Shown in pieces: positions 1-64,000 of a DNA stretch of 64,000 nucleotides. The DNA comes from Tsuneonella mangrovi (GTDB lineage Bacteria > Pseudomonadota > Alphaproteobacteria > Sphingomonadales > Sphingomonadaceae). The stretch lies in NCBI RefSeq assembly GCF_002269345.1, contig NZ_CP022889.1, positions 1,612,001 through 1,676,000 of the forward strand. The letters run 5' to 3'. The notes below the pieces were generated by a model, which ran no database searches, was not told the origin of the DNA, and saw only the letters and a list, made by a program, of their open reading frames with translations. Positions within the stretch are counted from its first letter, which is position 1. Each line of letters begins with the position of its first letter. The position numbers and the translations under genes were made by a program.

Positions 1-1042
1 GCAATGCGCGATCCTTTTCGAAGTGGTTGCGGAATTCCTTGTAAGTGGTCGAGCCGACGCAGCGGATCGTTCCGCCGCTAAGCGCGGGCTTGAGCAGGTT
101 CGAAGCATCCATCGCCCCGCCACTTGTCGCGCCAGCACCGATCACCGTGTGGATCTCGTCGATGAACAGGATCGCATGGGGCATCTTTTCGAGTTCGGAG
201 ACGACCTGCTTCAGGCGTTCCTCGAAATCGCCGCGATAGCGCGTGCCCGCCAGCAACGCCCCCATGTCGAGCGAATAAATCACCGCTTCGAGCAGGACAT
301 CTGGGACGTCGCCTTCAACGATCTTGCGCGCGAGCCCCTCGGCGATGGCGGTCTTGCCGACGCCTGGATCGCCGACATAGAGCGGGTTGTTCTTGCTCCG
401 GCGGCAGAGGATCTGGATCGTCCGGTCGACCTCCGGCCCGCGGCCGATCAGCGGATCGACCTTGCCTGCCTGCGCCTTGGCGTTGAGGTTGACGGTGAAC
501 TGGTCGAGCGCGGTTTCCTTCTTGGAACTGCCTTCGGTGCTCTTTTCCTCCGCCTGGCCCGATTCCTCGGAGCCTTGCGGCGGCTTGTTGCTGACCTCGC
601 GCCCGCCCTTGCCGATGCCGTGGCTGATATAGCTGACCGCATCGAGGCGGCTCATGTCCTGCTGTTGCAGGAAATAGACTGCGTAGCTGTCTCGCTCGGA
701 AAACAGCGCGACGAGCACGTTGGCACCAGTCACAGTGTCCTTGCCGCTCGACTGGACGTGGAGGATCGCGCGCTGGATCACCCGCTGGAAGCCCGCGGTG
801 GGCTGCGGTTCGCTCGATTCGCCGACTTCGATCTGGCGGCATTCCTCGTCGAGATAGCGGCGAACCACGTCGCCGAGTTCGGCCAAGTCCACTCCGCATG
901 CAGCCATCACCGCTGCGGCGTCCTCGTCGTCGATCAGCGCCAGCAGGAGATGCTCCAGCGTCGCGTATTCGTGACGCCGCTCGCGGGCAGCGTCGATCGC
1001 GGAGTGAAGGGTCCTCTCGAGGCTCTGGGCGAAACTGGGCAT
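1..1042 (-). CDS. clpA: ATP-dependent Clp protease ATP-binding subunit ClpA, N-terminal part (cut by window start)
   Basis: AAA+ unfoldase that feeds substrates to ClpP in the cytoplasm. About 347 N-terminal residues are present; the rest lies to the left of the window. The reading starts [17 protein letters not shown], a typical Clp N-domain (two helical repeats, residues 1-140). A charged linker rich in Gly/Glu/Lys follows. The first AAA module has Walker A GDPGVGKT near residue 224 and Walker B LFIDEIHT near 290. The N-domain lacks the long middle coiled coil expected of ClpB at this distance, and the linker resembles ClpA. No clpS lies immediately upstream; the next gene is a DUF1192 protein. 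Confidence 0.95.
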
Positions 1043-1194
1043 GCGACGTACTTTCGTGAGTAGGAACGACTATTCGTTCAAGGGAGAATATGAGCCATCA
1101 TGGTTAACGCGGGTTTTACGAACTGAACGCGATGGCCGAACGGGGAGTTGAACCGAATATGGGGTTGCCCGGCAGGATTGCGAGGCACGCCGGT

Positions 1195-1398
1195 TCATGA
1201 CGTGGGCTTTCCGAACAACGCATCGGCCGCGCTGCGATGCGCGGCGGCTTTGTCGCGATGCGCCCTGACCCGTCCAATCTCGGCTTCGAGCAGTGCGATG
1301 CGCTCGCTAAGCTCGTCCTGCGAATAAGGCGAAAGATCTTCGGCTGCGAGAAGGCTCGCTGCATCGCCCCGTGGGCGCGGCCGATCGTCGTCGTCCAT
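1195..1398 (-). CDS. DUF1192 family small protein
   Basis: A 67-residue acidic and then amphipathic protein starting MDDDDRPRPRGDAASLLA. It has a conserved-looking SPYSQDELSERIALLEAEI segment with heptad spacing (short coiled coil) and ends ADALFGKPTS. This pattern matches the short DUF1192 proteins common in alphaproteobacteria; the family has no assigned function. A longer in-frame reading upstream exists, but the ATG at 1398 gives the family's usual size and the upstream residues look like non-coding translation. It is transcribed in the same direction as clpA, 150 bases upstream of it. Confidence 0.75.
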   Translation of the reverse strand: MDDDDRPRPRGDAASLLAAEDLSPYSQDELSERIALLEAEIGRVRAHRDKAAAHRSAADALFGKPTS

Positions 1399-1502
1399 GT
1401 CTGATCGGTTTCTTCGCAATGCAGCATGCTTGCTGTCAATGGGCCGCACGGCTATCCGCACAGGCGAGCCGCGCATGTATCCTCGATGCAACAGGGACAG
1501 AC

Positions 1503-2528
1503 ATGGTTGAAGCCTCCGCAGTGATGACCATCCCCCGGACTATGACCGCGATGGGGTTCGACGACCCCGGCGGGCCGGAGGTATTCCGTGCGGAGACGAT
1601 CGACGTGCCGCAGCCCGGCCCGGGGAAAGTGCTGCTGAAAGTCGCCTACGCCGGGGTCAACCGGCCCGACGTGATCCAGCGGCAGGGCTTCTATCCCCCG
1701 CCACCCGGCGCATCGCCGATCCCGGGGCTGGAGGTTTCGGGCACGGTCGTCGCGGTGGGCGATGACGTGCCGCGCGAAATGATGGGCGCAGAGGTCTGCG
1801 CTCTGGTTTCCGGCGGTGGCTATGCCGAATATTGCCTCGCTCATGCAGGCCATTGCCTGCCGGTGTCGAGCGCGCTTTCGCTCAAGGAGGCAGCGGCGCT
1901 CCCCGAAACTCTGTTCACGGTGTGGTACAACGTGTTCGACCGCGGCTGGGCGAAGGAAGGTGACACGCTGCTGGTCCACGGCGGCACCAGCGGCATCGGC
2001 ACGATGGCGATCATGCTCGGCAAGGCGTTTGACCTGACCGTCATCACGACTTGCGGATCGCCCGAAAAATGCGCCGCCGCGCTTGCTGTCGGGGCCGACC
2101 ACGCGATCGACTACAAGGCGCAGGATTTCGTCGAAGCGGTCAAGGATCTGACCGACGGCAAAGGGGTGAACGTTGTGCTCGATATGGTTTCGGGCAGCTA
2201 CGTTTCGCGCAATATCGATTGCCTTGCGCCCGACGGCCGCCACGTCACCATCGCTGTGCTCGGCGGGCTGCAGGCGGAGATTAACATGGCCAAGGTCATG
2301 GCCAAGCGGCTGTGCCTGACAGGTTCGACGCTCCGCCCGCGAACCGACGAATTCAAGGCGCTGCTGGCCGACGAGATTGCGCAAAACGCCTGGCCGCTGT
2401 TCGCCGACGGAACCTTGCGCCCGGTGATGGACGAAACCTTCCCGCTCTCCGAAGTATCCGCCGCCCACGCCCGGATGGAAGCGGGCGACCACATCGGCAA
2501 GATCGTGCTCGAGGTCGGCGGTGGATGA
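1503..2528 (+). CDS. NAD(P)H-quinone oxidoreductase, zinc-free MDR family (PIG3-like)
   Basis: A 341-residue medium-chain reductase, predicted to reduce quinones with NADPH in the cytoplasm. The N-terminal GroES-like half contains AGVNRPDVIQRQGFYPPPPG. The Rossmann nucleotide-binding loop GGTSGIG is at about residues 160-166. The cysteine/histidine ligands of zinc-dependent alcohol dehydrogenases are not evident, which agrees with the quinone reductase branch. Start: the ATG at 1503 follows a GGGACAG stretch; internal ATGs at 1524 and 1542 are also possible. Its stop overlaps the GTG start of the GST gene by 8 bases, so the two are probably translationally coupled. Confidence 0.85.
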   Translation: MVEASAVMTIPRTMTAMGFDDPGGPEVFRAETIDVPQPGPGKVLLKVAYAGVNRPDVIQRQGFYPPPPGASPIPGLEVSGTVVAVGDDVPREMMGAEVCALVSGGGYAEYCLAHAGHCLPVSSALSLKEAAALPETLFTVWYNVFDRGWAKEGDTLLVHGGTSGIGTMAIMLGKAFDLTVITTCGSPEKCAAALAVGADHAIDYKAQDFVEAVKDLTDGKGVNVVLDMVSGSYVSRNIDCLAPDGRHVTIAVLGGLQAEINMAKVMAKRLCLTGSTLRPRTDEFKALLADEIAQNAWPLFADGTLRPVMDETFPLSEVSAAHARMEAGDHIGKIVLEVGGG

Positions 2529-3138
2529 GGCGCTGACCCTCCACGAGGATCCGCGTAGCGGCAACTGCTACAAGATCCGCCTGACTGCCGCGCTGCTCGG
2601 CCTGCCGCTCGAGTGCAAGAAATACGACATTATGAAGGGCGAGACGCGGACCCCCGAATTCCTCGCCCAGGTCAACGCCAACGGGCGCATTCCGGTGCTG
2701 CAGGTGGGCGATCGGTTCCTGCCCGAAAGCAACGCGGCGTGCTGGTATCTCGCCGAAGACAGCGCGTTGATCCCCGGGGACCGTTGGGACCGCGCCGACA
2801 TGCTGCGCTGGATGTTCTTCGAGCAGTACAACCACGAGCCCAACATCGCGACGCTGCGCTTCTGGCTCCGCTTCGTCGGCGAAGCGCACTTGTCCGAGCA
2901 GCAACGCGCGCAGATCATCGCCAAGCGGATCGCGGGCGAGGACGCACTGGCGCTGATGGACAGGCACCTGGAAGGGCGCGAATGGTTCGTCGGCGACAGC
3001 GTCACGCTCGCCGATATCGTGCTGTTCGCCTATACCCATGTCGCTGAGGAAGGTGCATTCCGGCTCGACGATCGCGCCAACGTGATGGCATGGATAAAGC
3101 GCATCAGGGCGCTCCCCGGGTTCGTGACAATGGAATGA
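2521..3138 (+). CDS. glutathione S-transferase family protein
   Basis: A 205-residue protein with an N-terminal thioredoxin-like GST domain. The segment RSGNCYKIRL at residues 12-21 offers a Ser/Cys active-site region, and VNANGRIPVLQVGD carries the cis-Pro. PESNAACWYL is the glutathione gamma-glutamyl binding turn. The all-helical C-terminal domain ends with GDSVTLADIVLFAYTHVAEE. Substrate unknown; such proteins detoxify electrophiles or work as glutathione-dependent reductases. It uses a GTG start inside the upstream quinone reductase gene, so an oxidative or electrophile stress pairing is likely but inferred. Confidence 0.88.
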   Translation: MDEALTLHEDPRSGNCYKIRLTAALLGLPLECKKYDIMKGETRTPEFLAQVNANGRIPVLQVGDRFLPESNAACWYLAEDSALIPGDRWDRADMLRWMFFEQYNHEPNIATLRFWLRFVGEAHLSEQQRAQIIAKRIAGEDALALMDRHLEGREWFVGDSVTLADIVLFAYTHVAEEGAFRLDDRANVMAWIKRIRALPGFVTME

Positions 3139-3145
3139 CACGGGC

Positions 3146-3166
3146 CGGACGAATTTCTCACGTCCG
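3146..3166. other. Inverted repeat after the GST gene
   Basis: CGGACG, nine-base loop, CGTCCG: a perfect 6-bp stem eight bases after the GST stop. There is no T-run on either side, so it is at best a weak transcript end or RNA stabiliser. Confidence 0.3.
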
Positions 3167-3249
3167 TAACCGGACTGATTCGATGGCGTAACATTCGCGT
3201 GGCATCCGCCTGACCAGCAAGGGACATTTGCTGCAGGAGCCCCGCGCGC

Positions 3250-4161
3250 ATGACGACCGAGCCATTCGCCCCGGCAAGCGATCTCGCAGATCTTTCGAAC
3301 ATCGCCGATTTCAGGCCGCGCGCGCCCAAGGTGCCCGAGCCGGAAGCGATCGAGCGCAAGCGCTATCGCACGATCTGGATCAGCGACGTTCACCTGGGCA
3401 CCAAAGGCTGCAACGCCGAGCTGCTGATCGACTTCCTCGACCATACCGACAGCGAGACGATGTACCTCGTCGGCGACATCATCGACGGCTGGCGCCTGAA
3501 AAAGAAGGTCTACTGGCCCGACGCGCACAACGACATCGTTTGGCGGGTGCTCAAGCGCGCCAAGCGCGGCACCCGGATCGTCTATATCCCCGGCAACCAC
3601 GACGAGATGGTGCGCCAGTTTTCGGGGATGCATTTCGGCGGGGTAGAGATCCAGCGCGCGGCATTCCACACCACCGCCGACGGTCGGCGGCTGATGGTGC
3701 TTCACGGCGACGAGTTCGACGCAGTGATGCTCGCCCACCGCTGGCTCGCGTTCGTGGGCGACGCGCTTTACCACCTGGCGATGACGCTCAATCGCTGGGT
3801 CAACGCGGTCCGGCGCAAGCTAGACCTGCCCTATTGGTCATTGAGCAAGATGGCCAAGCACAAGGTCAAGAATGCGGTCGAATTCATCTCCAAGTACGAG
3901 GAAATCGTTGCCCGAGCTGCCGCCGAGCGCGGGGTCGACGGAGTGGTCTGCGGGCATATCCATACCGCCGAATTCCGCGAGTTCGCCCATGACGGTCGGT
4001 CCATCGAGTACTGGAACGACGGCGACTGGGTCGAAGGTTGCAACGCGCTGGTCGAACACTTCGACGGGCAGATGGAAATCCTCCATTGGCCCGACGAGAT
4101 CGCTCGCCGCGAGGCCGAACGTAGCGGGCCCGACAGCGACAGCCCGAGGGCTGCGGCATGA
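3250..4161 (+). CDS. LpxH-like calcineurin-fold metallophosphoesterase
   Basis: A 303-residue member of the class usually labelled UDP-2,3-diacylglucosamine diphosphatase. The complete binuclear metal site is visible: D-x-H at residues 46-48 (ISDVHLG), GDIID around 75-79, GNHDE 115-119, HGDEFD from 152 and GHIHT 235-239. There is a disordered acidic N-terminus of about 35 residues and no membrane segment. Many alphaproteobacteria use LpxI for this lipid A step, so a role on another lipid phosphate is possible. Its TGA overlaps the ATG of the following GT4 gene (ATGA). GGAG sits 10 bases before the chosen ATG. Confidence 0.82.
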   Translation: MTTEPFAPASDLADLSNIADFRPRAPKVPEPEAIERKRYRTIWISDVHLGTKGCNAELLIDFLDHTDSETMYLVGDIIDGWRLKKKVYWPDAHNDIVWRVLKRAKRGTRIVYIPGNHDEMVRQFSGMHFGGVEIQRAAFHTTADGRRLMVLHGDEFDAVMLAHRWLAFVGDALYHLAMTLNRWVNAVRRKLDLPYWSLSKMAKHKVKNAVEFISKYEEIVARAAAERGVDGVVCGHIHTAEFREFAHDGRSIEYWNDGDWVEGCNALVEHFDGQMEILHWPDEIARREAERSGPDSDSPRAAA

Positions 4162-5237
4162 ACGTCGCCGCCGCCCGGATGATTCCAATCGAGGCCGAAC
4201 CGCTGTGCGTCCCGCACCGGATAGCAGTGGTGACCGACGCGTGGCTGCCGCAGGTGAACGGAGTGGTCCGCACGCTGACCACGACCTGCGCGATGCTGGA
4301 GGAATGGGGTCACCAAGTCACGGTGATCTCGCCCGACCAGTATCGCTCGGTCCCTTGCCCGACCTACCCGGAGATTCGGCTGGCTCTGGCAATCCCCGGC
4401 GCGATCGGGCGGCGGCTTGCGAAACTCGCGCCCGATGCAGTGCATATCGCTACCGAAGGGCCGCTGGGACTGGCCGCGCGGCGGTTCTGCGTAAAGCACG
4501 GCGTGCCGTTCACAACCGCCTATCACACCCAATTCCCTGAATACGTTTCACGCCGGACAGGCATCCCGGCGCGATACTTCTGGCGCTACATCCGCTGGTT
4601 TCACGCACCCGCGCGGAGGATCATGGTAGCGACCGAATCGATCCGCGGCGAATTGCGCACGCAGGGCCTCACCCGGCTGCACCACTGGAGCCGCGGGGTC
4701 GACCTCGACTGCTTCAGCCCCGATGCGCCGGTGCCGCCCGAATTCGCCGACCTGCCAAGGCCAATCCAGCTCTACGTCGGCCGGGTCGCGGTGGAGAAGA
4801 ACCTCGAAGCGTTCCTCGCACTCGATACGCCGGGCACCAAGGTCGTGGTGGGCGACGGGCCGGCAATGGCCGACTTGCGGCTGCGGTTCCCCGAAACGCG
4901 GTTCCTCGGGCGGCGCAGCGGACGCGAGCTTGCGGGATGCTACGCCGGGGCGGACGTGTTCGTATTTCCCAGCAAGACCGACACCTTCGGACTGGTTATA
5001 GTCGAAGCGCTCGCCTGCGGGACCCCGGTGGCCGCATATCCGGTCGCGGGGCCGCTCGACATCGTGACGGCGCACTGCGGCGCGCTGTCCGGATCGCTCG
5101 AGCGTGCGATAGCCGGGGCGCTGACCTGCTCGCGCGCGGACTGCGCCCGGGTCGGCGCGGGATACAGCTGGGAAGCGGCAACCGACCAGTTCCGTGCGGG
5201 GCTGGTTGCCTCGGGAGAAGTGCTCGCGGCCGTCTAA
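4158..5237 (+). CDS. GT4 family glycosyltransferase, glycolipid/mannosyl transferase type
   Basis: A 359-residue GT-B glycosyltransferase. The N-terminal segment VVTDAWLPQVNGVVRTL is typical of lipid glycosyltransferases such as GDP-mannose or UDP-hexuronate dependent enzymes. The C-terminal half has LYVGRVAVEKNLEAFL and the donor-binding E-x7-E region starting TFGLVIVEALACGTPVAA near residue 275. There is no transmembrane segment; it is probably membrane-associated at the cytoplasmic face. It overlaps the metallophosphoesterase by four bases, so the pair probably works on one lipid substrate. In sphingomonads a glycosphingolipid or diacylglycerol glycolipid is a reasonable guess, but the donor cannot be read from sequence. 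Confidence 0.82.
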   Translation: MNVAAARMIPIEAEPLCVPHRIAVVTDAWLPQVNGVVRTLTTTCAMLEEWGHQVTVISPDQYRSVPCPTYPEIRLALAIPGAIGRRLAKLAPDAVHIATEGPLGLAARRFCVKHGVPFTTAYHTQFPEYVSRRTGIPARYFWRYIRWFHAPARRIMVATESIRGELRTQGLTRLHHWSRGVDLDCFSPDAPVPPEFADLPRPIQLYVGRVAVEKNLEAFLALDTPGTKVVVGDGPAMADLRLRFPETRFLGRRSGRELAGCYAGADVFVFPSKTDTFGLVIVEALACGTPVAAYPVAGPLDIVTAHCGALSGSLERAIAGALTCSRADCARVGAGYSWEAATDQFRAGLVASGEVLAAV

Positions 5238-5281
5238 GCGCTTGCCGAACGGCATCGCATCGCCTAAATCGTCCCGGCAAC

Positions 5282-5314
5282 GGCCGCTCCGCGAGGGGCG
5301 GCCCTTTACATTTT
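5282..5314 (+). terminator. Rho-independent terminator-like hairpin after the glycosyltransferase gene
   Basis: GGCCGCTCC, loop GCGA, GGGGCGGCC (nine pairs with one T-G wobble), then CTTTACATTTT. It lies 45 bases after the stop and 14 bases before trcR, so it separates the glycolipid pair from the regulator. Confidence 0.6.
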
Positions 5315-5327
5315 CAGGACGTTTATC

Positions 5328-6068
5328 ATGGCCGACCAACCCACCCCGCTGATGCCCCACGCGACCGCCACCTGGCTGGTCGACAACACCGGCCTCTCGT
5401 TCGAACAGATCGCCGAATTCTGCGGTATCCACATCCTCGAGGTCCAGGCGATGGCCGACGACCTGGCGGGCGCGAAGTATACCGGACGCGACCCGGTGCA
5501 TGCCGGCGAGCTGACCCAGGAAGAGATCGAGAAGGGTCAGGCCGATCCGAAGTACGCGCTCAAGATGCACAAGGCGCCGCTCGCGGTCAGCCGCACCAAG
5601 GGCCCGCGCTACACCCCGGTGTCAAAGCGGCAGGACAAGCCGGACGGCATCGCCTGGATCCTGCGCAACCACCCGGAAGTGACCGACGCGCAGATTTCCA
5701 AGCTGATCGGCACCACCCGCAACACCATCACCGCGATCCGCGAGCGCAGCCACTGGAACATCCAGAACATCGTCGCGAAGGACCCGGTGACGCTGGGCCT
5801 GTGTTCGCAGCGCGAGCTCGACGCAGTCGTCGCCAAGGCCGCGAAGAAGGCCGGGATCACCGACGAGGTAGCCTCCGACGAACGGCTCGGCAGCGACAAG
5901 GACGCGCTAATCTCCGAGCTGAAGGCCGAACGGGTCGCCGCTGCCAAAGCCGCGGTCGAGGCCGCACAGGAAGCCGAAGCCGAAGCCTGGCTCGAAGCGC
6001 GCCGTGCTGCCGAAGCGGGCGAAGAAGCTCCGGCTGCTCCAGCAGACGCGAGCGACAGCGACGCCTGA
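5328..6068 (+). CDS. trcR: Cell cycle transcriptional regulator TrcR (DUF1013)
   Basis: A 246-residue protein matching the DUF1013/TrcR family. The N-terminal part holds a helix-turn-helix (LSFEQIAEFCGIHILEVQAM) and a second HTH-like segment lies at IAWILRNHPEVTDAQISKLI followed by GTTRNTITAIRER. The C-terminus is an Ala/Glu-rich tail (about residues 195-246), probably coiled coil or disordered. TrcR is conserved in alphaproteobacteria and is tied to the CtrA/GcrA/CcrM cell-cycle network; the direct targets here are unknown. The gene is flanked by terminator-like hairpins on both sides, so it is probably monocistronic. Confidence 0.85.
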   Translation: MADQPTPLMPHATATWLVDNTGLSFEQIAEFCGIHILEVQAMADDLAGAKYTGRDPVHAGELTQEEIEKGQADPKYALKMHKAPLAVSRTKGPRYTPVSKRQDKPDGIAWILRNHPEVTDAQISKLIGTTRNTITAIRERSHWNIQNIVAKDPVTLGLCSQRELDAVVAKAAKKAGITDEVASDERLGSDKDALISELKAERVAAAKAAVEAAQEAEAEAWLEARRAAEAGEEAPAAPADASDSDA

Positions 6069-6073
6069 TCTCT

Positions 6074-6102
6074 ACCGGGCCCGCCATGCAGGCCCCGGTT
6101 TT
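6074..6102 (+). terminator. Rho-independent terminator of trcR
   Basis: ACCGGG pairs with CCCGGT (6 bp, extendable past one mismatch), followed by TTTT. It starts five bases after the trcR stop. Confidence 0.6.
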
Positions 6103-6139
6103 CCTTGAATGAGCAGGTATTTGCGCGCATCCTGCTGAC

Positions 6140-7831
6140 ATGGATGTCAGTGGGCCGCACGGATACGCCGATCACCCGGCAGCGGATGATTACTGCCACC
6201 CGCGCCCGTGGGATGAAGACTTTCCAGCACTGACCGTTCCCGACCTGCTCGCCCGCGCGGCAGCGGCAAGCCCGCAAGCCCCGGCGGTCGATTTCATGGG
6301 TCGGACTTATTCATACGCTGCGATCCACACCGAAGCGTTGCGCTTCGCTGGGGGGCTGGCTGCGCGCGGGATCGGCAAGGGTCACCGGGTCGGGCTGTTC
6401 CTGCCCAACGTGCCGATCTATCTCTCGGCCTACTACGGCGCGATGATGGCCGGGGCGACAGTGGTCAACTTTTCCCCGCTCTATACGACGGAAGAACTGA
6501 GCGCGCAGGTCGCCGATTCGGGCACGCGGATGCTAGTGACGGTCGATGTCGCGAGCCTCTTGCCGACCGCGCTCGATGTGCTCGACAATTCGGACCTTGA
6601 AACGCTGGTGGTCGGCCGCCTCGGCGCGATGCTGCCATGGGCGAAGCGGATCGCGCTGAGCGTACTGGGGCGCAAGAGCCTCGCCAAGGTGCCGCAGCGC
6701 TCCGACCTCATCGCATGGGAAGACAGCCTCGGGATCGGCAGTGGCGACATGCCCGCGATCGCTCCCGATGACCTCGCGCTGCTGCAATACACCGGCGGCA
6801 CCACCGGGCGGCCCAAGGGAGCGATGCTGAGTCACGCCAACTTGGCGACCAATGCGTTACAGGTCGACGCGATCGACCCGTTCGAAGGGCGCGACGTGAT
6901 TATGGGCGTCCTGCCGCTGTTCCATGTCTTCGCCAACACTGCGGTGCTCAACCGCACGGTCGCCAATCGCGGGTGCATCGCGATGCTGCCGCGCTTTGAT
7001 GCGGGACAGGCGCTCAAGACACTCGAACGGGTGCAGGCGACTTCGTTCCCCGGGGTGCCGACGATGTACCAGGCGCTGCTCGACCATCCGCGCATGGGCA
7101 AGACCGATTTCTCGTCGCTCAAGGTATGCATCTCTGGCGGGGCCCCACTCCCCGCTCCCGTGCGCGAGAAGTTCGAAGCCGCATCTGGCGCGCGACTGGT
7201 CGAGGGATACGGCCTGACCGAAAGCTCCGGCGTGGTCTCGGTCAATCCGTACGAAGGCAAGCGCAAGCCGGGCACGATCGGCCAGGTGATCCCGCGTACC
7301 CGGGTGGTGCTGCTCGACAAGGAAGATCCATCGCGGCTCGCGCCCGATGGCGAACCGGGTGAACTGGCGGTCAACGGGCCGCAAGTGATGCAAGGCTACT
7401 GGAACCGGCCCGACGCGGCGAAGGACGCCTTTGCCGAAATCGAAGGCGAGCGCTGGCTGCGCACCGGCGACGTCGCAGTGATCGAGGACGGCGGGTTCAT
7501 CCGCATCGTCGACCGGATCAAGGACATGATCGCGGTCGGCGGCTTCAAGGTGTTCCCGAGCCAGGTCGAGGAAGTCCTGCTGCAGAACCCGGAGGTAAAG
7601 GAAGCGCTCGTGCTCGGCCTGCCCGATGCCTATCACGGCGAAATGCCGCACGCCTATGTCACGCTCGTTCCCGGCGCATCCGCCACCGGCAAGGAGCTCG
7701 CCAACTGGCTCAACGCCCGCGTCGGCAAGCACGAGCGGGTCACCGGCGTGGACGTGCGCGACAGCCTGCCGAAGACGATGATCGGCAAGCTCGACCGCAA
7801 GGCCCTCAAGGCCGAAGTGCTGGGACGCTAG
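6140..7831 (+). CDS. Long-chain fatty acid-CoA ligase (FadD-type)
   Basis: A 563-residue adenylate-forming enzyme that activates fatty acids to acyl-CoA, the usual length for FadD. Motifs in order: ATP-binding loop YTGGTTGRPKG at about residues 217-227, EGYGLTESSGV, and the hinge segment DRIKDMIAVGGFKVFPSQVE. The C-terminal catalytic lysine region SLPKTMIGKLDRKALK is intact. There is no membrane segment. The ATG at 6140 gives a full N-terminus. It is convergent with the bactofilin gene (six bases between the stops). Exact chain-length preference cannot be read. Confidence 0.9.
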   Translation: MDVSGPHGYADHPAADDYCHPRPWDEDFPALTVPDLLARAAAASPQAPAVDFMGRTYSYAAIHTEALRFAGGLAARGIGKGHRVGLFLPNVPIYLSAYYGAMMAGATVVNFSPLYTTEELSAQVADSGTRMLVTVDVASLLPTALDVLDNSDLETLVVGRLGAMLPWAKRIALSVLGRKSLAKVPQRSDLIAWEDSLGIGSGDMPAIAPDDLALLQYTGGTTGRPKGAMLSHANLATNALQVDAIDPFEGRDVIMGVLPLFHVFANTAVLNRTVANRGCIAMLPRFDAGQALKTLERVQATSFPGVPTMYQALLDHPRMGKTDFSSLKVCISGGAPLPAPVREKFEAASGARLVEGYGLTESSGVVSVNPYEGKRKPGTIGQVIPRTRVVLLDKEDPSRLAPDGEPGELAVNGPQVMQGYWNRPDAAKDAFAEIEGERWLRTGDVAVIEDGGFIRIVDRIKDMIAVGGFKVFPSQVEEVLLQNPEVKEALVLGLPDAYHGEMPHAYVTLVPGASATGKELANWLNARVGKHERVTGVDVRDSLPKTMIGKLDRKALKAEVLGR

Positions 7832-7837
7832 CCGGAA

Positions 7838-8305
7838 TCAGCCGGCGAGGTGCAGTTTGGGCTCGTCATCGCCGCCGACCTTCGGGGTGGCGGGCGTTGC
7901 AGCCGGTGCTGCCGTCGAGACCTTGCCGGGCACGCGATGGGCGAAACGCCCCTCGACCGTCGCACCCTGCTCGATCGTCAGCGTGTCGTAGTACACGTCG
8001 CCTTCGATCTTCGCGGTCTGCAGCACGACCAGTTCGCGCGCGGTGATCGATCCCGTCACGGTGCCGCCGATGCGGGCACTTTCGGCCTCGATCGCGCCTT
8101 GCACGTGGCTGCTCTCGCCCTGCACGAGGCTGGCGCAGGCGATATCGCCTTCGATCCGGCCGTCGAGATGCAGGTCGGCACTGGCCGAGATATCGCCCTT
8201 GATGGTGACGTCGCTGCCGATCACCGAAAAGGTCGATCCGCCGGAAGGTAGCTTAGCCATTTGTAGGTTCTCCGGTATCGTTGCGGCGGGCTTCTTTGAG
8301 AACAT
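7838..8305 (-). CDS. Bactofilin (polymer-forming cytoskeletal protein)
   Basis: A 155-residue bactofilin with a short N-terminal tail, a central beta-helical core (FSVIGSDVTIKGDISASADL through IEQGATVEGRFAH) built of hydrophobic/glycine repeats, and a Pro/Ala tail. Start choice: the ATG at 8305 yields MFSKKPAATIP, which resembles the membrane-targeting peptide of bactofilins, with GGAG 10 bases upstream. The ATG at 8260 (MAKLPSGG, also with GGAG) would shorten it to 140 residues. With the longer start it overlaps the upstream M23 peptidase gene by 53 bases. Bactofilins scaffold cell-wall enzymes at specific sites, and the neighbour is a wall peptidase. Confidence 0.9.
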   Translation of the reverse strand: MFSKKPAATIPENLQMAKLPSGGSTFSVIGSDVTIKGDISASADLHLDGRIEGDIACASLVQGESSHVQGAIEAESARIGGTVTGSITARELVVLQTAKIEGDVYYDTLTIEQGATVEGRFAHRVPGKVSTAAPAATPATPKVGGDDEPKLHLAG

Positions 8306-9410
8306 CGGGAGCCGTCTCCAGGAATGGGCGCGGATTGACCGCACGCCCGTTGATGCGCACTTCGAAATGCAGGTGCGGGCCGGTCGAGCGGCCGGTGCTG
8401 CCGATCGCACCGATCACTTCGCCCGCCTTGACCCGTTCGCCGACGTGCGCGTGGAACTTCGACATATGGGCATAGCGGGTGACGAGACCGTTGCCGTGGC
8501 TGATCTCGACGATGTTGCCATAGCCGCGAATCTGGCCGACGAAAATGACCTTGCCCTTTGCGGCGGCATAGATCGGCGCACCGCGCGGACCGCGGAAGTC
8601 GAGACCGGGATGGAATGCCGGGCGCCCGGTGAATGGATCGCGCCGCACGCCGTAGCTGGAAGTAACCATCTCGACCGACGCCGGAAGCACCTGCGGAATG
8701 CCCTGAAGTCCGCGCTCGAGCGCTTCCATCCGCGCGAGGCTGAGACCCAAGCGTTCGAAGCGGGGGTCGATCGATCCGTCGCTGCTGGTCGAAAGCGCCT
8801 CAAGCGGACCACCCATCGCCATGTGCTGTTCGGCCCGGACCATCGCCTTCGGGTCGAGCCCGAGCTTGCGGATCGCATCGGCCGCGCGGTTGGCGCGCAT
8901 GTCGGCATAACGGGTCAGGCGTTCGACGAACGCGAGTTGCCGCGCTTCGATCCGCGCGAGAGCCCCGGCTTCGGGGATCGATGCGCTGACCTTGGAAACG
9001 GTCTTGGCCGCTTCGCTGCTCGAATCGGTAACCGTATCACCCTTCGTCTTCACGTCGGCCGGCAGCGAATCGACCATTTCCTCGAGGAAAGTCTGGCGAC
9101 GCTTGAGGTCGCTCTCGACGGACTTGATGTTGTCGCGATACGCATCGACCCGCTCCTGCGCGGTGGCGACCCGCGCTTCGCGGTCGAGCAACGATGCGCG
9201 ATCGGCCTGGGCGCGGTATTGGCTCCACGCCATCCCGGCGAGCGTCACACCCCACACCAGCAGCGCCCCGACGACCAGCGCGGCGGCGACCATCTGGATG
9301 CGCGAAGATACCTTGATAAAGCGGACCTGCCCCTGCGACCGCATGAAGAATTCGCGGTCCGGGAACATGGCGCGCAGGCGGTCAAGTTTTCCGCCGGCGG
9401 CAAATTGCAT
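8253..9410 (-). CDS. M23 family metallopeptidase (LytM domain), membrane-anchored
   Basis: A 385-residue peptidoglycan endopeptidase candidate. A cytoplasmic N-terminus of about 40 residues precedes one transmembrane segment (QMVAAALVVGALLVWGVTLA). A periplasmic coiled-coil stretch of about 180 residues then leads to a complete LytM domain. Zinc ligands are intact: HPGLDF (near 265-269) and GPHLHFEV (near 344-349), with RYAHMSK between. It lies directly upstream of bactofilin and overlaps it. The M23-bactofilin pairing is a known arrangement in which the filament places the hydrolase. Transcribed leftward from the 236-base divergent gap with proA. Confidence 0.92.
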   Translation of the reverse strand: MQFAAGGKLDRLRAMFPDREFFMRSQGQVRFIKVSSRIQMVAAALVVGALLVWGVTLAGMAWSQYRAQADRASLLDREARVATAQERVDAYRDNIKSVESDLKRRQTFLEEMVDSLPADVKTKGDTVTDSSSEAAKTVSKVSASIPEAGALARIEARQLAFVERLTRYADMRANRAADAIRKLGLDPKAMVRAEQHMAMGGPLEALSTSSDGSIDPRFERLGLSLARMEALERGLQGIPQVLPASVEMVTSSYGVRRDPFTGRPAFHPGLDFRGPRGAPIYAAAKGKVIFVGQIRGYGNIVEISHGNGLVTRYAHMSKFHAHVGERVKAGEVIGAIGSTGRSTGPHLHFEVRINGRAVNPRPFLETAPDVLKEARRNDTGEPTNG

Positions 9411-9646
9411 CGAAAACGACCCCCGTCTTCCGTCTGTTTGGTTGGCCGAGGTCGCTAGCAGAGGGTTCTTACCGAAGCGAATCCGGCCTCGTGATTCAGG
9501 GCGAGTCGAGCGAGTCCTGCGATGAATCGTTTCCCTAACATGGAATTAATTTTACTCTCGGTGAATCGACGTTGCGCGAGGCCATTTTTGCGATCGTGCA
9601 AAGGCCCCGCTGACTCGCCGCGCGCCGCCTGCTAGAGGCATCAATC
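9411..9646. promoter_or_regulatory. Divergent intergenic region between the M23 peptidase and proA
   Basis: 236 bases with no convincing ORF or RNA. It contains an AT-rich block near 9540-9560 (GAATTAATTTTACT) likely to hold a promoter element. I cannot assign -35/-10 boxes with confidence for either gene. Confidence 0.35.
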
Positions 9647-10918
9647 ATGGACATGACCACGACAACCAAGGATCCCGAAACGCTGGTTGCGGACCTGGCG
9701 CTTGCAGGGCGTGCGGCACAGGCGGAACTGGCGCGGATGGATGACGATGCGCGCGCTGCCGCGTTGCACGCTGCAGCTGCGGCAATCCGCGAGGATGAGG
9801 CGGAGATCCTGGCCGCGAACGCGCGCGACCTGGCGGCTGGCGAGCAGGCCGGGTTGAGCCCGGCGATGCTCGACCGGTTGAAGCTCGATGCAGCGCGTCT
9901 CGCCGGGGTTGCCGACGCAGTCGATGCGGTCGCGGACCTGCCGAGCCCGGTGGGCGAAGTGATCTCGCGGACAGAGCGCCCCAACGGGCTCGTGCTCGAA
10001 CGCGTGCGGATCCCGATCGGGCTGATCGGGATCATCTACGAATCGCGCCCCAACGTAACCGCCGATGCCGCTGCCCTCTGCCTCAGGAGCGGCAATGCAG
10101 CGCTACTGCGTGGGGGCAGCGAAGCGGTTCATTCGAACCGAGCGATCGCCGCCGCCCTCGCGCGCGGCCTCGAAAGTGCCGGGGTGCCCGCTGCTGCCAT
10201 CCAGCTGATGCCGACACAGGACCGCGCCGCGGTCGGCGCGATGCTCAAGGCCGCCGGAATGATCGACATGATCGTGCCGCGCGGCGGCAAGGGCCTGGTC
10301 GCGCGGGTGCAGGCCGATGCGCGCGTGCCCGTGCTCGCGCACCTCGATGGGCTGTGCCACACCTACGTCCATTCCGCCGCCGACCCGGCCAAGGCCCGCG
10401 CGCTGGCGGTCAACGCCAAGATGCGCCGCACCGGCATTTGCGGTGCGATGGAAACCTTGCTGATCGACGCCGACTTCGCCGATGCGGCTGGCGTGGTCAG
10501 CGACCTGCTCGAAACCGGATGCGAACTGCGTGGCGATGCCCGCGCGCAGCAGCTCGACCCGCGTATCAAGCCGGCAAGCGCCGAGGACTGGGACACCGAG
10601 TATCTCGACGCGATCCTGTCGGTGGCGATCGTCGACGATCTCGATGCCGCGATCGACCACATCGCCGCGCATGGATCGCACCATACCGATGCGATCGTGA
10701 CCGAAGATACTGCCGCTGCCGAGCGCTTCCTCAACGAAGTCGATTCGGCGATCGTGATGCTCAACGCCTCCACCCAGTACGCCGACGGCGGCGAGTTCGG
10801 GCTGGGCGCGGAGATCGGCATTGCCACCGGGCGGCTTCACGCGCGCGGGCCGGTCGCGCTCGAAGGCCTCACCACCTACAAATGGCTGGTGCGGGGAACC
10901 GGGCAGGCGCGCCCCTAG
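9647..10918 (+). CDS. proA: Glutamate-5-semialdehyde dehydrogenase
   Basis: A 423-residue ALDH-fold enzyme, the usual ProA length. It reduces gamma-glutamyl phosphate to glutamate-5-semialdehyde with NADPH in proline synthesis. Visible family motifs are ESRPNVTADAAALCLRSGNA, RGGKGLVARVQ, and the catalytic cysteine in RRTGICGAMETLL (about residue 265). The C-terminus has ASTQYADGGEFGLGAEIGIA. Start ATG at 9647. The partner kinase proB is not in the window. It is followed closely by an aldo/keto reductase on the same strand. Confidence 0.96.
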   Translation: MDMTTTTKDPETLVADLALAGRAAQAELARMDDDARAAALHAAAAAIREDEAEILAANARDLAAGEQAGLSPAMLDRLKLDAARLAGVADAVDAVADLPSPVGEVISRTERPNGLVLERVRIPIGLIGIIYESRPNVTADAAALCLRSGNAALLRGGSEAVHSNRAIAAALARGLESAGVPAAAIQLMPTQDRAAVGAMLKAAGMIDMIVPRGGKGLVARVQADARVPVLAHLDGLCHTYVHSAADPAKARALAVNAKMRRTGICGAMETLLIDADFADAAGVVSDLLETGCELRGDARAQQLDPRIKPASAEDWDTEYLDAILSVAIVDDLDAAIDHIAAHGSHHTDAIVTEDTAAAERFLNEVDSAIVMLNASTQYADGGEFGLGAEIGIATGRLHARGPVALEGLTTYKWLVRGTGQARP

Positions 10919-10954
10919 TTGACCGCTGCGGGGGAGCGACGAGGAGATTTCACT

Positions 10955-12010
10955 ATGCGTTACAACCGCCTCGGCTCGAGCGGGCTGATCGTTTCCGAAC
11001 TGTGCCTTGGAGCGATGACCTTCGGGACCGATCCGGGCCGATTCGCCGCTGTCGCCGGGCTCGACCAGGCGGCCAGCACGGCGATGGTCAAGCAGGCGCT
11101 CGACGCCGGGATAAACTTCATCGACACCGCCAACGTCTATTCGCGCGGCCAGTCGGAACGGTTACTGGGCCAGGCCCTCAAGGATCTCGGCGTCAAGCGT
11201 TCGGATGTGGTCATCGCGACCAAGGCGATGGGCCCGATGGGCGATGGGCCGAACGATTCCGGCACCAGCCGCTATCACCTGATGGACCAGATCGATGCGA
11301 GCCTCGACCGGCTCGGGCTCGACCATGTCGACCTCTACCAAATCCACGGGTGGGACCGGCAGACCCCTATGGAAGAGGCGCTGCGTGCACTCGACGACAT
11401 CGTGCGTTCGGGTCGGGCGCGTTACATCGGCGTTTCCAACTGGGCCGCGTGGCAGATCATGAAGGCATTGGGCATGTCCGAACGTTTGGGCCTCGCCAGC
11501 TTCGCTTCGCTCCAGGCCTATTACACCGTGGCCGGGCGCGACCTCGAACGCGAGATCGTGCCGATGCTGCAGAATGAAGGCGTGGGGCTGATGGTGTGGA
11601 GCCCGCTCGCCGGGGGACTGCTCTCCGGCAAATACACCCGCGGCGACGATGGCAGCAACCAGGGCGAAGGGCGCCGCGCGAGCTTCGATTTTCCGCCGGT
11701 CGACAAAGACCGCGCTTACGACGTGATCGACGTGATGAAGCGGATCGGAGAGAGCAAGGGCGCCAGCGTAGCGCAAGTCGCGCTCGCGTGGCTGCTCTAC
11801 CAGCCGGCGGTATCGACAGTGATCGTCGGTGCGAAAAAGTCCGAGCAGCTGGCCGACAACATCGGTGCCTGCGATGTCGAACTGACCGCCGCCGAACTGG
11901 CCGAACTCGACAAGGCGAGCAGGCTGCCGCGCGAATACCCCGGGTGGATGTTCGCGATGCAGGGCGGCTATCGCGACGAACGCGTATCGCCTCGGCGGGA
12001 GCCCAAATAA
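10955..12010 (+). CDS. Aldo/keto reductase
   Basis: A 351-residue (beta/alpha)8 NADPH-dependent oxidoreductase. The catalytic tetrad is recognisable: Asp and Tyr in FIDTANVYSRGQSE, Lys in VVIATKAMGP, and His in VDLYQIHGWD. RYIGVSNWAAWQ and the cofactor region STVIVGAKKSEQLADN are also present. An in-frame TTG at 10919 gives a longer reading, but the ATG at 10955 has GAGGAG seven to eight bases upstream and starts MRYNRLGSSGL at the normal family position. Physiological substrate unknown. It follows proA by 36 bases and precedes nadD by 3, so these are probably one transcription unit. Confidence 0.9.
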   Translation: MRYNRLGSSGLIVSELCLGAMTFGTDPGRFAAVAGLDQAASTAMVKQALDAGINFIDTANVYSRGQSERLLGQALKDLGVKRSDVVIATKAMGPMGDGPNDSGTSRYHLMDQIDASLDRLGLDHVDLYQIHGWDRQTPMEEALRALDDIVRSGRARYIGVSNWAAWQIMKALGMSERLGLASFASLQAYYTVAGRDLEREIVPMLQNEGVGLMVWSPLAGGLLSGKYTRGDDGSNQGEGRRASFDFPPVDKDRAYDVIDVMKRIGESKGASVAQVALAWLLYQPAVSTVIVGAKKSEQLADNIGACDVELTAAELAELDKASRLPREYPGWMFAMQGGYRDERVSPRREPK

Positions 12011-12013
12011 CGC

Positions 12014-12679
12014 ATGGCAAGAGGTGCCGGTCCGCGCGTCGGCCTGCTCGGCGGCAGTTTCAATCCGGCGCACGCCGGGCACCGGCGGATCAGCCTGTTC
12101 GCAGCTCGCGCTCTCGGGCTCGACGAAGTCTGGTGGCTGGTCTCGCCCGGCAATCCGCTCAAACCCGCTAAGGGCATGGCACCGCTCAATGCGCGCCTGA
12201 AAGCGGCGCAAGCGATTGCCCGGCGCGCGCCAATTCGGGCCACAGCAATCGAGCGCGAATTCGGCACCCGCTACACGATTGAGACCGTGCGGGCGCTGTG
12301 CCAGCGCTATCCCAAGAGGCACTTCGTGTGGATGATGGGGGCGGACAACCTCGCGCAATTCGACCGGTGGAAAGGCTGGCGCGACATCGCGCGCACCTTG
12401 CCGATTGCGGTCATCGCCCGGCCCGGTTATGATGGCGCTGCCCTCGCGAGCCCCGCGATGGCCTGGCTGCGGCGCTTCCGGGTGCCTGCATCCAGCTTCA
12501 AGACAGCGGGCGAATGGAGAGTACCGGCCCTGGTAATGTTGCGTTTCGATCCCGATCCCACCTCCGCCACGGCGATCCGCCGGGATGAGCCGGACTGGGC
12601 TGCGCACTACGCCACTGCCGCTCCACGCGATGCGATCACTCACCGAATTGTCAGTGCGGAGGACAGTCCGCCCAGATGA
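12014..12679 (+). CDS. nadD: Nicotinate-nucleotide adenylyltransferase
   Basis: A 221-residue nucleotidyltransferase that makes deamido-NAD from nicotinate mononucleotide and ATP. The N-terminus has GLLGGSFNPAHAGHRRIS with the (H/T)xGH motif. WMMGADNLAQFDRWKGWRDI and the C-terminal SATAIRR (variant of the SSTxIR signature) complete the family pattern. The order nadD-rsfS-rlmH is a conserved one in alphaproteobacteria, which supports the assignment. Confidence 0.93.
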   Translation: MARGAGPRVGLLGGSFNPAHAGHRRISLFAARALGLDEVWWLVSPGNPLKPAKGMAPLNARLKAAQAIARRAPIRATAIEREFGTRYTIETVRALCQRYPKRHFVWMMGADNLAQFDRWKGWRDIARTLPIAVIARPGYDGAALASPAMAWLRRFRVPASSFKTAGEWRVPALVMLRFDPDPTSATAIRRDEPDWAAHYATAAPRDAITHRIVSAEDSPPR

Positions 12680-12751
12680 TGCGCGCCAACGAGCACGTTG
12701 CCGGTGAAACCGTGTCTTTCGCCCATCATCAAAGGAGCTTGTCCACCGCCT

Positions 12752-13171
12752 ATGCATCAGGCGCAATCGCTGTCGGCTGCTGCCGACAAATCCCGGGGGG
12801 CCATGCCCAGCACTGACACTCCGGCCGACCGGCTGCACCGGCTGGTCCTCACCCAGCTCGACGACGACCAGGCACAGGAGATCGTTTCGATCCCGCTGGC
12901 CGGCAAATCGAGCATCGCCGATCACATGGTGATCGCATCGGGCCGCTCGACCCGCCAGGTCGCGGCGATGGCCCAGAAACTCGCCGAGAAGATCAAGCAG
13001 GAAGGCTTCGGAAACGCCCGCGTCGAAGGGCTGCCAACCGCGGATTGGGTCCTGATCGACGCCGGCGATGTGGTGGTCCACCTGTTCCGCCCGGAAGTGC
13101 GCAGCTTCTACAACCTCGAGCGGATGTGGGGCTTCGGCGACGACAAGGCCGCAGCGGCGGGAAGCGCGTAG
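12752..13171 (+). CDS. rsfS: Ribosome silencing factor RsfS (Iojap family)
   Basis: A protein of 139 residues from this start that binds L14 of the 50S subunit and blocks subunit joining in slow growth. The core has LDDDQAQEIVSIPLAGKSS, DHMVIASGRSTRQVAAMA, DWVLIDAGDVVVHLFRPE and RSFYNLERMWGF, all typical. Start uncertain: the ATG at 12752 has GGAG 14 bases upstream; the ATG at 12803 (MPSTDTPADRLH) follows a G-run very closely and gives 122 residues, nearer the family minimum. A GTG at 12698 is less likely. Confidence 0.93.
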   Translation: MHQAQSLSAAADKSRGAMPSTDTPADRLHRLVLTQLDDDQAQEIVSIPLAGKSSIADHMVIASGRSTRQVAAMAQKLAEKIKQEGFGNARVEGLPTADWVLIDAGDVVVHLFRPEVRSFYNLERMWGFGDDKAAAAGSA

Positions 13172-13222
13172 TCTAATTTCCGCCGACCCATCCGGGCCGG
13201 CGTCCTCGGTGCTATTCCCTCC

Positions 13223-13241
13223 GCCCGGGCCAAACCCGGGC
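13223..13241. other. GC-rich hairpin in the rsfS-rlmH spacer
   Basis: GCCCGGG, loop CCAAA, CCCGGGC: a perfect 7-bp stem 51 bases after the rsfS stop. No T-run follows. It may slow transcription or protect the upstream message. Confidence 0.4.
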
Positions 13242-13351
13242 TGCGGGGCACCTGCGGGCGGCCGTTCGGCCTTGCGATCGACGCTTCGCCGATCGAACTG
13301 GAGCAACCCAAACGCTGTGATCAAACGCGCATTTACTGACTGGCGGTGTTC

Positions 13352-13374
13352 CGGGCTTGCGACCAGCAAGCCCG
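13352..13374. other. Second hairpin in the rsfS-rlmH spacer
   Basis: CGGGCTTGC, loop GACCA, GCAAGCCCG: a perfect 9-bp stem 85 bases before rlmH. Without a T-run it does not look like a classical terminator. A third short element, GGCCG-TT-CGGCC, lies between the two hairpins. Confidence 0.45.
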
Positions 13375-13458
13375 CAAGCGCGAACGCGCGTCGGCCGGCC
13401 AGGCCGAAAGCCAAGCGGGCCGGATGGCCCGCGCCCGGCGATTGAGGGCGCTAAAAAG

Positions 13459-13884
13459 ATGCCTCTTCTCCACGTCATCGCCCGCGGAAAGATCGCCCGT
13501 TCGCCCGAGGCGGACCTCGTCGCGCGCTACTTGAAGCGGTTGGCGTGGCCGGTCAAACTGACCGAACTGCCGGAGGCGGGCGGCAAGGTGGGGGAGCCTC
13601 TCACACCGTGCCGCACAGTACTGCTCGACGAGCGCGGCAAGGGAGTTGATTCCGAAGCATTCGCTGAAATCCTCGGGCGGTGGCGCGATGACGGTGTGCG
13701 CGAGATCCGCTTCGTGCTGGGCGCTGCCGACGGGCATTCCGACGATGAGCGAGCCGAGGCCGACCTGTTGCTCAGTTTCGGCAAGCTGACCTGGCCGCAC
13801 CTGCTTGCCCGGGCGATGCTGATGGAACAGCTTTACCGCGCGACCAGCATCCTTGCCGGGCACCCCTACCACCGCAGCGGATAA
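13459..13884 (+). CDS. rlmH: 23S rRNA (pseudouridine1915-N3)-methyltransferase RlmH
   Basis: A 141-residue SPOUT methyltransferase acting on helix 69 of 23S rRNA. It has LLDERGKGVDSEAFAEIL, the SAM-loop region REIRFVLGAADGHSDDERAE, and the C-terminal knot LTWPHLLARAMLMEQLYRA ending GHPYHRSG. The knot Gly-Ala-Asp-Gly motif reads GAADGH here, one residue longer than the common form. The upstream in-frame extension to 13357 is Pro/Arg-rich and is translated hairpin DNA, so the ATG at 13459 is preferred. It ends seven bases before the EnvC-like gene. Confidence 0.95.
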   Translation: MPLLHVIARGKIARSPEADLVARYLKRLAWPVKLTELPEAGGKVGEPLTPCRTVLLDERGKGVDSEAFAEILGRWRDDGVREIRFVLGAADGHSDDERAEADLLLSFGKLTWPHLLARAMLMEQLYRATSILAGHPYHRSG

Positions 13885-13890
13885 TCGGGC

Positions 13891-15138
13891 ATGAGGCCGC
13901 CTGCCATGTCGCCGCGCCGGATCATCGCCAGCCTTGTCATCGGATTGCTCGCGCTCAGCGGCTGGCTGGCATCGAGCGCCTTGGCCCAGCGCGCGCCGCA
14001 AACCTATACCTCGGTCAGCGAGACACGCTCCGCATTGGCGAAGGCCCAAGCCGACCAGCTTGCCGCAGCCGCCCGCGCCGAGAAGCTCGAACGCACAGCA
14101 AAGACCGCCAAGGCCGCAGCCTCCCGCACCCAGCAGGAAGCCGCTGCGCTTGCCGCCCGAATCCAGCAAGCCGAAGCGGGAATTTCCGCCGCCAAGGCCC
14201 GGATCGCCATAGCCGACCGCGAACGCGCCATGCTCGACAAACAGCTGAGCGAGCGGCGCGAGCCGCTGGTGCGCCTCACTGGCGCGCTGCAAAAAATGTC
14301 ACTGCGCCCGCTGGTGTTCGCGGTCCTCAAGCCCGGCTCGCTGCGCGACACGGTGTATTTGCGCGCGGTGCTCGAAACCACGATCCCCGAAGTCCGCAAA
14401 CGCACCGCTGCACTGCGCGGCGAAATCGCCCGGCGCGAGCGGATTGCCGCCGAAGCCGGGCAAGCGCTCGCCGCGCTCAAAGCGAACCAATCTACTCTCG
14501 ATACCCGGCGCAAGCAGCTTGCCGCGCTCGAATCGCGTCAGCGGCTCGCTTCGCGCAAGGCGAGCGGCGACGCGGCGCGCGAAGCCGAACGCGCGCTGGC
14601 GCTGTCTGAAACCGCCCGCGATCTCGATGCGCTGGTCAGCCAGCTCGGCGAAGCTGGCGCGCTGCGCCAACAGCTGGCGGCGCTGCCGGGGCCGATCATG
14701 CGCCCGTCGGAGTCTGGAGCCGCTCCGTTGGTCGAACCGTCCGAAGCGGCGGACACCACAAGCGCCGTTCCGCGGGCGATGCAGTTCCAGCTTCCGGTTA
14801 TCGGCCGCACCGTGACCGGGTTTGGCGAAGAGGGCGCAGACGGGCTGCGCGCCAACGGCATCTCGCTCTCCCCGGTCGATGGGGCGCAAGTGGTCGCTCC
14901 TGCAGCCGGGCGGGTGGCCTTCGCTGGGCCGTATCGCGGATTCGACCGGATCGTAATCATCGAGAGCGACGGCGGCTTCACCAGCCTGGTAACCGGACTT
15001 GCGCGGGTCGATGTGTCGGTCGGCGACCAATTGGTCGGCGGCGCGCCGTTGGGAGTCGCAGGGGCCGGGCATCCGGTAGTGACCTTCGAACTGCGCAAGG
15101 ATGGTACACCGGTCAATCCGCTCGCGTATCTTCGCTAG
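13891..15138 (+). CDS. EnvC-like murein hydrolase activator with degenerate LytM domain
   Basis: A 415-residue secreted protein. The signal peptide is IIASLVIGLLALSGWLASSA ending at ALA-Q, about residues 8-32. A long Ala/Arg/Glu-rich coiled coil (residues 40-265) follows, then a C-terminal M23-like beta domain. All zinc ligands appear lost: the HxGxD position reads ANGISL, the middle histidine is missing in TSLVTGLARV, and HxH reads PVVTFEL. That is the hallmark of EnvC-type amidase activators rather than active peptidases. GTG/ATG choice: the ATG at 13891 gives MRPPAMSPRR; the ATG at 13906 is also possible. It lies between rlmH and ctpA, a conserved order. Confidence 0.88.
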   Translation: MRPPAMSPRRIIASLVIGLLALSGWLASSALAQRAPQTYTSVSETRSALAKAQADQLAAAARAEKLERTAKTAKAAASRTQQEAAALAARIQQAEAGISAAKARIAIADRERAMLDKQLSERREPLVRLTGALQKMSLRPLVFAVLKPGSLRDTVYLRAVLETTIPEVRKRTAALRGEIARRERIAAEAGQALAALKANQSTLDTRRKQLAALESRQRLASRKASGDAAREAERALALSETARDLDALVSQLGEAGALRQQLAALPGPIMRPSESGAAPLVEPSEAADTTSAVPRAMQFQLPVIGRTVTGFGEEGADGLRANGISLSPVDGAQVVAPAAGRVAFAGPYRGFDRIVIIESDGGFTSLVTGLARVDVSVGDQLVGGAPLGVAGAGHPVVTFELRKDGTPVNPLAYLR

Positions 15139-15225
15139 CGCCGGTGTATTGCGATCCTCATCTGGCATTAAGGCCTGTGGCGCGATAACAAGGCGCTCGA
15201 TCACCCGTTGGGAACGCTATTGCAT

Positions 15226-16563
15226 ATGAAATTTGCCGCAATCGTCCGCTCTGCCGCGTTGGTTACCGCGGTCGCCCTGATCCCGGCGACGACTGCGGGA
15301 TTTGCCGAAGTCGACAGCCGCGTGAGTCCCGAATTCGCGAAGCTGTTCGCGGTCTACAACCGGATCAAGGCGAGCTACGTCGACCCGGTATCCGACCAGA
15401 AACTGGTGCGCGGCGCGATCGATGGGATGCTCGCCAGCCTCGATCCGCATTCGGCCTACCTCGACGGGTCCGATCTGCAGCGGCTCGAAACAATGATCGA
15501 CGGCAACTATTCGGGCCTCGGGCTTTCGGTCGTGATGGACGATGGCGCAGTCAAGGTGGTTTCGCCGTTCAAGGGCAGCCCGGCCGACAAGGCGGGGATC
15601 AAGGCGGGCGACTACATCACGCACCTCAACGGCAAGCTGATCTACGGCGGAAGCCTCGACGACGCAGTCGCCGAAATGCGCGGGCCGACCGGCAGCAAGA
15701 TCAATCTGACGATCTATCGCCCGGGCAGCGACGAGCCGTTCGACGTCACGGTGACCCGCGGCGTGATCGAGCTCGAGCCGGTAACTTCCAAGCTCGAGCC
15801 GGGCAACATCGGCTACATCTCGGTCAACGAGTTCTCGCGCGATGTCGGCAAGGACGTCTACACCGCCTACGAGAAGATGAAGGGCCAGGCCAAGGGTCGC
15901 CTCAATGGGCTGGTGCTCGACCTGCGGCGCAATCCCGGCGGCGCACTCGACGAGGCCGTTGCATTGTCCGACCTGTTCATTTCGAACGGCGTGATCGTCT
16001 CGCAGCGCGGTCGCGCGCCGGGCGAATCGGTCACTTATGATGCCGAAACGGTCTATCGCGGCGACATGGCGCAGGGCGTCCCGCTGATCGTGCTGATCGA
16101 CGAAGGCTCGGCTTCGGCCAGCGAAATCGTCGCCGGCGCGCTGCAGGATCACCACCGCGCTATGATCATGGGCGAGCGCAGCTTCGGCAAGGGCAGCGTG
16201 CAAACCCTGCTACCGCTGGGCAAGGACGCCGCGCTCAAGCTGACGACTGCGCGATACTACACTCCGTCGGGCCATTCGGTGCAGGAAGGCGGGATCGAAC
16301 CCGACGTAGTCGTGCCGCAGCTGTCCGATCCGGACATGGCCAAGCGCGAGAAAATGTCATTGCGCGAATCCGACCTGCGCGGCCACCTGGTCAACGAAGC
16401 GGCGCTGAAGGACAAGGATCTCGAGCAGGACAAGAAGGCCGATCCGCGCTTCCAGCAGACTGCATCAGAACTTAAGGCCAAGGGGATCGACGATTTCCAG
16501 CTGACCTACGCGCTCGACACCCTGCGCCGGACGCGCCCGGGCGCGATCGCGAGCAAGGACTGA
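15226..16563 (+). CDS. ctpA: S41 family carboxy-terminal processing peptidase (CtpA)
   Basis: A 445-residue periplasmic serine protease. Signal peptide in the first 25 residues (IVRSAALVTAVALIPATTAG). The PDZ domain is at roughly residues 80-165, with the binding loop GLGLSVVMDDG. In the S41 catalytic core, the nucleophile Ser is about residue 297 in DEGSASASEIV and the general base Lys is about 322 in GERSFGKGSVQ. It trims C-termini of envelope proteins and in several proteobacteria controls peptidoglycan hydrolases, which fits its position right after an EnvC-like activator. The ATG at 15226 is preferred over the in-frame TTG at 15208. Confidence 0.94.
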   Translation: MKFAAIVRSAALVTAVALIPATTAGFAEVDSRVSPEFAKLFAVYNRIKASYVDPVSDQKLVRGAIDGMLASLDPHSAYLDGSDLQRLETMIDGNYSGLGLSVVMDDGAVKVVSPFKGSPADKAGIKAGDYITHLNGKLIYGGSLDDAVAEMRGPTGSKINLTIYRPGSDEPFDVTVTRGVIELEPVTSKLEPGNIGYISVNEFSRDVGKDVYTAYEKMKGQAKGRLNGLVLDLRRNPGGALDEAVALSDLFISNGVIVSQRGRAPGESVTYDAETVYRGDMAQGVPLIVLIDEGSASASEIVAGALQDHHRAMIMGERSFGKGSVQTLLPLGKDAALKLTTARYYTPSGHSVQEGGIEPDVVVPQLSDPDMAKREKMSLRESDLRGHLVNEAALKDKDLEQDKKADPRFQQTASELKAKGIDDFQLTYALDTLRRTRPGAIASKD

Positions 16564-16567
16564 ACGA

Positions 16568-17044
16568 ATGATCGCAAGTTCGCGTGAAAGCCGGGCACAG
16601 GCCCTGGTATTGCTGATTCCGGCAGCATTGCTGGGCGGTGCCTACATCGGGCAATACGTGTTCGGGCTCTACCCGTGCGAGATGTGCTGGTGGCAGCGCT
16701 ACCCGCACTTCATCGCGTTGGGCCTCGCGCTGCTGTCGTTCGTCGCGCCCCCACGGCGCGTGTGGGTTGCGCTGGCAGCAGGCTCGATCATCGCGTCAGG
16801 CCTGATCGGCGCCTACCACGCCGGCGTCGAATACGGCTGGTGGGCTGGTGAGACGGCGTGCACCGCGGCGGCAATCGGTGGCGGCAACCCGCTCGATTCA
16901 ATCATGAATGCGCCAATGATCCGCTGCGACGAAGTACAATGGAGCCTGTTCGGCATCTCGTTGGCGGGCTACAATTTCCTGATCTCCACATTCGGCGGTG
17001 CGCTGGCATTCTGGCTGCTCGGCCTGAAGAAGAAGACGGCATGA
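16568..17044 (+). CDS. dsbB: Disulfide bond formation protein DsbB
   Basis: A 158-residue inner-membrane protein with four predicted transmembrane helices. It reoxidises DsbA and passes electrons to quinone. The first redox pair is C37/C40 in LYPCEMCWWQRYP and the second periplasmic pair is C98 (ETACTAAAI) and C120 (PMIRCDEVQW). No dsbA is present in the window. It follows ctpA by 4 bases and its TGA overlaps the ATG of the Coq7 gene, so the three are likely co-transcribed. Confidence 0.9.
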   Translation: MIASSRESRAQALVLLIPAALLGGAYIGQYVFGLYPCEMCWWQRYPHFIALGLALLSFVAPPRRVWVALAAGSIIASGLIGAYHAGVEYGWWAGETACTAAAIGGGNPLDSIMNAPMIRCDEVQWSLFGISLAGYNFLISTFGGALAFWLLGLKKKTA

Positions 17045-17562
17045 CCAGGCCCGATACCGATCGGATGATCCGGGTCGATCAGGCCGGGGAATTCGGTGCG
17101 ACCCGGATCTATGCCGGGCAGCTGGCGGTAATGGGCGATCGCGGACCCGATTCCGGCGAAATTTCCGCGATGGCTGCGCAGGAAGAAGGCCACCGCGCGC
17201 GATTCGACGCGCTGATGGCACAGCGCGGAGTGCGCCCGACGCTGCTCCAGCCGTTTTGGTCGGTTGCAGGGTTCGCGCTGGGTGCCGGGACCGCGCTGAT
17301 CGGCCCCAAAGCGGCAATGGCGTGCACCGCCGCTATCGAGATCGAGATCGACCGGCACTACTCCGCGCAGCTCGACGAGCTCGAGGCCGATGGCAGCGAT
17401 CCGGAACTTGCCGAAATAATCGCCGAGTTCCGTGACGACGAACGCGAGCATCGCGACACCGCATTGGAGCGCGGGGCAGAGCAGGCCCCGGCCTATCCTG
17501 TACTGTCCGGCGCGATCCGGCTCGGATGCCGACTTGCGATCCGGCTGGCCGAGCGTATCTAG
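17041..17562 (+). CDS. coq7: Demethoxyubiquinone hydroxylase, Coq7 family
   Basis: A 173-residue di-iron enzyme that hydroxylates demethoxyubiquinone in ubiquinone synthesis, at the membrane. Iron ligands are visible: E17 in DQAGEFGAT, EEGH at 48-51, a glutamate in AAIEIEIDRHY, and FRDDEREHRD near the C-terminus. A hydrophobic hairpin (WSVAGFALGAGTALIGPKAA) gives interfacial membrane binding. Start ATG at 17041, overlapping the dsbB stop. A longer in-frame reading from 16858 lies inside dsbB and was rejected. Confidence 0.93.
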   Translation: MTRPDTDRMIRVDQAGEFGATRIYAGQLAVMGDRGPDSGEISAMAAQEEGHRARFDALMAQRGVRPTLLQPFWSVAGFALGAGTALIGPKAAMACTAAIEIEIDRHYSAQLDELEADGSDPELAEIIAEFRDDEREHRDTALERGAEQAPAYPVLSGAIRLGCRLAIRLAERI

Positions 17563-17680
17563 TTCAGGAAGGCGCTGCCCAGGGGTCGGGGGGGGCGCTT
17601 CACAACCGGTTCAGTCGCCCTGTGATCTTTGCAGGGCCAACGCAATGGCTGGCCGCCGAAACGGCCGAAGGGGAATACCG

Positions 17681-18334
17681 ATGACCACGATCCGATTGCT
17701 TGCGCTCCCTCTCCTCGCCGCATCGGCGCTGTGGGCGCTCCCCGCAGCAGCGCAGGACGCCACTTCGCCAGCAGGCACTCCAGCCGGAACGCCCGACGAA
17801 GGCTCCGTCAACATGGTCATCATCTACGGCCAGGACAAATGTCCGCAGTCGACCGAAGCCGAAATCACCGTCTGCGCAAGGCGGCCTGAAGGCGACCGTT
17901 ATCGCATCCCACAGCCGCTGCGCGGATCGGACAGTCCGGAAAATACTTCGTGGACGCGGCGGGTCGAACAGCTCGAGACCGTCGGCAAGTTCGGCGCAAT
18001 GTCGTGTTCGCCTATCGGCGCGGGCGGGTTCACCGGCTGCACCCAGGCGCTGGTCAACGCCGCCTATGCCGCCAAGCGCAACGGCAGCGACGTCAAGTTC
18101 AGCGAATTGATCGACAAGGCCCGGCAGGAGCGTCTGTCGACGATCGATGCGGATGCCGCCGCCGAACAGGCGCGGGTCGAGCAGATCGAGAAGGAATACA
18201 TGGACCGGCTCAAGAAGGAGCGCGACGCCACCGCACCCGGCGAAAAGGGCCAGCCGGCCAGCGATCCTTCGCAGGACAACGGCGAACGCAAGACCGCCGA
18301 CGTGCCCCCGCTGGCCAAGCCACCGGGTGAATGA
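17681..18334 (+). CDS. Secreted hypothetical protein
   Basis: A 217-residue protein I do not recognise. A signal peptide (LALPLLAASALWALPAAA, cleavage before QDA) is clear, with GAAGGGG-type ribosome binding bases ahead of the ATG at 17681. The mature part has four cysteines, in DKCPQS, VCARRP, MSCSPI and GCTQAL, probably two periplasmic disulfides. A charged coiled-coil stretch (ARVEQIEKEYMDRLKKERDA) and a Pro/Lys-rich disordered tail follow. It stands alone between coq7 and wecB. Proteins of this pattern occur in sphingomonads without assigned function. Confidence 0.75.
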   Translation: MTTIRLLALPLLAASALWALPAAAQDATSPAGTPAGTPDEGSVNMVIIYGQDKCPQSTEAEITVCARRPEGDRYRIPQPLRGSDSPENTSWTRRVEQLETVGKFGAMSCSPIGAGGFTGCTQALVNAAYAAKRNGSDVKFSELIDKARQERLSTIDADAAAEQARVEQIEKEYMDRLKKERDATAPGEKGQPASDPSQDNGERKTADVPPLAKPPGE

Positions 18335-18405
18335 ACCGGGACCGGCCGCAAAAAGGCGCCGGGCCGCATAGGCTAATTTAAGCATTCGTGGTTAATGCGC
18401 GAGGC

Positions 18406-19530
18406 ATGACCGCACCGCGCAAGATTCTCACAGTATTCGGGACCCGTCCCGAGGCGATCAAGCTGTTCCCGCTGGTCCATGCGCTCGACGCCGACCCGCG
18501 GTTCGTCTCGCGTGTAGCAGTGTCGGGGCAGCATCGCGGGATGCTCGACCAGGTGCTCCAAATCGCCGAAATCGCCCCGCACCACGACCTTGCGGTGATG
18601 CAACCCAACCAGACGCTCGACGCGCTCACCGCTAACCTGCTGCTCGGCCTCGGCAAGGTGATGGATGAAGAGAAACCCGACTGGGTGATCGTGCAAGGCG
18701 ATACCGCCACGGCGATGGCGGGAGGACTGGCAGCCTATTACCGCCAGATCCCGGTCGCGCACGTCGAGGCGGGGCTCCGCAGCGGCAATATCTACCACCC
18801 ATGGCCAGAGGAAGTGAACCGCAAGATCGTCGGCTCGTTCGCCGCGCTGCACCTGGCCCCGACGCAGACTGCCGCCGATGCGCTGCTGGCGGAGAACGCC
18901 GCAGCGGATACCGTCCACGTTACCGGCAACACCGTGATCGACGCGCTCCACTGGGTCACCGCCAAGATCGAGCGCGAGCCGCAGCTCGCGTCGGGGCTTG
19001 CCGCACTCGAAGCGCGGTTCGCGGGCAAGCGGATCATCGGCATGACCAGCCACCGGCGCGAGAATTTCGGCGAAGGCATGGAAGCGATCGCCAGCGCGGT
19101 GACCCGGCTCGCCGCACGAGACGATGTCGCGGTGATCTTCCCGGTCCACCTCAATCCCAACGTCCGCGCGGTGATGAACCAGCGGTTGGCGGGATACGAC
19201 AACATCGCGCTGATCGAACCGCTCGACTACCCGCACTTCGCCCGCCTGCTGGCGATCGCGGACATCATGTTGACCGACAGCGGCGGGGTGCAGGAAGAGG
19301 CCCCCGCGCTCGGCAAGCCGGTGCTGGTCATGCGCGAGACGACCGAGCGGCCCGAAGGCGTTGCTGCTGGCACCGCAAAGCTCGTCGGAACCGATGCCGA
19401 TGCCATCGTGCGCGAAACCGAGCGGCTGCTCGACGATGCTCAGGCTTACGAAGCGATGGCGCGGGCGCACAACCCGTTCGGCGATGGGCACGCCAGCCGG
19501 CGGATCGTCGAGTTGCTCGCGAGCGCCTGA
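18406..19530 (+). CDS. wecB: UDP-N-acetylglucosamine 2-epimerase (non-hydrolysing)
   Basis: A 374-residue GT-B fold enzyme converting UDP-GlcNAc to UDP-ManNAc. Diagnostic segments are VFGTRPEAIKLFPLVHAL, VQGDTATAMAGGLAA, HVEAGLRSGNIYHPWPEEVN, TGNTVIDAL, MTSHRRENFG and LTDSGGVQEEAPALGKPVLV. The in-frame GTG at 18388 is an alternative start; the ATG at 18406 fits the family N-terminus. It is convergent with ugd (19 bases between stops). It opens the nucleotide-sugar block of the polysaccharide region. No UDP-ManNAc dehydrogenase is next to it. Confidence 0.94.
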   Translation: MTAPRKILTVFGTRPEAIKLFPLVHALDADPRFVSRVAVSGQHRGMLDQVLQIAEIAPHHDLAVMQPNQTLDALTANLLLGLGKVMDEEKPDWVIVQGDTATAMAGGLAAYYRQIPVAHVEAGLRSGNIYHPWPEEVNRKIVGSFAALHLAPTQTAADALLAENAAADTVHVTGNTVIDALHWVTAKIEREPQLASGLAALEARFAGKRIIGMTSHRRENFGEGMEAIASAVTRLAARDDVAVIFPVHLNPNVRAVMNQRLAGYDNIALIEPLDYPHFARLLAIADIMLTDSGGVQEEAPALGKPVLVMRETTERPEGVAAGTAKLVGTDADAIVRETERLLDDAQAYEAMARAHNPFGDGHASRRIVELLASA

Positions 19531-19549
19531 ACGGCGCGCGGGCTAAGTC

Positions 19550-20860
19550 TCAGGCCCGGCCGATACTGGTGTAGGCAAAGCCCATCGCACGCACGTCTTC
19601 CGGGCGGTAGATGTTGCGCAAGTCGACCATCACCGGCTTCTTGGCGAGTTGCTTGACGCGGGCAAGGTCGAGCGCGCGGAACGCGTCCCACTCGGTGACG
19701 ATCGCAATCGTATCGGCGCCTTCGATCGCGGCATAGGGATCGCTGCACATCGTCACTTCGGGCATCAACGGCTTGGCCAGCTCCATCCCTTCAGGATCGT
19801 AGGCGGCGATTTCGACGCCCGCATCGCTCAATGCCTGGGCAATCGCGATGGCCGGCGAATCGCGCATGTCGTCGGTGTTCGGCTTGAACGTGAGGCCGAG
19901 CAGCGCGACCCGCTTGCCGCGCGCTGCTTCGGTTCCGCCGAGCGCTTCGATCACCTTGCGGCCCATCGCCCGCTTGCGGCTGTCGTTGACCTTGACCACC
20001 GCCTCGACGATCCGCACCGGACTGTCGAAGTCCTCCGCAGTCTTGAGCAGCGCGAGGGTATCTTTGGGGAAGCAGCTCCCTCCATAGCCGGGGCCGGCGT
20101 GGAGGAACTTGGCGCCGATGCGGTTGTCCATCCCGATCCCGCGCGACACGTCCTGTACGTCTGCACCGACCTTCTCGCACAGGTCGGCCATTTCGTTGAT
20201 GAAGGTGATCTTGGTCGCGAGGAAGGCGTTGGCGGCGTACTTGATCAGCTCGCTCGACCGGCGGTTGACGAACAGGATCGGCGATTCGTTGAGGAACAGC
20301 GGGCGATAGACCTCGCTCATCACTTCGCGCCCGAAGTCGTCTTCCGCGCCGATCACGATCCGGTCGGGGCGTTTGAAGTCGCCGATAGCGGCGCCTTCGC
20401 GCAAGAACTCGGGGTTGGAGACCACTGCCACGCGGTGCTTGCAGCCGCTCTCGGCAATGATCCGCTCGACTTCGTCGCCGGTACCGACCGGCACGGTCGA
20501 CTTGGTCACGACCACGGCATCGTTCGCGAGGCTCTCGCCGACTTCCTGCGCCACGGCATAAACGAAGCTGAGGTCCGCGTGCCCGTCACCCCGGCGACTC
20601 GGGGTGCCGACCGCGATGAAGATCGCCGCAGCATCCTTGATGCCCGCGGCAAGGTCGGTGGTGAATGACAGGCGACCTGCCTTGACGTTGGCATCGACCA
20701 GCGCATCGAGGCCCGGCTCGTAGATCGGCATCACCCCTTCGTGCAGGCGGTCGATCTTCGACTGGTCCTTGTCGATGCAGACCACGTCGTGCCCGAAGTC
20801 GGCAAAACAGGCCCCCGATACCAGCCCGACATAGCCCGAGCCGACCATTGCGATTTTCAT
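19550..20860 (-). CDS. ugd: UDP-glucose 6-dehydrogenase
   Basis: A 436-residue NAD-dependent enzyme making UDP-glucuronate from UDP-glucose. The N-terminal Rossmann domain starts MKIAMVGSGYVGLVSGACFA, TKSTVPVGTG follows, and the catalytic cysteine lies in GPGYGGSCFPKDTLALL. The C-terminal binding domain has VALLGLTFKPNTDDMRDSPA. The ATG at 20860 has GAGGA seven bases upstream; the longer reading to 20893 is rejected. It is 72 bases downstream of the UDP-glucuronate epimerase-like gene on the same strand, so the pair can deliver UDP-GlcA and UDP-GalA. Confidence 0.95.
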   Translation of the reverse strand: MKIAMVGSGYVGLVSGACFADFGHDVVCIDKDQSKIDRLHEGVMPIYEPGLDALVDANVKAGRLSFTTDLAAGIKDAAAIFIAVGTPSRRGDGHADLSFVYAVAQEVGESLANDAVVVTKSTVPVGTGDEVERIIAESGCKHRVAVVSNPEFLREGAAIGDFKRPDRIVIGAEDDFGREVMSEVYRPLFLNESPILFVNRRSSELIKYAANAFLATKITFINEMADLCEKVGADVQDVSRGIGMDNRIGAKFLHAGPGYGGSCFPKDTLALLKTAEDFDSPVRIVEAVVKVNDSRKRAMGRKVIEALGGTEAARGKRVALLGLTFKPNTDDMRDSPAIAIAQALSDAGVEIAAYDPEGMELAKPLMPEVTMCSDPYAAIEGADTIAIVTEWDAFRALDLARVKQLAKKPVMVDLRNIYRPEDVRAMGFAYTSIGRA

Positions 20861-20932
20861 GCGTAATTCCTCGAAACGCGTGGTGCGCGCCATCTAGGGC
20901 GCATGGCATTGCCGATCAACCGCAAGCGGCGA

Positions 20933-21928
20933 TTAGAGGCCGTGGTAGTCCTTGTACCACGCGACGAAGGCGGGGAAGCCCTGCTCCACCGTCGTGGTAG
21001 GCGCAAAACCGATGTCGTGGGCGATCGCGTCAATATCTGCATAAGTGCGCAGCACGTCGCCCGGCTGCATTCCCAGCATCTCGACTTGCGCCTTTCGCCC
21101 GCACGCTTGCTCGATCACGCCGATGACCTTCATCAACTCTTCGGGCTGGTTGTTGCCGATGTTGTAGATCGTGTGCGGCGACACGCTGCCGCCCGGCTTG
21201 GCGGTGCCGTCATCTGCGGGCGGTGCGTCGAGACAAGCAAGCACGCCGCTGACAATATCGTCGATATAGGTGAAATCGCGCTGCATCCGGCCGTGATTGA
21301 ACACCGGGATCGGTTCGCCCTTTAGGATCTTCGAAGTGAAGATCCACGGCATCATGTCGGGCCGCCCCCAGGGGCCGTAGACGGTAAAGAACCTGAGGCC
21401 GGTGAGCGGGATGCGATAGAGGTGCGCGTAGGTCTCGCTCATCAGCTCGTCGGCCTTCTTTGTCGCGGCGTAGAGCGAATATGGGTGGTCGACCCGGTCA
21501 TCGACCGAGAACGGCACCTTGTCGTTGCCACCATAGACCGAGCTCGAGCTGGCATAGACCATGTGCCCGACCTCGCGCTGGCGGGCAAACTCGAGCAGGT
21601 TGAGGTGCCCGACTATGTTCGATTCGACATAGGCGTGCGGGTTTTCGAGCGAGTAACGCACCCCGGGCTGCGCGCCGAGGTGGACGATGCGCTCGAATTC
21701 CTCACCTTCGAGCGCGGCAGAAAGCGCGCCGCGATCGGCGAAGTCGACTTGCGTGAAGGCAAAATCGCCCTCCGCAGCTGAAACGCGCGCGATGCGATCG
21801 CGCTTGAGCGAAGCCGGGTAATAGTCGTTGAGGCTGTCGATCCCCAGCACGCTGTCGCCGCGCGCCGCTAGTGCCTCGCTGACGGCAGCGCCGATGAATC
21901 CAGCCGTGCCGGTCACCAGGATTCTCAC
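20933..21928 (-). CDS. NAD-dependent epimerase, probable UDP-glucuronate 4-epimerase
   Basis: A 331-residue extended short-chain dehydrogenase. It has NAD-binding TGTAGFIG at residues 6-13, IDSLNDYYPASLKRDR, which is characteristic of UDP-glucuronate 4-epimerases, and the catalytic pair in DHPYSLYAATKKADE (Y-x3-K). RFFTVYGPWGRPDMM is also typical. The product would be UDP-galacturonate from the Ugd product. It is transcribed leftward from the 332-base divergent region that also serves the dehydratase/wza/wzc block. Confidence 0.88.
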   Translation of the reverse strand: MRILVTGTAGFIGAAVSEALAARGDSVLGIDSLNDYYPASLKRDRIARVSAAEGDFAFTQVDFADRGALSAALEGEEFERIVHLGAQPGVRYSLENPHAYVESNIVGHLNLLEFARQREVGHMVYASSSSVYGGNDKVPFSVDDRVDHPYSLYAATKKADELMSETYAHLYRIPLTGLRFFTVYGPWGRPDMMPWIFTSKILKGEPIPVFNHGRMQRDFTYIDDIVSGVLACLDAPPADDGTAKPGGSVSPHTIYNIGNNQPEELMKVIGVIEQACGRKAQVEMLGMQPGDVLRTYADIDAIAHDIGFAPTTTVEQGFPAFVAWYKDYHGL

Positions 21929-21989
21929 GTGCCAGCTTCCTTTCCCATTGCGGCAACGCCCTTAGCCGAACCTTTCGCACCAAGCCGTT

Positions 21990-22003
21990 AAGCGCAAGCG
22001 CTT
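21990..22003. promoter_or_regulatory. 14-base palindrome, possible operator
   Basis: AAGCGC-AA-GCGCTT, perfectly symmetric, 62 bases upstream of the epimerase start. The spacer is too short for a hairpin, so protein binding is more likely than RNA structure. Chance occurrence cannot be excluded. Confidence 0.35.
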
Positions 22004-22203
22004 TCGCAGGCGCAACCCGTTCCTAAGCGCTCTCGGTAGCGGTGATTTTCGCAAGACCATCGTGCTTTAGGCGGGGCTTTATTGGCTTGCTTGCACCAAG
22101 GGGCACCGCTAAGCCGCCCGCTTGACGCACGGTAGCGGCCTGCGGCTGAATTGGGGCAAGATGGCATCGCGTCGCCGCACGGGGGGACCGAGCAAGCGAA
22201 TGC

Positions 22204-22217
22204 GGGGAACTTTCCCC
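22204..22217. promoter_or_regulatory. 14-base palindrome upstream of the dehydratase gene
   Basis: GGGGAA-CT-TTCCCC, perfectly symmetric, about 44 bases before the GTG at 22261. The position suits an operator near the transcription start. Confidence 0.35.
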
Positions 22218-22260
22218 TTTCCTGAGCGCTTTGGTGCGGACGATCGGGAGGTATGACATC

Positions 22261-24264
22261 GTGGGTGGTAGTTCGGGGCGGCCGCGCCCCGCAATCGAAT
22301 CCGTCGAGACCGGTGGCCGCTTCGAAGCCCTGGTGTTCGGCGTATTCCTGAAGCTGCTGGCGATCGACCGCCCTCGCAAGCGGCTGCTGGTGTGGGGCCT
22401 CGACCTGGTCGCCTGCACGATGGCGGTGTTCCTGGCGTTTTCGCTGCGCGTCGGCGCACTTTCGTTCCCGTTCGCGCCGCCGATGATCTTCCTCGGCGCT
22501 GCGGTGCCGCTGTTCACGGCCGTGTTCTACTGGCGTCACGTCTACCACAGCATCTTCCGCTATTCAGGGGGCCGCACGATCGCCCAGCTGGCAACTGCGG
22601 TGGCGATTTACTCGCTGCCGCTGCTGGTCGTGTTCCTGATCATCGGGATTCGCGAGATCCCGCGGACCGTGGCGTTCCTGCAGCCGATGATCTTCTTTTT
22701 GCTGGTGGCAGCGATCCGCATCGGCGCGCGCTACATCCTTACCGACCTGCTCAATGCGCGCGGGCGCGGCGGGAAGATGAAATACGTGCTGGTCTACGGC
22801 GCAGGCAACGCGGGCCAGCAGCTGGCGATGTCGTCGCGCCACGATCCCGGACTGTCGGTCATCGGCTTCCTCGACGACGACGCGCGGCTCGACGGGCAGC
22901 GGCTCGATGGGCTGCCGGTCTACCATAGCAGCGCGCTGGCAAAGCTGATCGAACGGGTCCACGTCGACATGATCCTGTTGGCGATGCCCAATACTTCACG
23001 CGCACGCCGGGCCGAAATCGTCAGCGAGCTGCGCCCGTTCCACGTCGAAGTAATGACCCTGCCCGACCTCGGCCAGCTGGTCGACGGCAAGGTCTCGGTC
23101 AGCGACTTGCGCCAGATCCAGATCGAGGATGTGCTGGGACGCGATGCAGTGCAGCCCAACGAACTGCTACTTTCGCGGACGGTCGTGGGCAAGGCGGTGA
23201 TGGTCACCGGCGCCGGCGGTTCGATCGGAAGCGAGCTGTGCCGCCAGATCATTGCGCTGCGCCCCCGGATGCTGGTGCTGGTCGAAATGACCGAGCATGC
23301 GCTGTACCTGATCGAAGACGAGTTGCGCGCGTGGCTCGCGGCGAACGACCAGCAAATCGAGCTTGTCCCTGAGCTGCTGTCGGTCACCGATACCGATGGG
23401 GTTGAACGGATTTTCGCCCGCTATCGTCCGGACACGGTTTTCCACGCCGCCGCCTACAAGCACGTCCCGCTTGTCGAAGCGAACCCGCTCAACGGCCTTG
23501 GCAACAATGTGTTCGGAACGCTGGCGCTGGCTCGCGCCGCCCGCCATCACAAGGTTGGGCGGTTTATCCTGATCAGCACGGACAAGGCGGTGCGTCCAAC
23601 CAACGTGATGGGCGCATCGAAGCGGATTTGCGAGCTGGTTCTCCAGGCGATCGCGGAGACGATAAAGCACGAAGGCAAAGGCGGCGAAGACGACGAGACA
23701 ATTTTTTCGATGGTCCGTTTCGGAAACGTACTCGGTTCTAGCGGCTCGGTCGTCCCGCGCTTCCAGCAGCAGATCAAGGCGGGCGGACCGGTCACCCTGA
23801 CGCATCGCGACGTGACCCGATACTTCATGACCATTCCCGAGGCCGCGCAGCTCGTCATGCAGGCGGGCGCGATGGCGACAGGTGGCGAGGTTTTCGTCCT
23901 CGACATGGGCGAACCGGTGCGGATTTTCGACCTTGCCCGAACGATGATCGAGCTCGCGGGATTGACCGTGCGTGACGAAGCACGGCCAGATGGCGATATC
24001 GAGATAGTCGAGATCGGGCTGCGCCCGGGCGAAAAGCTCTATGAAGAGCTGCTGATCGGCAACACCCGCGAGCCCACCCAGCATGCCAAGATCATGCGTT
24101 CGGCCGAGCATATGATCCCCGAGGCCGAACTCACTTCCAAGCTCGGGCAAATGCGTGAGGCCATTGCGGCCGGGCAGCGCGACACCGCCCTCGCGATCAT
24201 GCGTAAGCTAGTGCCCGAATACGCCCCGGGTAATGCCAGCGGCGACGCGGCGGCGGCAGGTTGA
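22261..24264 (+). CDS. Membrane-bound nucleoside-diphosphate-sugar 4,6-dehydratase (WbpM/CapD/EpsC type)
   Basis: A 667-residue two-part protein. The N-terminal region carries four predicted transmembrane helices (residues about 40-165) and a CoA-binding-like Rossmann domain (VYGAGNAGQQLAMS). The C-terminal SDR domain has TGAGGSIGSELCRQI, FHAAAYKHVPLVE, STDKAVRPTNVMGASKR and VRFGNVLGSSGSVVP. The class converts UDP-GlcNAc to the 4-keto-6-deoxy sugar, feeding aminotransferases of the PglE/EpsN type; one such enzyme lies at 34.7-35.8 kb. Start: a TTG at 22231 is possible, but the GTG at 22261 has GGGAGG nine bases upstream. Confidence 0.92.
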   Translation: MGGSSGRPRPAIESVETGGRFEALVFGVFLKLLAIDRPRKRLLVWGLDLVACTMAVFLAFSLRVGALSFPFAPPMIFLGAAVPLFTAVFYWRHVYHSIFRYSGGRTIAQLATAVAIYSLPLLVVFLIIGIREIPRTVAFLQPMIFFLLVAAIRIGARYILTDLLNARGRGGKMKYVLVYGAGNAGQQLAMSSRHDPGLSVIGFLDDDARLDGQRLDGLPVYHSSALAKLIERVHVDMILLAMPNTSRARRAEIVSELRPFHVEVMTLPDLGQLVDGKVSVSDLRQIQIEDVLGRDAVQPNELLLSRTVVGKAVMVTGAGGSIGSELCRQIIALRPRMLVLVEMTEHALYLIEDELRAWLAANDQQIELVPELLSVTDTDGVERIFARYRPDTVFHAAAYKHVPLVEANPLNGLGNNVFGTLALARAARHHKVGRFILISTDKAVRPTNVMGASKRICELVLQAIAETIKHEGKGGEDDETIFSMVRFGNVLGSSGSVVPRFQQQIKAGGPVTLTHRDVTRYFMTIPEAAQLVMQAGAMATGGEVFVLDMGEPVRIFDLARTMIELAGLTVRDEARPDGDIEIVEIGLRPGEKLYEELLIGNTREPTQHAKIMRSAEHMIPEAELTSKLGQMREAIAAGQRDTALAIMRKLVPEYAPGNASGDAAAAG

Positions 24265-24274
24265 CGGAGAGCGC

Positions 24275-25750
24275 ATGGCAAACGGCATAACTTCGCGTCG
24301 TCGGTCGCATCGCCCCAGCGGCTCACACGGCAGTTCGCGACATCGCAGCAAGGGCTCCTTCTTGCAGCGGCTGGGGGCGCCACGCGCGCGCTTCTGGGTT
24401 TTCGCGACCCTCGTCATCGGGGCGTTCCTGATGGGCGGAAGTGCCCGCCCGGACATTCAGTCGCTTGCTTTCCTGCGCCCGTTCGCGATCGCGCTGGGGG
24501 CCTATGCCCTGATCGTAATCGACCGCGAGACCGTGCGTCCGTTCGCTGTCCCACTGACGCTGCTCGCGCTACTCGCCATGGTAATGATCGGGCAGCTCAT
24601 CCCGCTTCCGCACAGCCTGTGGAGCGGCCTGCCCGAGCGCGGGATCGTCGACCAGATCGGCACCACTATGGGGATGACGGATCTCGCCCGCCCGCTGTCG
24701 CTGGCACCCGAGAGGACAGTCAATGCCCTGATGTCGCTTTCCGTCCCGGCGGCTGCTTTGCTGCTCTATGCGGTGCAGGACCGCGCGTTCCGTAAGCGCG
24801 CGCTGTCGCTGTTCCTGATGGTTGCGATCGGCTCTGCATTGCTCGGGATGCTGCAGATATCCGGCGGAAGCGGCAGCGCGTTCTACACCTATCGCGTGGT
24901 CAACGATGGTTCGCCGGTCGGACTATTCGCTAACCGCAACCACCAGGGTGTGTTCCTTGCGTGCATGGTCTTGCTGTCGACCTGGTACATGACCGCGGTC
25001 GATCGCAAGGATGTGCGCGCGCCGATCCGATTGGCGTTCGGGGCAGGAACCTTCCTCCTGACCTTCGTACTGGTACTGGTGACCGGATCGCGAGCCGGAT
25101 TGCTGGCTCTGGGGCTTACCGGCATCGCCAGCGCGTGGCTGCTATCGCACAGCGGCTTGATACCTCGCCAATTCCGCATTGCGCGGTGGCGGATCGACCG
25201 GAAGTATGTGTTGGCCGGACTAGCCACCGCGCTCGCGTTGGTGGTCGTTGCCGCCGTTATCCAGGCGCGCTCGCTGTCGATCGATCGGCTGGTCGATTCG
25301 ATCGGGAGCGAGGACACCGCAGACCTGCGCGCACAACTTGTGCCAATCCTGTGGCACATGACCAAGAGCTTCCTGCCCTTCGGTTCGGGTTTCGGATCGT
25401 TCGAATACAGCTACCACCTGTTCGAACCTGTCAGCCTGCTCAGCCCCCGCTATCTCAACCAGGCGCACAACGACTGGGCACAATTTGCGATCGAGGGCGG
25501 GCTACCTGCACTACTGGTGCTGGCCGGGTTCATCGGTTGGCTGGGCGTTCGCTTGCGAGGGATCTGGCGTGCGCCGGACGGCCCGCTACGCGATCGCGGC
25601 CTTGCCGCCGGCTTTATCGTGCTGGTGATTGGCCTTGCCAGCGCGGTGGATTACCCGCTGCGAACCCCGGCAATGATGGCGTTCTTTGCGATTTTGGTTG
25701 CAGTCATCGCCGATTGCGGGTTCAGGCTGGCGCAAAGCGGACAGCGTTAA
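24275..25750 (+). CDS. O-antigen ligase/polymerase-like membrane protein (Wzy/WaaL family)
   Basis: A 491-residue protein. A basic Ser/Arg-rich cytoplasmic tail of about 40 residues is followed by roughly 12 predicted transmembrane helices. There is a large periplasmic loop with FLPFGSGFGSFEYSYHLFEP and HNDWAQFAIEGGLPALLVLA, the typical Wzy_C signature region. VTGSRAGLLALGL is the conserved Arg helix. GGAG lies five bases before the ATG at 24275. It could polymerise the repeat units or ligate the chain to an acceptor. A second polymerase candidate lies at 31.4-32.7 kb, so the split of roles is unknown. Confidence 0.83.
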   Translation: MANGITSRRRSHRPSGSHGSSRHRSKGSFLQRLGAPRARFWVFATLVIGAFLMGGSARPDIQSLAFLRPFAIALGAYALIVIDRETVRPFAVPLTLLALLAMVMIGQLIPLPHSLWSGLPERGIVDQIGTTMGMTDLARPLSLAPERTVNALMSLSVPAAALLLYAVQDRAFRKRALSLFLMVAIGSALLGMLQISGGSGSAFYTYRVVNDGSPVGLFANRNHQGVFLACMVLLSTWYMTAVDRKDVRAPIRLAFGAGTFLLTFVLVLVTGSRAGLLALGLTGIASAWLLSHSGLIPRQFRIARWRIDRKYVLAGLATALALVVVAAVIQARSLSIDRLVDSIGSEDTADLRAQLVPILWHMTKSFLPFGSGFGSFEYSYHLFEPVSLLSPRYLNQAHNDWAQFAIEGGLPALLVLAGFIGWLGVRLRGIWRAPDGPLRDRGLAAGFIVLVIGLASAVDYPLRTPAMMAFFAILVAVIADCGFRLAQSGQR

Positions 25751-25814
25751 GTGCTTTACGCTGCATTTCATCACGCCTAGCATCGCGATAGTTTCAGGGA
25801 TCAATACGAAAATC

Positions 25815-26528
25815 ATGGCTTTACGCGGTTTATTGGCGCTGCTCCTCCTTGTGCTGACCGGATGTGCGGGGAATCCGCCACTCGGCGGTGGCAAGGACGT
25901 GGCGGTCGCCGACACGAACGGGCTTCCCGCACCTACCGCCGCGGACATGGTGTCCTCTGCCCGCGACTACCTCATCGGCCCGTTCGACAAGCTGCATATC
26001 GATGTGTTCGGGATAGAGGACCTCCAGCGCGACGTGCAGATCGATGCGGCGGGGCAGCTCTCGTATCCGTTGATCGGCGTAGTCCAGGCGGCCGGCCAGA
26101 CACCGCAGCAGTTGGCCGCAACGATCGCCGACAAGCTGCGCGGCAAATATGTCCGCGACCCGCAAGTCACCGTCAACCTGACCGAAACCGTCAGCCAGGT
26201 GATCACCGTCGACGGCCAGGTCAACAAGCCGGGCCTTTACCCCGTCGTCGGCAAAATGACTCTCATGCGCGCGGTTGCCACGGCCGGCGGCGCAGACGAA
26301 TACGCCAAGCTCGACGACGTGGTCGTATTCCGCAAGGTCGATGGCCAGCAGATGGTCGGTTTGTACAACCTTGAAGGGATCCGCCGCGGCAACTATGCCG
26401 ATCCGGAAATTTATGCCAACGACGTGATTATCGTCAGCACCTCGCGCGCACGCCGCCTGTTCAAGGATATTCTCCAGGGCTCGTCGCTGATTACCACCCC
26501 GATAATCTTCGCGATCCGCACGCTCTGA
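25815..26528 (+). CDS. Polysaccharide export lipoprotein (Wza/Poly_export family)
   Basis: A 237-residue outer-membrane lipoprotein. The signal peptide LLALLLLVLTGC gives a lipobox cysteine at residue 17. The Poly_export domain begins at DYLIGPFDKLHIDVFGIEDL and one SLBB domain covers VITVDGQVNKPGLYPVVGKM. It is short compared with E. coli Wza (379 residues) and lacks an obvious C-terminal amphipathic barrel helix, as is common in alphaproteobacteria. It is 11 bases upstream of the wzc-like kinase gene. The chosen ATG at 25815 gives a proper lipoprotein signal. Confidence 0.9.
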   Translation: MALRGLLALLLLVLTGCAGNPPLGGGKDVAVADTNGLPAPTAADMVSSARDYLIGPFDKLHIDVFGIEDLQRDVQIDAAGQLSYPLIGVVQAAGQTPQQLAATIADKLRGKYVRDPQVTVNLTETVSQVITVDGQVNKPGLYPVVGKMTLMRAVATAGGADEYAKLDDVVVFRKVDGQQMVGLYNLEGIRRGNYADPEIYANDVIIVSTSRARRLFKDILQGSSLITTPIIFAIRTL

Positions 26529-26539
26529 GTCCCCGATCG

Positions 26540-28750
26540 ATGACCAATCAAGTAGCCTATCCCGAAGGGTTCGACCCGGACTACGAATACCCCCCGATCG
26601 AGGAGTCGGTCGCGCACGGCAAGCCGCCACTGCTCGAAGCAGTATGGCGAGCGGTCGTCGCCAACCGGATATGGATCGCTGCGATCTTCGTCGGGTTCAT
26701 CGCGCTTGGGCTGGTCGCAACGCTTCTCGCCACGCGGCAATACACCGCGGTGTCGCGGATCGAAATCAGCCGCCAGCAGGAGAACGTCACCAACGTCGCA
26801 TCGGTCCAGCCGGACAATTTCGACAAGGACGAGGAATTCTACCAGACGCAGTATTCGCTGCTCGAGGCGCGCTCGCTGGCCGAACGGGTGGCGCGCGCGC
26901 TCAACCTCGCCAACGACGACAATTTCTTCGCCACGTTCAAGGTCGATCCCGACGATCTCCCGATTGCAGGCGAAGTTTCGACCACCGGACCGGCAAGCGG
27001 GGCACTGCTCGCAGCGCGGCTTGAACTGGCAACCGACATCCTGCTCAAGCATATCGAGATTTCGCCGGTGCGCGGATCGAGCCTGGTCGACGTCCAGTTC
27101 ACCAGCCCGGACCGCGACCTGTCCGCGCGGGTCGCCAACACCTGGGTCCAGCAATATGTTGCCGGGACTCTCGACCGGCGGTTCAATTCGACCGAAGACG
27201 CCCGCAAGTTCCTTGAGGATCGGCTGGCGCAATTGCGCTCGCGGCTCGAGGAATCGGAACGCAACCTGGTCAATTATGCGGCCGACAAGCAGATTGTCAC
27301 GCTATCGTCACGCACCGATGCGGACGGGCAGGTTTCCGACCAGAAGACAATGGTGTCGGCCGATCTCGAAGCCCTTAATGACGAACTGTCCGATGCCACT
27401 GCAGCACGCATCGCTGCCGAAAGCGTGATGCATCAAGGTGGCCCCGATGGCGACACGCTGACCAACGGCGCACTGGTGGCGCTGAGGACCAAGCGCGCCG
27501 ATGTCGCCGCCCAGCGCGCACAATTGCTGACCCAGTTCGAGCCCCAGTATCCTGCAGTGATGGCTCTGACCTCACAGCTCGATTCACTCGACCAAGCGAT
27601 CAAGACCGAACAGAACCGGGCAACGTCGGCCAAGGCCGATGCCTACAAGACAGCGCTTGATCGCGAAAACGAACTCAAGGCCCAGGTTGCCGAACTCAAG
27701 CAGCGTTTCCTGGTGCAGCAGAACGCGGCGATCCAGTACAACATCTTCCAGCGAGACGTGAATACCAATCGCGAACTCTACAACGGCCTGCTCCAGCGCT
27801 ACAAGGAGATCGGCGTCGCCGGGGTTGGGGTAAACAACGTTTCGGTGGTCGACCAGGCAGATCCACCCAAGTCGCCGTCCAGCCCCAGCCTGCCGTTCAA
27901 CCTCGCTCTTTCGCTGCTATTGGCCTCTTTGGTATCGTTCGGGGTCGTCTATGCCCGCGAGCAGATCGACCAAAGCCTGCGCGACCCGGACGATGTCCGC
28001 AAGACACTCGGCCTGGCCCAGCTCGGGCTCGTTCCCAACGTGGGAGACGACGATATCCTCGCCGATATCCGCGATCGCAAATCGATGGTGTCGGAGGCCT
28101 ATTTCTCTATCGGGACCAACCTCACCTTCCTCACCAGCCACGGTGCGCCGCGGTCGATGCTGTTCACCAGCTCGCGCCCGAACGAGGGCAAGTCGACTTC
28201 GGCGTTCGCGCTGGCGGGCCAGTTTGCCCGCATGGGCAAGCGCACGCTGCTGATCGATGCCGATATGCGCAACCCGTCGGCGCATACCTTCCTCGGCATC
28301 CGCAACCACGAAGGTCTCAGCAACTTCCTCTCGGGTGATGACGACACGGCAAGACTCGCAAAGCAGACCGACATTCCCAACCTGTCGGTGATGACCGCCG
28401 GACCGCAGCCGCCGAATGCGGCCGAACTTCTGGCCGACGGCCGCCTGAAGACGCTCGCTCCGCTGATGCTCCAGCAGTTCGATCACGTGATCGTCGATGC
28501 GCCGCCGGTACTCGGTATAGCCGACGTTCCACTGCTTGCAGGCGCGGTTGAAGGCGTGATCTTCACGATCGAAGCCAACGGCGCCAAGATGCGCGCAATC
28601 CGCACTGCGCTCGACCGGATCCGTGCGGCCCACGGAACGATCTTCGGTGCGATCGTGACCAAGCTCGATTCGCGCAACGCATCATACGGCTATGGTTACG
28701 GCTACGGTTATGGCTACGGCTATGGGAACCAGCAGCCAGAGGAAGCCTGA
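26540..28750 (+). CDS. Polysaccharide co-polymerase / bacterial tyrosine kinase (Wzc-type)
   Basis: A 736-residue inner-membrane protein controlling chain length and export. The first TM is near residues 45-65. A periplasmic Wzz domain with extensive coiled coil (about 200-420) follows, then the second TM near 450-472. The BY-kinase domain has Walker A SSRPNEGKST near 545, Walker A' LLIDADMRNP near 570 and Walker B VIVDAPPVLG near 649. The C-terminus is a seven-fold Tyr-Gly repeat followed by NQQPEEA, the autophosphorylation cluster. Its stop shares a base with the start of the next gene (TGATG). Confidence 0.95.
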   Translation: MTNQVAYPEGFDPDYEYPPIEESVAHGKPPLLEAVWRAVVANRIWIAAIFVGFIALGLVATLLATRQYTAVSRIEISRQQENVTNVASVQPDNFDKDEEFYQTQYSLLEARSLAERVARALNLANDDNFFATFKVDPDDLPIAGEVSTTGPASGALLAARLELATDILLKHIEISPVRGSSLVDVQFTSPDRDLSARVANTWVQQYVAGTLDRRFNSTEDARKFLEDRLAQLRSRLEESERNLVNYAADKQIVTLSSRTDADGQVSDQKTMVSADLEALNDELSDATAARIAAESVMHQGGPDGDTLTNGALVALRTKRADVAAQRAQLLTQFEPQYPAVMALTSQLDSLDQAIKTEQNRATSAKADAYKTALDRENELKAQVAELKQRFLVQQNAAIQYNIFQRDVNTNRELYNGLLQRYKEIGVAGVGVNNVSVVDQADPPKSPSSPSLPFNLALSLLLASLVSFGVVYAREQIDQSLRDPDDVRKTLGLAQLGLVPNVGDDDILADIRDRKSMVSEAYFSIGTNLTFLTSHGAPRSMLFTSSRPNEGKSTSAFALAGQFARMGKRTLLIDADMRNPSAHTFLGIRNHEGLSNFLSGDDDTARLAKQTDIPNLSVMTAGPQPPNAAELLADGRLKTLAPLMLQQFDHVIVDAPPVLGIADVPLLAGAVEGVIFTIEANGAKMRAIRTALDRIRAAHGTIFGAIVTKLDSRNASYGYGYGYGYGYGYGNQQPEEA
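28685..28726 (+). repeat. Seven-unit Tyr-Gly codon repeat at the wzc 3' end
   Basis: Seven TAC/TAT-GGC/GGT/GGG hexamers in a row, in frame, encode seven consecutive Tyr-Gly units. The unit is six bases, so copy changes would keep the frame and change the number of phosphorylatable tyrosines. Confidence 0.85.
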
Positions 28751-29997
28751 TGGACCGCGGGTCTGACGGCAATTCGCCCAGCCTCGGACGGACCTGGATT
28801 CGTGCCGGGGTCATCGTGCTCGGTGCGGCCGCGCTGGGCTGGTTCGCCAGTGTGCAGGCATTCGCGACGGCGATGGCCCAGTTCAATCCCGAACTGGCCT
28901 TTGCCGCCGCTCCCGGGAACGGCGAGGCCGCCGCTCATGAAGCGGAATTCCTGCTGACTCGGGCAACACTGGCCAATAATGGCCAGCCAACCCACGATGA
29001 AGCACGCGACGCGCTGGCAATCGCGCGTGCCAGCTTTGCGCGATCTCCGCTCGAAGTCATCGCCGTGCGCAGCGCCGGTATGGCGCGCGATGCGTTGGGC
29101 GACACCAAGATCGCTCGCGCGCTCATGCGCGAGGCCATCGGCCTGTCGGCGCGCGACACTGGTGCCAACCTGTGGCTCGTCAATGACTACGCCAAGCTCG
29201 ACGACCTAAGCGGCGTGCTGCACCACTACGACCTGGCGCTGCGGACGAGTTCGAAGGCCGAAGACGTTCTCCTGCCAAAACTCGCGCAAACGCTGCAGTT
29301 GCCGCAGTTCATTGGGCCAATCGAAAAGCAGTTGGCGCAGAACCCGCCTTGGGCGACCCATTTCTGGTACACGGTGATCAATACACCCGACTCGCTCAAG
29401 AACGCTGCCACGCTGCGGATGGACCTCTACAAGGCCGGTGTTGCCATGCCGCAGGACCGGCTCGACCGGATGTTGGTCAACGGACTAGCCCGTAACAACG
29501 AATGGAACGAAGCGTTTACGCTCTATCGCCAGTTTGCTGGCAAGTCGGCACCACCGCTTGACCGCGTTGGGTCGGTCGATCTGTCCCGGGATCCGCAATT
29601 CCCGCCGGTCGAATGGGCATTCCCGACCAACGGCCTGCAATCGGGTGGGATCGATCCGGGAACCAGGCAAATGATCCTCACCGGCGGTTCGGGTTCGGTC
29701 GGGATTGGTGCCTATCGCGCGCTCAGGTTGAAACCGGGCAGATACGCATTCGACATGGCATTCGTGCCCGACCCGACCGGCGGCCAACGCCCCAACGTCG
29801 AAGCGCGCGTGGTCTGCGCGACGAGCGATTCCTCGAGCCCGGTCGCCGATTTCAAGGATACCGGGCAACCGACCGTTTCGGGTTCGTTCACAATCACCGG
29901 GGCATGCAGCGACTACCTGCTGCAACTGCGACTCAGCGTGCAGTCCGGTGGCGCAACCGATGTTGCCATCAACAAGCTGAGCCTGCAGCCAAGCTAG
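28750..29997 (+). CDS. Anchored periplasmic protein of the polysaccharide operon, unknown function
   Basis: A 415-residue protein I cannot name. An N-terminal membrane segment (AGVIVLGAAALGWFASVQAF, residues 17-36) anchors a periplasmic part. Residues 65-260 are helical, with TPR-like pairs (ALAIARASFARSPLEVIAV, KIARALMREAIGLSARDTGA, VLHHYDLALRTSSKAEDVL). Residues 285-415 look like a beta-sandwich (VGIGAYRALRLKPGRYAFDM, DYLLQLRLSVQSGG), with a pair of cysteines in VVCATS and GACSDY. The gene starts at the wzc stop (TGATG), so it is translationally coupled and likely helps assembly or export of the polymer. Confidence 0.75.
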   Translation: MDRGSDGNSPSLGRTWIRAGVIVLGAAALGWFASVQAFATAMAQFNPELAFAAAPGNGEAAAHEAEFLLTRATLANNGQPTHDEARDALAIARASFARSPLEVIAVRSAGMARDALGDTKIARALMREAIGLSARDTGANLWLVNDYAKLDDLSGVLHHYDLALRTSSKAEDVLLPKLAQTLQLPQFIGPIEKQLAQNPPWATHFWYTVINTPDSLKNAATLRMDLYKAGVAMPQDRLDRMLVNGLARNNEWNEAFTLYRQFAGKSAPPLDRVGSVDLSRDPQFPPVEWAFPTNGLQSGGIDPGTRQMILTGGSGSVGIGAYRALRLKPGRYAFDMAFVPDPTGGQRPNVEARVVCATSDSSSPVADFKDTGQPTVSGSFTITGACSDYLLQLRLSVQSGGATDVAINKLSLQPS

Positions 29998-30073
29998 GCG
30001 CTCCATCGATCGCGGTGGACCGGACGAATCGATCGCCCGGACCATCCTCGACACCATGTGAGAGGTTACGGAA

Positions 30074-31348
30074 ATGCTCTCGCGCAGGATATTCCTTGGA
30101 AGTGCATTGGCCTCCGGCGGTGCGGCCTATGCGATGATCACTGGCAATGTTGGCGCCGGTGCGTCGCAGGGCCTCGCTCCAGCCGACGACAGCGGACCTG
30201 CACTCAACGCCAAGCTCGCAGCACTGGCCGCTTCCGGCGGCGGGACCTTGCAACTTGGCGATGGGGTATACGGCACCCGCGTGCCGATCATCCTGCCCGG
30301 CGGCGTTACCATTGCGGGCACCGGAAAGACGATTGTCCGGGCGATCGCGCCGATTGGCAACGACGCGCTCAAACGCAGTCTTGTCGAAACACCCGACGGG
30401 CAGACCGGTTGCGGCATCCGCGACCTCACGCTCGACTGCGCGGGAAACGTTGCGATGGCGGCGTGGAACGCAACCGCGCCCGATACGCTGACTTGCGACG
30501 GAGTGACCATTATCGGATGGAAATACGGGCTCTACTTCGTCAGCTCCGATACCCGTCCGGCACAGAATATCTCTATCACCAACACTACTGTGCGCGATGG
30601 TGCCGGCGTGCAAATCTATCCCATCTTCGTTTCCTCCACCATAGGTGGACAGGCAGTCCGCAATGTTTCGATGGACGGGGTTACTGTCTTGGGGACGGGT
30701 GGGAGTTATTCCGCCGAGAACGCTGCCACAGCCGACCAGATCGCATTCCAGAACGTGCAGGGCTTTTCTCTGGCCAACATCGTTTCGCGCAACGGAGGGG
30801 AGAACGGCATCTCGATCGTGCGCGGATCGCGCGACGGGACCATGCGCAACGTGACCGTGACCGGCTCGGACGGGCATGGCCTGCAAATCGGCGGAGGGGG
30901 CGTGGTTGCCACAGTCGATAACCCGGCGGCCTTCCAGGCCGATACCCCGAGTCTGGGCATGACCAGCCACGGAGAAGCAAAGGTGCTGCGGGTTGTCGGC
31001 AACCAGGTCTGGCTAGGCGGGATCAAGCGACACCAGCTCCAGGTTGGCGAACGCTTGCTGGGCGCCTTTGGCGGAGCGAAAATTACCGCGCTCGAGTTCT
31101 GCCGCAATATTTCGCTCGATGGCTACGTCGCTGACGGCAACGGGCTCAACCGAGCTGGTATCCGGGGCGCATTTGCCGACCTCTACATCTCGCAGGCGGA
31201 AGACATCTCGCTGGCGGGTCTCGACTTGCGTTCACCAGCACCGACCTACCCGCTGCTGGTCAACAACAGCCGCGATGTCCCGTGCACGGTATCGACCGCG
31301 CAAGGCAGGATCGAAGCGCGTCGGACCGGTACGGTAACCTGTGCTTGA
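30074..31348 (+). CDS. Tat-exported right-handed parallel beta-helix protein
   Basis: A 424-residue protein. The N-terminus MLSRRIFLGSALASGGAAYA is a twin-arginine-type signal. The body shows pectate-lyase-like repeats with many Asn/Gly/Val turns (ISITNTTVRDGAGVQIYPIF, VRNVSMDGVTVLGTGGSYSA, IVRGSRDGTMRNVTVTGSDG). It is consistent with a polysaccharide lyase, hydrolase or epimerase that trims or modifies the secreted polymer. Catalytic residues cannot be assigned without alignment. It is 76 bases after the anchored protein in the same direction and convergent with the Wzy-like gene (15 bases between stops). Confidence 0.78.
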   Translation: MLSRRIFLGSALASGGAAYAMITGNVGAGASQGLAPADDSGPALNAKLAALAASGGGTLQLGDGVYGTRVPIILPGGVTIAGTGKTIVRAIAPIGNDALKRSLVETPDGQTGCGIRDLTLDCAGNVAMAAWNATAPDTLTCDGVTIIGWKYGLYFVSSDTRPAQNISITNTTVRDGAGVQIYPIFVSSTIGGQAVRNVSMDGVTVLGTGGSYSAENAATADQIAFQNVQGFSLANIVSRNGGENGISIVRGSRDGTMRNVTVTGSDGHGLQIGGGGVVATVDNPAAFQADTPSLGMTSHGEAKVLRVVGNQVWLGGIKRHQLQVGERLLGAFGGAKITALEFCRNISLDGYVADGNGLNRAGIRGAFADLYISQAEDISLAGLDLRSPAPTYPLLVNNSRDVPCTVSTAQGRIEARRTGTVTCA

Positions 31349-31363
31349 CGTGCACGAGAGCGA

Positions 31364-32656
31364 TCAGCCCGGAACCGCACCGGATGGCTGGGGTCGCGGA
31401 CCGGGCGCGCGCTTACCGCGGGGCTCTCGGCGCATTTTGCGATAGACCGGACGGGCAAACACAACCCCGGGCAACAAGAGCAGCAGCAGGACCGACTCCA
31501 GCACAACCTGATACACATACGAGCCCAGCGACGTATTGAGCAGGATCGGCACCTTGGCGACGGCAAAGAACACCAGCAACGATAACCTGCGATATTCAAG
31601 CATCTTCTTCTCGGCAAGAAACACACCGACGAACATCGCAAAGCAGAACACCGCCCCCACCAGCGGACCGAACGAAAGTACCGCTTCGGACACCGCCCCC
31701 AAGGTTACGCCCGAGGTATCGACCCCGAACACTTCGGAGCTAACCATGCGACCGATGTCCTTGAAGTATATGGTGTGGTTCGGGTCGAAGGGCTCGACCA
31801 GGAAATTCAGGCTGAGGAAGTCGATCTGCCCTGCCACTCTCTGCCATTCGTAGACCGCTCCGACCTTGCTGATATTCATGAAGTACCGGGTGCTCATAAC
31901 CTTATCGAGCCCGAACAGGATCGAATCGTAGAGCCCCATTCCCTGCTGGTTGCTCGCCCGGAAGATACCGATCGCAACCAGCGCGGCGGCAAACGGCGCA
32001 GCGTACATCACGAGCTTGCGGACGTTCAGGCGGCGGTAGAGCCAGGTCACGTAGATCAGCTCGAAACCGAGGACGAACAGCATCGCACGCTGCGAGAAGA
32101 TCACCGAAATGACCAGCGTGACTAAGGCGAACCCGCCCACCATCACCAGGTACTTGCGGTGATGGGTCGAAAGGTAAGCCATGTAGCTCAAAGACACGAG
32201 CACGTGGCTGAACAGCGACGCCTTCAGTAAGATATACAGCAGGATACCCGAATCCGACGAGTCGAGATCGCGCTTGGCTGAAAGGTTCTGGGCGATTTCG
32301 CTGAAACCCAGGACATAGGCTCCAAGAACCGCTGCGACGACCGTCCCGGCCGCCACGAAGTAAAACGGCCAGGTCAACCGTACGACCCGATCGCGAAACT
32401 GCCGAGCGACCGGACGAAGCGGCACCAGCGCATGAGCCAGGAATGCCAGGATCAGGGCGATCGCGACCATCAGAGTGCCGTCGACCATGACCCGCACAGG
32501 ATCGTATATCCCGAAATACTGGAAGCGCATTGCCGCCGGGGTGTAGGGGTCGCGATAAATCAGGACCAGGTACGGCAGGCGGATCGCAAGCTCGAATATC
32601 GACAGCGCAAAGATCAGCCACATGACCGGCGTGAACTGGTTGCTACGTTTCGGCAT
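31364..32656 (-). CDS. Wzy-like polysaccharide polymerase candidate (multi-pass membrane protein)
   Basis: A 430-residue membrane protein with about 10-12 predicted transmembrane helices. There is a long periplasmic loop in the second half (DFLSLNFLVEPFDPNHTIYF) and a basic Pro/Arg-rich cytoplasmic C-tail. Sequence family not recognised with certainty; O-antigen polymerases are highly divergent. The place at the end of an operon with a flippase, nucleotide-sugar genes and transferases makes Wzy the best guess. Its start overlaps the flippase gene by 14 bases. Confidence 0.68.
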   Translation of the reverse strand: MPKRSNQFTPVMWLIFALSIFELAIRLPYLVLIYRDPYTPAAMRFQYFGIYDPVRVMVDGTLMVAIALILAFLAHALVPLRPVARQFRDRVVRLTWPFYFVAAGTVVAAVLGAYVLGFSEIAQNLSAKRDLDSSDSGILLYILLKASLFSHVLVSLSYMAYLSTHHRKYLVMVGGFALVTLVISVIFSQRAMLFVLGFELIYVTWLYRRLNVRKLVMYAAPFAAALVAIGIFRASNQQGMGLYDSILFGLDKVMSTRYFMNISKVGAVYEWQRVAGQIDFLSLNFLVEPFDPNHTIYFKDIGRMVSSEVFGVDTSGVTLGAVSEAVLSFGPLVGAVFCFAMFVGVFLAEKKMLEYRRLSLLVFFAVAKVPILLNTSLGSYVYQVVLESVLLLLLLPGVVFARPVYRKMRREPRGKRAPGPRPQPSGAVPG

Positions 32657-33866
32657 GTCGCTCCCAGACCGCGATGATCGCGAAGGCTGCCAAGCAGTAG
32701 ACGAGGCAACTTGCGAAATACAGCGTGTAGATCGCCTCGAGCGACTGCCATCCGGCTACGCTCCGGACAACCAGGTAGATCGCCGCTACCGACGCTGCCT
32801 TCCACAGTGCGGCGGCGAGGTAATGGCGCCATGATCGCAATGCGAAGACGATCAGCGTCCCCAGCCGGTCAGCAACGATCGCAAGCACGAACAGCGCGAC
32901 GGCCGCCGCCGATACCGACAAGAACGGAAACGCCAGCATGACCGCGCTGCTCCACAGGGCAGCCAGCACCCCGACGTATCCCAGCGTGCCGAGCGAGAAC
33001 TGACCGGCGATCGCCGCGACTACCGGCGATTTGCCGTGCGCACCGGTCGAGTTGGCAAATAGCTCGCGAGTGCGCGTGCGATAGAGCGTCGCGAACAATA
33101 GCGAAAGCGGGCTGAGCAGAAGCAAGGTCAGTGCGCCGGAGCTGGCCAGTTCGAGGGAACGATGCACGCCGCTCAGGGCGTATTTGTCGACCTGGAACAT
33201 CACTGCGCTGATCGCGAAAAATGCCAGCGAAGCGGTCCGGTCGATCCAACGGGACCGGTTCGCTTCATCGTCTGCGTGGCGACCTGCATCGTCAAGGTCA
33301 CTGCGAAAGACGATCCGGTGCACCGCCAGCATTGCCAGCAGGTAAGCATAGGAACCCGCCGAAAAGGCCACCACCGGTCCCTCGCCGAGCAGGACCCAGG
33401 TCACCGCAATACGCACAACCGCCATCGCAAGCACCACGCCCGCCCAGTTCGAGGCATTGCCGGTGCGATGCTGGATCGACCCGGCGGCGGCGGTGGCATG
33501 GATCTGGCTGAACACTGTACTTGCTAGGATGACCGATTCAAACACGCTGAAATGGCGATCAGTCGCAAGTGCGATGATCGCGATCGAGGCGGCGAACTGC
33601 AAGCCTTCCTCGATCCAGGCGGAGGTTCGCGAGCGACGCTCGTCCTGGTAGATCGACAACAGGATCCGCTGCGCCATCACGGTCGATAGCGGCGAATAGA
33701 GCGCAAGGAACAGGAAGAACCCGGCGCGCGGCTCGACTCCTAAACCGCGCGCAATCAGCGAGACCGATACGAACGAGGCGACGAAACTTGCCGCCGTGTA
33801 AGAAGCAGACGCCAGCGTCCGCCGGGCGAGCGCCGTCAGGCGCGCAAGAGTTGGACGCGCCGTCAA
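32643..33866 (-). CDS. Wzx-like polysaccharide flippase candidate (MOP superfamily)
   Basis: A 407-residue protein with about 10-12 hydrophobic helices and short loops. Its N-terminus (ASYTAASFVASFVSVSLIAR followed by GLGVEPRAGFFLFLALYS) resembles the first helix pair of oligosaccharide flippases. A conserved-looking FFAISAVMFQVDKYALSG segment starts the second half. It is slightly short for Wzx. It overlaps the sulfotransferase gene upstream by four bases and the Wzy-like gene downstream by 14. It would move the undecaprenyl-linked repeat unit to the periplasmic face. Confidence 0.68.
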   Translation of the reverse strand: MTARPTLARLTALARRTLASASYTAASFVASFVSVSLIARGLGVEPRAGFFLFLALYSPLSTVMAQRILLSIYQDERRSRTSAWIEEGLQFAASIAIIALATDRHFSVFESVILASTVFSQIHATAAAGSIQHRTGNASNWAGVVLAMAVVRIAVTWVLLGEGPVVAFSAGSYAYLLAMLAVHRIVFRSDLDDAGRHADDEANRSRWIDRTASLAFFAISAVMFQVDKYALSGVHRSLELASSGALTLLLLSPLSLLFATLYRTRTRELFANSTGAHGKSPVVAAIAGQFSLGTLGYVGVLAALWSSAVMLAFPFLSVSAAAVALFVLAIVADRLGTLIVFALRSWRHYLAAALWKAASVAAIYLVVRSVAGWQSLEAIYTLYFASCLVYCLAAFAIIAVWERHAET

Positions 33867-34618
33867 AGGTATCCGAACTTGCGCATTGTAGTACCTTCGG
33901 CCGCCTCGATCAGCGCGATCGAGGCCGGATCGAGAGTATCCGCAAATCCGCCGACTTTCCCGCGCCGTATGAAGTTGCTTCCGCCCGCATCGCCTTCCGT
34001 TTCGCGGCGCGCGAGGATCGTCTCGATCGAATGTGTCTCGGCGACTTCCGCCAACCGGTCCGCAGCAGCCACGACCCCAACCCGTTCGAGCAATTGGGCC
34101 AACGTATCAGCCGGGTTCGAGCGGAAATCCTCATAACGGAAGATCGGCACGCCGCGCGCGCTGAAATGCTCGTAGAACGCATGCCACGAGAAGCGCGGGT
34201 AGATCGGCTGCGAGAGCTGGCGCGCTACGAAAGCCGCCAGCCGCTCGTGTTCGCTCGCGGCAGAATCGAAAACTTCCGAATGCGTCACCTCGACGATCTC
34301 GGAATTGAAGGGATCGTCTTCGAATACGGCATTCGAATGATGGAACAGCGATACGAACACGTCGCGCGGGTCGCGTACGATCACTGCGAGCGGGGAAACG
34401 CCGAGCGGCAGGCGGTGGTACTTGACGATGGCAGGGCCGGGCCGCGGGATTGCGTTGTCGTCGAACCGGTACCCGGTCACGTCGCGCAGCATCCGGCACA
34501 CCCAGGTGCCGCCCGACTTGGGATACTCGTTGATGCTCAGCGTGCTGAACAGCAACGGATTGAGCTTTTGGTGCGCATAGCGCGCAGCGTGAAGCGGAAC
34601 TCTCGACAGAAACACCAT
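33863..34618 (-). CDS. Sulfotransferase (Sulfotransfer_1 type)
   Basis: A 251-residue cytosolic PAPS-dependent sulfotransferase. The 5'-phosphosulfate loop is EYPKSGGTW at residues 31-39. The 3'-phosphate site is in VIVRDPRDVFVSLFHH (R82 and S90). The C-terminal PAPS motif reads FIRRGKVGGFAD near residue 218. All three family signatures are intact, so it should be active. The acceptor is unknown; the position inside a polysaccharide operon makes a sugar hydroxyl or amine of the repeat unit likely. It overlaps the flippase gene by four bases (ATGA). Confidence 0.9.
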   Translation of the reverse strand: MVFLSRVPLHAARYAHQKLNPLLFSTLSINEYPKSGGTWVCRMLRDVTGYRFDDNAIPRPGPAIVKYHRLPLGVSPLAVIVRDPRDVFVSLFHHSNAVFEDDPFNSEIVEVTHSEVFDSAASEHERLAAFVARQLSQPIYPRFSWHAFYEHFSARGVPIFRYEDFRSNPADTLAQLLERVGVVAAADRLAEVAETHSIETILARRETEGDAGGSNFIRRGKVGGFADTLDPASIALIEAAEGTTMRKFGYL

Positions 34619-34653
34619 CTACCCGGGCACCAATCCCAATCCAGTCGCCAAGT

Positions 34654-35796
34654 CTAGCTGCGAGCGTGGCCGCGGTCGAACATTGCAGCGATCCGCTCGA
34701 TAACTTCGCCTTGTTCAACTTCGCTCATGCTGGTGTCTGACGGCAGGCACAGCCCGGTCGCGAACAGCCGCTCGTCGAAACCGCTGCCAAAATAGCGAGT
34801 GCCGGCAAACAGCGGCTGGGTGTGCATCGGCTTCCACATCGGCCGCGATTCGATCTCGTGTTCGAGCAAGCCGGCGCGAATATCCTCACGGGTGATCCCG
34901 GCCTGCGCCGGGTCGACCGTCATCACCGATAGCCAGCGGGTCGAATGCGACCAGTTGGGTTCGGGCATGAAGGTGACCCCCGGATAGCTGCCAAGCGCAT
35001 CCCGGTAGCGCTGGAAGATCGCCCGGCGTTGCTCCACCCGCTGGTCGAGCACGTCGAGCTGGCCGATCCCGATCGCCGCGGTCACGTTACCCATCCGGTA
35101 GTTGAAACCGTAGACCGAGTGTTCGTAATGCGGTGCCGGATCGCGCGCCTGGGTGGAGAGGAACCGTGCGCGCTCGATCCACTTGGAATCGCGCGAAACC
35201 AGCATCCCTCCTCCGCCGGTGGTGATGATCTTGTTCCCATTGAACGAGAGGATCGCCATGTCGCCGCCGGTTCCCGCCATCCGCTCACCGCACCGCGCCC
35301 CGGCGGACTCGGCGCTATCGACGATCAGCCGGACTCCGTATTGCGCCGCCAGCGGCTCGATCGCCGCTATGTCGCAGCTCTGCCCATAGAGGTCGGTCGG
35401 CACGATCGCCTTGGGCAGACGCCCCCCTTTTGCGGCATCGGCCAGCGCTTCGCCGAGCAGGTCGGGGTCGACCGTCCAACTGGTCGGCGAGAGGTCGAAG
35501 AATACCGGTGTCGCCTGCTCGTATAGGATCGGGAACACGCCCCCGGCAAAGGTCATCGAACTGACCCACACTTCGTCGCCCGGCCGCAGGTCCTGCATGT
35601 GGAGCGCCAGGTGCAGCGCTGCCGATCCGCTCGATAGGCCGGCGCAATGCACTCCGCCGCCGAGGTATTCCTCGAACTTGCGCTCGAACGCATCGAGCTG
35701 CGGCCCGAGCGGCGCGATGAAATTCGAAGCAAACGCCTCGGCCACATGGTCCTGCTCGGTGCCGCCCATGTGCGGTCGCGATAGCCAGATCCTCAC
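34654..35796 (-). CDS. DegT/DnrJ/EryC1/StrS aminotransferase (EpsN/PglE-like)
   Basis: A 380-residue PLP-dependent sugar aminotransferase. It starts MRIWLSRPHMGGTEQDHVAE then FIAPLGP, the typical opening of UDP-4-keto-6-deoxy-GlcNAc C4 aminotransferases. GLSSGSAALHLALH binds the PLP phosphate, DSAESAGARCG carries the ring-stacking region, and the Schiff-base lysine is K189 in LSFNGNKIITTGGGG. With the dehydratase at 22.3-24.3 kb it could produce a UDP-4-amino-4,6-dideoxy-HexNAc. No acetyltransferase partner is seen. It overlaps the second sulfotransferase gene by four bases. Confidence 0.92.
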   Translation of the reverse strand: MRIWLSRPHMGGTEQDHVAEAFASNFIAPLGPQLDAFERKFEEYLGGGVHCAGLSSGSAALHLALHMQDLRPGDEVWVSSMTFAGGVFPILYEQATPVFFDLSPTSWTVDPDLLGEALADAAKGGRLPKAIVPTDLYGQSCDIAAIEPLAAQYGVRLIVDSAESAGARCGERMAGTGGDMAILSFNGNKIITTGGGGMLVSRDSKWIERARFLSTQARDPAPHYEHSVYGFNYRMGNVTAAIGIGQLDVLDQRVEQRRAIFQRYRDALGSYPGVTFMPEPNWSHSTRWLSVMTVDPAQAGITREDIRAGLLEHEIESRPMWKPMHTQPLFAGTRYFGSGFDERLFATGLCLPSDTSMSEVEQGEVIERIAAMFDRGHARS

Positions 35797-36692
35797 GCGT
35801 TCGCTCCCGTATATCCGTGCCGTTCCAGAGTTTTTGCCATGTCCGGCAGCGCCTCGGCGATGGCCGCCTGCGCCTGCGGCGAACGGCTCCTGCCAACGCT
35901 GCCCGTGCGGATGCCAGAGGTTACCGCGGCAATTTCGCTGTCATCGGCGCTTACGCCGAGAAACGCCAGTATCTCTTTGAGTTTGCTGCGCGGATTTGCA
36001 ACGAAATCCTCGTACCTCACCCGCAGCCAGCGATCGGCTGGCAGGGTCTGCAGGAACGCGTCGCTGCGATCGACACAGGCCGACCACTGGCGCGCGCAGA
36101 TCCGCGCGAGCGGTAAGCCTTGATCGCTGGCGATCCCACGATAGCGCGGGCCCCACAAGCTCAGCCTGTCGCTCTTGCCGACAAGCTTCTTCGTCCGCGT
36201 CAGCGCGAACGCAGCCATGTAGAGCGGCAGGTCGAGCAGCGGGGTATTGCGCGCCTTGGCAAAGAAATAGTCGCCCGCATCGAGTTCGAGCTCTCCGCGC
36301 CAGCGCTTCATGGCGGACGGCACGACGTCGCGACCGTCCCGGACGATTTCGAGATAGCGCGCACCACCCGCTTCCCCGCCCAGCGCGGCATCGACGAACG
36401 GCAACCGCAAGCTGTTGGCACAGGTCTTCTCGACCACGAAACGGGTACCCGGATTGGCCCGCGCGACCTTGTCGAACGCGCGACGGATAGTCCGTTCGCC
36501 TGCAGGCGTTAGATCGGAAGGGGCGAGTTCGTCGTCGCGGCGAAAGAAATGCCCGTGTCGCCAGACCGGGTTGATCTCGTCACAGTCCCACGTCGCAAAT
36601 CCGGGCAGCGCGGTGAGGCAGTCGCGCAGCATATTGGTGCCCGAGCGGCCAGCGCCGACAATCACCAGCGGAGTGTAGCGCGACGCGCTCAT
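35793..36692 (-). CDS. Sulfotransferase (Sulfotransfer_3 type)
   Basis: A 299-residue sulfotransferase of a different subtype from the one at 33.9-34.6 kb. The P-loop-like phosphosulfate site VGAGRSGTNMLRDCL is at residues 12-26. The 3'-phosphate region is YLEIVRDGRDVVPSAMKRW, and WLRVRYEDFVANPRSKLKEI is the usual distal segment. The ATG at 36692 overlaps the glycosyltransferase stop (ATGA); the longer reading to 36728 is rejected. Most likely acceptor: the polysaccharide repeat unit or its lipid-linked form. Confidence 0.88.
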   Translation of the reverse strand: MSASRYTPLVIVGAGRSGTNMLRDCLTALPGFATWDCDEINPVWRHGHFFRRDDELAPSDLTPAGERTIRRAFDKVARANPGTRFVVEKTCANSLRLPFVDAALGGEAGGARYLEIVRDGRDVVPSAMKRWRGELELDAGDYFFAKARNTPLLDLPLYMAAFALTRTKKLVGKSDRLSLWGPRYRGIASDQGLPLARICARQWSACVDRSDAFLQTLPADRWLRVRYEDFVANPRSKLKEILAFLGVSADDSEIAAVTSGIRTGSVGRSRSPQAQAAIAEALPDMAKTLERHGYTGANA

Positions 36693-37908
36693 CGGGCCTC
36701 CTCTAGCCGCGCGAGGAGCGCAGCCCACTGGTCGAGCCGGGCCTGCGTGGACATCACCGTGTCGTAGTATTTCCTGGCCTGTTCGCGCATCGCGGGCAGC
36801 CTATCGCGCGCTGCCACCGCCTCGGCAAGCCGCGCGGCGATCGCTTTGCTGTCGCGTTCGCCGACAACGAACCCGATATCTTCCCGCACGATCATCCGCG
36901 CCAGCTCGCTCTCGGGTTCGATGATCGCAAGCAGCGGCACGCCAAGCCCAAGGTAGGTCAGAGTCTTCGATGGGTAGGCAACCCGGTAGATGTCGGGTTC
37001 GACAGAGATCAGCCCGAGGTCGTAGCGCGCGATTGCTTGCTGCGCTTCAGCGAACGGGCGGTGGTCGAGGAACCGGACCCGTTCCATCCCATGCGCTTGT
37101 GCCCGGAGCGAAGGCTTGGCCTTGCCGTCGCCCATCAGCTCGAACTCGATTCCTGCATCCGAACCCACCAACTCCATCGCTCCGACGACTTTGTCGAGCG
37201 CCTGGAACTGGCCGATATTACCCGCGAACCCGATACGGATCGGTGCCCCGGCGGCACGCTCGACGGGGGCAGGCGCTGTCTCGCCGCTGCCGTCAAAATC
37301 CTCAAGCATGAAGTTATTGACGATCTCGACCTTTGCACCGGGGGCCAGCCCCCGCGCGGTCTGCGCCATGTCGTCCGACAAAGTGACCAGCGCCGCCGCC
37401 CGGTTGCGGGTGTTTCGTTCGATCGGGGCGAGAAGGCGGCTGGCGAGCCCGCGCTCGGGCCACATCCCCATGAAGTTCGCAAGTTCGGGATAGAGGTCCT
37501 GGCAATGATAGAGCAGCCTTGCGCCGAACAACTGCGCCACGACGCGCCCGGCCCAGCCTTGCATCACCGGCGGGATCGTCGCGGTCCAGACGAGGTCGTA
37601 ACGCTCGCCACCGAGACGCCGCAGCAGCGCTTTTCCGATCAGGCGGGGGACGAACGCCAACTTCCCGGCGAGCCGCACGAGGTCCGACCGGCGCGAGAAC
37701 GGCAGCCGCCCCATCCGTTCGACCCGGATCCCGTCGAGCGTCTCGCGCGCCGGGGCATCGAGCGCAAAATCGCCGAGCTTGTAGCACGGCTTCTCGCACC
37801 ACACCGTCACTTCGTGGCCCTCTGCAACAAGCCTCCGCCCGATCGAGCGCAGCATCGCCGCATAGGGCGGGCTGTCGGGCCAGAAATGACGGTAGAGGAT
37901 GAGGATTT

Positions 37909-37912
<4 letters not shown>
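36689..37912 (-). CDS. GT4 glycosyltransferase (WbuB/WcaI-like)
   Basis: A 407-residue GT-B transferase. The N-terminus ILILYRHFWPDSPPYAAML and VTVWCEKPCYKLGDF resembles WbuB-type transferases that add L-FucNAc. The C-terminal donor domain has RIGFAGNIGQFQALDKVVGA and GLGVPLLAIIEPESELARMI. It is the only conventional sugar transferase I find in this operon. It overlaps the phosphoglycosyltransferase gene by four bases, so both would act in the first two steps of repeat-unit assembly on undecaprenyl phosphate. Confidence 0.88.
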
Positions 37913-38502
<590 letters not shown>

Positions 38503-38515
38503 GGCCCTCGGTCGC

Positions 38516-39670
38516 TCAGATGTAATCGTGCATGCGAATCCCGTCCCACCCGTTCGACAGGCGGGCGGTGCCGACGATCAACTTCACGACCCGTTCGGAG
38601 GTGTTGAGGATGGCATAGTCTTCGGGCAGCGGGCAGCGCTCGCCCTTTGCCTGGCGTTCGGCGTGGATCGAAGTTACCAGGTCGACCGCTTCGCCGATGG
38701 TCCCGCTGTCGAGCCCGGTGACGACGATATTGCCGGTATCCATTGCTTCGGGACGCTCGATCGCGTCGCGCGGAGTGATCGCGGGAAAGTCGAGCATGCT
38801 CGATTCCTCGGCGATCGTGCCGCTGTCGCTGATCGCGCAGAACGCGTTCATCTGCAGGTTGTTGTAGTCGTGGAACCCGAACGGTTTCATGTCGCGAATG
38901 CGCGGATCGAGCTTGAGTCCATCCATCGCGTCGAGCCGCTTGCGGGTGCGCGGGTGGGTAGAGACGATCACCGGCATGTCGTGCCGCTCGGCCAGCGTGT
39001 TGAGCGCATTCGCGAGCTGCGCCAACCGTTCCTTGCTGTCGACGTTCTCCTCGCGGTGGAGCGAGACGATGAAATACTTGCCCTTTTCCAACCCGAGCCG
39101 GGCAAGCACGTCGGACCCTTCGATTTGCGCGCGGTAATGCTCGAGCACTTCGCGCATCGGCGATCCGGTGAGGTAGACGCGGCGGTGCTGCATTCCTTCG
39201 GACAATAGGTGCCGCCGGGCGTGCTCCGTATAGACGAGATTGAAGTCCGAGATGTGGTCGACCAGCCGCCGGTTGGTCTCTTCGGGCACGTTGCGGTCGA
39301 AGCTGCGGTTGCCTGCTTCCATGTGATAGACCGGGATCTTCATCCGCCGGGCCATGATCGCCGCGATCGCCGAGTTGGTGTCGCCCAGCACCAGCACTGC
39401 GTCGGGACGGTTGGCTTTCAGCTCCTTCTCGACCTCGACCAGGATCCCGCCGAGCACGGAGCCAAGGCTGGAGGTATCGACGCCGAGGAAATTGTCCGGC
39501 TGGCGCACCCCGAGATCGCTGAAGAACACCTCGTTGAGTTCGTAATCCCAGTTCTGCCCGGTGTGGACGATCCGGTGATCGACGTGCTCGTCGAGCCGCG
39601 CCATGACTCGCGACAGGCGGATGATCTCGGGCCGTGTGCCGAGAACGGTGGTGACCTTGAGCCTCGTCAT
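38516..39670 (-). CDS. UDP-N-acetylglucosamine 2-epimerase family, probable UDP-L-FucNAc synthase (CapG/FnlC/WbjD)
   Basis: A 384-residue non-hydrolysing 2-epimerase, distinct from the wecB at 18.4 kb. Motifs are LGTRPEIIRLSRVMARLDEH, HTGQNWDYELNEVFFSDLGV, MEAGNRSFDRNVPEETNRR, VSLHREENVDS and AISDSGTIAEESSMLDFPAI. The HTGQNWDYELNEVFF segment is typical of the FnlC/CapG branch, which converts the CapF product to UDP-L-FucNAc. capE and capF lie upstream on the same strand, which supports this. The ATG at 39670 overlaps the methyltransferase stop; a longer reading to 39964 lies inside that gene. Confidence 0.9.
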   Translation of the reverse strand: MTRLKVTTVLGTRPEIIRLSRVMARLDEHVDHRIVHTGQNWDYELNEVFFSDLGVRQPDNFLGVDTSSLGSVLGGILVEVEKELKANRPDAVLVLGDTNSAIAAIMARRMKIPVYHMEAGNRSFDRNVPEETNRRLVDHISDFNLVYTEHARRHLLSEGMQHRRVYLTGSPMREVLEHYRAQIEGSDVLARLGLEKGKYFIVSLHREENVDSKERLAQLANALNTLAERHDMPVIVSTHPRTRKRLDAMDGLKLDPRIRDMKPFGFHDYNNLQMNAFCAISDSGTIAEESSMLDFPAITPRDAIERPEAMDTGNIVVTGLDSGTIGEAVDLVTSIHAERQAKGERCPLPEDYAILNTSERVVKLIVGTARLSNGWDGIRMHDYI

Positions 39671-40674
39671 TGTGGTGCCCCGGGATTGCCTGCAGCGGGC
39701 TTGCGGGCAGTAACCTGGATCCAGGCGCGATCGTCGCTCAATCGATCGACCCAGTCGGTCAGCCGCCACACCAGCCCCTTGATCCCCGATTGATAGCCGC
39801 TGGCGTTGGAAAATTCGAGCAGTCGCGGCGGCTTCGAATAGTCCTCGAGAATCTCGAACCCGACTTTGTCCATCATCCCGCGAAAAAACGCGCGATTGAA
39901 CCCGAATCGCATATTCACGAAATTGCGCTGGATGAAGGAATTGCGTGAGAGCTTGCCCGGCCAAAGCCGTGCCATCAGCCCCGCAGCCTTGCGTAGCGAA
40001 CTGTCGATGTTCTTGTAGTCGACCACGATGATCCCGCCCGGTTTGAGGACGCGCCGGCTCTCGGATAATGTGAAATATGGATCACGGTGGAGCATGAAAT
40101 TGCCGAGGATCACGACGACGTCGAACGATTCCGCAGGAAGATCGACCGTGTCGAGCGTCCCGCGCACCGCGGCGATACCGTGCTTCCTTGTCAACCCTGC
40201 CACCATCGGGCTCGGATCGATCCCGATCAGGTTGTCCTTGCCGAACGCAGCGGCGAATTCGACCGTCGTGAACCCGTTGCCGCAGCCGACATCGAGCAAC
40301 CGCGGTGGTGTCGGATCGTCCCGGTGCCGGGCAATCGCATCGGTAACATGGCGCGCCACCCCTTGACGTACCGATGCGTTGTCCTCCCAGTCGAAGTCGG
40401 GGTAGATATCGTCGGTGTCGGCATCGGCGATTTGCCAGGTCTCGACGAACAAGTGCATGTAGGCTTCACGATCGCCGATGTCGTCGATCCGCTTCTTGTC
40501 GAGCACTTCGTCGGCGATTTCGTTGACGTTGCTGTCGAATGTGATGCCGCATTTCAGGCACCGGCAATGACCGTAATCATGGCCGTTGAACCGGTCGAGC
40601 ACCACACTGCTTGGCGCCCCACCGCTGCAAAGGTGGCATGCGGACGGGGTCGTGCACGTCTTCGGGCCGGACAT
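39667..40674 (-). CDS. Class I SAM-dependent methyltransferase with N-terminal zinc-ribbon-like motif
   Basis: A 335-residue protein. Cysteines at about 13, 16, 39 and 42 (CHLC and CLKC) form a probable zinc knuckle, as in some sugar methyltransferases. SAM motif I is LLDVGCGNGFTTVEFA near 126-141, motif II/III is FDVVVILGNFMLHRDPYF, and LKPGGIIVVDYKNID follows. It sits between capF and capG with only one base to capF and a four-base overlap to capG. It is therefore co-translated with the FucNAc pathway and probably methylates a sugar of the repeat unit or its lipid-linked form. Target not determinable. Confidence 0.82.
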   Translation of the reverse strand: MSGPKTCTTPSACHLCSGGAPSSVVLDRFNGHDYGHCRCLKCGITFDSNVNEIADEVLDKKRIDDIGDREAYMHLFVETWQIADADTDDIYPDFDWEDNASVRQGVARHVTDAIARHRDDPTPPRLLDVGCGNGFTTVEFAAAFGKDNLIGIDPSPMVAGLTRKHGIAAVRGTLDTVDLPAESFDVVVILGNFMLHRDPYFTLSESRRVLKPGGIIVVDYKNIDSSLRKAAGLMARLWPGKLSRNSFIQRNFVNMRFGFNRAFFRGMMDKVGFEILEDYSKPPRLLEFSNASGYQSGIKGLVWRLTDWVDRLSDDRAWIQVTARKPAAGNPGAPQ

Positions 40675-40675
40675 G

Positions 40676-41824
40676 TCAGGTCTTTCCTTCAGCGGCTTCG
40701 GCGATCGGACCTACCGGATCGGCGTATGTGTCAGGATTGGCCGGGTCGAACAGCCGGTGCGCCCAGAAGAACGTGATCACCTCGCCCTCGCCACGGTTCT
40801 CGATATTGTGGGTATGCAGCGGCGGCATGTCGATCGCCGCTGGAGCGCCACCTGATACTTCGAACTCGTGGACCTCGTCGGTCAGCACCTTGCGGATGCG
40901 GATGGTAGCATCGCCGTGGACCACCAGGAACCGCTCCACCAAGTCGAAGTGGAAATGATCGCCGCGCTTCTGCCCGGGCAGGGTGGTCGAGAGAAAACTC
41001 TGCGCACAATTGCCGCCCTTCGCGCTCTCGAACAGCACGCCGCGCGGATCGGCATTGACCTTGAGCATGCGCGGGTAGTGCTGCGGATAACCGCCGGTGC
41101 GATAGGAATTGAACAGCGCGAGGTCGAACGGATCATCGAGATCGGGAAACACGTTGGCGGTATAGAGCGCGTGGAAACCGGAGAGCTTGTCGTAGAGTTC
41201 GGTAATCGCGGTATCGCGGCCTTCGGGCGCGAGCGTTCCGGCAGTGCCGTCGAGCACGGCATCGATCGCTATCTGCGCGGCGGCTCCAGCGTGGAGCAGC
41301 TGGACGCGTCCATCTGGGTTGATCGTCGGTTCTTCCCCCTGCCAGATCTGGTCGATCAGGGTGGCGGTGACGTTGTTGTAGTAGGGCCGCGCACACTCGC
41401 CGAAAATGTGCGGCAGCACCAGGTCGGTATAACGATCGGTGAACCCCGCCAGCACTTCGCCCGCAATCCGTTTCGACCGGCCATAGAACGTGTCGCGCGC
41501 GGCGTGGGTCGAATTGGCGTAGACGACATGCGGCCTCACGCCTGCTGTTTCGCACCCGGCCACCAACGCGCGGGAGATCGCGGGATTGCCCGCTTCGACC
41601 TCGTCTTCCGGGCCGCGGTTGACGCCGGCAAAGTGCAGCACTGCTTCGACCCCGTCGAGCGCTGCGGCGAGTCTGGCGGGATCGGCAAATGTCGCCCGGT
41701 CGATCGTCACCAGCTCGTGCGGCGGATCTTCCTTGCGGAAGCATGCAGCGCATGCGGTCGCGTGCAGCCGCGCCGACGCGTGCCAGCCGAGCAGGCCTTT
41801 CGCGCCGGTAACGGCAATCTTCAC
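40676..41824 (-). CDS. Bifunctional epimerase/reductase CapF (FnlB/WbjC)
   Basis: A 382-residue enzyme with an N-terminal SDR domain (VTGAKGLLGWHASARLHATA, THAARDTFYGRSKRIAGEVL) and a C-terminal cupin (about residues 250-365: GDHFHFDLVERFLVVHGDA, PPLHTHNIENRGEGEVITFF). This fusion is diagnostic of CapF. The cupin makes the C3 epimerisation and the SDR domain reduces C4 on the route to UDP-L-FucNAc. The start is a GTG at 41824 overlapping the capE stop (GTGA). Confidence 0.94.
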   Translation of the reverse strand: MKIAVTGAKGLLGWHASARLHATACAACFRKEDPPHELVTIDRATFADPARLAAALDGVEAVLHFAGVNRGPEDEVEAGNPAISRALVAGCETAGVRPHVVYANSTHAARDTFYGRSKRIAGEVLAGFTDRYTDLVLPHIFGECARPYYNNVTATLIDQIWQGEEPTINPDGRVQLLHAGAAAQIAIDAVLDGTAGTLAPEGRDTAITELYDKLSGFHALYTANVFPDLDDPFDLALFNSYRTGGYPQHYPRMLKVNADPRGVLFESAKGGNCAQSFLSTTLPGQKRGDHFHFDLVERFLVVHGDATIRIRKVLTDEVHEFEVSGGAPAAIDMPPLHTHNIENRGEGEVITFFWAHRLFDPANPDTYADPVGPIAEAAEGKT

Positions 41825-42858
41825 GCCCGCGCTTCCTTCCACGCGGCGAGTTCGGCCTCGACTTCGGGCAGGCTCAACAGCAGCGCCTTCACCCCGGCGA
41901 CATCGAGCCGCTCGGCATTGTGCGAATGGAAATCTTCTTTCGCGGCGGTCGCTTGCTCGCCTTCGGAGAAATAGGCGTTGTAGTTGAGGTCGCGCTCGTC
42001 GAGCCGCAGCCGATAGTAGTCGCCGAGATCCTCGGCCGTCGTCAGCTCCTGCGCGCTGGCGAGCGTTTCGTAGAGCTTCTCGGCGTGCCGCCAGCCGATC
42101 ACCTGCACTTCGTGGTTCGGCACTTCGAACAGCTCGATCAGCGCGGTCACGAGATCGGCGATGGTCGAAGCCGGGGCCTTCTTCACGAACAGGTCGCCCT
42201 GCCGCGCGTGTTCGAACGCAAAACGAACCAGCGCCACGCTGTCGCGCAGCGGCATCAGGAACCGGGTCATGTTGGGTTCGGTCACGGTGATCGGCTTGCC
42301 GGCCTTGATCTGCTGGATGAACAGCGGAATCACACTGCCGCGCGAATACATGACGTTGCCATAGCGCACGCAACTGACGGTGGTCGCGGCATCGCGCCCG
42401 ATCTCGCGCGCCGCAGCCTGGGCGAGCTTTTCCATCATCGCTTTCGACATGCCCATCGCGTTGATCGGCATCACCGCCTTGTCGGTCGAAAGGCAGACGA
42501 CGCTGGCGACCTTGTTGTCGATCGCCGAGCGAATGACGTTTTCGGAGCCGACGATGTTGGTCCGCACCGCTTCCAACGGGAAGAATTCGCAGCTCGGCAC
42601 CTGCTTGAGCGCGGCGGCGTGGAACACCGCATCGACCCCGTGCATCGCACGGTTGACGCTGTCACGGTCGCGCACGTCGCCGATGTAATACCGCACCCGT
42701 GGATCGCCGAGCCGGTTGCGCAGCGCGTCCTGCTTTTCCTCGTCGCGGCTGAACACGCGGATCTCGCTCAAGCCCTGTTCGAGGAGGCCCGTCAGCATCG
42801 TCTTTCCGAACGAGCCGGTGCCGCCGGTAATGAGCACGGTTTGCAGGGATGAAGTCAT
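41821..42858 (-). CDS. UDP-N-acetylglucosamine 4,6-dehydratase/5-epimerase CapE (FnlA/WbjB)
   Basis: A 345-residue soluble SDR starting the UDP-L-FucNAc pathway. NAD loop TGGTGSFGKTML at residues 11-22, FSRDEEKQDALRNRLGDPRV (typical for the family), HAAALKQVPSCEFFPLEAVR, STDKAVMPINAMGMSKAMME and VRYGNVMYSRGSVIPLF are all present. It lacks the membrane domain of the 22.3-kb dehydratase. The ATG at 42858 is chosen; the open frame continues far upstream through fabI but is not coding. It is the first gene of the leftward 11-gene operon, 89 bases after fabI. Confidence 0.94.
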   Translation of the reverse strand: MTSSLQTVLITGGTGSFGKTMLTGLLEQGLSEIRVFSRDEEKQDALRNRLGDPRVRYYIGDVRDRDSVNRAMHGVDAVFHAAALKQVPSCEFFPLEAVRTNIVGSENVIRSAIDNKVASVVCLSTDKAVMPINAMGMSKAMMEKLAQAAAREIGRDAATTVSCVRYGNVMYSRGSVIPLFIQQIKAGKPITVTEPNMTRFLMPLRDSVALVRFAFEHARQGDLFVKKAPASTIADLVTALIELFEVPNHEVQVIGWRHAEKLYETLASAQELTTAEDLGDYYRLRLDERDLNYNAYFSEGEQATAAKEDFHSHNAERLDVAGVKALLLSLPEVEAELAAWKEARA

Positions 42859-42947
42859 TGCCAGCCAATCGAAATGCAGCTTGAAATTTCGTTCGCGGCT
42901 CTGCCGACTGCCCGCGGCGAGGTCAATGCCCGCGTTATCGCCTCGGT

Positions 42948-43751
42948 TCAGCCGAGTGCGATATCGGGCGCATCTTCCTGCTTCATGCCGACAGTGTGAT
43001 AGCCTGAATCGACGTGGTGGGTTTCGCCAGTCACCCCCGATGAAAGGCTCGACAGCAGGTAAAGTGCCGCGCCGCCGACGTCGTCGATGGTGACGTTGCG
43101 GCGCAGCGGGGCGTTGTATTCGTTCCACCTGAGGATCAGGCGGAAGTCGCCGATACCCGACGCGGCCAGGGTCTTGATCGGGCCGGCACTGATCGCGTTG
43201 ACGCGGATGCCGGCGGGTCCGAGATCGTTGGCGAGGTATTTGACGCTGGTTTCGAGCGCCGACTTGGCCACCCCCATGACATTGTAGTGCGGCACGACCT
43301 TTTCCGCGCCGTAGTAGGACAGCGTCAGCAGCGCCCCGCCTTCCGACATCATCGCCGAGGCGCGCTTGGCTACTGCGGTGAATGAATAGACCGAGATATT
43401 CATCGTCATCAGGAAATCGTCGAGCCCGACGTCGAAATATTTCCCGCGCAGTGCTTCCTTGTTGGTGAAGCCGATCGCATGGACCACGAAATCGATCGTC
43501 GGCCAGCGCTCCGCGAGCGTGGCGAAGGCAGCATCGAGGTTGGCCATATCGGAAACGTCGCAATCGATCAGGAAATCGCTGCCGAGCTGCGCCGCGAGCG
43601 GCTCGACCCGCTTCTTCAGCGCATCGCCCTGGTACGAAAACGCCAGTTCCGCGCCCTGAGCGTGCAGGGCCTGCGCGATCCCCCATGCCAGCGACTTGTC
43701 GTTGGCGAGGCCCATGATCAGCCCCCGCTTGCCCGCCATCAGCCCGGTCAT
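42948..43751 (-). CDS. fabI: Enoyl-[acyl-carrier-protein] reductase FabI
   Basis: A 267-residue NADH-dependent reductase of fatty acid elongation. It has GLIMGLANDKSLAWGIAQAL, HAIGFTNKEALRGKYFDVGL, the catalytic Y-x6-K in VPHYNVMGVAKSALE, and RVNAISAGPIKTLAASGIGD. The ATG at 43751 is used; an adjoining GTG lies one codon upstream, with GAGG ahead. It is upstream of the polysaccharide operon on the same strand, and read-through into capE is possible because I see no strong terminator in the 89-base gap. Confidence 0.96.
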   Translation of the reverse strand: MTGLMAGKRGLIMGLANDKSLAWGIAQALHAQGAELAFSYQGDALKKRVEPLAAQLGSDFLIDCDVSDMANLDAAFATLAERWPTIDFVVHAIGFTNKEALRGKYFDVGLDDFLMTMNISVYSFTAVAKRASAMMSEGGALLTLSYYGAEKVVPHYNVMGVAKSALETSVKYLANDLGPAGIRVNAISAGPIKTLAASGIGDFRLILRWNEYNAPLRRNVTIDDVGGAALYLLSSLSSGVTGETHHVDSGYHTVGMKQEDAPDIALG

Positions 43752-43797
43752 CACGTTACCTCTTTCGCGTTGATCCCAATGTCGCGACGCTTCTCCT

Positions 43798-43817
43798 AAG
43801 CCGGATTAACGCGGCTT
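43798..43817. other. Inverted repeat in the rmlC-fabI gap
   Basis: AAGCCG, eight-base loop, CGGCTT: a perfect 6-bp stem about 47 bases upstream of the fabI start. No T-run follows on the minus strand, so it may be an operator or a weak terminator of the upstream gene. Confidence 0.35.
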
Positions 43818-43849
43818 GAAAAGTGGCTTCGTCGATTTGCCGACAACGA

Positions 43850-44452
43850 TCACACGTTGCCGAAGCACCCCGGGGCGAGCGGCACAAGTGGCTGCCCGTC
43901 GTAACGGAAGGCGCTTTCGAACTGCGCCAGCAAGGGCTGCGCAGCGTCCTTTGCGGACACGATCGGAGCGGCGCCGGGCCCCAGCCCGGGCCAGTCGATC
44001 GCGATATCCGGATCGTTCCACGCCAGCCCGCCCCCGGCTGCATCCGAATGGAATGCGGAGACTTTGTAAGCGACGTCGCAATCGGGCTCGAGCGTAAGGA
44101 AAGCGTGGCCGAACCCGGCTGGAATATAGAGCTGCGCGCCATTCTCGCGGCTCAGCTCAGCACCAACCCACTTGCCGAATGTCGGCGAACCGTCACGCAA
44201 GTCGACCGCGACATCGAAGATCCGTCCGTTTACGCACCGCACCAGCTTGGCCTGGGCATGCGGTGGGGCCTGGAAGTGGATTCCGCGCAGGGTGTGCCGC
44301 ACAGCGGAGAAGGATTGGTTGTCCTGGACGAATGCATCCACGATGCCGCATTCGGCCAGAATGCGCTGGTTGTAGGTCTCTTCGAACCAGCCGCGCGCAT
44401 CGCAGTGGCGGTCCGGGACCAGCAGGCGCACCGGGCCGCCCGCGTCAGCCAT
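43850..44452 (-). CDS. rfbC: dTDP-4-dehydrorhamnose 3,5-epimerase family protein
   Basis: A 200-residue cupin epimerase. FEETYNQRILAECG, DNQSFSAVRHTLRGIHFQAP (catalytic His in RGIHFQ), GAELSRENGAQLYIPAGFGH and VAYKVSAFHS are the classic RmlC segments. It forms dTDP-4-keto-L-rhamnose, but rfbA, rfbB and rfbD are not in the window. The ATG at 44452 overlaps the yihY stop by eight bases; the Lys/Arg-rich upstream reading is translated yihY antiframe and is rejected. Confidence 0.92.
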   Translation of the reverse strand: MADAGGPVRLLVPDRHCDARGWFEETYNQRILAECGIVDAFVQDNQSFSAVRHTLRGIHFQAPPHAQAKLVRCVNGRIFDVAVDLRDGSPTFGKWVGAELSRENGAQLYIPAGFGHAFLTLEPDCDVAYKVSAFHSDAAGGGLAWNDPDIAIDWPGLGPGAAPIVSAKDAAQPLLAQFESAFRYDGQPLVPLAPGCFGNV

Positions 44453-45443
44453 CTTCGGCATCCCTTTCGCCTGCGCCTGGCTTTTCGCCTTCTTCCTCGG
44501 GCGTTTCGGCAAGCGCGGCGTTGAGCTCCGCCCCGACCACCATCCCGAGCCCGACGAGGTAGAAGAAGAACAGCGAGATCATGATCCCCGCAAGGCTGCC
44601 GTAGGTCAGGTTGTAGGTGAAGAACCGGCGGATAATCGGCGGCAGCGCAATCGACACCGCGATCCACCACACCGTCGTCACCAGCGCGCCGGGCCATTTG
44701 GGATAGCGCCGCGTGCGATAGGCTGCCGGGGTCAGCGAATAGAACAGCATGTAGAGCGAGCCGTAGAGCCCGAATGCGGGCAACACGCGCGACAGCTGCA
44801 GGTCGGTGACCGCGGTGGACAGGCGCGGGAAATAAGCACCGATCACTTCCTCTGCGGTGCCGATCGCGACTTGCGCCAACAACGAGAGCATCAGCAGGAC
44901 CACTGCCGCCATGATCATCCCGAACGCCAGCAGCCGCGATTGCCAGAACGCCAGCGTTGCCGGGGTGCCATAGGCGCGGCGCAGCAGGTCGCGAATGGTC
45001 TCGATCAGGCTCGAGACGGTCCACAGGCCGACCAGTCCTCCCAGCCACAGCAGCCACCCTGTACGTGCATCGACCACGTTATGCGCCACTGGGCCGATCA
45101 CGTTGCCGACCATCGGCGGCAGGGCATAAAGCACCGCGTTGATCGAGGCAGCGCGCTCTCCGGGCTCGCCGACCAGCGCGAACAGTGCCGCGCCGAGTAT
45201 GAAGAACGGGAAGATCGCAACCATTGCCATATAGGCAAGGTTGCCCGCGTGGATGAACCCGTCGTTATAGGTGCCCACCAGCACGCGCTTGGCGATTTCG
45301 AACGGGCGGGACCACGGGTGATCGCCCCGCTCGATCCGGCTGCGGATGCTCTCGGGGTGTTCGACCGCGTACCGCCGTCGCTCCTCGGGCGAAAGCGAAT
45401 GGACCTCGCGTTCCTCGGGTTCGATATGCAACCGGTGCGGCAT
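44445..45443 (-). CDS. YihY/BrkB family inner-membrane protein
   Basis: A 332-residue protein with six predicted transmembrane helices (for example AYMAMVAIFPFFILGAALFA and VLLMLSLLAQVAIGTAEEVI). Family-typical segments include WLLWLGGLVGLWTVSSLIET and FFYLVGLGMVVGAELNAAL. An acidic cytoplasmic tail ends in EEEGEKPGAGERDAEDG. Function of the family is unclear; the old label as a ribonuclease is not supported. It overlaps the rmlC-like gene. Confidence 0.88.
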   Translation of the reverse strand: MPHRLHIEPEEREVHSLSPEERRRYAVEHPESIRSRIERGDHPWSRPFEIAKRVLVGTYNDGFIHAGNLAYMAMVAIFPFFILGAALFALVGEPGERAASINAVLYALPPMVGNVIGPVAHNVVDARTGWLLWLGGLVGLWTVSSLIETIRDLLRRAYGTPATLAFWQSRLLAFGMIMAAVVLLMLSLLAQVAIGTAEEVIGAYFPRLSTAVTDLQLSRVLPAFGLYGSLYMLFYSLTPAAYRTRRYPKWPGALVTTVWWIAVSIALPPIIRRFFTYNLTYGSLAGIMISLFFFYLVGLGMVVGAELNAALAETPEEEGEKPGAGERDAEDG

Positions 45444-45481
45444 TGTCCCCCTTGAACGGCGAGCTTCCGGCGTATCTGCCG

Positions 45482-46456
45482 TCAGACCCCCAGGTCGGCG
45501 CGTGGATCGGACTGGTCCTGCCAGCCTTCGAGCCGCTTGGCCAGATCGGACAGGTCGTCGGGCAAGGCGATCTCGATATTGACCAGCTGGTTGCCGCGCT
45601 TGCCGTCCTTTTTCGAAAAGCCCTTGCCTCCAAGCCGCATTACAGTGCCGCCGCTGGTCCCGGGCTTGATGGTCAGCATCACCGGGCCGTCGACTGTCGG
45701 CACCTTCACCTTGGCTCCGTTGACGGCCTCGGAAAGGGTAATCGGCAGGTCGAGCCGGACGTTGTCTCCTTCACGGCGAAAGAACGGGTGGCTTTCGACC
45801 GAAATAGTCACCAGTCCATCGCCATTGCCGCCCGGCCCCGCTTCGCCTTTGCCCTTGAGGCGCATTTGCGTGCCGTCCTCGACCCCCGCAGGTAACTTGA
45901 GGTCGATCGTCTTGCCGTCGGCCAGCGTGATCCGCTGGTCGGCGCGGGTCGCGGCATCGACGAACGGAACTTTCAGGCGATAGGCGATATCCGCGCCCTT
46001 GCGCGGCGGGGGCGGGCGACGCTGCTGGCCACCGAAGCCGCCAAATCCGCCGCCCATGCCGCCGCGCGGCTGGCGCGCGCCGCCGCCAAACAGTCCTTCG
46101 AACAGGTCCGAAATATCGACGTCTTCCGCGCCGAATCCGCCACGGCCACCACCCATGTTGGGATTGAAGCCGCCGCCACCGAAGCCGCCGCTACGTGCGC
46201 CGCCGCCCATTCCCGCGAATGGATTGGTCGGATTGCCATCGGCATCGATCTCGCCACGGTCGAATTGGCCACGCTTGTCCGCATCGGACAGCAGGTCATA
46301 TGCCTGCGTGACCTCGCTGAACCGCTCCGCGGCCTTCGGATTGTCCTTGTTGCGATCGGGATGGAGTTCCTTGGCGAGCTTGCGATAGGCGGACTTGATG
46401 TCCTTCTCGCTCGCGGAACGGGATACCCCGAGGGTCGCATAGGGATCGGCTGCCAT
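45482..46456 (-). CDS. DnaJ-class co-chaperone without zinc finger (CbpA/DjlA-like type)
   Basis: A 324-residue Hsp40. The J domain covers residues 1-70, with [20 protein letters not shown] and HPD at 32-34. A glycine-rich linker with repeated GGG/GGF units (about 85-155, including [12 protein letters not shown]) follows, then two C-terminal substrate-binding domains ([40 protein letters not shown]). The CxxCxGxG zinc repeats of true DnaJ are absent. It probably works with DnaK. It is divergent from pdxH across 225 bases. Confidence 0.93.
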
Positions 46457-46681
46457 GGCGTATTAGCTAGGTGGAGCAGTGCCCGCGCGCAAGACGGTTG
46501 CTTGCCGGGTACAGGCACGGCGGGGCTTTCCTACCGATTGAGGGCGCGATAGGGCTGACACAATGGAACTTCCGGATTCTTTCGCCTCGCGCACGACCGT
46601 CGGCATCCGCCGGGCGGTTTGCGACCCCGTTTTCTTGCCCAGGACCGTGTTCCATGTGTTCCATCGCGTGAGTTCCAGCCA
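46457..46681. promoter_or_regulatory. Divergent dnaJ-like/pdxH intergenic region with GTTCCAT repeats
   Basis: 225 bases without a supported gene. GTTCCAT occurs at 46649-46655 and 46658-46664, nine bases apart, with a partial copy (GTTCCA) at 46672 just ahead of pdxH. The complementary ATGGAAC is at 46563-46569. Repeats of this spacing could bind a regulator, but this is not shown. Confidence 0.4.
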
Positions 46682-47287
46682 ATGAACGATGCCGTGAGCG
46701 AGATTCCCACCAGCGACCCGCTCGCCACGTTTGGCGCGTGGTTCGCCGAAGCGCGCGAAAGCGAACCGAACGATTCGAACGCGATGGCGCTCGCCACCGC
46801 GACGCCCGGCGGCTTGCCGTCGGTGCGCATGGTGCTGCTCAAGGAATGGGGGCCTGAAGGGTTCACCTTCTACACCAACGCCGAAAGCCGCAAGGGCGAC
46901 GAAATCCGCGCCAACCCGCACGCCGCGCTGTTGTTTCACTGGAAGAGCCTGCGCCGCCAGGTCCGCATCGAAGGGCCGTTGAGCGAAGTTTTGCCTGCTC
47001 AAGCCGACGCCTATTTCCATTCGCGCCCATCGGTCAGCCAGATCGGCTCGGCAGCGTCCGACCAGTCGCGCCCGCTAGACGATCGCGCGACCTATCTTTC
47101 GAGGGTCGAACAGCTCCAGGCACAAGTCGGCGACGGCGAAGTGCCGCGCCCGTCACACTGGACCGGCTTCACGCTCGATCCGCAGCACATCGAGTTCTGG
47201 CTCGATCGGCCCAACCGGCTGCACGACCGGCGGCTGTTCACCCGCACGCCCGACGGCGGGTGGGAATCGGGTCTGCTTTACCCATGA
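46682..47287 (+). CDS. pdxH: Pyridoxamine 5'-phosphate oxidase
   Basis: A 201-residue FMN enzyme making pyridoxal 5'-phosphate. It has PSVRMVLLKEWGPEGFTFYT (FMN binding), SRKGDEIRANPHAALLFHWK, RQVRIEGPLSEVLP, SRPSVSQIGSAASDQSRPL, and the C-terminal WLDRPNRLHDRRLFTR. Length and motifs are complete. The ATG at 46682 is chosen over an in-frame extension. Its TGA overlaps the ATG of the CDF gene. Confidence 0.95.
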   Translation: MNDAVSEIPTSDPLATFGAWFAEARESEPNDSNAMALATATPGGLPSVRMVLLKEWGPEGFTFYTNAESRKGDEIRANPHAALLFHWKSLRRQVRIEGPLSEVLPAQADAYFHSRPSVSQIGSAASDQSRPLDDRATYLSRVEQLQAQVGDGEVPRPSHWTGFTLDPQHIEFWLDRPNRLHDRRLFTRTPDGGWESGLLYP

Positions 47288-48231
47288 TGACCGCCGAACA
47301 GGAAGCCCGCGCGAAGCTGACCCGCAGCGCCGCGTTCGCCTCGATCTCGATGGCGCTGCTGCTCGGTGTGCTCAAGACATGGGCGGCGTGGAAGACCGGA
47401 TCGACCGCTATGCTCGGCAGCCTTGCCGACACCACGCTCGACCTGATCGCCAGCATCGCCACTCTGGTTGGCGTATGGATCGCGGCCCAGCCGGCGGATG
47501 AGGATCACCGTTTCGGCCACGGCAAGGCGGAAGCGCTCGCGGCGATCTTCCAGGTCGTGCTGATCGTGATTTCGGCGCTGGGCATTGCGTACCGTGCGAT
47601 CACGCACTTGCTGACAGGCGGGACGACGCAGGCCGCCGGCGACGGCATCATTGTCTCGACGCTCGCTATCCTAGGCACGTTTGCGTTGCTCGCGTGGCAG
47701 CGGCACGTCATCGCGCGCACCGGCAGCGTGGCGATCAAGACCGACAACGTGCATTACAAATCGGACCTGTTCCTCAACCTGTCGGTTATCGCCGCGCTGG
47801 TGCTCGACCAGTACCTCGGCCTCTCGATGGCCGATCCGCTGTTCGGACTGGGGATCGCGATTTGGCTGGCATGGGGGGCGTTGCGCGCTGCGAGCGAAGC
47901 GATCGACCACCTGATGGACCGCGAATGGCCCGAGGAACGGCGCGACGAATTCCTAGCCGTACTCGCCAAGCACCCCGACATTCGCGGCGTGCACGACTTG
48001 CGCACGCGGACCAGCGGGGCGGACGAATTCGTCCAGTTCCACATGGCGGTCGACCCCAACCTCAAGATCACCGAAGTCCACGACCTGATGGACGATGTCG
48101 AGGCCAGGCTTGAGAAGGACTTTCCCGGGGTCGAAGTGCTGATCCACCCCGATCCCGAAGGACTGGTGAACGAAGAAGGCACAGCGGCCGAAGAACTCCT
48201 GCCCGAAGCCAAGGAAAGGGCCCACCCGTGA
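47284..48231 (+). CDS. Cation diffusion facilitator transporter (FieF-like)
   Basis: A 315-residue divalent metal efflux protein. Six transmembrane helices carry metal-site residues: SLADTTLDLIAS (TM2 aspartates), DEDHRFGHGKAEALAA, and TDNVHYKSDLFLN (TM5). The C-terminal cytoplasmic ferredoxin-like domain spans about residues 205-295 (GVHDLRTRTSGADEFVQFHM, ITEVHDLMDDVEARLEKDFP), followed by an acidic tail. The metal (Zn, Fe or Mn) cannot be read. It overlaps pdxH (ATGA) and the PhzF-like gene (GTGA). Confidence 0.93.
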   Translation: MMTAEQEARAKLTRSAAFASISMALLLGVLKTWAAWKTGSTAMLGSLADTTLDLIASIATLVGVWIAAQPADEDHRFGHGKAEALAAIFQVVLIVISALGIAYRAITHLLTGGTTQAAGDGIIVSTLAILGTFALLAWQRHVIARTGSVAIKTDNVHYKSDLFLNLSVIAALVLDQYLGLSMADPLFGLGIAIWLAWGALRAASEAIDHLMDREWPEERRDEFLAVLAKHPDIRGVHDLRTRTSGADEFVQFHMAVDPNLKITEVHDLMDDVEARLEKDFPGVEVLIHPDPEGLVNEEGTAAEELLPEAKERAHP

Positions 48232-49034
48232 AGCTTCCGTACTGGCACGTCGATGCCTTTTCCGACCGGCCGTTTGCCGGGAACCAGGCGGCGGTGATGC
48301 CGCTCGAGAGCTGGCTGCCCGATGCCACGCTGCAGGCGATCGGCGAAGAGAACAATTTCGCCGAGACCGCGTTCCTCGTGCGCGACGAAACCGGCGAGGC
48401 GGACTGGGAATTGCGTTGGTTCACGCCGGCCAGCGAAGTGCGATTGTGCGGCCATGCAACGCTCGCGAGCGGGCACGTCATGCTCGATCCGGCGAATGGT
48501 TTCGGCGGCAGCGACCGGGTGACCTTCCGCACGCGCAAGGCGGGCATCCTCGAGGTCAATCGCAGCGACGCGGGCTACGAGCTGGCGCTGCCGGCGATTG
48601 TAACCGAACCTTCGCCGTGGCCCGAAGCGGTCGCGCTGATCGGCGTGGAGCCGGCCGAAGTGTGGCGCAGCAATGACCGCTACGGGATTTACCTGTTCGC
48701 CAGCGAGGCCGAAGTTCGCGCGCTCGACCCGGACCTGCGCGGGCTGGGCGCACTGGGCGACGACCAGTTCATCTGCACCGCCCCGGGGACCCGCACCGAC
48801 GTCGTAAGCCGGGTGTTCGTGCCAGGCGGCGGGGTCGACGAGGATTCGGTGACCGGCTCGGCCCATGCCGCGCTCACGCCGTTCTGGGCCGCGCGGCTGG
48901 GCCGCGAGAGCTTTTCCGCGCACCAGGCCTCGATGCGCGGCGGCGATGTCGCCTGTCGGCTCGATGGGGATCGCGCATGGCTCGGCGGGGCGTGCGTGAC
49001 GGTGGTGGAGGGTAGCTTCTACTTGCCCGGATAG
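48228..49034 (+). CDS. PhzF family isomerase-like protein
   Basis: A 268-residue protein of the PhzF/YddE fold (two diaminopimelate epimerase-like halves). DAFSDRPFAGNQAAVM opens the protein, the catalytic glutamate is E46 in NNFAETAFLV, and RLCGHATLASGHVML plus DSVTGSAHAALTPFWAARLG complete the pattern. Physiological substrate unknown; there is no phenazine pathway around it. GTG start overlapping the CDF gene. It is convergent with the serine hydrolase gene, overlapping by 16 bases. Confidence 0.9.
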   Translation: MKLPYWHVDAFSDRPFAGNQAAVMPLESWLPDATLQAIGEENNFAETAFLVRDETGEADWELRWFTPASEVRLCGHATLASGHVMLDPANGFGGSDRVTFRTRKAGILEVNRSDAGYELALPAIVTEPSPWPEAVALIGVEPAEVWRSNDRYGIYLFASEAEVRALDPDLRGLGALGDDQFICTAPGTRTDVVSRVFVPGGGVDEDSVTGSAHAALTPFWAARLGRESFSAHQASMRGGDVACRLDGDRAWLGGACVTVVEGSFYLPG

Positions 49035-50143
49035 AGGTGGATCAGGTCCGCCATTTCGGGAAGTAGCGCCGCGCGCTCGTCGGCGTCCGACTGGCCGAGA
49101 CGCACCACGGTCAGTTCGCGCGACGGATCGACGAGGATGTATTGCCCCATGTGGCCGATCGCGGCGAACAGATCGGCCGGGCCGCGCTCGGGGAACAGCG
49201 GATCCTCGCCGTCGTGCGCCGGGCGGTTGAGCCAGGTCTGCCCACCGTAGTTGGCGCTCTTCGGGCTTGGCGTGGTCATGAAATCGATCCACCGGCGGGG
49301 AACCAGCTGGCTGCCGCGATACGAGCCCTTGTTGCGCAGGAATTCGCCGAATTTCGCCCAGTCGCGCGCGGTGCCCTGGATCACGCTGCCACCGATCATC
49401 GTCCCGCTGGCGTCGAATTCGGGGACCATCGAGGTCATCCCCAGCGGGCCGAACAGGCGGCTCTGCAGGAAATCCGCCACCGCCTTGCGCCGCTGGTCGG
49501 GATCGCTCGAGCGGGTCAGGACCCGCGCGGCGATGTCGGCGAGGATGACTGTCGTGGAGCTGGAATATTCGAACTTCGTTCCCGGCTCGGCCTCGAGCGG
49601 TTGGCTCTCGGCAAAATCGGCCATGTCGTCGCGTCCATCGAGGAACAGCATCCGCACTTCGCTCGATTCGTACGGCGGGCTGCCACCTTCGGTGTGGCGC
49701 AATCCGCTGCGCATCTGCAGCAGTTCACGGAGGGTAATCTCGCCGCGCGGATCGCCCGGCCGCTGCCAGCGCGGCACCGGCGGCGCTTCGTCGAGCCGCA
49801 ACCGCCCATCGGCCACCAGCATCCCAATCATCACCGCAGTGACCGTCTTGGCCATCGACCAGCTGATGAAGCGGGTATTCTTGTTGTATCCCGGTTCGTA
49901 GCGCTCGGCCGCGATGTAGCCGTCGTGCATCACTACCACCGCGCGGGTCTCGCCCACTTCGGGATCGGTGAACAGCCTGTCGACCGCACGGGCGAGCTGT
50001 TCGCGCGGGGCACCGGGGTTTTGCGCCACCGCTCGCATCGCTTCCTCGCTCACCGGAGGCGGCGCGGTGTCGCTCGCGCTGCCGCACCCGGCAAGGGCTG
50101 GCAGCAGGGCAAGCGAAGCGATAAGGGATGGCAGGCGGCGCAT
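49019..50143 (-). CDS. Serine hydrolase, class C beta-lactamase-like lipoprotein
   Basis: A 374-residue protein with a lipoprotein signal (LIASLALLPALAGC, cysteine at 20). The SxxK catalytic motif is SMAK at 96-99, and LLQMRSGLRHTEGG and the Y-S-S motif in FEYSSSTTVIL follow the class C/EstB/6-aminohexanoate hydrolase pattern. Probably a periplasmic esterase or peptidase rather than an antibiotic-resistance enzyme. The ATG at 50143 gives a proper signal; the upstream reading is rejected. It starts 18 bases from the divergent small membrane protein gene. Confidence 0.88.
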   Translation of the reverse strand: MRRLPSLIASLALLPALAGCGSASDTAPPPVSEEAMRAVAQNPGAPREQLARAVDRLFTDPEVGETRAVVVMHDGYIAAERYEPGYNKNTRFISWSMAKTVTAVMIGMLVADGRLRLDEAPPVPRWQRPGDPRGEITLRELLQMRSGLRHTEGGSPPYESSEVRMLFLDGRDDMADFAESQPLEAEPGTKFEYSSSTTVILADIAARVLTRSSDPDQRRKAVADFLQSRLFGPLGMTSMVPEFDASGTMIGGSVIQGTARDWAKFGEFLRNKGSYRGSQLVPRRWIDFMTTPSPKSANYGGQTWLNRPAHDGEDPLFPERGPADLFAAIGHMGQYILVDPSRELTVVRLGQSDADERAALLPEMADLIHLYPGK

Positions 50144-50161
50144 CGGTCGCACCGCTTCTGC

Positions 50162-50533
50162 ATGGGGGATTCCCGCTTGGCAACGCCAAAAGCCCGTTCG
50201 ACCAGATCCGCCAGCCTGCGCCACAGCAAGCTCGTCTGGATGGCTGCCGTCGCAGTGGTCTTGCTCGCGCTGTGGGCCGCGTTCGGATCGGTCGCGCTCG
50301 GCTATGCGCGGGCCGGTACCGCCTATGGCGCTCGGGTCGCGTGCTCGTGCCGCTACATCGCCGGACGCAGCCTCGATGATTGCCGGAAAGACAAGATCGC
50401 AGGAATGGAACTGGTGATGCTGTCGGATGACGACGCAGCGAAATCGGTCACCGCGCGCTTCCCGCTACTGGCCAGCGACACCGCCACGCTGCGGCCGGGA
50501 TACGGCTGCGTGCTCAAGCCGTGGAATCACTGA
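50162..50533 (+). CDS. Small membrane-anchored hypothetical protein
   Basis: A 123-residue protein I do not recognise. A basic Ser/Arg-rich start (residues 1-25) is followed by one transmembrane helix ([20 protein letters not shown]). A periplasmic domain of about 75 residues has cysteines in [16 protein letters not shown] and GYGCVLKP. The pattern [15 protein letters not shown] looks conserved rather than random. The start is uncertain: the ATG at 50162 leaves only 18 bases to the divergent hydrolase start; the ATG at 50240 would remove the basic tail. It runs 7 bases into the convergent mnmA gene. Confidence 0.65.
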
Positions 50534-51702
50534 CCGACGAGCACGCTCGCCGTCGAATCGATCCACCCGCCGCCGACCACGCGATCCCCGGCATAGAGTA
50601 CCGCGGCCTGTCCGGGCGCAACGCCGAACTCCGGCTCAGCGAAGCGGATCGTCGTGCTCGCCCCATCGCCCAGCGCTCCGTCGAGCGTGACCGGGACCGG
50701 CTTGGCGAGGCTGCGGACCTTGGCCGTGAGCGGGACATCCCCCGATAGCGACCCGATCCGGTTGGTTTCGACTAGCCGCGCTGACGAGACCGCCAGCATC
50801 GCCTTGGGCCCGACTTTCACTTGTGCGGCTTTCGCATCGAGCGCGACGACGTAGAGCGGTTCGGCCTGCCCGCCGATCTCGAGTCCGCGCCGCTGCCCAA
50901 CGGTGAAATGGATAACGCCGCCATGCGCACCGAGCACTTCGCCGGTCGCCGCGTGCACGATCTTGCCGGGGCGAACGCCTTCGGGGCGCAGCTTGCTGAC
51001 GATCCCGGCGTAGTTGCCGTCGGGAACGAAGCAGATGTCCTGGCTATCGGGCTTGGCTGCGACCCGCAAGCCCGCCGCTTCAGCCAGCTGGCGCACCTGG
51101 CTCTTGGGCAGTCCGCCCAATGGGAAGCGCAGGAATTCGAGCTGCTCCTCGGTGGTGCCGTAGAGGAAATACGACTGGTCGCGCGCCGGATCGAGCGCGC
51201 GGTGCAGCTCGGGACCCCTGACCCCGACCACCCGGCGAACGTAGTGTCCGGTGGCAAGGCAATCGGCCCCCAGCTCGCGTGCCATCCGCAGGAGGTCGGT
51301 GAACTTGGGCCCCATGTTGCAACGAATGCACGGCACCGGAGTGCGTCCTGAAAGATAGTCATCGGCAAAGCGCTCGACCACTTCTTCGCGAAACGCGCTC
51401 TCGTGATCGAACACGTAGTGTGCGATGCCCAGCCGGTCGGCCACCGCGCGCGCATCGCGGATGTCGTCGCCAGCGCAGCAGGCACCCTTGCGCCCGGTCG
51501 CCGCACCGTAATCGTAGAGCTGGAGCGTCACGCCGATCGTCTCTGCGCCGCTCGCTGCTGCCAGCGCGGCGACAACCGACGAATCGACCCCGCCCGACAT
51601 CGCCACCACGATCCGGCAGTCGGTCGCCGCGCGCGGCAGGTCGAACAGCGCCGCAGCATCGGCTGCATCAAGTGGCAGGTCAGGGGCGAAAGGGGCGTTC
51701 AT
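50527..51702 (-). CDS. mnmA: tRNA-specific 2-thiouridylase MnmA
   Basis: A 391-residue enzyme that thiolates U34 of Lys, Glu and Gln tRNAs. The PP-loop [14 protein letters not shown] is near residues 34-47. [15 protein letters not shown] holds the first catalytic cysteine and [14 protein letters not shown] the second. [10 protein letters not shown] and [14 protein letters not shown] are also family-typical. The ATG at 51702 is preferred to a longer in-frame reading. A Cys-Cys pair in [15 protein letters not shown] is normal for alphaproteobacterial members. Confidence 0.95.
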
Positions 51703-51837
51703 GACAATGTGCGGCGGCCCATACACGCGCTGTCCCCGCGAGGCCACCCGCGCGGTCGCATTCCGGTAACCCGTCCTAACCGGGCGTGAATGGCGGCTTT
51801 ACCGGATGTTGACCGGTTGTCCCGTAAGAGCGCTCTC

Positions 51838-52122
51838 ATGTTCGAAGCAACTCTTCCTGTCGCCGCGGAAAATGTGGGCGCCGAAGGTGCACCGCGCGCG
51901 TTCGATTGGGGCGAGCTCGTCGCCCGGATCAATGCCGCGCACGACGTGCACCTGCTGCTGCGTCCGCGCCACGCCAACAGGGTGCGCCACGCCAGTTTTG
52001 CCGCCCAGGCGAATAGGGAAGGTGCTGTTAACCTTGCTGCTTCAGCCGATGGCAAAGATGCCCCGGCAGAATGCATGCAGACCACAAACGATATGAATTT
52101 CGACCACCGAGGAACCCGATGA
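51838..52122 (+). CDS. Small hypothetical protein coupled to sciP
   Basis: A 94-residue protein starting MFEATLPVAAENVG. The segment AFDWGELVARINAAHDV and the later AVNLAASADGKDAP and NFDHRGTR give a pattern that I associate with small sphingomonad proteins of unknown function. Its TGA overlaps the ATG of sciP (ATGA), a sign of translational coupling and therefore of real expression. A longer reading to 51790 exists, but the ATG at 51838 with TAAGAG upstream gives the cleaner start. No signal peptide or membrane segment. Confidence 0.6.
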   Translation: MFEATLPVAAENVGAEGAPRAFDWGELVARINAAHDVHLLLRPRHANRVRHASFAAQANREGAVNLAASADGKDAPAECMQTTNDMNFDHRGTR

Positions 52123-52418
52123 TCGAGAACCAGAAAATCAGGCCAGCACAGGTAATCGGCCCGCTCGGCGAGCCGCTGACCCTTGCGGACTTGCCCAAGC
52201 CCGATACCAAGCGGTGGGTCGTGCGGCGCAAGGCCGAAGTGGTTGCCGCCGTAAACGGCGGGCTGCTGACCATCGACGAAGTTCTCGAGCGCTATGGCCT
52301 CACTCTCGAGGAATTCGCCTCGTGGCAACGTGCGGTCGATCGCTCGGGCATGCAGGGTCTCAGGGTCACCCGCATCCAGCACTATCGCGACCTCTACGAG
52401 CGCCAGCTCAAGTACTGA
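52119..52418 (+). CDS. sciP: CtrA inhibitor SciP (DUF1153 family)
   Basis: A 99-residue helix-turn-helix protein. IGPLGEPLTLADLPKPDTKR, then WVVRRKAEVVAAVNGGLLTI, DEVLERYGLTLEEFASWQRA and LRVTRIQHYRDLYERQLKY, is the SciP/DUF1153 pattern over its full length. In Caulobacter SciP binds CtrA and represses CtrA-activated genes in newborn swarmer cells. GAGGAA lies five bases before the ATG at 52119, inside the upstream small gene. Second cell-cycle regulator in the window besides trcR. Confidence 0.92.
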   Translation: MIENQKIRPAQVIGPLGEPLTLADLPKPDTKRWVVRRKAEVVAAVNGGLLTIDEVLERYGLTLEEFASWQRAVDRSGMQGLRVTRIQHYRDLYERQLKY

Positions 52419-52468
52419 TCGGCCGCCGTCGCAGCGGCCATCCAGCGGTAATCCTTCCAAAATCTGCT

Positions 52469-52492
52469 TCCGCAGCCTATCGTGGCTGCGGA
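52469..52492 (+). other. Hairpin between sciP and the GlsB-like gene
   Basis: TCCGCAGCC, loop TATCGT, GGCTGCGGA: a perfect 9-bp stem 50 bases after the sciP stop and 71 before the next start. No T-run, so probably a transcript-end stabiliser or weak terminator. Confidence 0.45.
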
Positions 52493-52562
52493 GCGCTTCA
52501 CCATTGCTTTCGCTGACTGAGGGTAACGGCGAACGAAGCGTCGAGAGAGGAGAACCTGCTTT

Positions 52563-52823
52563 ATGGGTTGGATTGCAACAATCATTATCGGCGGAATCGC
52601 CGGATGGCTGGCCAGTATGGTGATGAACCGGGATGCATCGATGGGTGTCTTCCTGAACATCGTTGTCGGCGTGATCGGCGGCCTGATCGGCAGCTGGCTC
52701 GGCGGCATCGTCGGCTTCCTGACCACCGATGCCGGATGGATCATGTACCTGATTACGGCATTCGTCGGCGCGGTCGTGCTACTGGGGATCATCAATATGG
52801 TCCAGCGCGGTCGCGTCCGCTAG
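52563..52823 (+). CDS. GlsB/YeaQ/YmgE family small membrane protein
   Basis: An 86-residue transglycosylase-associated/YeaQ family protein. Three hydrophobic helices rich in glycine (ATIIIGGIAGWLASMVMNRD, IVVGVIGGLIGSWLGGIVGF, LITAFVGAVVLLGIINMVQR). The family is stress-induced in several bacteria; the molecular role is unknown. GAGAGGAGAA upstream is a strong ribosome binding site. A rho-independent terminator follows directly. Confidence 0.9.
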   Translation: MGWIATIIIGGIAGWLASMVMNRDASMGVFLNIVVGVIGGLIGSWLGGIVGFLTTDAGWIMYLITAFVGAVVLLGIINMVQRGRVR

Positions 52824-52852
52824 GCGCGGGCCGAACCTTCCGTAAATCGAGA

Positions 52853-52885
52853 GGGCGGTGCGGGCCTATCCGTGCCGCCCTTTTT
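52853..52885 (+). terminator. Rho-independent terminator of the GlsB-like gene
   Basis: GGGCGGTGCGG, loop GCCTAT, CCGTGCCGCCC (11 pairs including two G-T wobbles), then TTTTT. It starts 29 bases after the stop. It is the clearest terminator in the window and also faces the convergent msrB gene. Confidence 0.85.
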
Positions 52886-52895
52886 CGTACGCCCC

Positions 52896-53390
52896 TCAGG
52901 CCGGGTGGAACACCATCGCCGCACCGTTCATGCAATAGCGTTTGCCGGTCGGCTTGGGGCCGTCGTTGAACACGTGACCCAGGTGCCCGCCGCAACGCGC
53001 GCACAGCACTTCGGTGCGCGGATAGCCGATCTTGTAATCGGTATCGGTCGCAATCGCGCCGGGTAGCGGCTTCCAGAAGCTCGGCCAGCCGGTGTGGCTG
53101 TCGTACTTGGTCTTCGAGGAATAAAGCGCATTGTCGCATCCGGCGCAGAAGTAGGTGCCCGGCTTGTAGAACTTGTCGAGCGGCGAGGAGAACGGGCGTT
53201 CGGTGCCGGCTTCACGCAGGATCCAGTATTGCGTCTTGGTCAGTTTCTTCCGCCAGGCGGCGTCGCTCATCGAAACCGGGAAGCTGCGCGCTTCTGCGCG
53301 GCTGCCGCACGCCGCAAGCGCGGGTAGCGCCGCTGTGACTCCCAGCCAGCCGAGCAATCGGCGGCGATCGGTCGCAGTTTCGATAGGCAT
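52896..53390 (-). CDS. msrB: Peptide-methionine (R)-S-oxide reductase MsrB, exported lipoprotein form
   Basis: A 164-residue protein repairing Met-R-sulfoxide. The N-terminus has RRR at 9-11 and LGVTAALPALAAC with a lipobox cysteine at 28, so it is probably exported and lipidated, possibly by Tat. Zinc-site pairs CAGCD and CARCGGHLGHVFND are present, and the catalytic cysteine is in GKRYCMNGAAMVF. HTGWPSFW is a classic MsrB segment. Most MsrB proteins are cytoplasmic; this one should protect envelope proteins. Same strand as the P450 gene, 74 bases downstream of it. Confidence 0.93.
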   Translation of the reverse strand: MPIETATDRRRLLGWLGVTAALPALAACGSRAEARSFPVSMSDAAWRKKLTKTQYWILREAGTERPFSSPLDKFYKPGTYFCAGCDNALYSSKTKYDSHTGWPSFWKPLPGAIATDTDYKIGYPRTEVLCARCGGHLGHVFNDGPKPTGKRYCMNGAAMVFHPA

Positions 53391-53464
53391 GGCAAATCCC
53401 TTTCGGCCGAATTTCCTACTCTACCTATTACGCCAGGACCGCCCGAAAGGTTTCACCGGCATGC

Positions 53465-54793
53465 TCAAAAGTCGGTGATCTCGACCTCGAGCTTGCGGAA
53501 GCCGTGGACGAAATTGGCCCGCACGCGCACCACGTCGCCAGCCACGTGCACCCGCATCCGCCGCTTGTGCATCTCCTCGAGCAGGATGCGCAGTTGGAGT
53601 TCGGCCAGCCGGGCACCGACGCAGCGGTGGATGCCGTAGCCAAACGAGAGATGCCGGCGGGCATTCTCGCGGGTGATGTCGAGCTTGTCGGGGTTTTCGA
53701 ACACCGTCTCGTCGCGGTTGGCCGAAAGATACCACAGGATCAGCTTTTCGCCCGCCTTGACCTGCTCGCCGAACAATTCGGTGTCTTCGGTCGCGGTGCG
53801 CCGCATGTGCGCCAGCGGGGTCTGGTAGCGGATGCATTCCTGCACCGCGTTGGGAATGAGGTCCGGGTTCTCCTCGAACAGCTTGCGCTGGTCGGGGAAC
53901 TTGTCGAACGCGTGGACGATCCCGCTCATGGTGTTGCGCGTGGTATCGTTGCCGCCGACGATCAGCAGCACCAGGTTGCCCATGTATTCCTCGGGGCTCA
54001 TCTGGTTCATCGCCGGAGAATGGATCATCATCGAGATGAGGTCGGGCGTGGGCTCCTTGTTCGCCCGCTCCATCCACAGCTGCGTGAAATAAGTCGCCAT
54101 TTCGCGCAGGATACCTTGGCGCATCTCGTCGAGATCGCGGATCAGGCCGAGCTCGGTATCGCCCGCCCAGTCGGACCAGAAGGTCAGCAGGCGGCGATCC
54201 TCCCACGGGAAATCGAACAGGATTGCAAGCATCCCGGTGGTCAGCTCGATCGAGACCTTGTCGACCCAGTCGAACACCTCGCCGCGCGGCAGGGTATCGA
54301 GCAATTCGCCCGTGCGGTGGCGAATCTCGTCTTCCATGTCGGCCATGTTCGACGGAGTGAACTTGGGCGCGACGGTACGCCGCTGGCCGGTGTGCTTGGG
54401 GCGGTCCATCGCAATGAACATCGGCAGTTCGAACCGCTCGCGCCCAAGCTCCTCCAGCTGCTCGTCCGTCAGCCGGTCGAGGATAGTGATCGCGCCCTCG
54501 GACGAAAACAGTTCGGGCAGTGCCTCGATGTGCTGGATCGCCTTGTGCGTGACGACATTCCAATGGGCGCCGAACGGGCTGTTCTCGACCTTGTGCAGAT
54601 CGCCCGCAGCGCGCATCGCGGCGAAGATCGGCTGCCAGCGATCCTCGACATAGATGTCGCTGCGACTGACGTCCCACTTCTCGGTATGCTCAGGCAGAGC
54701 CTGCGGGTTTTCCTTCAGCACCGCCTCGAGAACATCCACCGCGCGCGGTTCGGTCCGCCACTTGATCGGCTGTTCGGCTGCCTTGGTCGCCAT
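53465..54793 (-). CDS. Cytochrome P450, CYP153-like alkane/fatty acid hydroxylase
   Basis: A 442-residue soluble P450. KVENSPFGAHWNVVTHKAIQ, RFELPMFIAMDRPKHTGQRR, the I-helix VGGNDTTRNTMSG near residue 275, YQTPLAHMRRTATEDTELFG, and the heme loop LSFGYGIHRCVGARLAELQ (Cys near 390) follow the CYP153 family closely. CYP153 enzymes hydroxylate the terminal carbon of medium-chain alkanes and fatty acids, using a ferredoxin and an FAD ferredoxin reductase. No ferredoxin gene is adjacent; a suitable reductase lies 3.4 kb upstream. GGAG sits about eight bases before the ATG at 54793. Confidence 0.9.
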   Translation of the reverse strand: MATKAAEQPIKWRTEPRAVDVLEAVLKENPQALPEHTEKWDVSRSDIYVEDRWQPIFAAMRAAGDLHKVENSPFGAHWNVVTHKAIQHIEALPELFSSEGAITILDRLTDEQLEELGRERFELPMFIAMDRPKHTGQRRTVAPKFTPSNMADMEDEIRHRTGELLDTLPRGEVFDWVDKVSIELTTGMLAILFDFPWEDRRLLTFWSDWAGDTELGLIRDLDEMRQGILREMATYFTQLWMERANKEPTPDLISMMIHSPAMNQMSPEEYMGNLVLLIVGGNDTTRNTMSGIVHAFDKFPDQRKLFEENPDLIPNAVQECIRYQTPLAHMRRTATEDTELFGEQVKAGEKLILWYLSANRDETVFENPDKLDITRENARRHLSFGYGIHRCVGARLAELQLRILLEEMHKRRMRVHVAGDVVRVRANFVHGFRKLEVEITDF

Positions 54794-54844
54794 CGCAATC
54801 TCTCCTGCTCGCGCGACTCCAATTCCGGTCGCATCGGTTGCGCT

Positions 54845-54874
54845 ATATCCTGCGCTTACTTACCGTCGTGTCAA
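54845..54874 (-). promoter_or_regulatory. Candidate sigma-70-type promoter of the P450 gene
   Basis: On the minus strand TTGACA (54874-54869) is followed after 18 bases by GGATAT (54850-54845), within an AT-richer patch about 50 bases ahead of the P450 ATG. The -35 box is perfect, the -10 is imperfect. Confidence 0.4.
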
Positions 54875-54911
54875 TAGTCAGTTGCTTATTGCGACCGAAA
54901 TTGCGCCCATT

Positions 54912-56126
54912 TCACCGCGCAGCGCGACGCAGCAGACCTTTGCGGACCTTGCCTTGCGGGCCGGACTTCATCGCCTTGCGGCGAAACAGCGCTGCACCGG
55001 CACGCACGAACAGCAGGACCCACAGCGCCTGCCAGCCCAGCGCGATCGCGTGGGGCCACAGCGCCGGCAACTGCGCCGCGCGGCCGATCATCGCATATGG
55101 CGAGCTGGGCGGGAGCAGGATCGCGAAAACCTCTGCCGGAGAACCGAGATCGGTGCTGGCATAAGTCGCGAGGAAATAGACACCGAGCTGGAGCATGGTC
55201 GCCGGCATCGACAGCGTCTGCACGTCGCGCACGGTTGGTGCCATCGCCCCGATCGTCAGGAATACCGAGCCGATCAACAAATACGACATCGAGAAATAGA
55301 CGATGAACAGGCCAATGAAAATCGGCCAACCGACCGCCGGATCGGGGAAGGCGGGCAGTGCGCTGCCGCCCGCATAGAGGATCAACCCGACGATACTGCC
55401 CCACACCGCGATCCCGACGAGGCTGACCGCGAGCATCGCGAACAGCTTGCCCATGAACACCGCGTCCATCGGGATTGCCGCAGCAAGGATCTCGATGATC
55501 TTGTTCGCCTTTTCCTCGACCAGGTTGGACATTACCATGCCCGCGAGAAACACCGTCAGCAGGAACATCAGCGTCAGTCCGCCCGTAGCGGTCTTGCTCT
55601 GCGCGTTCTTGCGCGCGGCACCGCTGGTCGCAGTTGGGTCGAGCTTCACCGATGGGTAGGAAGCACCCTTGCCGCCCGCCTCGGCGGCAACCAGCGCGAC
55701 CTTGCCGCCCCAAACCCGGATCAGCTGCGGGGTCCCGGTGAGCGCGGGCTTGGCGAGGGTCCCGGTGAGGACCGCGCCGAAATTCCGGTCGCTGCGTTCA
55801 AGGATGTGCGCCGGATCCGCCGCATCGGCATGTGGCAGGAGCACGAGGTCCGGCAAGTCGACCATTGGGTCGAGCCGGTCGCGCGCGTTGGCAAAGGCCC
55901 GTGCTTCTGCAGGGCTCAGTGCCACGCCAAGCTGCGGCGGATGGGCGTTTTGCGCTGCCTTTGCGCCAAGGGCTCCGGCCCCGCCCGAAATCGCCACCAG
56001 CAGGATCGGCCCGAGCAGGAAGAAGAAGAACGCCTTGGAAAACAGGATCGCGACAAAATCGCGGCGGGCGACGACCCACGCGGCGCGCGGGAGGGAAAGG
56101 CGGGCGGCGGGTTCGATCGCGCTCAT
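54912..56126 (-). CDS. ABC transporter permease (NatB/ABC-2 type)
   Basis: A 404-residue inner-membrane protein. One TM near residue 30 (DFVAILFSKAFFFFLLGPIL) is followed by a periplasmic domain of about 170 residues. Then come five to six helices, including GLTLMFLLTVFLAGMVMSNL, then VEEKANKIIEILAAAIPMDA (a typical ABC-2 coupling region), and YSMSYLLIG-like segments. A basic C-tail follows. It matches the NatB class of sodium or drug exporters. It overlaps the ATPase gene by four bases. Substrate unknown. Confidence 0.88.
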   Translation of the reverse strand: MSAIEPAARLSLPRAAWVVARRDFVAILFSKAFFFFLLGPILLVAISGGAGALGAKAAQNAHPPQLGVALSPAEARAFANARDRLDPMVDLPDLVLLPHADAADPAHILERSDRNFGAVLTGTLAKPALTGTPQLIRVWGGKVALVAAEAGGKGASYPSVKLDPTATSGAARKNAQSKTATGGLTLMFLLTVFLAGMVMSNLVEEKANKIIEILAAAIPMDAVFMGKLFAMLAVSLVGIAVWGSIVGLILYAGGSALPAFPDPAVGWPIFIGLFIVYFSMSYLLIGSVFLTIGAMAPTVRDVQTLSMPATMLQLGVYFLATYASTDLGSPAEVFAILLPPSSPYAMIGRAAQLPALWPHAIALGWQALWVLLFVRAGAALFRRKAMKSGPQGKVRKGLLRRAAR

Positions 56127-57118
56127 CGTGCCTGCTCCGCGGGGCTGGCTTCCTCGAGCGCGCGCGCGGCAGCCTCGCCCGCGATGTGTACGAACGCATC
56201 GTGCAGCCCAGCACGTTCGATCGAGAGCGACAGGATCCCCGCTTCGCCTTCGATCAGCGCGCGCAGTAGCGGCTCGATTCCGCTGTCGGGGAGCGAGAAG
56301 AACCAATAGTCCCCCTCGCGCCGGGCATCGGCTGGTAGGGCATTGCGCCAGGCTCCCTCATGCGCGCGCGTCTCGAGCCGGACCTGCGCCGGAATCCGGT
56401 CGCGCGCGGCGTCGACGCTGCCCGCGTATGGCACTTTGCCCCCGGCGATAATCGCCACCCCTTCGCACAGGCGCTCGGCATGGGCGATGACGTGGGTCGA
56501 AAACAGCACTGTTGTCCCGTCTTCCGCCAGCGCGCGGATCATCCGCTCGAGCTTGCCCTGGTTGAGCGCATCGAGCCCGCTGAACGGTTCGTCGAGCACG
56601 ACCAGTTTCGGGCGATGGACCAGCGTGCCGAGCAGCTGGACGGTCTGCGCCATGCCCTTCGAGAGCTGGCGGATCTGCCGGTCCGCTGCATGGCCCAGCC
56701 CGTTCTCCTCGAGCAGTTCGCGCCCGCGCGCCTTGGCCTCGGCCAGAGGCATTCCGCGCAGTGCACCGAGAAAGCCGATCGCGTCGACCGCTTTCATCGC
56801 CGGGTAAAGCCCGCGCTCTTCGGGCAGGTATCCGATCAGCCGGCCGATATCGTGCGGGCGCGAATGGCCGAACACCTTGCGCACGCCTTCGTCGGGATCG
56901 ATGATCCCAAGCAACATCCGAAGCGTGGTGGTCTTGCCCGCACCGTTGGGGCCGAGCACGCCGTAGATCGCGCCTTCGCGCACGGTAATATCGACCCCGT
57001 CAACCGCTGTCGTCCCGTCGAACCGCTTGACCAGCCCGCGCGCCTCGATCGCCAGCGGGCGGGTGTCGCTGCCCGTTCCGGGTGCGGTTGCGGGCATTGC
57101 GCTTGGCGAGACGTCCAT
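56123..57118 (-). CDS. ABC transporter ATP-binding protein (NatA type)
   Basis: A 331-residue ATPase. Walker A GPNGAGKTTT at residues 56-65, signature RQLSKGMAQTVQLLG, Walker B KLVVLDEPFSGLDAL, and the switch histidine in VLFSTHVIAHAERL. A C-terminal DUF4162-like extension (about residues 235-331) is usual for this class. The ATG at 57118 is used; the ATG seven codons on is an alternative. It pairs with the overlapping permease. It is divergent from queG across 45 bases. Confidence 0.92.
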   Translation of the reverse strand: MDVSPSAMPATAPGTGSDTRPLAIEARGLVKRFDGTTAVDGVDITVREGAIYGVLGPNGAGKTTTLRMLLGIIDPDEGVRKVFGHSRPHDIGRLIGYLPEERGLYPAMKAVDAIGFLGALRGMPLAEAKARGRELLEENGLGHAADRQIRQLSKGMAQTVQLLGTLVHRPKLVVLDEPFSGLDALNQGKLERMIRALAEDGTTVLFSTHVIAHAERLCEGVAIIAGGKVPYAGSVDAARDRIPAQVRLETRAHEGAWRNALPADARREGDYWFFSLPDSGIEPLLRALIEGEAGILSLSIERAGLHDAFVHIAGEAAARALEEASPAEQAR

Positions 57119-57163
57119 GGCGTGCGAGTTAACCGTGGTGCGTGAACGGGAGCAACCCCAAGT

Positions 57164-58216
57164 TTGGTAAACGGGCCGGAAATCATTGACCTTAAGGCGC
57201 GCACGATCGGCCGCGCGCGGGACGAAGGGTTCGTGGCGGTCGGCTTCGCTGCGGCTAGCAACGATCCGCTGCGCACGGCGCGCTTCGTTGAATGGCTTGG
57301 CGAGGGCTTCCACGGCACGATGGAGTGGATGGAGCGCCGCGCAGATCAGCGCCGTTCACCACAAGGGCTTTGGCCCGAGGCGCGCAGCGTGATCGCGCTG
57401 GGTATGAGCTACGCGCCCGAAGCCGATCCACTGGCACTCGAGAGCCAGCCCGACCGCGGGCGGATTTCCGTCTACGCCCAGGGCCGCGACTATCACGACA
57501 CCGTCAAGAAGGCGCTCAAGCGGCTCGCCCGGTGGCTGGTGGCAGAAGCGCCCGGCGCCGAGGTCAAGGTGTTCGTCGATACCGCGCCGGTGATGGAAAA
57601 ACCGCTCGGCGCGGCAGCCGGGCTGGGCTGGCAAGGCAAGCATACCAACCTCGTGAGCCGCATGCATGGCAGCTGGCTGTTCCTCGGCGCGATCTACACC
57701 ACGCTGCCGTTTGTGCCCGATCCCCCGCACGAGGACCGCTGCGGATCGTGCTCGGCGTGCCATATTGCCTGCCCGACCGCCGCGTTCCCCGCGCCCTACC
57801 GGCTCGATGCGCGGCGGTGCATCTCATACCTCACGATCGAACACGCCGGGCCGATCCCCGAAGAATTCCGCAAGGCCATCGGCAACCGCATTTACGGCTG
57901 CGACGATTGTCTGGCGGTTTGCCCGTGGAACAAGTTTGCCGAGAGCGCCGCCGCCAACCGCGCGTTCCTTCCGCGGGCCGAACTTGTCGCGCCGCGCCTG
58001 TCGGAACTGCTGGCACTCGACGACGCAGGGTTTCGCGCGTTGTTCTCGGGCAGTCCGATCAAGCGCATCGGTCGCAACCGGTTCGTGCGTAACTGCCTGA
58101 TCGCGGCGGGCAACAGCGGTGAGGCAGCGCTTGTGCCACAAGTGGGAAGCCTCACTGGCGATCCCGATCCGGTAGTCGCCGAAGCGGCGCGCTGGGCGCT
58201 AGCGCAGCTCCTTTAG
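57164..58216 (+). CDS. queG: Epoxyqueuosine reductase QueG
   Basis: A 350-residue cobalamin and [4Fe-4S] enzyme that makes queuosine in t[43 protein letters not shown], the cluster motif [20 protein letters not shown] and the second motif [15 protein letters not shown] are diagnostic. A C-terminal HEAT-like region ends [15 protein letters not shown]. No ATG or GTG lies near the expected N-terminus; TTG at 57164, with GGAG 11 bases upstream and an in-frame stop 21 bases before it, is the probable start. Confidence 0.94.
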
Positions 58217-59425
58217 CGGGACCTCCGCATTGGCCAGCAATGCAAGATCGGGAATTACGCGCTCCTCCACCAGCTTGCGTCCCTGCACGTAATCCTTGGT
58301 CGCATTGACGCAGTCGAGCGCGATGACCCGCCCCTCCTTGAGGTAGACGACCGAAAACTTCGCACCTGCCGGATCTCCACGCAGCACCGTGGCATCATGC
58401 CCGATCGACAGCCCGGCGGTTTGCAGCTTGAGGTCGTACTGGTTCGACCAGAACCACGGGAATGCCGCATATGGCTGCGGCTCGCCGGCGATCTCGCGCG
58501 CCACGGTAGTCGCCATATCGTTAGCGTTCTGGACCGATTCGAGCCGGATTACCGCTCCGTCGGCGAAGCGGTTGGCGTGCGCCGCGCAATCGCCGATCGC
58601 ATAGACATCCTCGAGCGTGGTGCGGCAATACTCATCGACATCGACCCCGTTGGCGCCCGATGCGCCGGCCGCGATCAGCGGCCCGACCGCCGGGACGACG
58701 CCGATCCCGACCACCACCATGTCGCAATCGATCGTTTCGCCGTCGGCCAGCACGACCTTGCGCACCCAGCCGCCTTCGCCTTCGATCCGCGTGACCATTG
58801 CTTCGGTTCGCAGGTCGACACCGTGCGCGACATGCTGCTGCTGGTAGAAGGCCGAGAGATCCTCCCCGGCAACCCGGGCGAGGACGCGCGGCAATGCCTC
58901 GAGTACAGTGACCTGGCAACCGAGCTTGGTAAGCACCGCCGCCGCTTCGAGTCCGATATATCCGCCGCCCACGACTACGACCCGTTTTGCCCCGCTGTCG
59001 AGCTCTCCCATGATCCGGTCAACATCCGCCCGGTCGCGCACGGCATGGATCCCGTTGAGGTCCGAGCCAGGACACGACAGACGCCGCGGATCTCCGCCCG
59101 CCGACCAGATCAGCTTGCCGTACCCGACCTCGCTGCCATCGGCGAGCCGTACGGTATGCGCCACAGGGTCGACCGTCGTGACAACCGCGCCAAGCCGCAG
59201 GTTGACATCGCGCTCTTCCCAGAATTGCGGCGGCCTGATGTATATCCGCTCGAACGGCTTGTCGCGAGCGAGGTATTCCTTCGACAACGGCGGGCGTTCG
59301 TACGGCGGCTCCCGGTCTCGCCCGATGAGCATGATCGATCCGGTGAAGCCCTGGCTGCGCAGCGCAATCGCGGCCTGCGCTCCGCCATGCCCCGCACCGA
59401 CGATGACGATGTCCGCACTCTCCAT
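58199..59425 (-). CDS. FAD-dependent ferredoxin reductase (putidaredoxin reductase type)
   Basis: A 408-residue pyridine nucleotide-disulfide oxidoreductase fold enzyme. FAD loop [15 protein letters not shown] at residues 7-21, [17 protein letters not shown] loop [17 protein letters not shown] near 150, [14 protein letters not shown], and [17 protein letters not shown] are characteristic of reductases serving P450 and Rieske systems. It is a plausible electron source for the CYP153-like P450. The ATG at 59425 fits; the upstream reading is rejected. It overlaps the queG 3' end (convergent) by 18 bases. Confidence 0.9.
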
Positions 59426-59496
59426 GCGGCCTGACTTGAGGCAAATCGCCCGCTCGTCAAGCAATCATGCTGCGCAAGGTCGACGAGCCGTGCCGC

Positions 59497-62400
59497 TTAC
59501 CGCGCCAGAAGGTTGCGCGCCTGGCCGCCGATCTGCGCCAGCATGGCCGGAGCTACCGGCGAGTAATGCTGCGCACGGTCGATCATCGCCCGGAACTGCG
59601 AAACCGAGGTCGCATGTTCGTCGAGCCAGCGCCCGACCACCCCCGGCAAGTCGTCCGCAGCACCCTTGCGGCGCGAGAGGCGACGCAAGAGGTCGATGCG
59701 CATTTGCTGGAAATCGCGCGCCAGCCCGTCGACCAACAGGCGCTCCCATACGTCGGACGAATTCATCTGCGCGGCGGTGGTCTGCGCCCAGTCGATGCCC
59801 AACTCCTCGCCGATACGGGTGAAACCGCGGGTAAGGTCCGCCGGATCGATAGCGCTCTCGCGGGCGAGCTGCGCAATTCCGACCGAGCCGTCGAGATCGA
59901 ACATGTGCGCCACTTCGGCAGCAAACTTGTCGGGGGCACCGGCATCGACAAAGGCCTGCCGTAACTTGCCCGATTGCGCCTTTGCCACGCCGGCCAAGAG
60001 CTGGTCGGCCGATTCGGACAGCAAGCGAACATTTTTGCCGAGGTCCTTGACGAGCGCATCGGGGGCAACCTGTCCGCCCGCTGTCCGCAGCACGTCGGAA
60101 ATCAGGTTGCCGACCGCCGCACTCAAGCGATCGAACAACATCAGGCGGGCTGCTTCGGCCATCGATGCACGTTCGAGGCGACACCACAGGCCGCCCAGCT
60201 CGAACAAGCGCTCCGCAGCGACGAAAGCCGCCGCGACTTGCGCCAGCTCGACCCCTTCTTCCTCTGCCAGCTCGAACGGGTGGACCAGCCCGAGCCGGTT
60301 GACGATCCGGTTGGCGAGCTTGGTGGCGATGATCTCGCGCCGCAGGCGGTGGCCGCGGATATACTTGCCGAATTTACCCTGCATCGGCGCCGGGAACGCC
60401 TCGATCAGCATGCTCTCGAGCAGCGGATCGTCGGGCAGGTCGCTCGATTCGATCGCATCCTGCAGAGCCAGCTTAGCGGACGAAAGCAACACCGCCAGTT
60501 CGGGCCGGGTGAGGCCCACGCCCTCGCCCGCACGGCGGGAGAGAACGTCATTCGCGGCAAGCCCTTCGGTCTTTCGGTCGAGATATCCGCGCTCCTCGAG
60601 CGCTTCGATCAGCCGGACCTGCGCATTGACTGCCTGGCTGCCACCACTTTCGGCAATCGACAGCGCCAGCGCCTGCAAGCGGTTGTCCTCCAGCACCAGC
60701 TGCGCGACCTCGTCGGTCATTTCGACCAGCAGAGCATTGCGCTTGTCTTCCGAAAGGCGCCCGCCGCGCCGCGCGGCGGCCAGCGCAATCTTGATGTTGA
60801 CCTCGTTGTCCGAGCAATCGACCCCGGCCGAATTGTCGATGAAGTCGGTGTTGATCCGTCCACCGGAGAGCGAAAAGGCGATCCGCCCGGCTTGCGTCGC
60901 GCCAAGGTTCGCGCCTTCGCCGATCACCCGTGCGCGCAGTTCGTCGGCATTGACCCGCAGGGCATCATTCGCCGGATCGCCGACTTGCGCGTTGTTTTCC
61001 TCCGGAGCCTTCACATAGGTACCGATCCCGCCGAACCACAGCAGGTCGACCGGGCTCTTGAGGATCGCTGAGATCAGCGCTTCGGGCTCGAGCTCGCTAT
61101 CCTCGATATCGAGCGCCTTGCGGACCTGCCGCGACAGGGGGATCTTCTTGAGCGAGCGGGAAAAGACCCCGCCGCCCTTTGAAATCAGCGCTGGATCGTA
61201 GTCTTCCCAGCTCGACCGGGGGAGAGCGAACATCCGCTTGCGCTCCTTCCAGCTTGCCGCCGCGTCGGGATCGGGGTCGAGGAAGATGTGCCGATGGTCG
61301 AACGCCGCAACCAGCTGAAGCGACTTCGACAGCAGCATCCCGTTGCCGAACACGTCGCCCGACATGTCGCCGCAGCCGACCACGCGCACCGCGTCGGACT
61401 GCACATCGACGCCCATCTCGAGGAAATGTCGGGTGACCGACACCCACGCGCCGCGCGCGGTGATGCCCATCGCCTTGTGATCGTAGCCGTGCGAGCCGCC
61501 GCTGGCGAACGCGTCGTCGAGCCAGAAATCGCGGGATTCGGCGATCGCGTTGGCGACATCGGAAAAGGTCGCGGTGCCCTTGTCGGCGGCGACAACGAAG
61601 TACGGATCCTCGCCGTCGCGGATAACCACCGACTGCGGATGCACGACCTTGTCGTCCACCAGGTTGTCGGTCACCGACAGCAGGGTCCGGATGAAGATCT
61701 CGTAGCTCGCGCGGCCTTCCGCCGCCCAGGCTTCGCGGTCGCGCGCCGGGTCCGGCAATTGCTTGGGATAGAAACCGCCCTTCGCTCCGGTTGGCACGAT
61801 GACCGCGTTCTTCACCCGCTGGGCCTTCATCAGTCCGAGGATTTCCGTGCGGAAATCGTCGCGCCGGTCGGACCAGCGCAGGCCACCACGAGCGATCGGT
61901 CCGGCGCGCAAGTGAATACCCTCCACCCGCCGCGAATAGACGAAGATTTCGCGCCACGGCACCGGTTTGGGGAGGCCCGGGACAAGGTGCGAATCGAGCT
62001 TGAAAGCCAACGCCTCGTGCGCGGCTGGGGCGAAAGCGTTGGTCCGCAGGATCGCCCCGATCAGCGCGTGATAGAGCCGCAGCAGGCGATCGTCGTTGAT
62101 CGCGGCAACGCCGGCCAACCCGCGACGGATCGCCTCTTCGTGGCGTGTTGCGGCCTGCGCGCGATCGCCATCGAACAGCGGATCGTGCAACGCCGCGAAC
62201 AGCGCAACCAATGCGCGGGTGACATCGGGCGCGCGGCGCAGCGCGTCGACCACGGTGTAGATCGTGTAGCCGATCCCCGCCTGCCGCAGGTAGCGATAGA
62301 ACGCTCGCAACCAGTCGGCTTCGCGCGCCTCGATTGCGCTTGCGACGATCAGCCGGTTGAACGGATCATCCTCCGCCGCGCCATTCAAGACCGCCGCTAT

Positions 62401-64000
62401 CGCGTCTTCGATCAGCGTACAGCGATCGAGCACCGACTCCGGAGTGACACCTTCGGGAATGCCGAGTGTGAAGTCGTGGATCGTGCCGAGCCGCCCTTCG
62501 TCGAGGAAGGTGGGCACTTCTTCCAGCACCCTGAACCCGAAATTCTCCAGCGCCGGGACCGCATCGGACAACGCCAGCGCGCCTTCAAACTGGCAAACCT
62601 TGAGCCGCAGCCGATCGGCGGGATCATCAGCCAGCCGGTACAGACGAGCGTCGCGCAGAGGTGCGCCCAACGACCCGAAATCTTCGTGATGTGCGACCAG
62701 CCGGCGCAACCGGCGGATGTCATGCGCCGCTTCGGCTGCGCCATACGCCGCCCGGTAGGCGCTCGGAAACGCCTCGGCAAAGCGTGCCGCAAGCGCCGCC
62801 GCGCGCGAACCTTCCTCTTCCTTGGCAAGTTCGCTCTCGACTGCTTCGCCCCACCCGCGCAGCATCGCCTGGATGCTCGCTTCGATCGCCCCCGCATCGT
62901 GCGTTCCCGCACCGGTCCGGTAATCGAGTACGAAGCGGATCATGGCGAGATTGCCGCCTTCGATCTGCAGGCTCCAGTCGAGCGCTTGAGCACCAGTCCC
63001 TTCTTCGAGCAATTGCTGGATCTGGGTGCGCACTTCGGTCGAGTGCATATCGCGCGGCAGCCAGACGAACGCGAACAGGTGACGGCTGAGCGGGGCCTCG
63101 ACCAGCGCCAAGCGCGGACGCGGACGGTCGACCAGGCTCATCATCGTGGTCGCGACGCGTTCGATGTCGTCGTCGGAGAAACCGATCAGCAAATCGTGAG
63201 GAAGCGCGGTGAGCGCATGAACCAGCGCCTTGCCGGCATGGCCTGCGGGGTCGAACCCGAACTTCGCATTGAGTTCGAGCAGCTGGGTACGCAGACGCGG
63301 GACCGAACCGGGCGGTGTCGCCAGCGACGCGCTGGTCCACACACCCGCATGGATCGACAGCGCCGTGACCTTCCCGTCTTCGCGTATCGGCACGATAAAC
63401 AAGTCGAGCGGAACCTTGCGGTGGACGTTCGACGCGCGGTTCGCCTTGATGATGAGCGGCACATGGGCACCGCTGTTTGCGGGATCGTCAAACCACGCGA
63501 ATGCCCGGTCATACGAAGAGTCGGCCAGGATCGCCTTGGCGCTCTTGCGGCAAATGCCCAGCATCTGCGTGTGGGTTCCATCGCGTGACCGGTTGAGGTG
63601 GCCCAGCTGGGTCAGCATCCCGCTTTCGAGCCAGCGCAACAGCGCGGCGCCCTCGGCATCTTCGATCCGCGCTGCGTCGTCGAGCATCGCGGTGCGCATC
63701 TTCTGCCAGTCACCGACGGCAGCGCGGACATCCGCGAGAGTCGTGCGCAAATCCCTCTCAAGCTCGCGACGCTGGCGTGCATCCACCCGTGGGGTCTCGA
63801 CGTAAATCATCGACTCGCGGCGAACATTCTCGCCATCCTTGCCGGGAAATTCCTTGAGGTTACCTCGCGCGCTGCGCTTCACCCTCACCACCGGGTGGAC
63901 CAGCCGGTCGATCGACAGCCCGTGATCGGCGATCGTCGCCGCCACCGAATCGACCAGGAACGGCATATCGTCGTTGACCAGACCAATGCGCAGGAACCGG
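59497..64000 (-). CDS. gdhB: NAD-specific glutamate dehydrogenase, large (180-kDa) class, cut by window end
   Basis: About 1,500 residues are visible and the frame stays open to the right edge (IGLVNDDMPFLVDSVAA), so the true start lies beyond the window; the family is about 1,560-1,620 residues. It converts glutamate to 2-oxoglutarate with NAD. The N-terminal half carries ACT-like regulatory segments. The catalytic core holds GPIARGGLRWSDRRDDFRTE, GLMKAQRVKNAVIVPTGAKG, GFYPKQLPDP and VGCGDMSGDVFGNGMLLS. A long helical C-terminal region ends LAQIGGQARNLLAR. Stop at 59497, 71 bases before the ferredoxin reductase gene. Confidence 0.95.
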   Translation of the reverse strand, partial: RFLRIGLVNDDMPFLVDSVAATIADHGLSIDRLVHPVVRVKRSARGNLKEFPGKDGENVRRESMIYVETPRVDARQRRELERDLRTTLADVRAAVGDWQKMRTAMLDDAARIEDAEGAALLRWLESGMLTQLGHLNRSRDGTHTQMLGICRKSAKAILADSSYDRAFAWFDDPANSGAHVPLIIKANRASNVHRKVPLDLFIVPIREDGKVTALSIHAGVWTSASLATPPGSVPRLRTQLLELNAKFGFDPAGHAGKALVHALTALPHDLLIGFSDDDIERVATTMMSLVDRPRPRLALVEAPLSRHLFAFVWLPRDMHSTEVRTQIQQLLEEGTGAQALDWSLQIEGGNLAMIRFVLDYRTGAGTHDAGAIEASIQAMLRGWGEAVESELAKEEEGSRAAALAARFAEAFPSAYRAAYGAAEAAHDIRRLRRLVAHHEDFGSLGAPLRDARLYRLADDPADRLRLKVCQFEGALALSDAVPALENFGFRVLEEVPTFLDEGRLGTIHDFTLGIPEGVTPESVLDRCTLIEDAIAAVLNGAAEDDPFNRLIVASAIEAREADWLRAFYRYLRQAGIGYTIYTVVDALRRAPDVTRALVALFAALHDPLFDGDRAQAATRHEEAIRRGLAGVAAINDDRLLRLYHALIGAILRTNAFAPAAHEALAFKLDSHLVPGLPKPVPWREIFVYSRRVEGIHLRAGPIARGGLRWSDRRDDFRTEILGLMKAQRVKNAVIVPTGAKGGFYPKQLPDPARDREAWAAEGRASYEIFIRTLLSVTDNLVDDKVVHPQSVVIRDGEDPYFVVAADKGTATFSDVANAIAESRDFWLDDAFASGGSHGYDHKAMGITARGAWVSVTRHFLEMGVDVQSDAVRVVGCGDMSGDVFGNGMLLSKSLQLVAAFDHRHIFLDPDPDAAASWKERKRMFALPRSSWEDYDPALISKGGGVFSRSLKKIPLSRQVRKALDIEDSELEPEALISAILKSPVDLLWFGGIGTYVKAPEENNAQVGDPANDALRVNADELRARVIGEGANLGATQAGRIAFSLSGGRINTDFIDNSAGVDCSDNEVNIKIALAAARRGGRLSEDKRNALLVEMTDEVAQLVLEDNRLQALALSIAESGGSQAVNAQVRLIEALEERGYLDRKTEGLAANDVLSRRAGEGVGLTRPELAVLLSSAKLALQDAIESSDLPDDPLLESMLIEAFPAPMQGKFGKYIRGHRLRREIIATKLANRIVNRLGLVHPFELAEEEGVELAQVAAAFVAAERLFELGGLWCRLERASMAEAARLMLFDRLSAAVGNLISDVLRTAGGQVAPDALVKDLGKNVRLLSESADQLLAGVAKAQSGKLRQAFVDAGAPDKFAAEVAHMFDLDGSVGIAQLARESAIDPADLTRGFTRIGEELGIDWAQTTAAQMNSSDVWERLLVDGLARDFQQMRIDLLRRLSRRKGAADDLPGVVGRWLDEHATSVSQFRAMIDRAQHYSPVAPAMLAQIGGQARNLLAR

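What the first reader, a model, noticed from the sequence alone, without database searches (positions are those of the whole stretch)
31364..42858. Eleven-gene, near-continuously overlapping operon for a probable sulfated, L-FucNAc-containing polysaccharide
Seen: capE, capF, methyltransferase, capG, small PGT, GT4, sulfotransferase, aminotransferase, sulfotransferase, flippase-like and polymerase-like genes follow one another on the minus strand; eight of ten junctions overlap or abut and the other gaps are 13 and 35 bases. Known: CapE/F/G make UDP-L-FucNAc; PGT, Wzx and Wzy form Wzy-dependent assembly. Inferred: the polymer carries FucNAc and sulfate. Sulfated bacterial exopolysaccharides with a defined locus are uncommon, so this assortment may be undescribed.
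Basis: partly seen in the sequence, partly recalled or inferred. Interest (0 to 1): 0.72.

Follow-up and report, generated by a model that had tools for sequence, protein, structure and literature searches.

The report
Probable sulfated polysaccharide operon, acetyltransferase replaced
This operon looks like half of a machine for a sulfated bacterial surface polysaccharide; in it, and in relatives from distant bacteria, a sulfotransferase gene sits where many related loci keep the enzyme that acetylates the first amino sugar, which hints at an unusual way of sulfating a bacterial sugar.

Summary
In detail: eleven minus-strand genes, 31364-42858; eight of ten junctions overlap or abut, the other gaps are 13 and 35 bases. 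CapE, CapF, PGT, GT4, DegT and both sulfotransferases have family or structure matches; Wzx and Wzy rest on hydropathy, position and one relative (L052).

The system is larger than reported: WbpM/PglF, Wza, Wzc and a second Wzy-like gene converge on it (22231-31348); in relatives these are contiguous with ST1-DegT.

Main result: ST1 (35793-36692) belongs to a module found in Alphaproteobacteria and Bacteroidota. Its DegT is PglE-like; in loci without ST1 the PglD acetyltransferase lies near that DegT in 32 of 48 sampled, against 1 of 28 ST1 loci. In one Flavobacteriaceae pair CapE/CapG/DegT/WbpM are 88-95% identical while GT4-ST1-PGT replaces GT4-PGT-PglD. ST1 therefore most likely acts on the priming 4-amino sugar. 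Whether it N-sulfates the 4-amine or O-sulfates a sugar whose amine stays free is undecided.

Sulfated Wzy-type exopolysaccharides are known (synechan); I found no report of the PglD-sulfotransferase exchange. No chemistry was tested.

The parts
41821..42858 (-). CapE/FnlA-type UDP-GlcNAc 4,6-dehydratase/5-epimerase (first step to UDP-L-FucNAc)
   Evidence: best solved relatives 4j2o (404 bits) and S. aureus Cap8E 3vvb (395 bits); Pfam
40676..41824 (-). CapF-type reductase, GTG start
   Evidence: S. aureus Cap5F 2zkl 148 bits over 1-367; PF14667
39667..40674 (-). Class I SAM methyltransferase; not seen at this place in the relatives examined
   Evidence: Methyltransf_11 4.5e-16; the only hit in the loci is L040, 28% over 0.40 of the length
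38516..39670 (-). CapG/FnlC/WecB-type UDP-HexNAc 2-epimerase
   Evidence: Epimerase_2 1.2e-89; above the wecB NCBIfam cut-off
37909..38502 (-). Small phosphoglycosyl transferase (priming enzyme, PglC size)
   Evidence: Bac_transf 3.3e-52; PglC structures 8e37/8g1n 77-78 bits
36689..37912 (-). GT4 glycosyltransferase, probable second-step transferase
   Evidence: WcaI family 100 bits, below its cut-off; Pfam GT4 families
35793..36692 (-). ST1, Sulfotransfer_3 protein with P-loop G13xxRSGT19 and 3'-phosphate motif around R118-S126
   Evidence: PF13469 1.7e-20; motif residues invariant or nearly so in 35 homologs; profile hits protein-tyrosine sulfotransferases at 2.7e-13; motif names recalled
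34654..35796 (-). PglE-like DegT aminotransferase, GTG start
   Evidence: 1o61/4ztc (C. jejuni PglE; 1o61 named PglE in PMC10117803) 286/280 bits; Spr1654 (AATGal enzyme, 6ewj) only 64 bits
33863..34618 (-). ST2, Sulfotransfer_1 protein, second sulfotransferase
   Evidence: PF00685 3.2e-12; 47% identical counterpart in L052
32643..33866 (-). Wzx-like membrane protein (TTG start); by context
   Evidence: 8 hydrophobic segments; 25-27% identical in L052 at the same position; no family or PDB hit
31364..32656 (-). Wzy-like membrane protein; by context
   Evidence: 9 hydrophobic segments; 27% identical in L052
22231..24264 (+). WbpM/PglF-type UDP-GlcNAc 4,6-dehydratase; probable source of the DegT substrate
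   Evidence: WlaL 5bju (C. jejuni PglF, name recalled) 287 bits; contiguous with ST1-DegT in L023
24233..25750 (+). Wzy_C polymerase/ligase-like protein
   Evidence: PF04932 1e-16; beside ST1-DegT in L023 and in the same run of genes in L097
25686..26528 (+). Wza-type outer-membrane export protein (true start probably later)
   Evidence: PF02563 2.2e-24
26540..28750 (+). Wzc-type chain-length/tyrosine kinase protein
   Evidence: GNVR, Wzz, AAA_31
28750..29997 (+). 415-aa protein without a family; after Wzc and next to or near ST1 in L023, L028, L097
   Evidence: 28-30% identity, conserved order
30074..31348 (+). Right-handed beta-helix-like protein at the convergent end; possible polysaccharide-acting enzyme
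   Evidence: Beta_helix 1e-4, below the cut-off

Best explanation
The operon together with the converging genes 22231-31348 makes a Wzy-dependent sulfated polysaccharide. WbpM (PglF-like) and DegT (PglE-like) turn UDP-GlcNAc into a UDP-2-acetamido-4-amino-2,4,6-trideoxyhexose, probably of gluco form. In many related loci PglD then acetylates the 4-amine; here there is no PglD and ST1 takes its place, so the first sugar of the repeat is sulfated (or kept as a 4-amine and sulfated) instead of being di-N-acetylbacillosamine. The PGT primes undecaprenyl phosphate with that sugar, GT4 adds L-FucNAc made by CapE/F/G, ST2 adds a second sulfate, and the Wzx-like, Wzy-like, Wza and Wzc proteins flip, polymerise and export. 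Shown: gene content, conservation, and the exchange of ST1 for PglD. Inferred: every enzyme activity, the order of steps and the sulfation site.
For: (1) DegT is closest to C. jejuni PglE (286/280 bits) and the + strand dehydratase to PglF (287 bits). (2) A DegT-family gene lies within 1.3 kb of ST1 in 38 of 45 ST1 loci; capE plus capF are both present in 29 of 45, several loci being truncated (my count). (3) With PglE-type DegT, a PglD match (E 1e-20 or better) has its midpoint within 2.6 kb of DegT's in 1 of 28 ST1 loci and 32 of 48 others. (4) On the DegT tree the ST1 label needs 10 changes, at least 7 forced by starred branches; in 7 independent starred pairs PglD went the other way in 5.0 on average, the same way in 0.1. 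(5) L034/L035 against L155: CapE 94-95%, CapF 82-83%, CapG 95%, DegT 88-90%, WbpM 91-93% identical, but GT4 24%, PGT 30-31%, and ST1 in the cassette where the other has PglD; L038/L154 and L044/L156 are similar (DegT 88 and 80%, PGT 35 and 32%, no ST1 counterpart) (PglD). (6) PGTs of 21 of 24 ST1-only loci fall in one clade of 27: the priming enzyme changes with ST1 while DegT does not. (7) A full-length PglD match is found in 2 of 19 ST1 genomes searched, G688 (L053) and G759, in the latter about 1 Mb away; the window's genome has only partial matches. (8) APS kinase in the genome. (9) In L023 WbpM-Wza-Wzc-415aa-Wzy-ST1-DegT are contiguous.
Against: L053 has ST1 and PglD both beside DegT. L043, L047, L049, L051 have ST1 without a DegT gene in the stretch held, L048 and L100 only 6-8 kb away. 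L020, L029, L050 have a formyltransferase that could already cover the 4-amine. Weaker hexapeptide matches (E 7e-19 to 5e-14) lie elsewhere in L016, L025, L039, L097 and L153 and fell under the limit used for counting. The ST1-type PGT clade also holds three PglD loci (L129, L136, L140) and two with neither (L159, L161), and its support is 86. 16 of the 48 comparison loci have no PglD, and they were chosen by DegT similarity, 27 of them from one family; the independent-pair test has few pairs (median p 0.06). Over whole genomes of that family PglD is present in 1 of 5 with ST1 against 125 of 220 with DegT and no ST1 (hand count from the listings), a weak contrast. No structure could be predicted.
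Confidence: 0.55

Rival explanations
1. The 4-amine stays free, as in AATGal-type zwitterionic capsules, and ST1 is an ordinary O-sulfotransferase that acts on the first or second residue after priming. PglD is missing because the amine must be free, not because ST1 replaces it.
For: WcfR/WcfS make and prime a free-amine sugar, and no acetyltransferase is named in that paper's text (PMC13063421, passages). L161 has a PGT of the ST1 clade, a PglE-type DegT, no PglD and no N-modifying enzyme among the three neighbours scanned. PGT and GT4 would have to change with a free amine too.
Against: DegT resembles PglE far more than the AATGal enzyme Spr1654. It does not say why ST1 itself goes with that PGT and DegT in two phyla.
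Confidence: 0.3
2. ST1 sulfates L-FucNAc (or the disaccharide), and its link to DegT and PGT only reflects co-inheritance in one polysaccharide cassette.
For: capE and capF are in 29 of 45 ST1 loci; in the Flavobacteriaceae ST1 loci GT4 stands directly before ST1; L043 has capEFG-GT4-ST1 without DegT.
Against: Loci that carry PglD instead keep CapE/F/G at 82-95% identity in the closest pair, so the FucNAc genes stay while ST1 comes and goes; nine ST1 loci have a nearby DegT gene but not both capE and capF in the stretch held (L024-L028, L039, L046, L053, L097), some of them truncated.
Confidence: 0.15

Closest known systems
Bacillosamine pathway PglF-PglE-PglD-PglC (Campylobacter) and the FucNAc capsule loci that carry its relatives
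   Same: 4,6-dehydratase, PglE-like aminotransferase and small PGT, in relatives with CapE/F/G and a GT4
   Different: PglD is absent here and a sulfotransferase gene stands in the cassette that holds PglD in the sister loci
Synechan (xss) locus of Synechocystis (PMC8205485)
   Same: Wzx/Wzy-type exopolysaccharide locus with two sulfotransferases of different subfamilies
   Different: Synechan holds Rha, Man, Gal and Glc; no FucNAc or 4-amino sugar pathway appears in the passages read
Sulfated capsule loci of Vibrio sp. KMM 8419 and Cobetia marina KMM 1449 (PMC11641403, PMC11766843)
   Same: Sulfotransferases inside a capsule locus
   Different: ABC-transporter export, sulfated rhamnose, PAPS genes inside the locus (passages)
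Pontiella sulfated exopolymer (PMC7356697)
   Same: Sulfotransferase in a cluster with a 4-amino-sugar transaminase (next to each other in the figure legend's order); exopolymer measured as 75-80% N-sulfated by nitrous acid
   Different: Other phylum, sugars unknown, link between gene and N-sulfate not tested; relation of that sulfotransferase to ST1 not tested here
WcfR/WcfS AATGal module of Bacteroides polysaccharide A (PMC13063421)
   Same: 4,6-dehydratase, aminotransferase and PGT without an acetyltransferase named
   Different: No sulfotransferase in the pathway as shown in the passages; the sugar keeps its 4-amine there

Membership tests
Wzx/Wzy-dependent polysaccharide system | Priming PGT | tested here: met
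   Bac_transf 3.3e-52
Wzx/Wzy-dependent polysaccharide system | Wzx flippase and Wzy polymerase | tested here: inconclusive
   32643-33866 and 31364-32656 have no accepted family hit; a Wzy_C protein is at 24233-25750
Wzx/Wzy-dependent polysaccharide system | Wza and Wzc export proteins | tested here: met
   25686-26528 and 26540-28750
UDP-L-FucNAc pathway CapE/CapF/CapG | All three enzymes | tested here: met
   CapG by family only
Di-N-acetylbacillosamine pathway (PglF, PglE, PglD) | PglF-like dehydratase and PglE-like aminotransferase | tested here: met
Di-N-acetylbacillosamine pathway (PglF, PglE, PglD) | PglD acetyltransferase | tested here: not met
   no match in the window and only partial matches in the genome
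PAPS-dependent sulfotransferase | 5'-phosphosulfate loop and 3'-phosphate motif | tested here: met
   motif names recalled
PAPS-dependent sulfotransferase | PAPS supply in the cell | tested here: met
   APS kinase 1.9e-71
N-sulfotransferase | Transfer of sulfate to an amine | not testable with these tools
   needs an enzyme assay
Zwitterionic (AATGal-type) polysaccharide | Free amino group in the polymer | not testable with these tools
   needs NMR

The most novel reading that the evidence does not exclude
ST1 founds a family of bacterial N-sulfotransferases that sulfates the 4-amine of the PglE product, giving a 4-sulfamido-2-acetamido-2,4,6-trideoxyhexose as the priming sugar of surface polysaccharides in Alphaproteobacteria and Bacteroidota, and perhaps of other 4-amino sugars in Gammaproteobacteria, where ST1 stands with more distant DegT enzymes. 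The three loci with a formyltransferase also carry a PIG-L deacetylase between PGT and ST1, which would free the 2-amine for sulfation, in the manner of heparan N-deacetylase/N-sulfotransferase.
Probability: 0.3. Interest if true: 0.82.

Novelty: new variant of a known kind. Interest (0 to 1): 0.6.

Why it matters
If ST1 acts on the priming amino sugar, sulfation of these polymers is set at the first committed step, can be predicted from one gene exchange in genomes, and may be N-linked as in heparin. That would give a bacterial enzyme for a kind of reaction whose animal counterpart (NDST) is called hard to express in bacteria (PMC13353177 and PMC11069525, starts of abstracts in the listing), and a marker for sulfated exopolysaccharides. 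Even if the amine stays free, the loci would predict sulfated zwitterionic polysaccharides.

Tried and rejected
Whole-operon DNA search of plasmids gave only short pieces, largely capE and PGT. ST1 against plasmids gave two 25% matches. Promoter and terminator scan: no more than shuffles. Base composition does not mark the operon as foreign (63.3% against 65-66% in the flanks). Three GNAT-annotated and one ATP-grasp kind of enzyme from non-ST1 loci (five query proteins) were sought in the 28 ST1 loci and not found at E 1e-4. A Pfam scan of 71 other genes within 4.5 kb of DegT in the ST1 loci other than the window (genes like those of the operon left out) listed a formyltransferase, in three, as the only N-acylating family, but 26 of its 51 families are not shown. 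The idea that ST1 simply goes with FucNAc was weakened by the exchange pairs. The PIG-L argument is weakened by L123, a PglD locus without ST1 seen, which also has a PIG-L gene. Rows dropped: L054-L063 of the 48 hits (short or weak matches); L015 (ST1 at 35%, only 3.7 kb held, no DegT seen in it); L101 (same place as L032) and L151 (same as L038); L042 left out of the trees (DegT 35%). Of 49 plasmid records with DegT I fetched regions of 7 and used 6 in the tree; of the Flavobacteriaceae DegT places (225 genomes) only the 30 best were read. Two further plasmid regions did not settle the free-amine question. Paper searches that could have shown an ST1/PglD exchange or a bacterial N-sulfotransferase for 4-amino sugars listed none that I recognised in the open library; I saw listings and, for the papers named, passages, so this is not proof of absence.
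Full report
Observation. Eleven genes lie head to tail on the minus strand between 31364 and 42858. The genome is a single 2.70 Mb contig, and the window is C1:1612001-1676000. Two relatives of the same group are Pacificimonas and Altererythrobacter by record title (searches matched by contig position), so this is one of the Sphingomonadales; the genus is not named.

Gene functions. CapE and CapF match the S. aureus enzymes; CapG is an Epimerase_2 protein. DegT matches C. jejuni PglE best (286 and 280 bits) and the pneumococcal AATGal aminotransferase Spr1654 much less (64 bits) (PDB codes of Spr1654 from PMC5936713, passages). The PGT matches Bac_transf and PglC. ST1 and ST2 belong to Sulfotransfer_3 and Sulfotransfer_1. 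In 35 ST1 homologs G13, R16, G18, T19, D38, E39, E88, K89, R118, D122, S126, Q202, W203, Y227 and E228 are among the invariant residues, and the profile aligns with both nucleotide-binding regions of protein-tyrosine sulfotransferases (E 2.7e-13). The window's genome has an APS kinase. Wzx and Wzy have no accepted family match and rest on hydropathy, place and one distant relative.

The system is larger. On the plus strand, converging on the operon, are a PglF-like dehydratase (287 bits), a Wzy_C protein, Wza, Wzc, a 415-aa protein and a beta-helix-like protein. In L023 (Pacificimonas) the order is WbpM-Wza-Wzc-415aa-Wzy-ST1-DegT; L097 has Wzy-Wza-Wzc-415aa-ST1-DegT and L028 Wzy-Wzc-415aa-ST1. 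So the dehydratase that would feed DegT belongs with ST1 and DegT.

Distribution. ST1 is rare: 8 of 298 genomes of the family including the window's own, and none of the six other genomes listed as same genus; 2 of 385 in a class-wide sample at a stricter limit, again with its own; 5 of 299 in the family of Cochleicola (L031), which I call Flavobacteriaceae, the query's genome included. A scan of one genome for each of 84,980 species gave 48 loci, of which 38 (L016-L053) were used. By record title they come from Rhodobacterales, Sphingomonadales, Gammaproteobacteria, Flavobacteriia, Saprospiria and others. Together with six further loci and the window, 38 of 45 have a DegT-family gene within 1.3 kb of ST1; 28 of them, counting L038 where the gene is 4 kb away, hold a PglE-type DegT, all in Alphaproteobacteria or Bacteroidota, while the gammaproteobacterial loci L026, L039, L040 have DegT enzymes only 32-35% identical. 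Gene order differs: PGT-ST1-DegT in ten loci (L016-L019, L021, L022, L025, L027, L030, L036), and capE-capF-capG-GT4-ST1-PGT-DegT-WbpM, with small differences, in L031, L034, L035, L037, L044 and L153; the window differs from both. Same content in different order points to a functional unit. L052 (Hellea) shares ten of the eleven genes, all but the methyltransferase.

ST1 against PglD. Loci with a PglE-type DegT but no ST1 often carry PglD beside it: 7 of 16 alphaproteobacterial genomes of the class sample; three Sulfitobacter plasmids with DegT 65-67% identical to the window's, in the order sugar transferase-acetyltransferase-aminotransferase; and 20 of the 27 best Flavobacteriaceae loci without ST1. 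Others have a GNAT protein near (L084, L113, L160) or an ATP-grasp protein (L157); several have nothing recognised, and seven of the alphaproteobacterial ones (L085, L086, L088, L090, L094-L096) are not next to a PGT. In the ten PGT-ST1-DegT loci ST1 occupies the place of PglD. In the 76-row set, PglD lies near DegT in 1 of 28 ST1 loci and 32 of 48 others.

Exchange on the tree. The DegT tree mixes ST1 and PglD rows, with at least seven changes of the ST1 label forced by well-supported branches; in seven independent pairs PglD goes the opposite way in 5.0 on average (median p 0.06). The PGT tree, by contrast, puts 21 of the 24 ST1-only rows in one clade of 27; the other three are the formyltransferase loci. 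Between Gilvibacter (L034, L035) and the related L155, CapE, CapF, CapG, DegT, WbpM and the Wzi-like gene are 79-95% identical (the gene before CapE only 48-53%), while GT4 and PGT are 24% and 30-31% identical and ST1 stands in one, PglD in the other; two further pairs are similar, with lower flanking identities and, in L038, an inverted half. The exchanged cassette thus holds the enzyme that primes with the first sugar and the transferase that follows. This fits a change in the first sugar and is hard to explain if ST1 acted on FucNAc alone.

N- or O-sulfation. With no full PglD match in the genome the 4-amine must be sulfated, otherwise modified, or left free. For N-sulfation: ST1 takes the place of an N-acyltransferase, and in the three loci where a formyltransferase would cover the 4-amine a PIG-L deacetylase that would free the 2-amine stands beside ST1; a PIG-L gene is however also seen in L123, a PglD locus. 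Pontiella exopolymers were measured as mostly N-sulfated, with a sulfotransferase gene in a cluster holding a 4-amino-sugar transaminase (PMC7356697, passages and one section); whether that protein is related to ST1 was not tested. Against: L161 has the ST1-type PGT, DegT and no N-modifier recognised, so this PGT may accept a free amine, L053 has both ST1 and PglD, and some ST1 loci lack DegT. I put the first-sugar reading at 0.55 and N-sulfation at 0.3.

Place among known systems. Sulfated polysaccharide loci are known (PMC8205485, PMC11641403, PMC11766843; passages). A glycan gene cluster of giant viruses also has bacillosamine genes and a sulfotransferase, there with PglD kept (PMC10117803, passages). 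The recurrent replacement of PglD by a sulfotransferase was not found in print in the searches listed under Tried and rejected.

Noticed in passing
L020:5932-7619, L029:8278-9965, L050:8239-9913: A formyltransferase and a PIG-L deacetylase stand between PGT and ST1 in these three loci, and their PGTs form a separate clade.
   Followed up: partly
window 24233-25750 and 31364-32656: Two polymerase-like genes in one polysaccharide locus, one with a Wzy_C domain and one without an accepted family.
   Followed up: no
window 28750-29997: 415-aa protein with no Pfam family, kept after Wzc in L023, L028 and L097 at 28-30% identity.
   Followed up: partly
window 30074-31348: Beta-helix-like protein with a twin-arginine-like start at the convergent end, possibly acting on the polymer (signal read by eye).
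   Followed up: no
window 39667-40674: Methyltransferase with an N-terminal cysteine cluster (read by eye), in the operon here but not at this place in the ST1 relatives examined.
   Followed up: partly
G000:C1:988179-1001692: The APS kinase gene and the genome's best Sulfotransfer_1 match lie about 12 kb apart, far from the window.
   Followed up: no
L161:7994-12310: PglE-type DegT and an ST1-type PGT beside Wzy, a phosphoesterase and LicD, without ST1 or PglD: a possible free-amine, choline-phosphate polymer.
   Followed up: partly
L053:10001-13288: Chryseobacterium-labelled MAG with ST1, PGT, PglD and DegT together, the one exception to the exclusion beside DegT.
   Followed up: no
L123:2616-3896: A PIG-L deacetylase gene next to PglD in a Flavobacteriaceae DegT locus without ST1 in the stretch held.
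   Followed up: no
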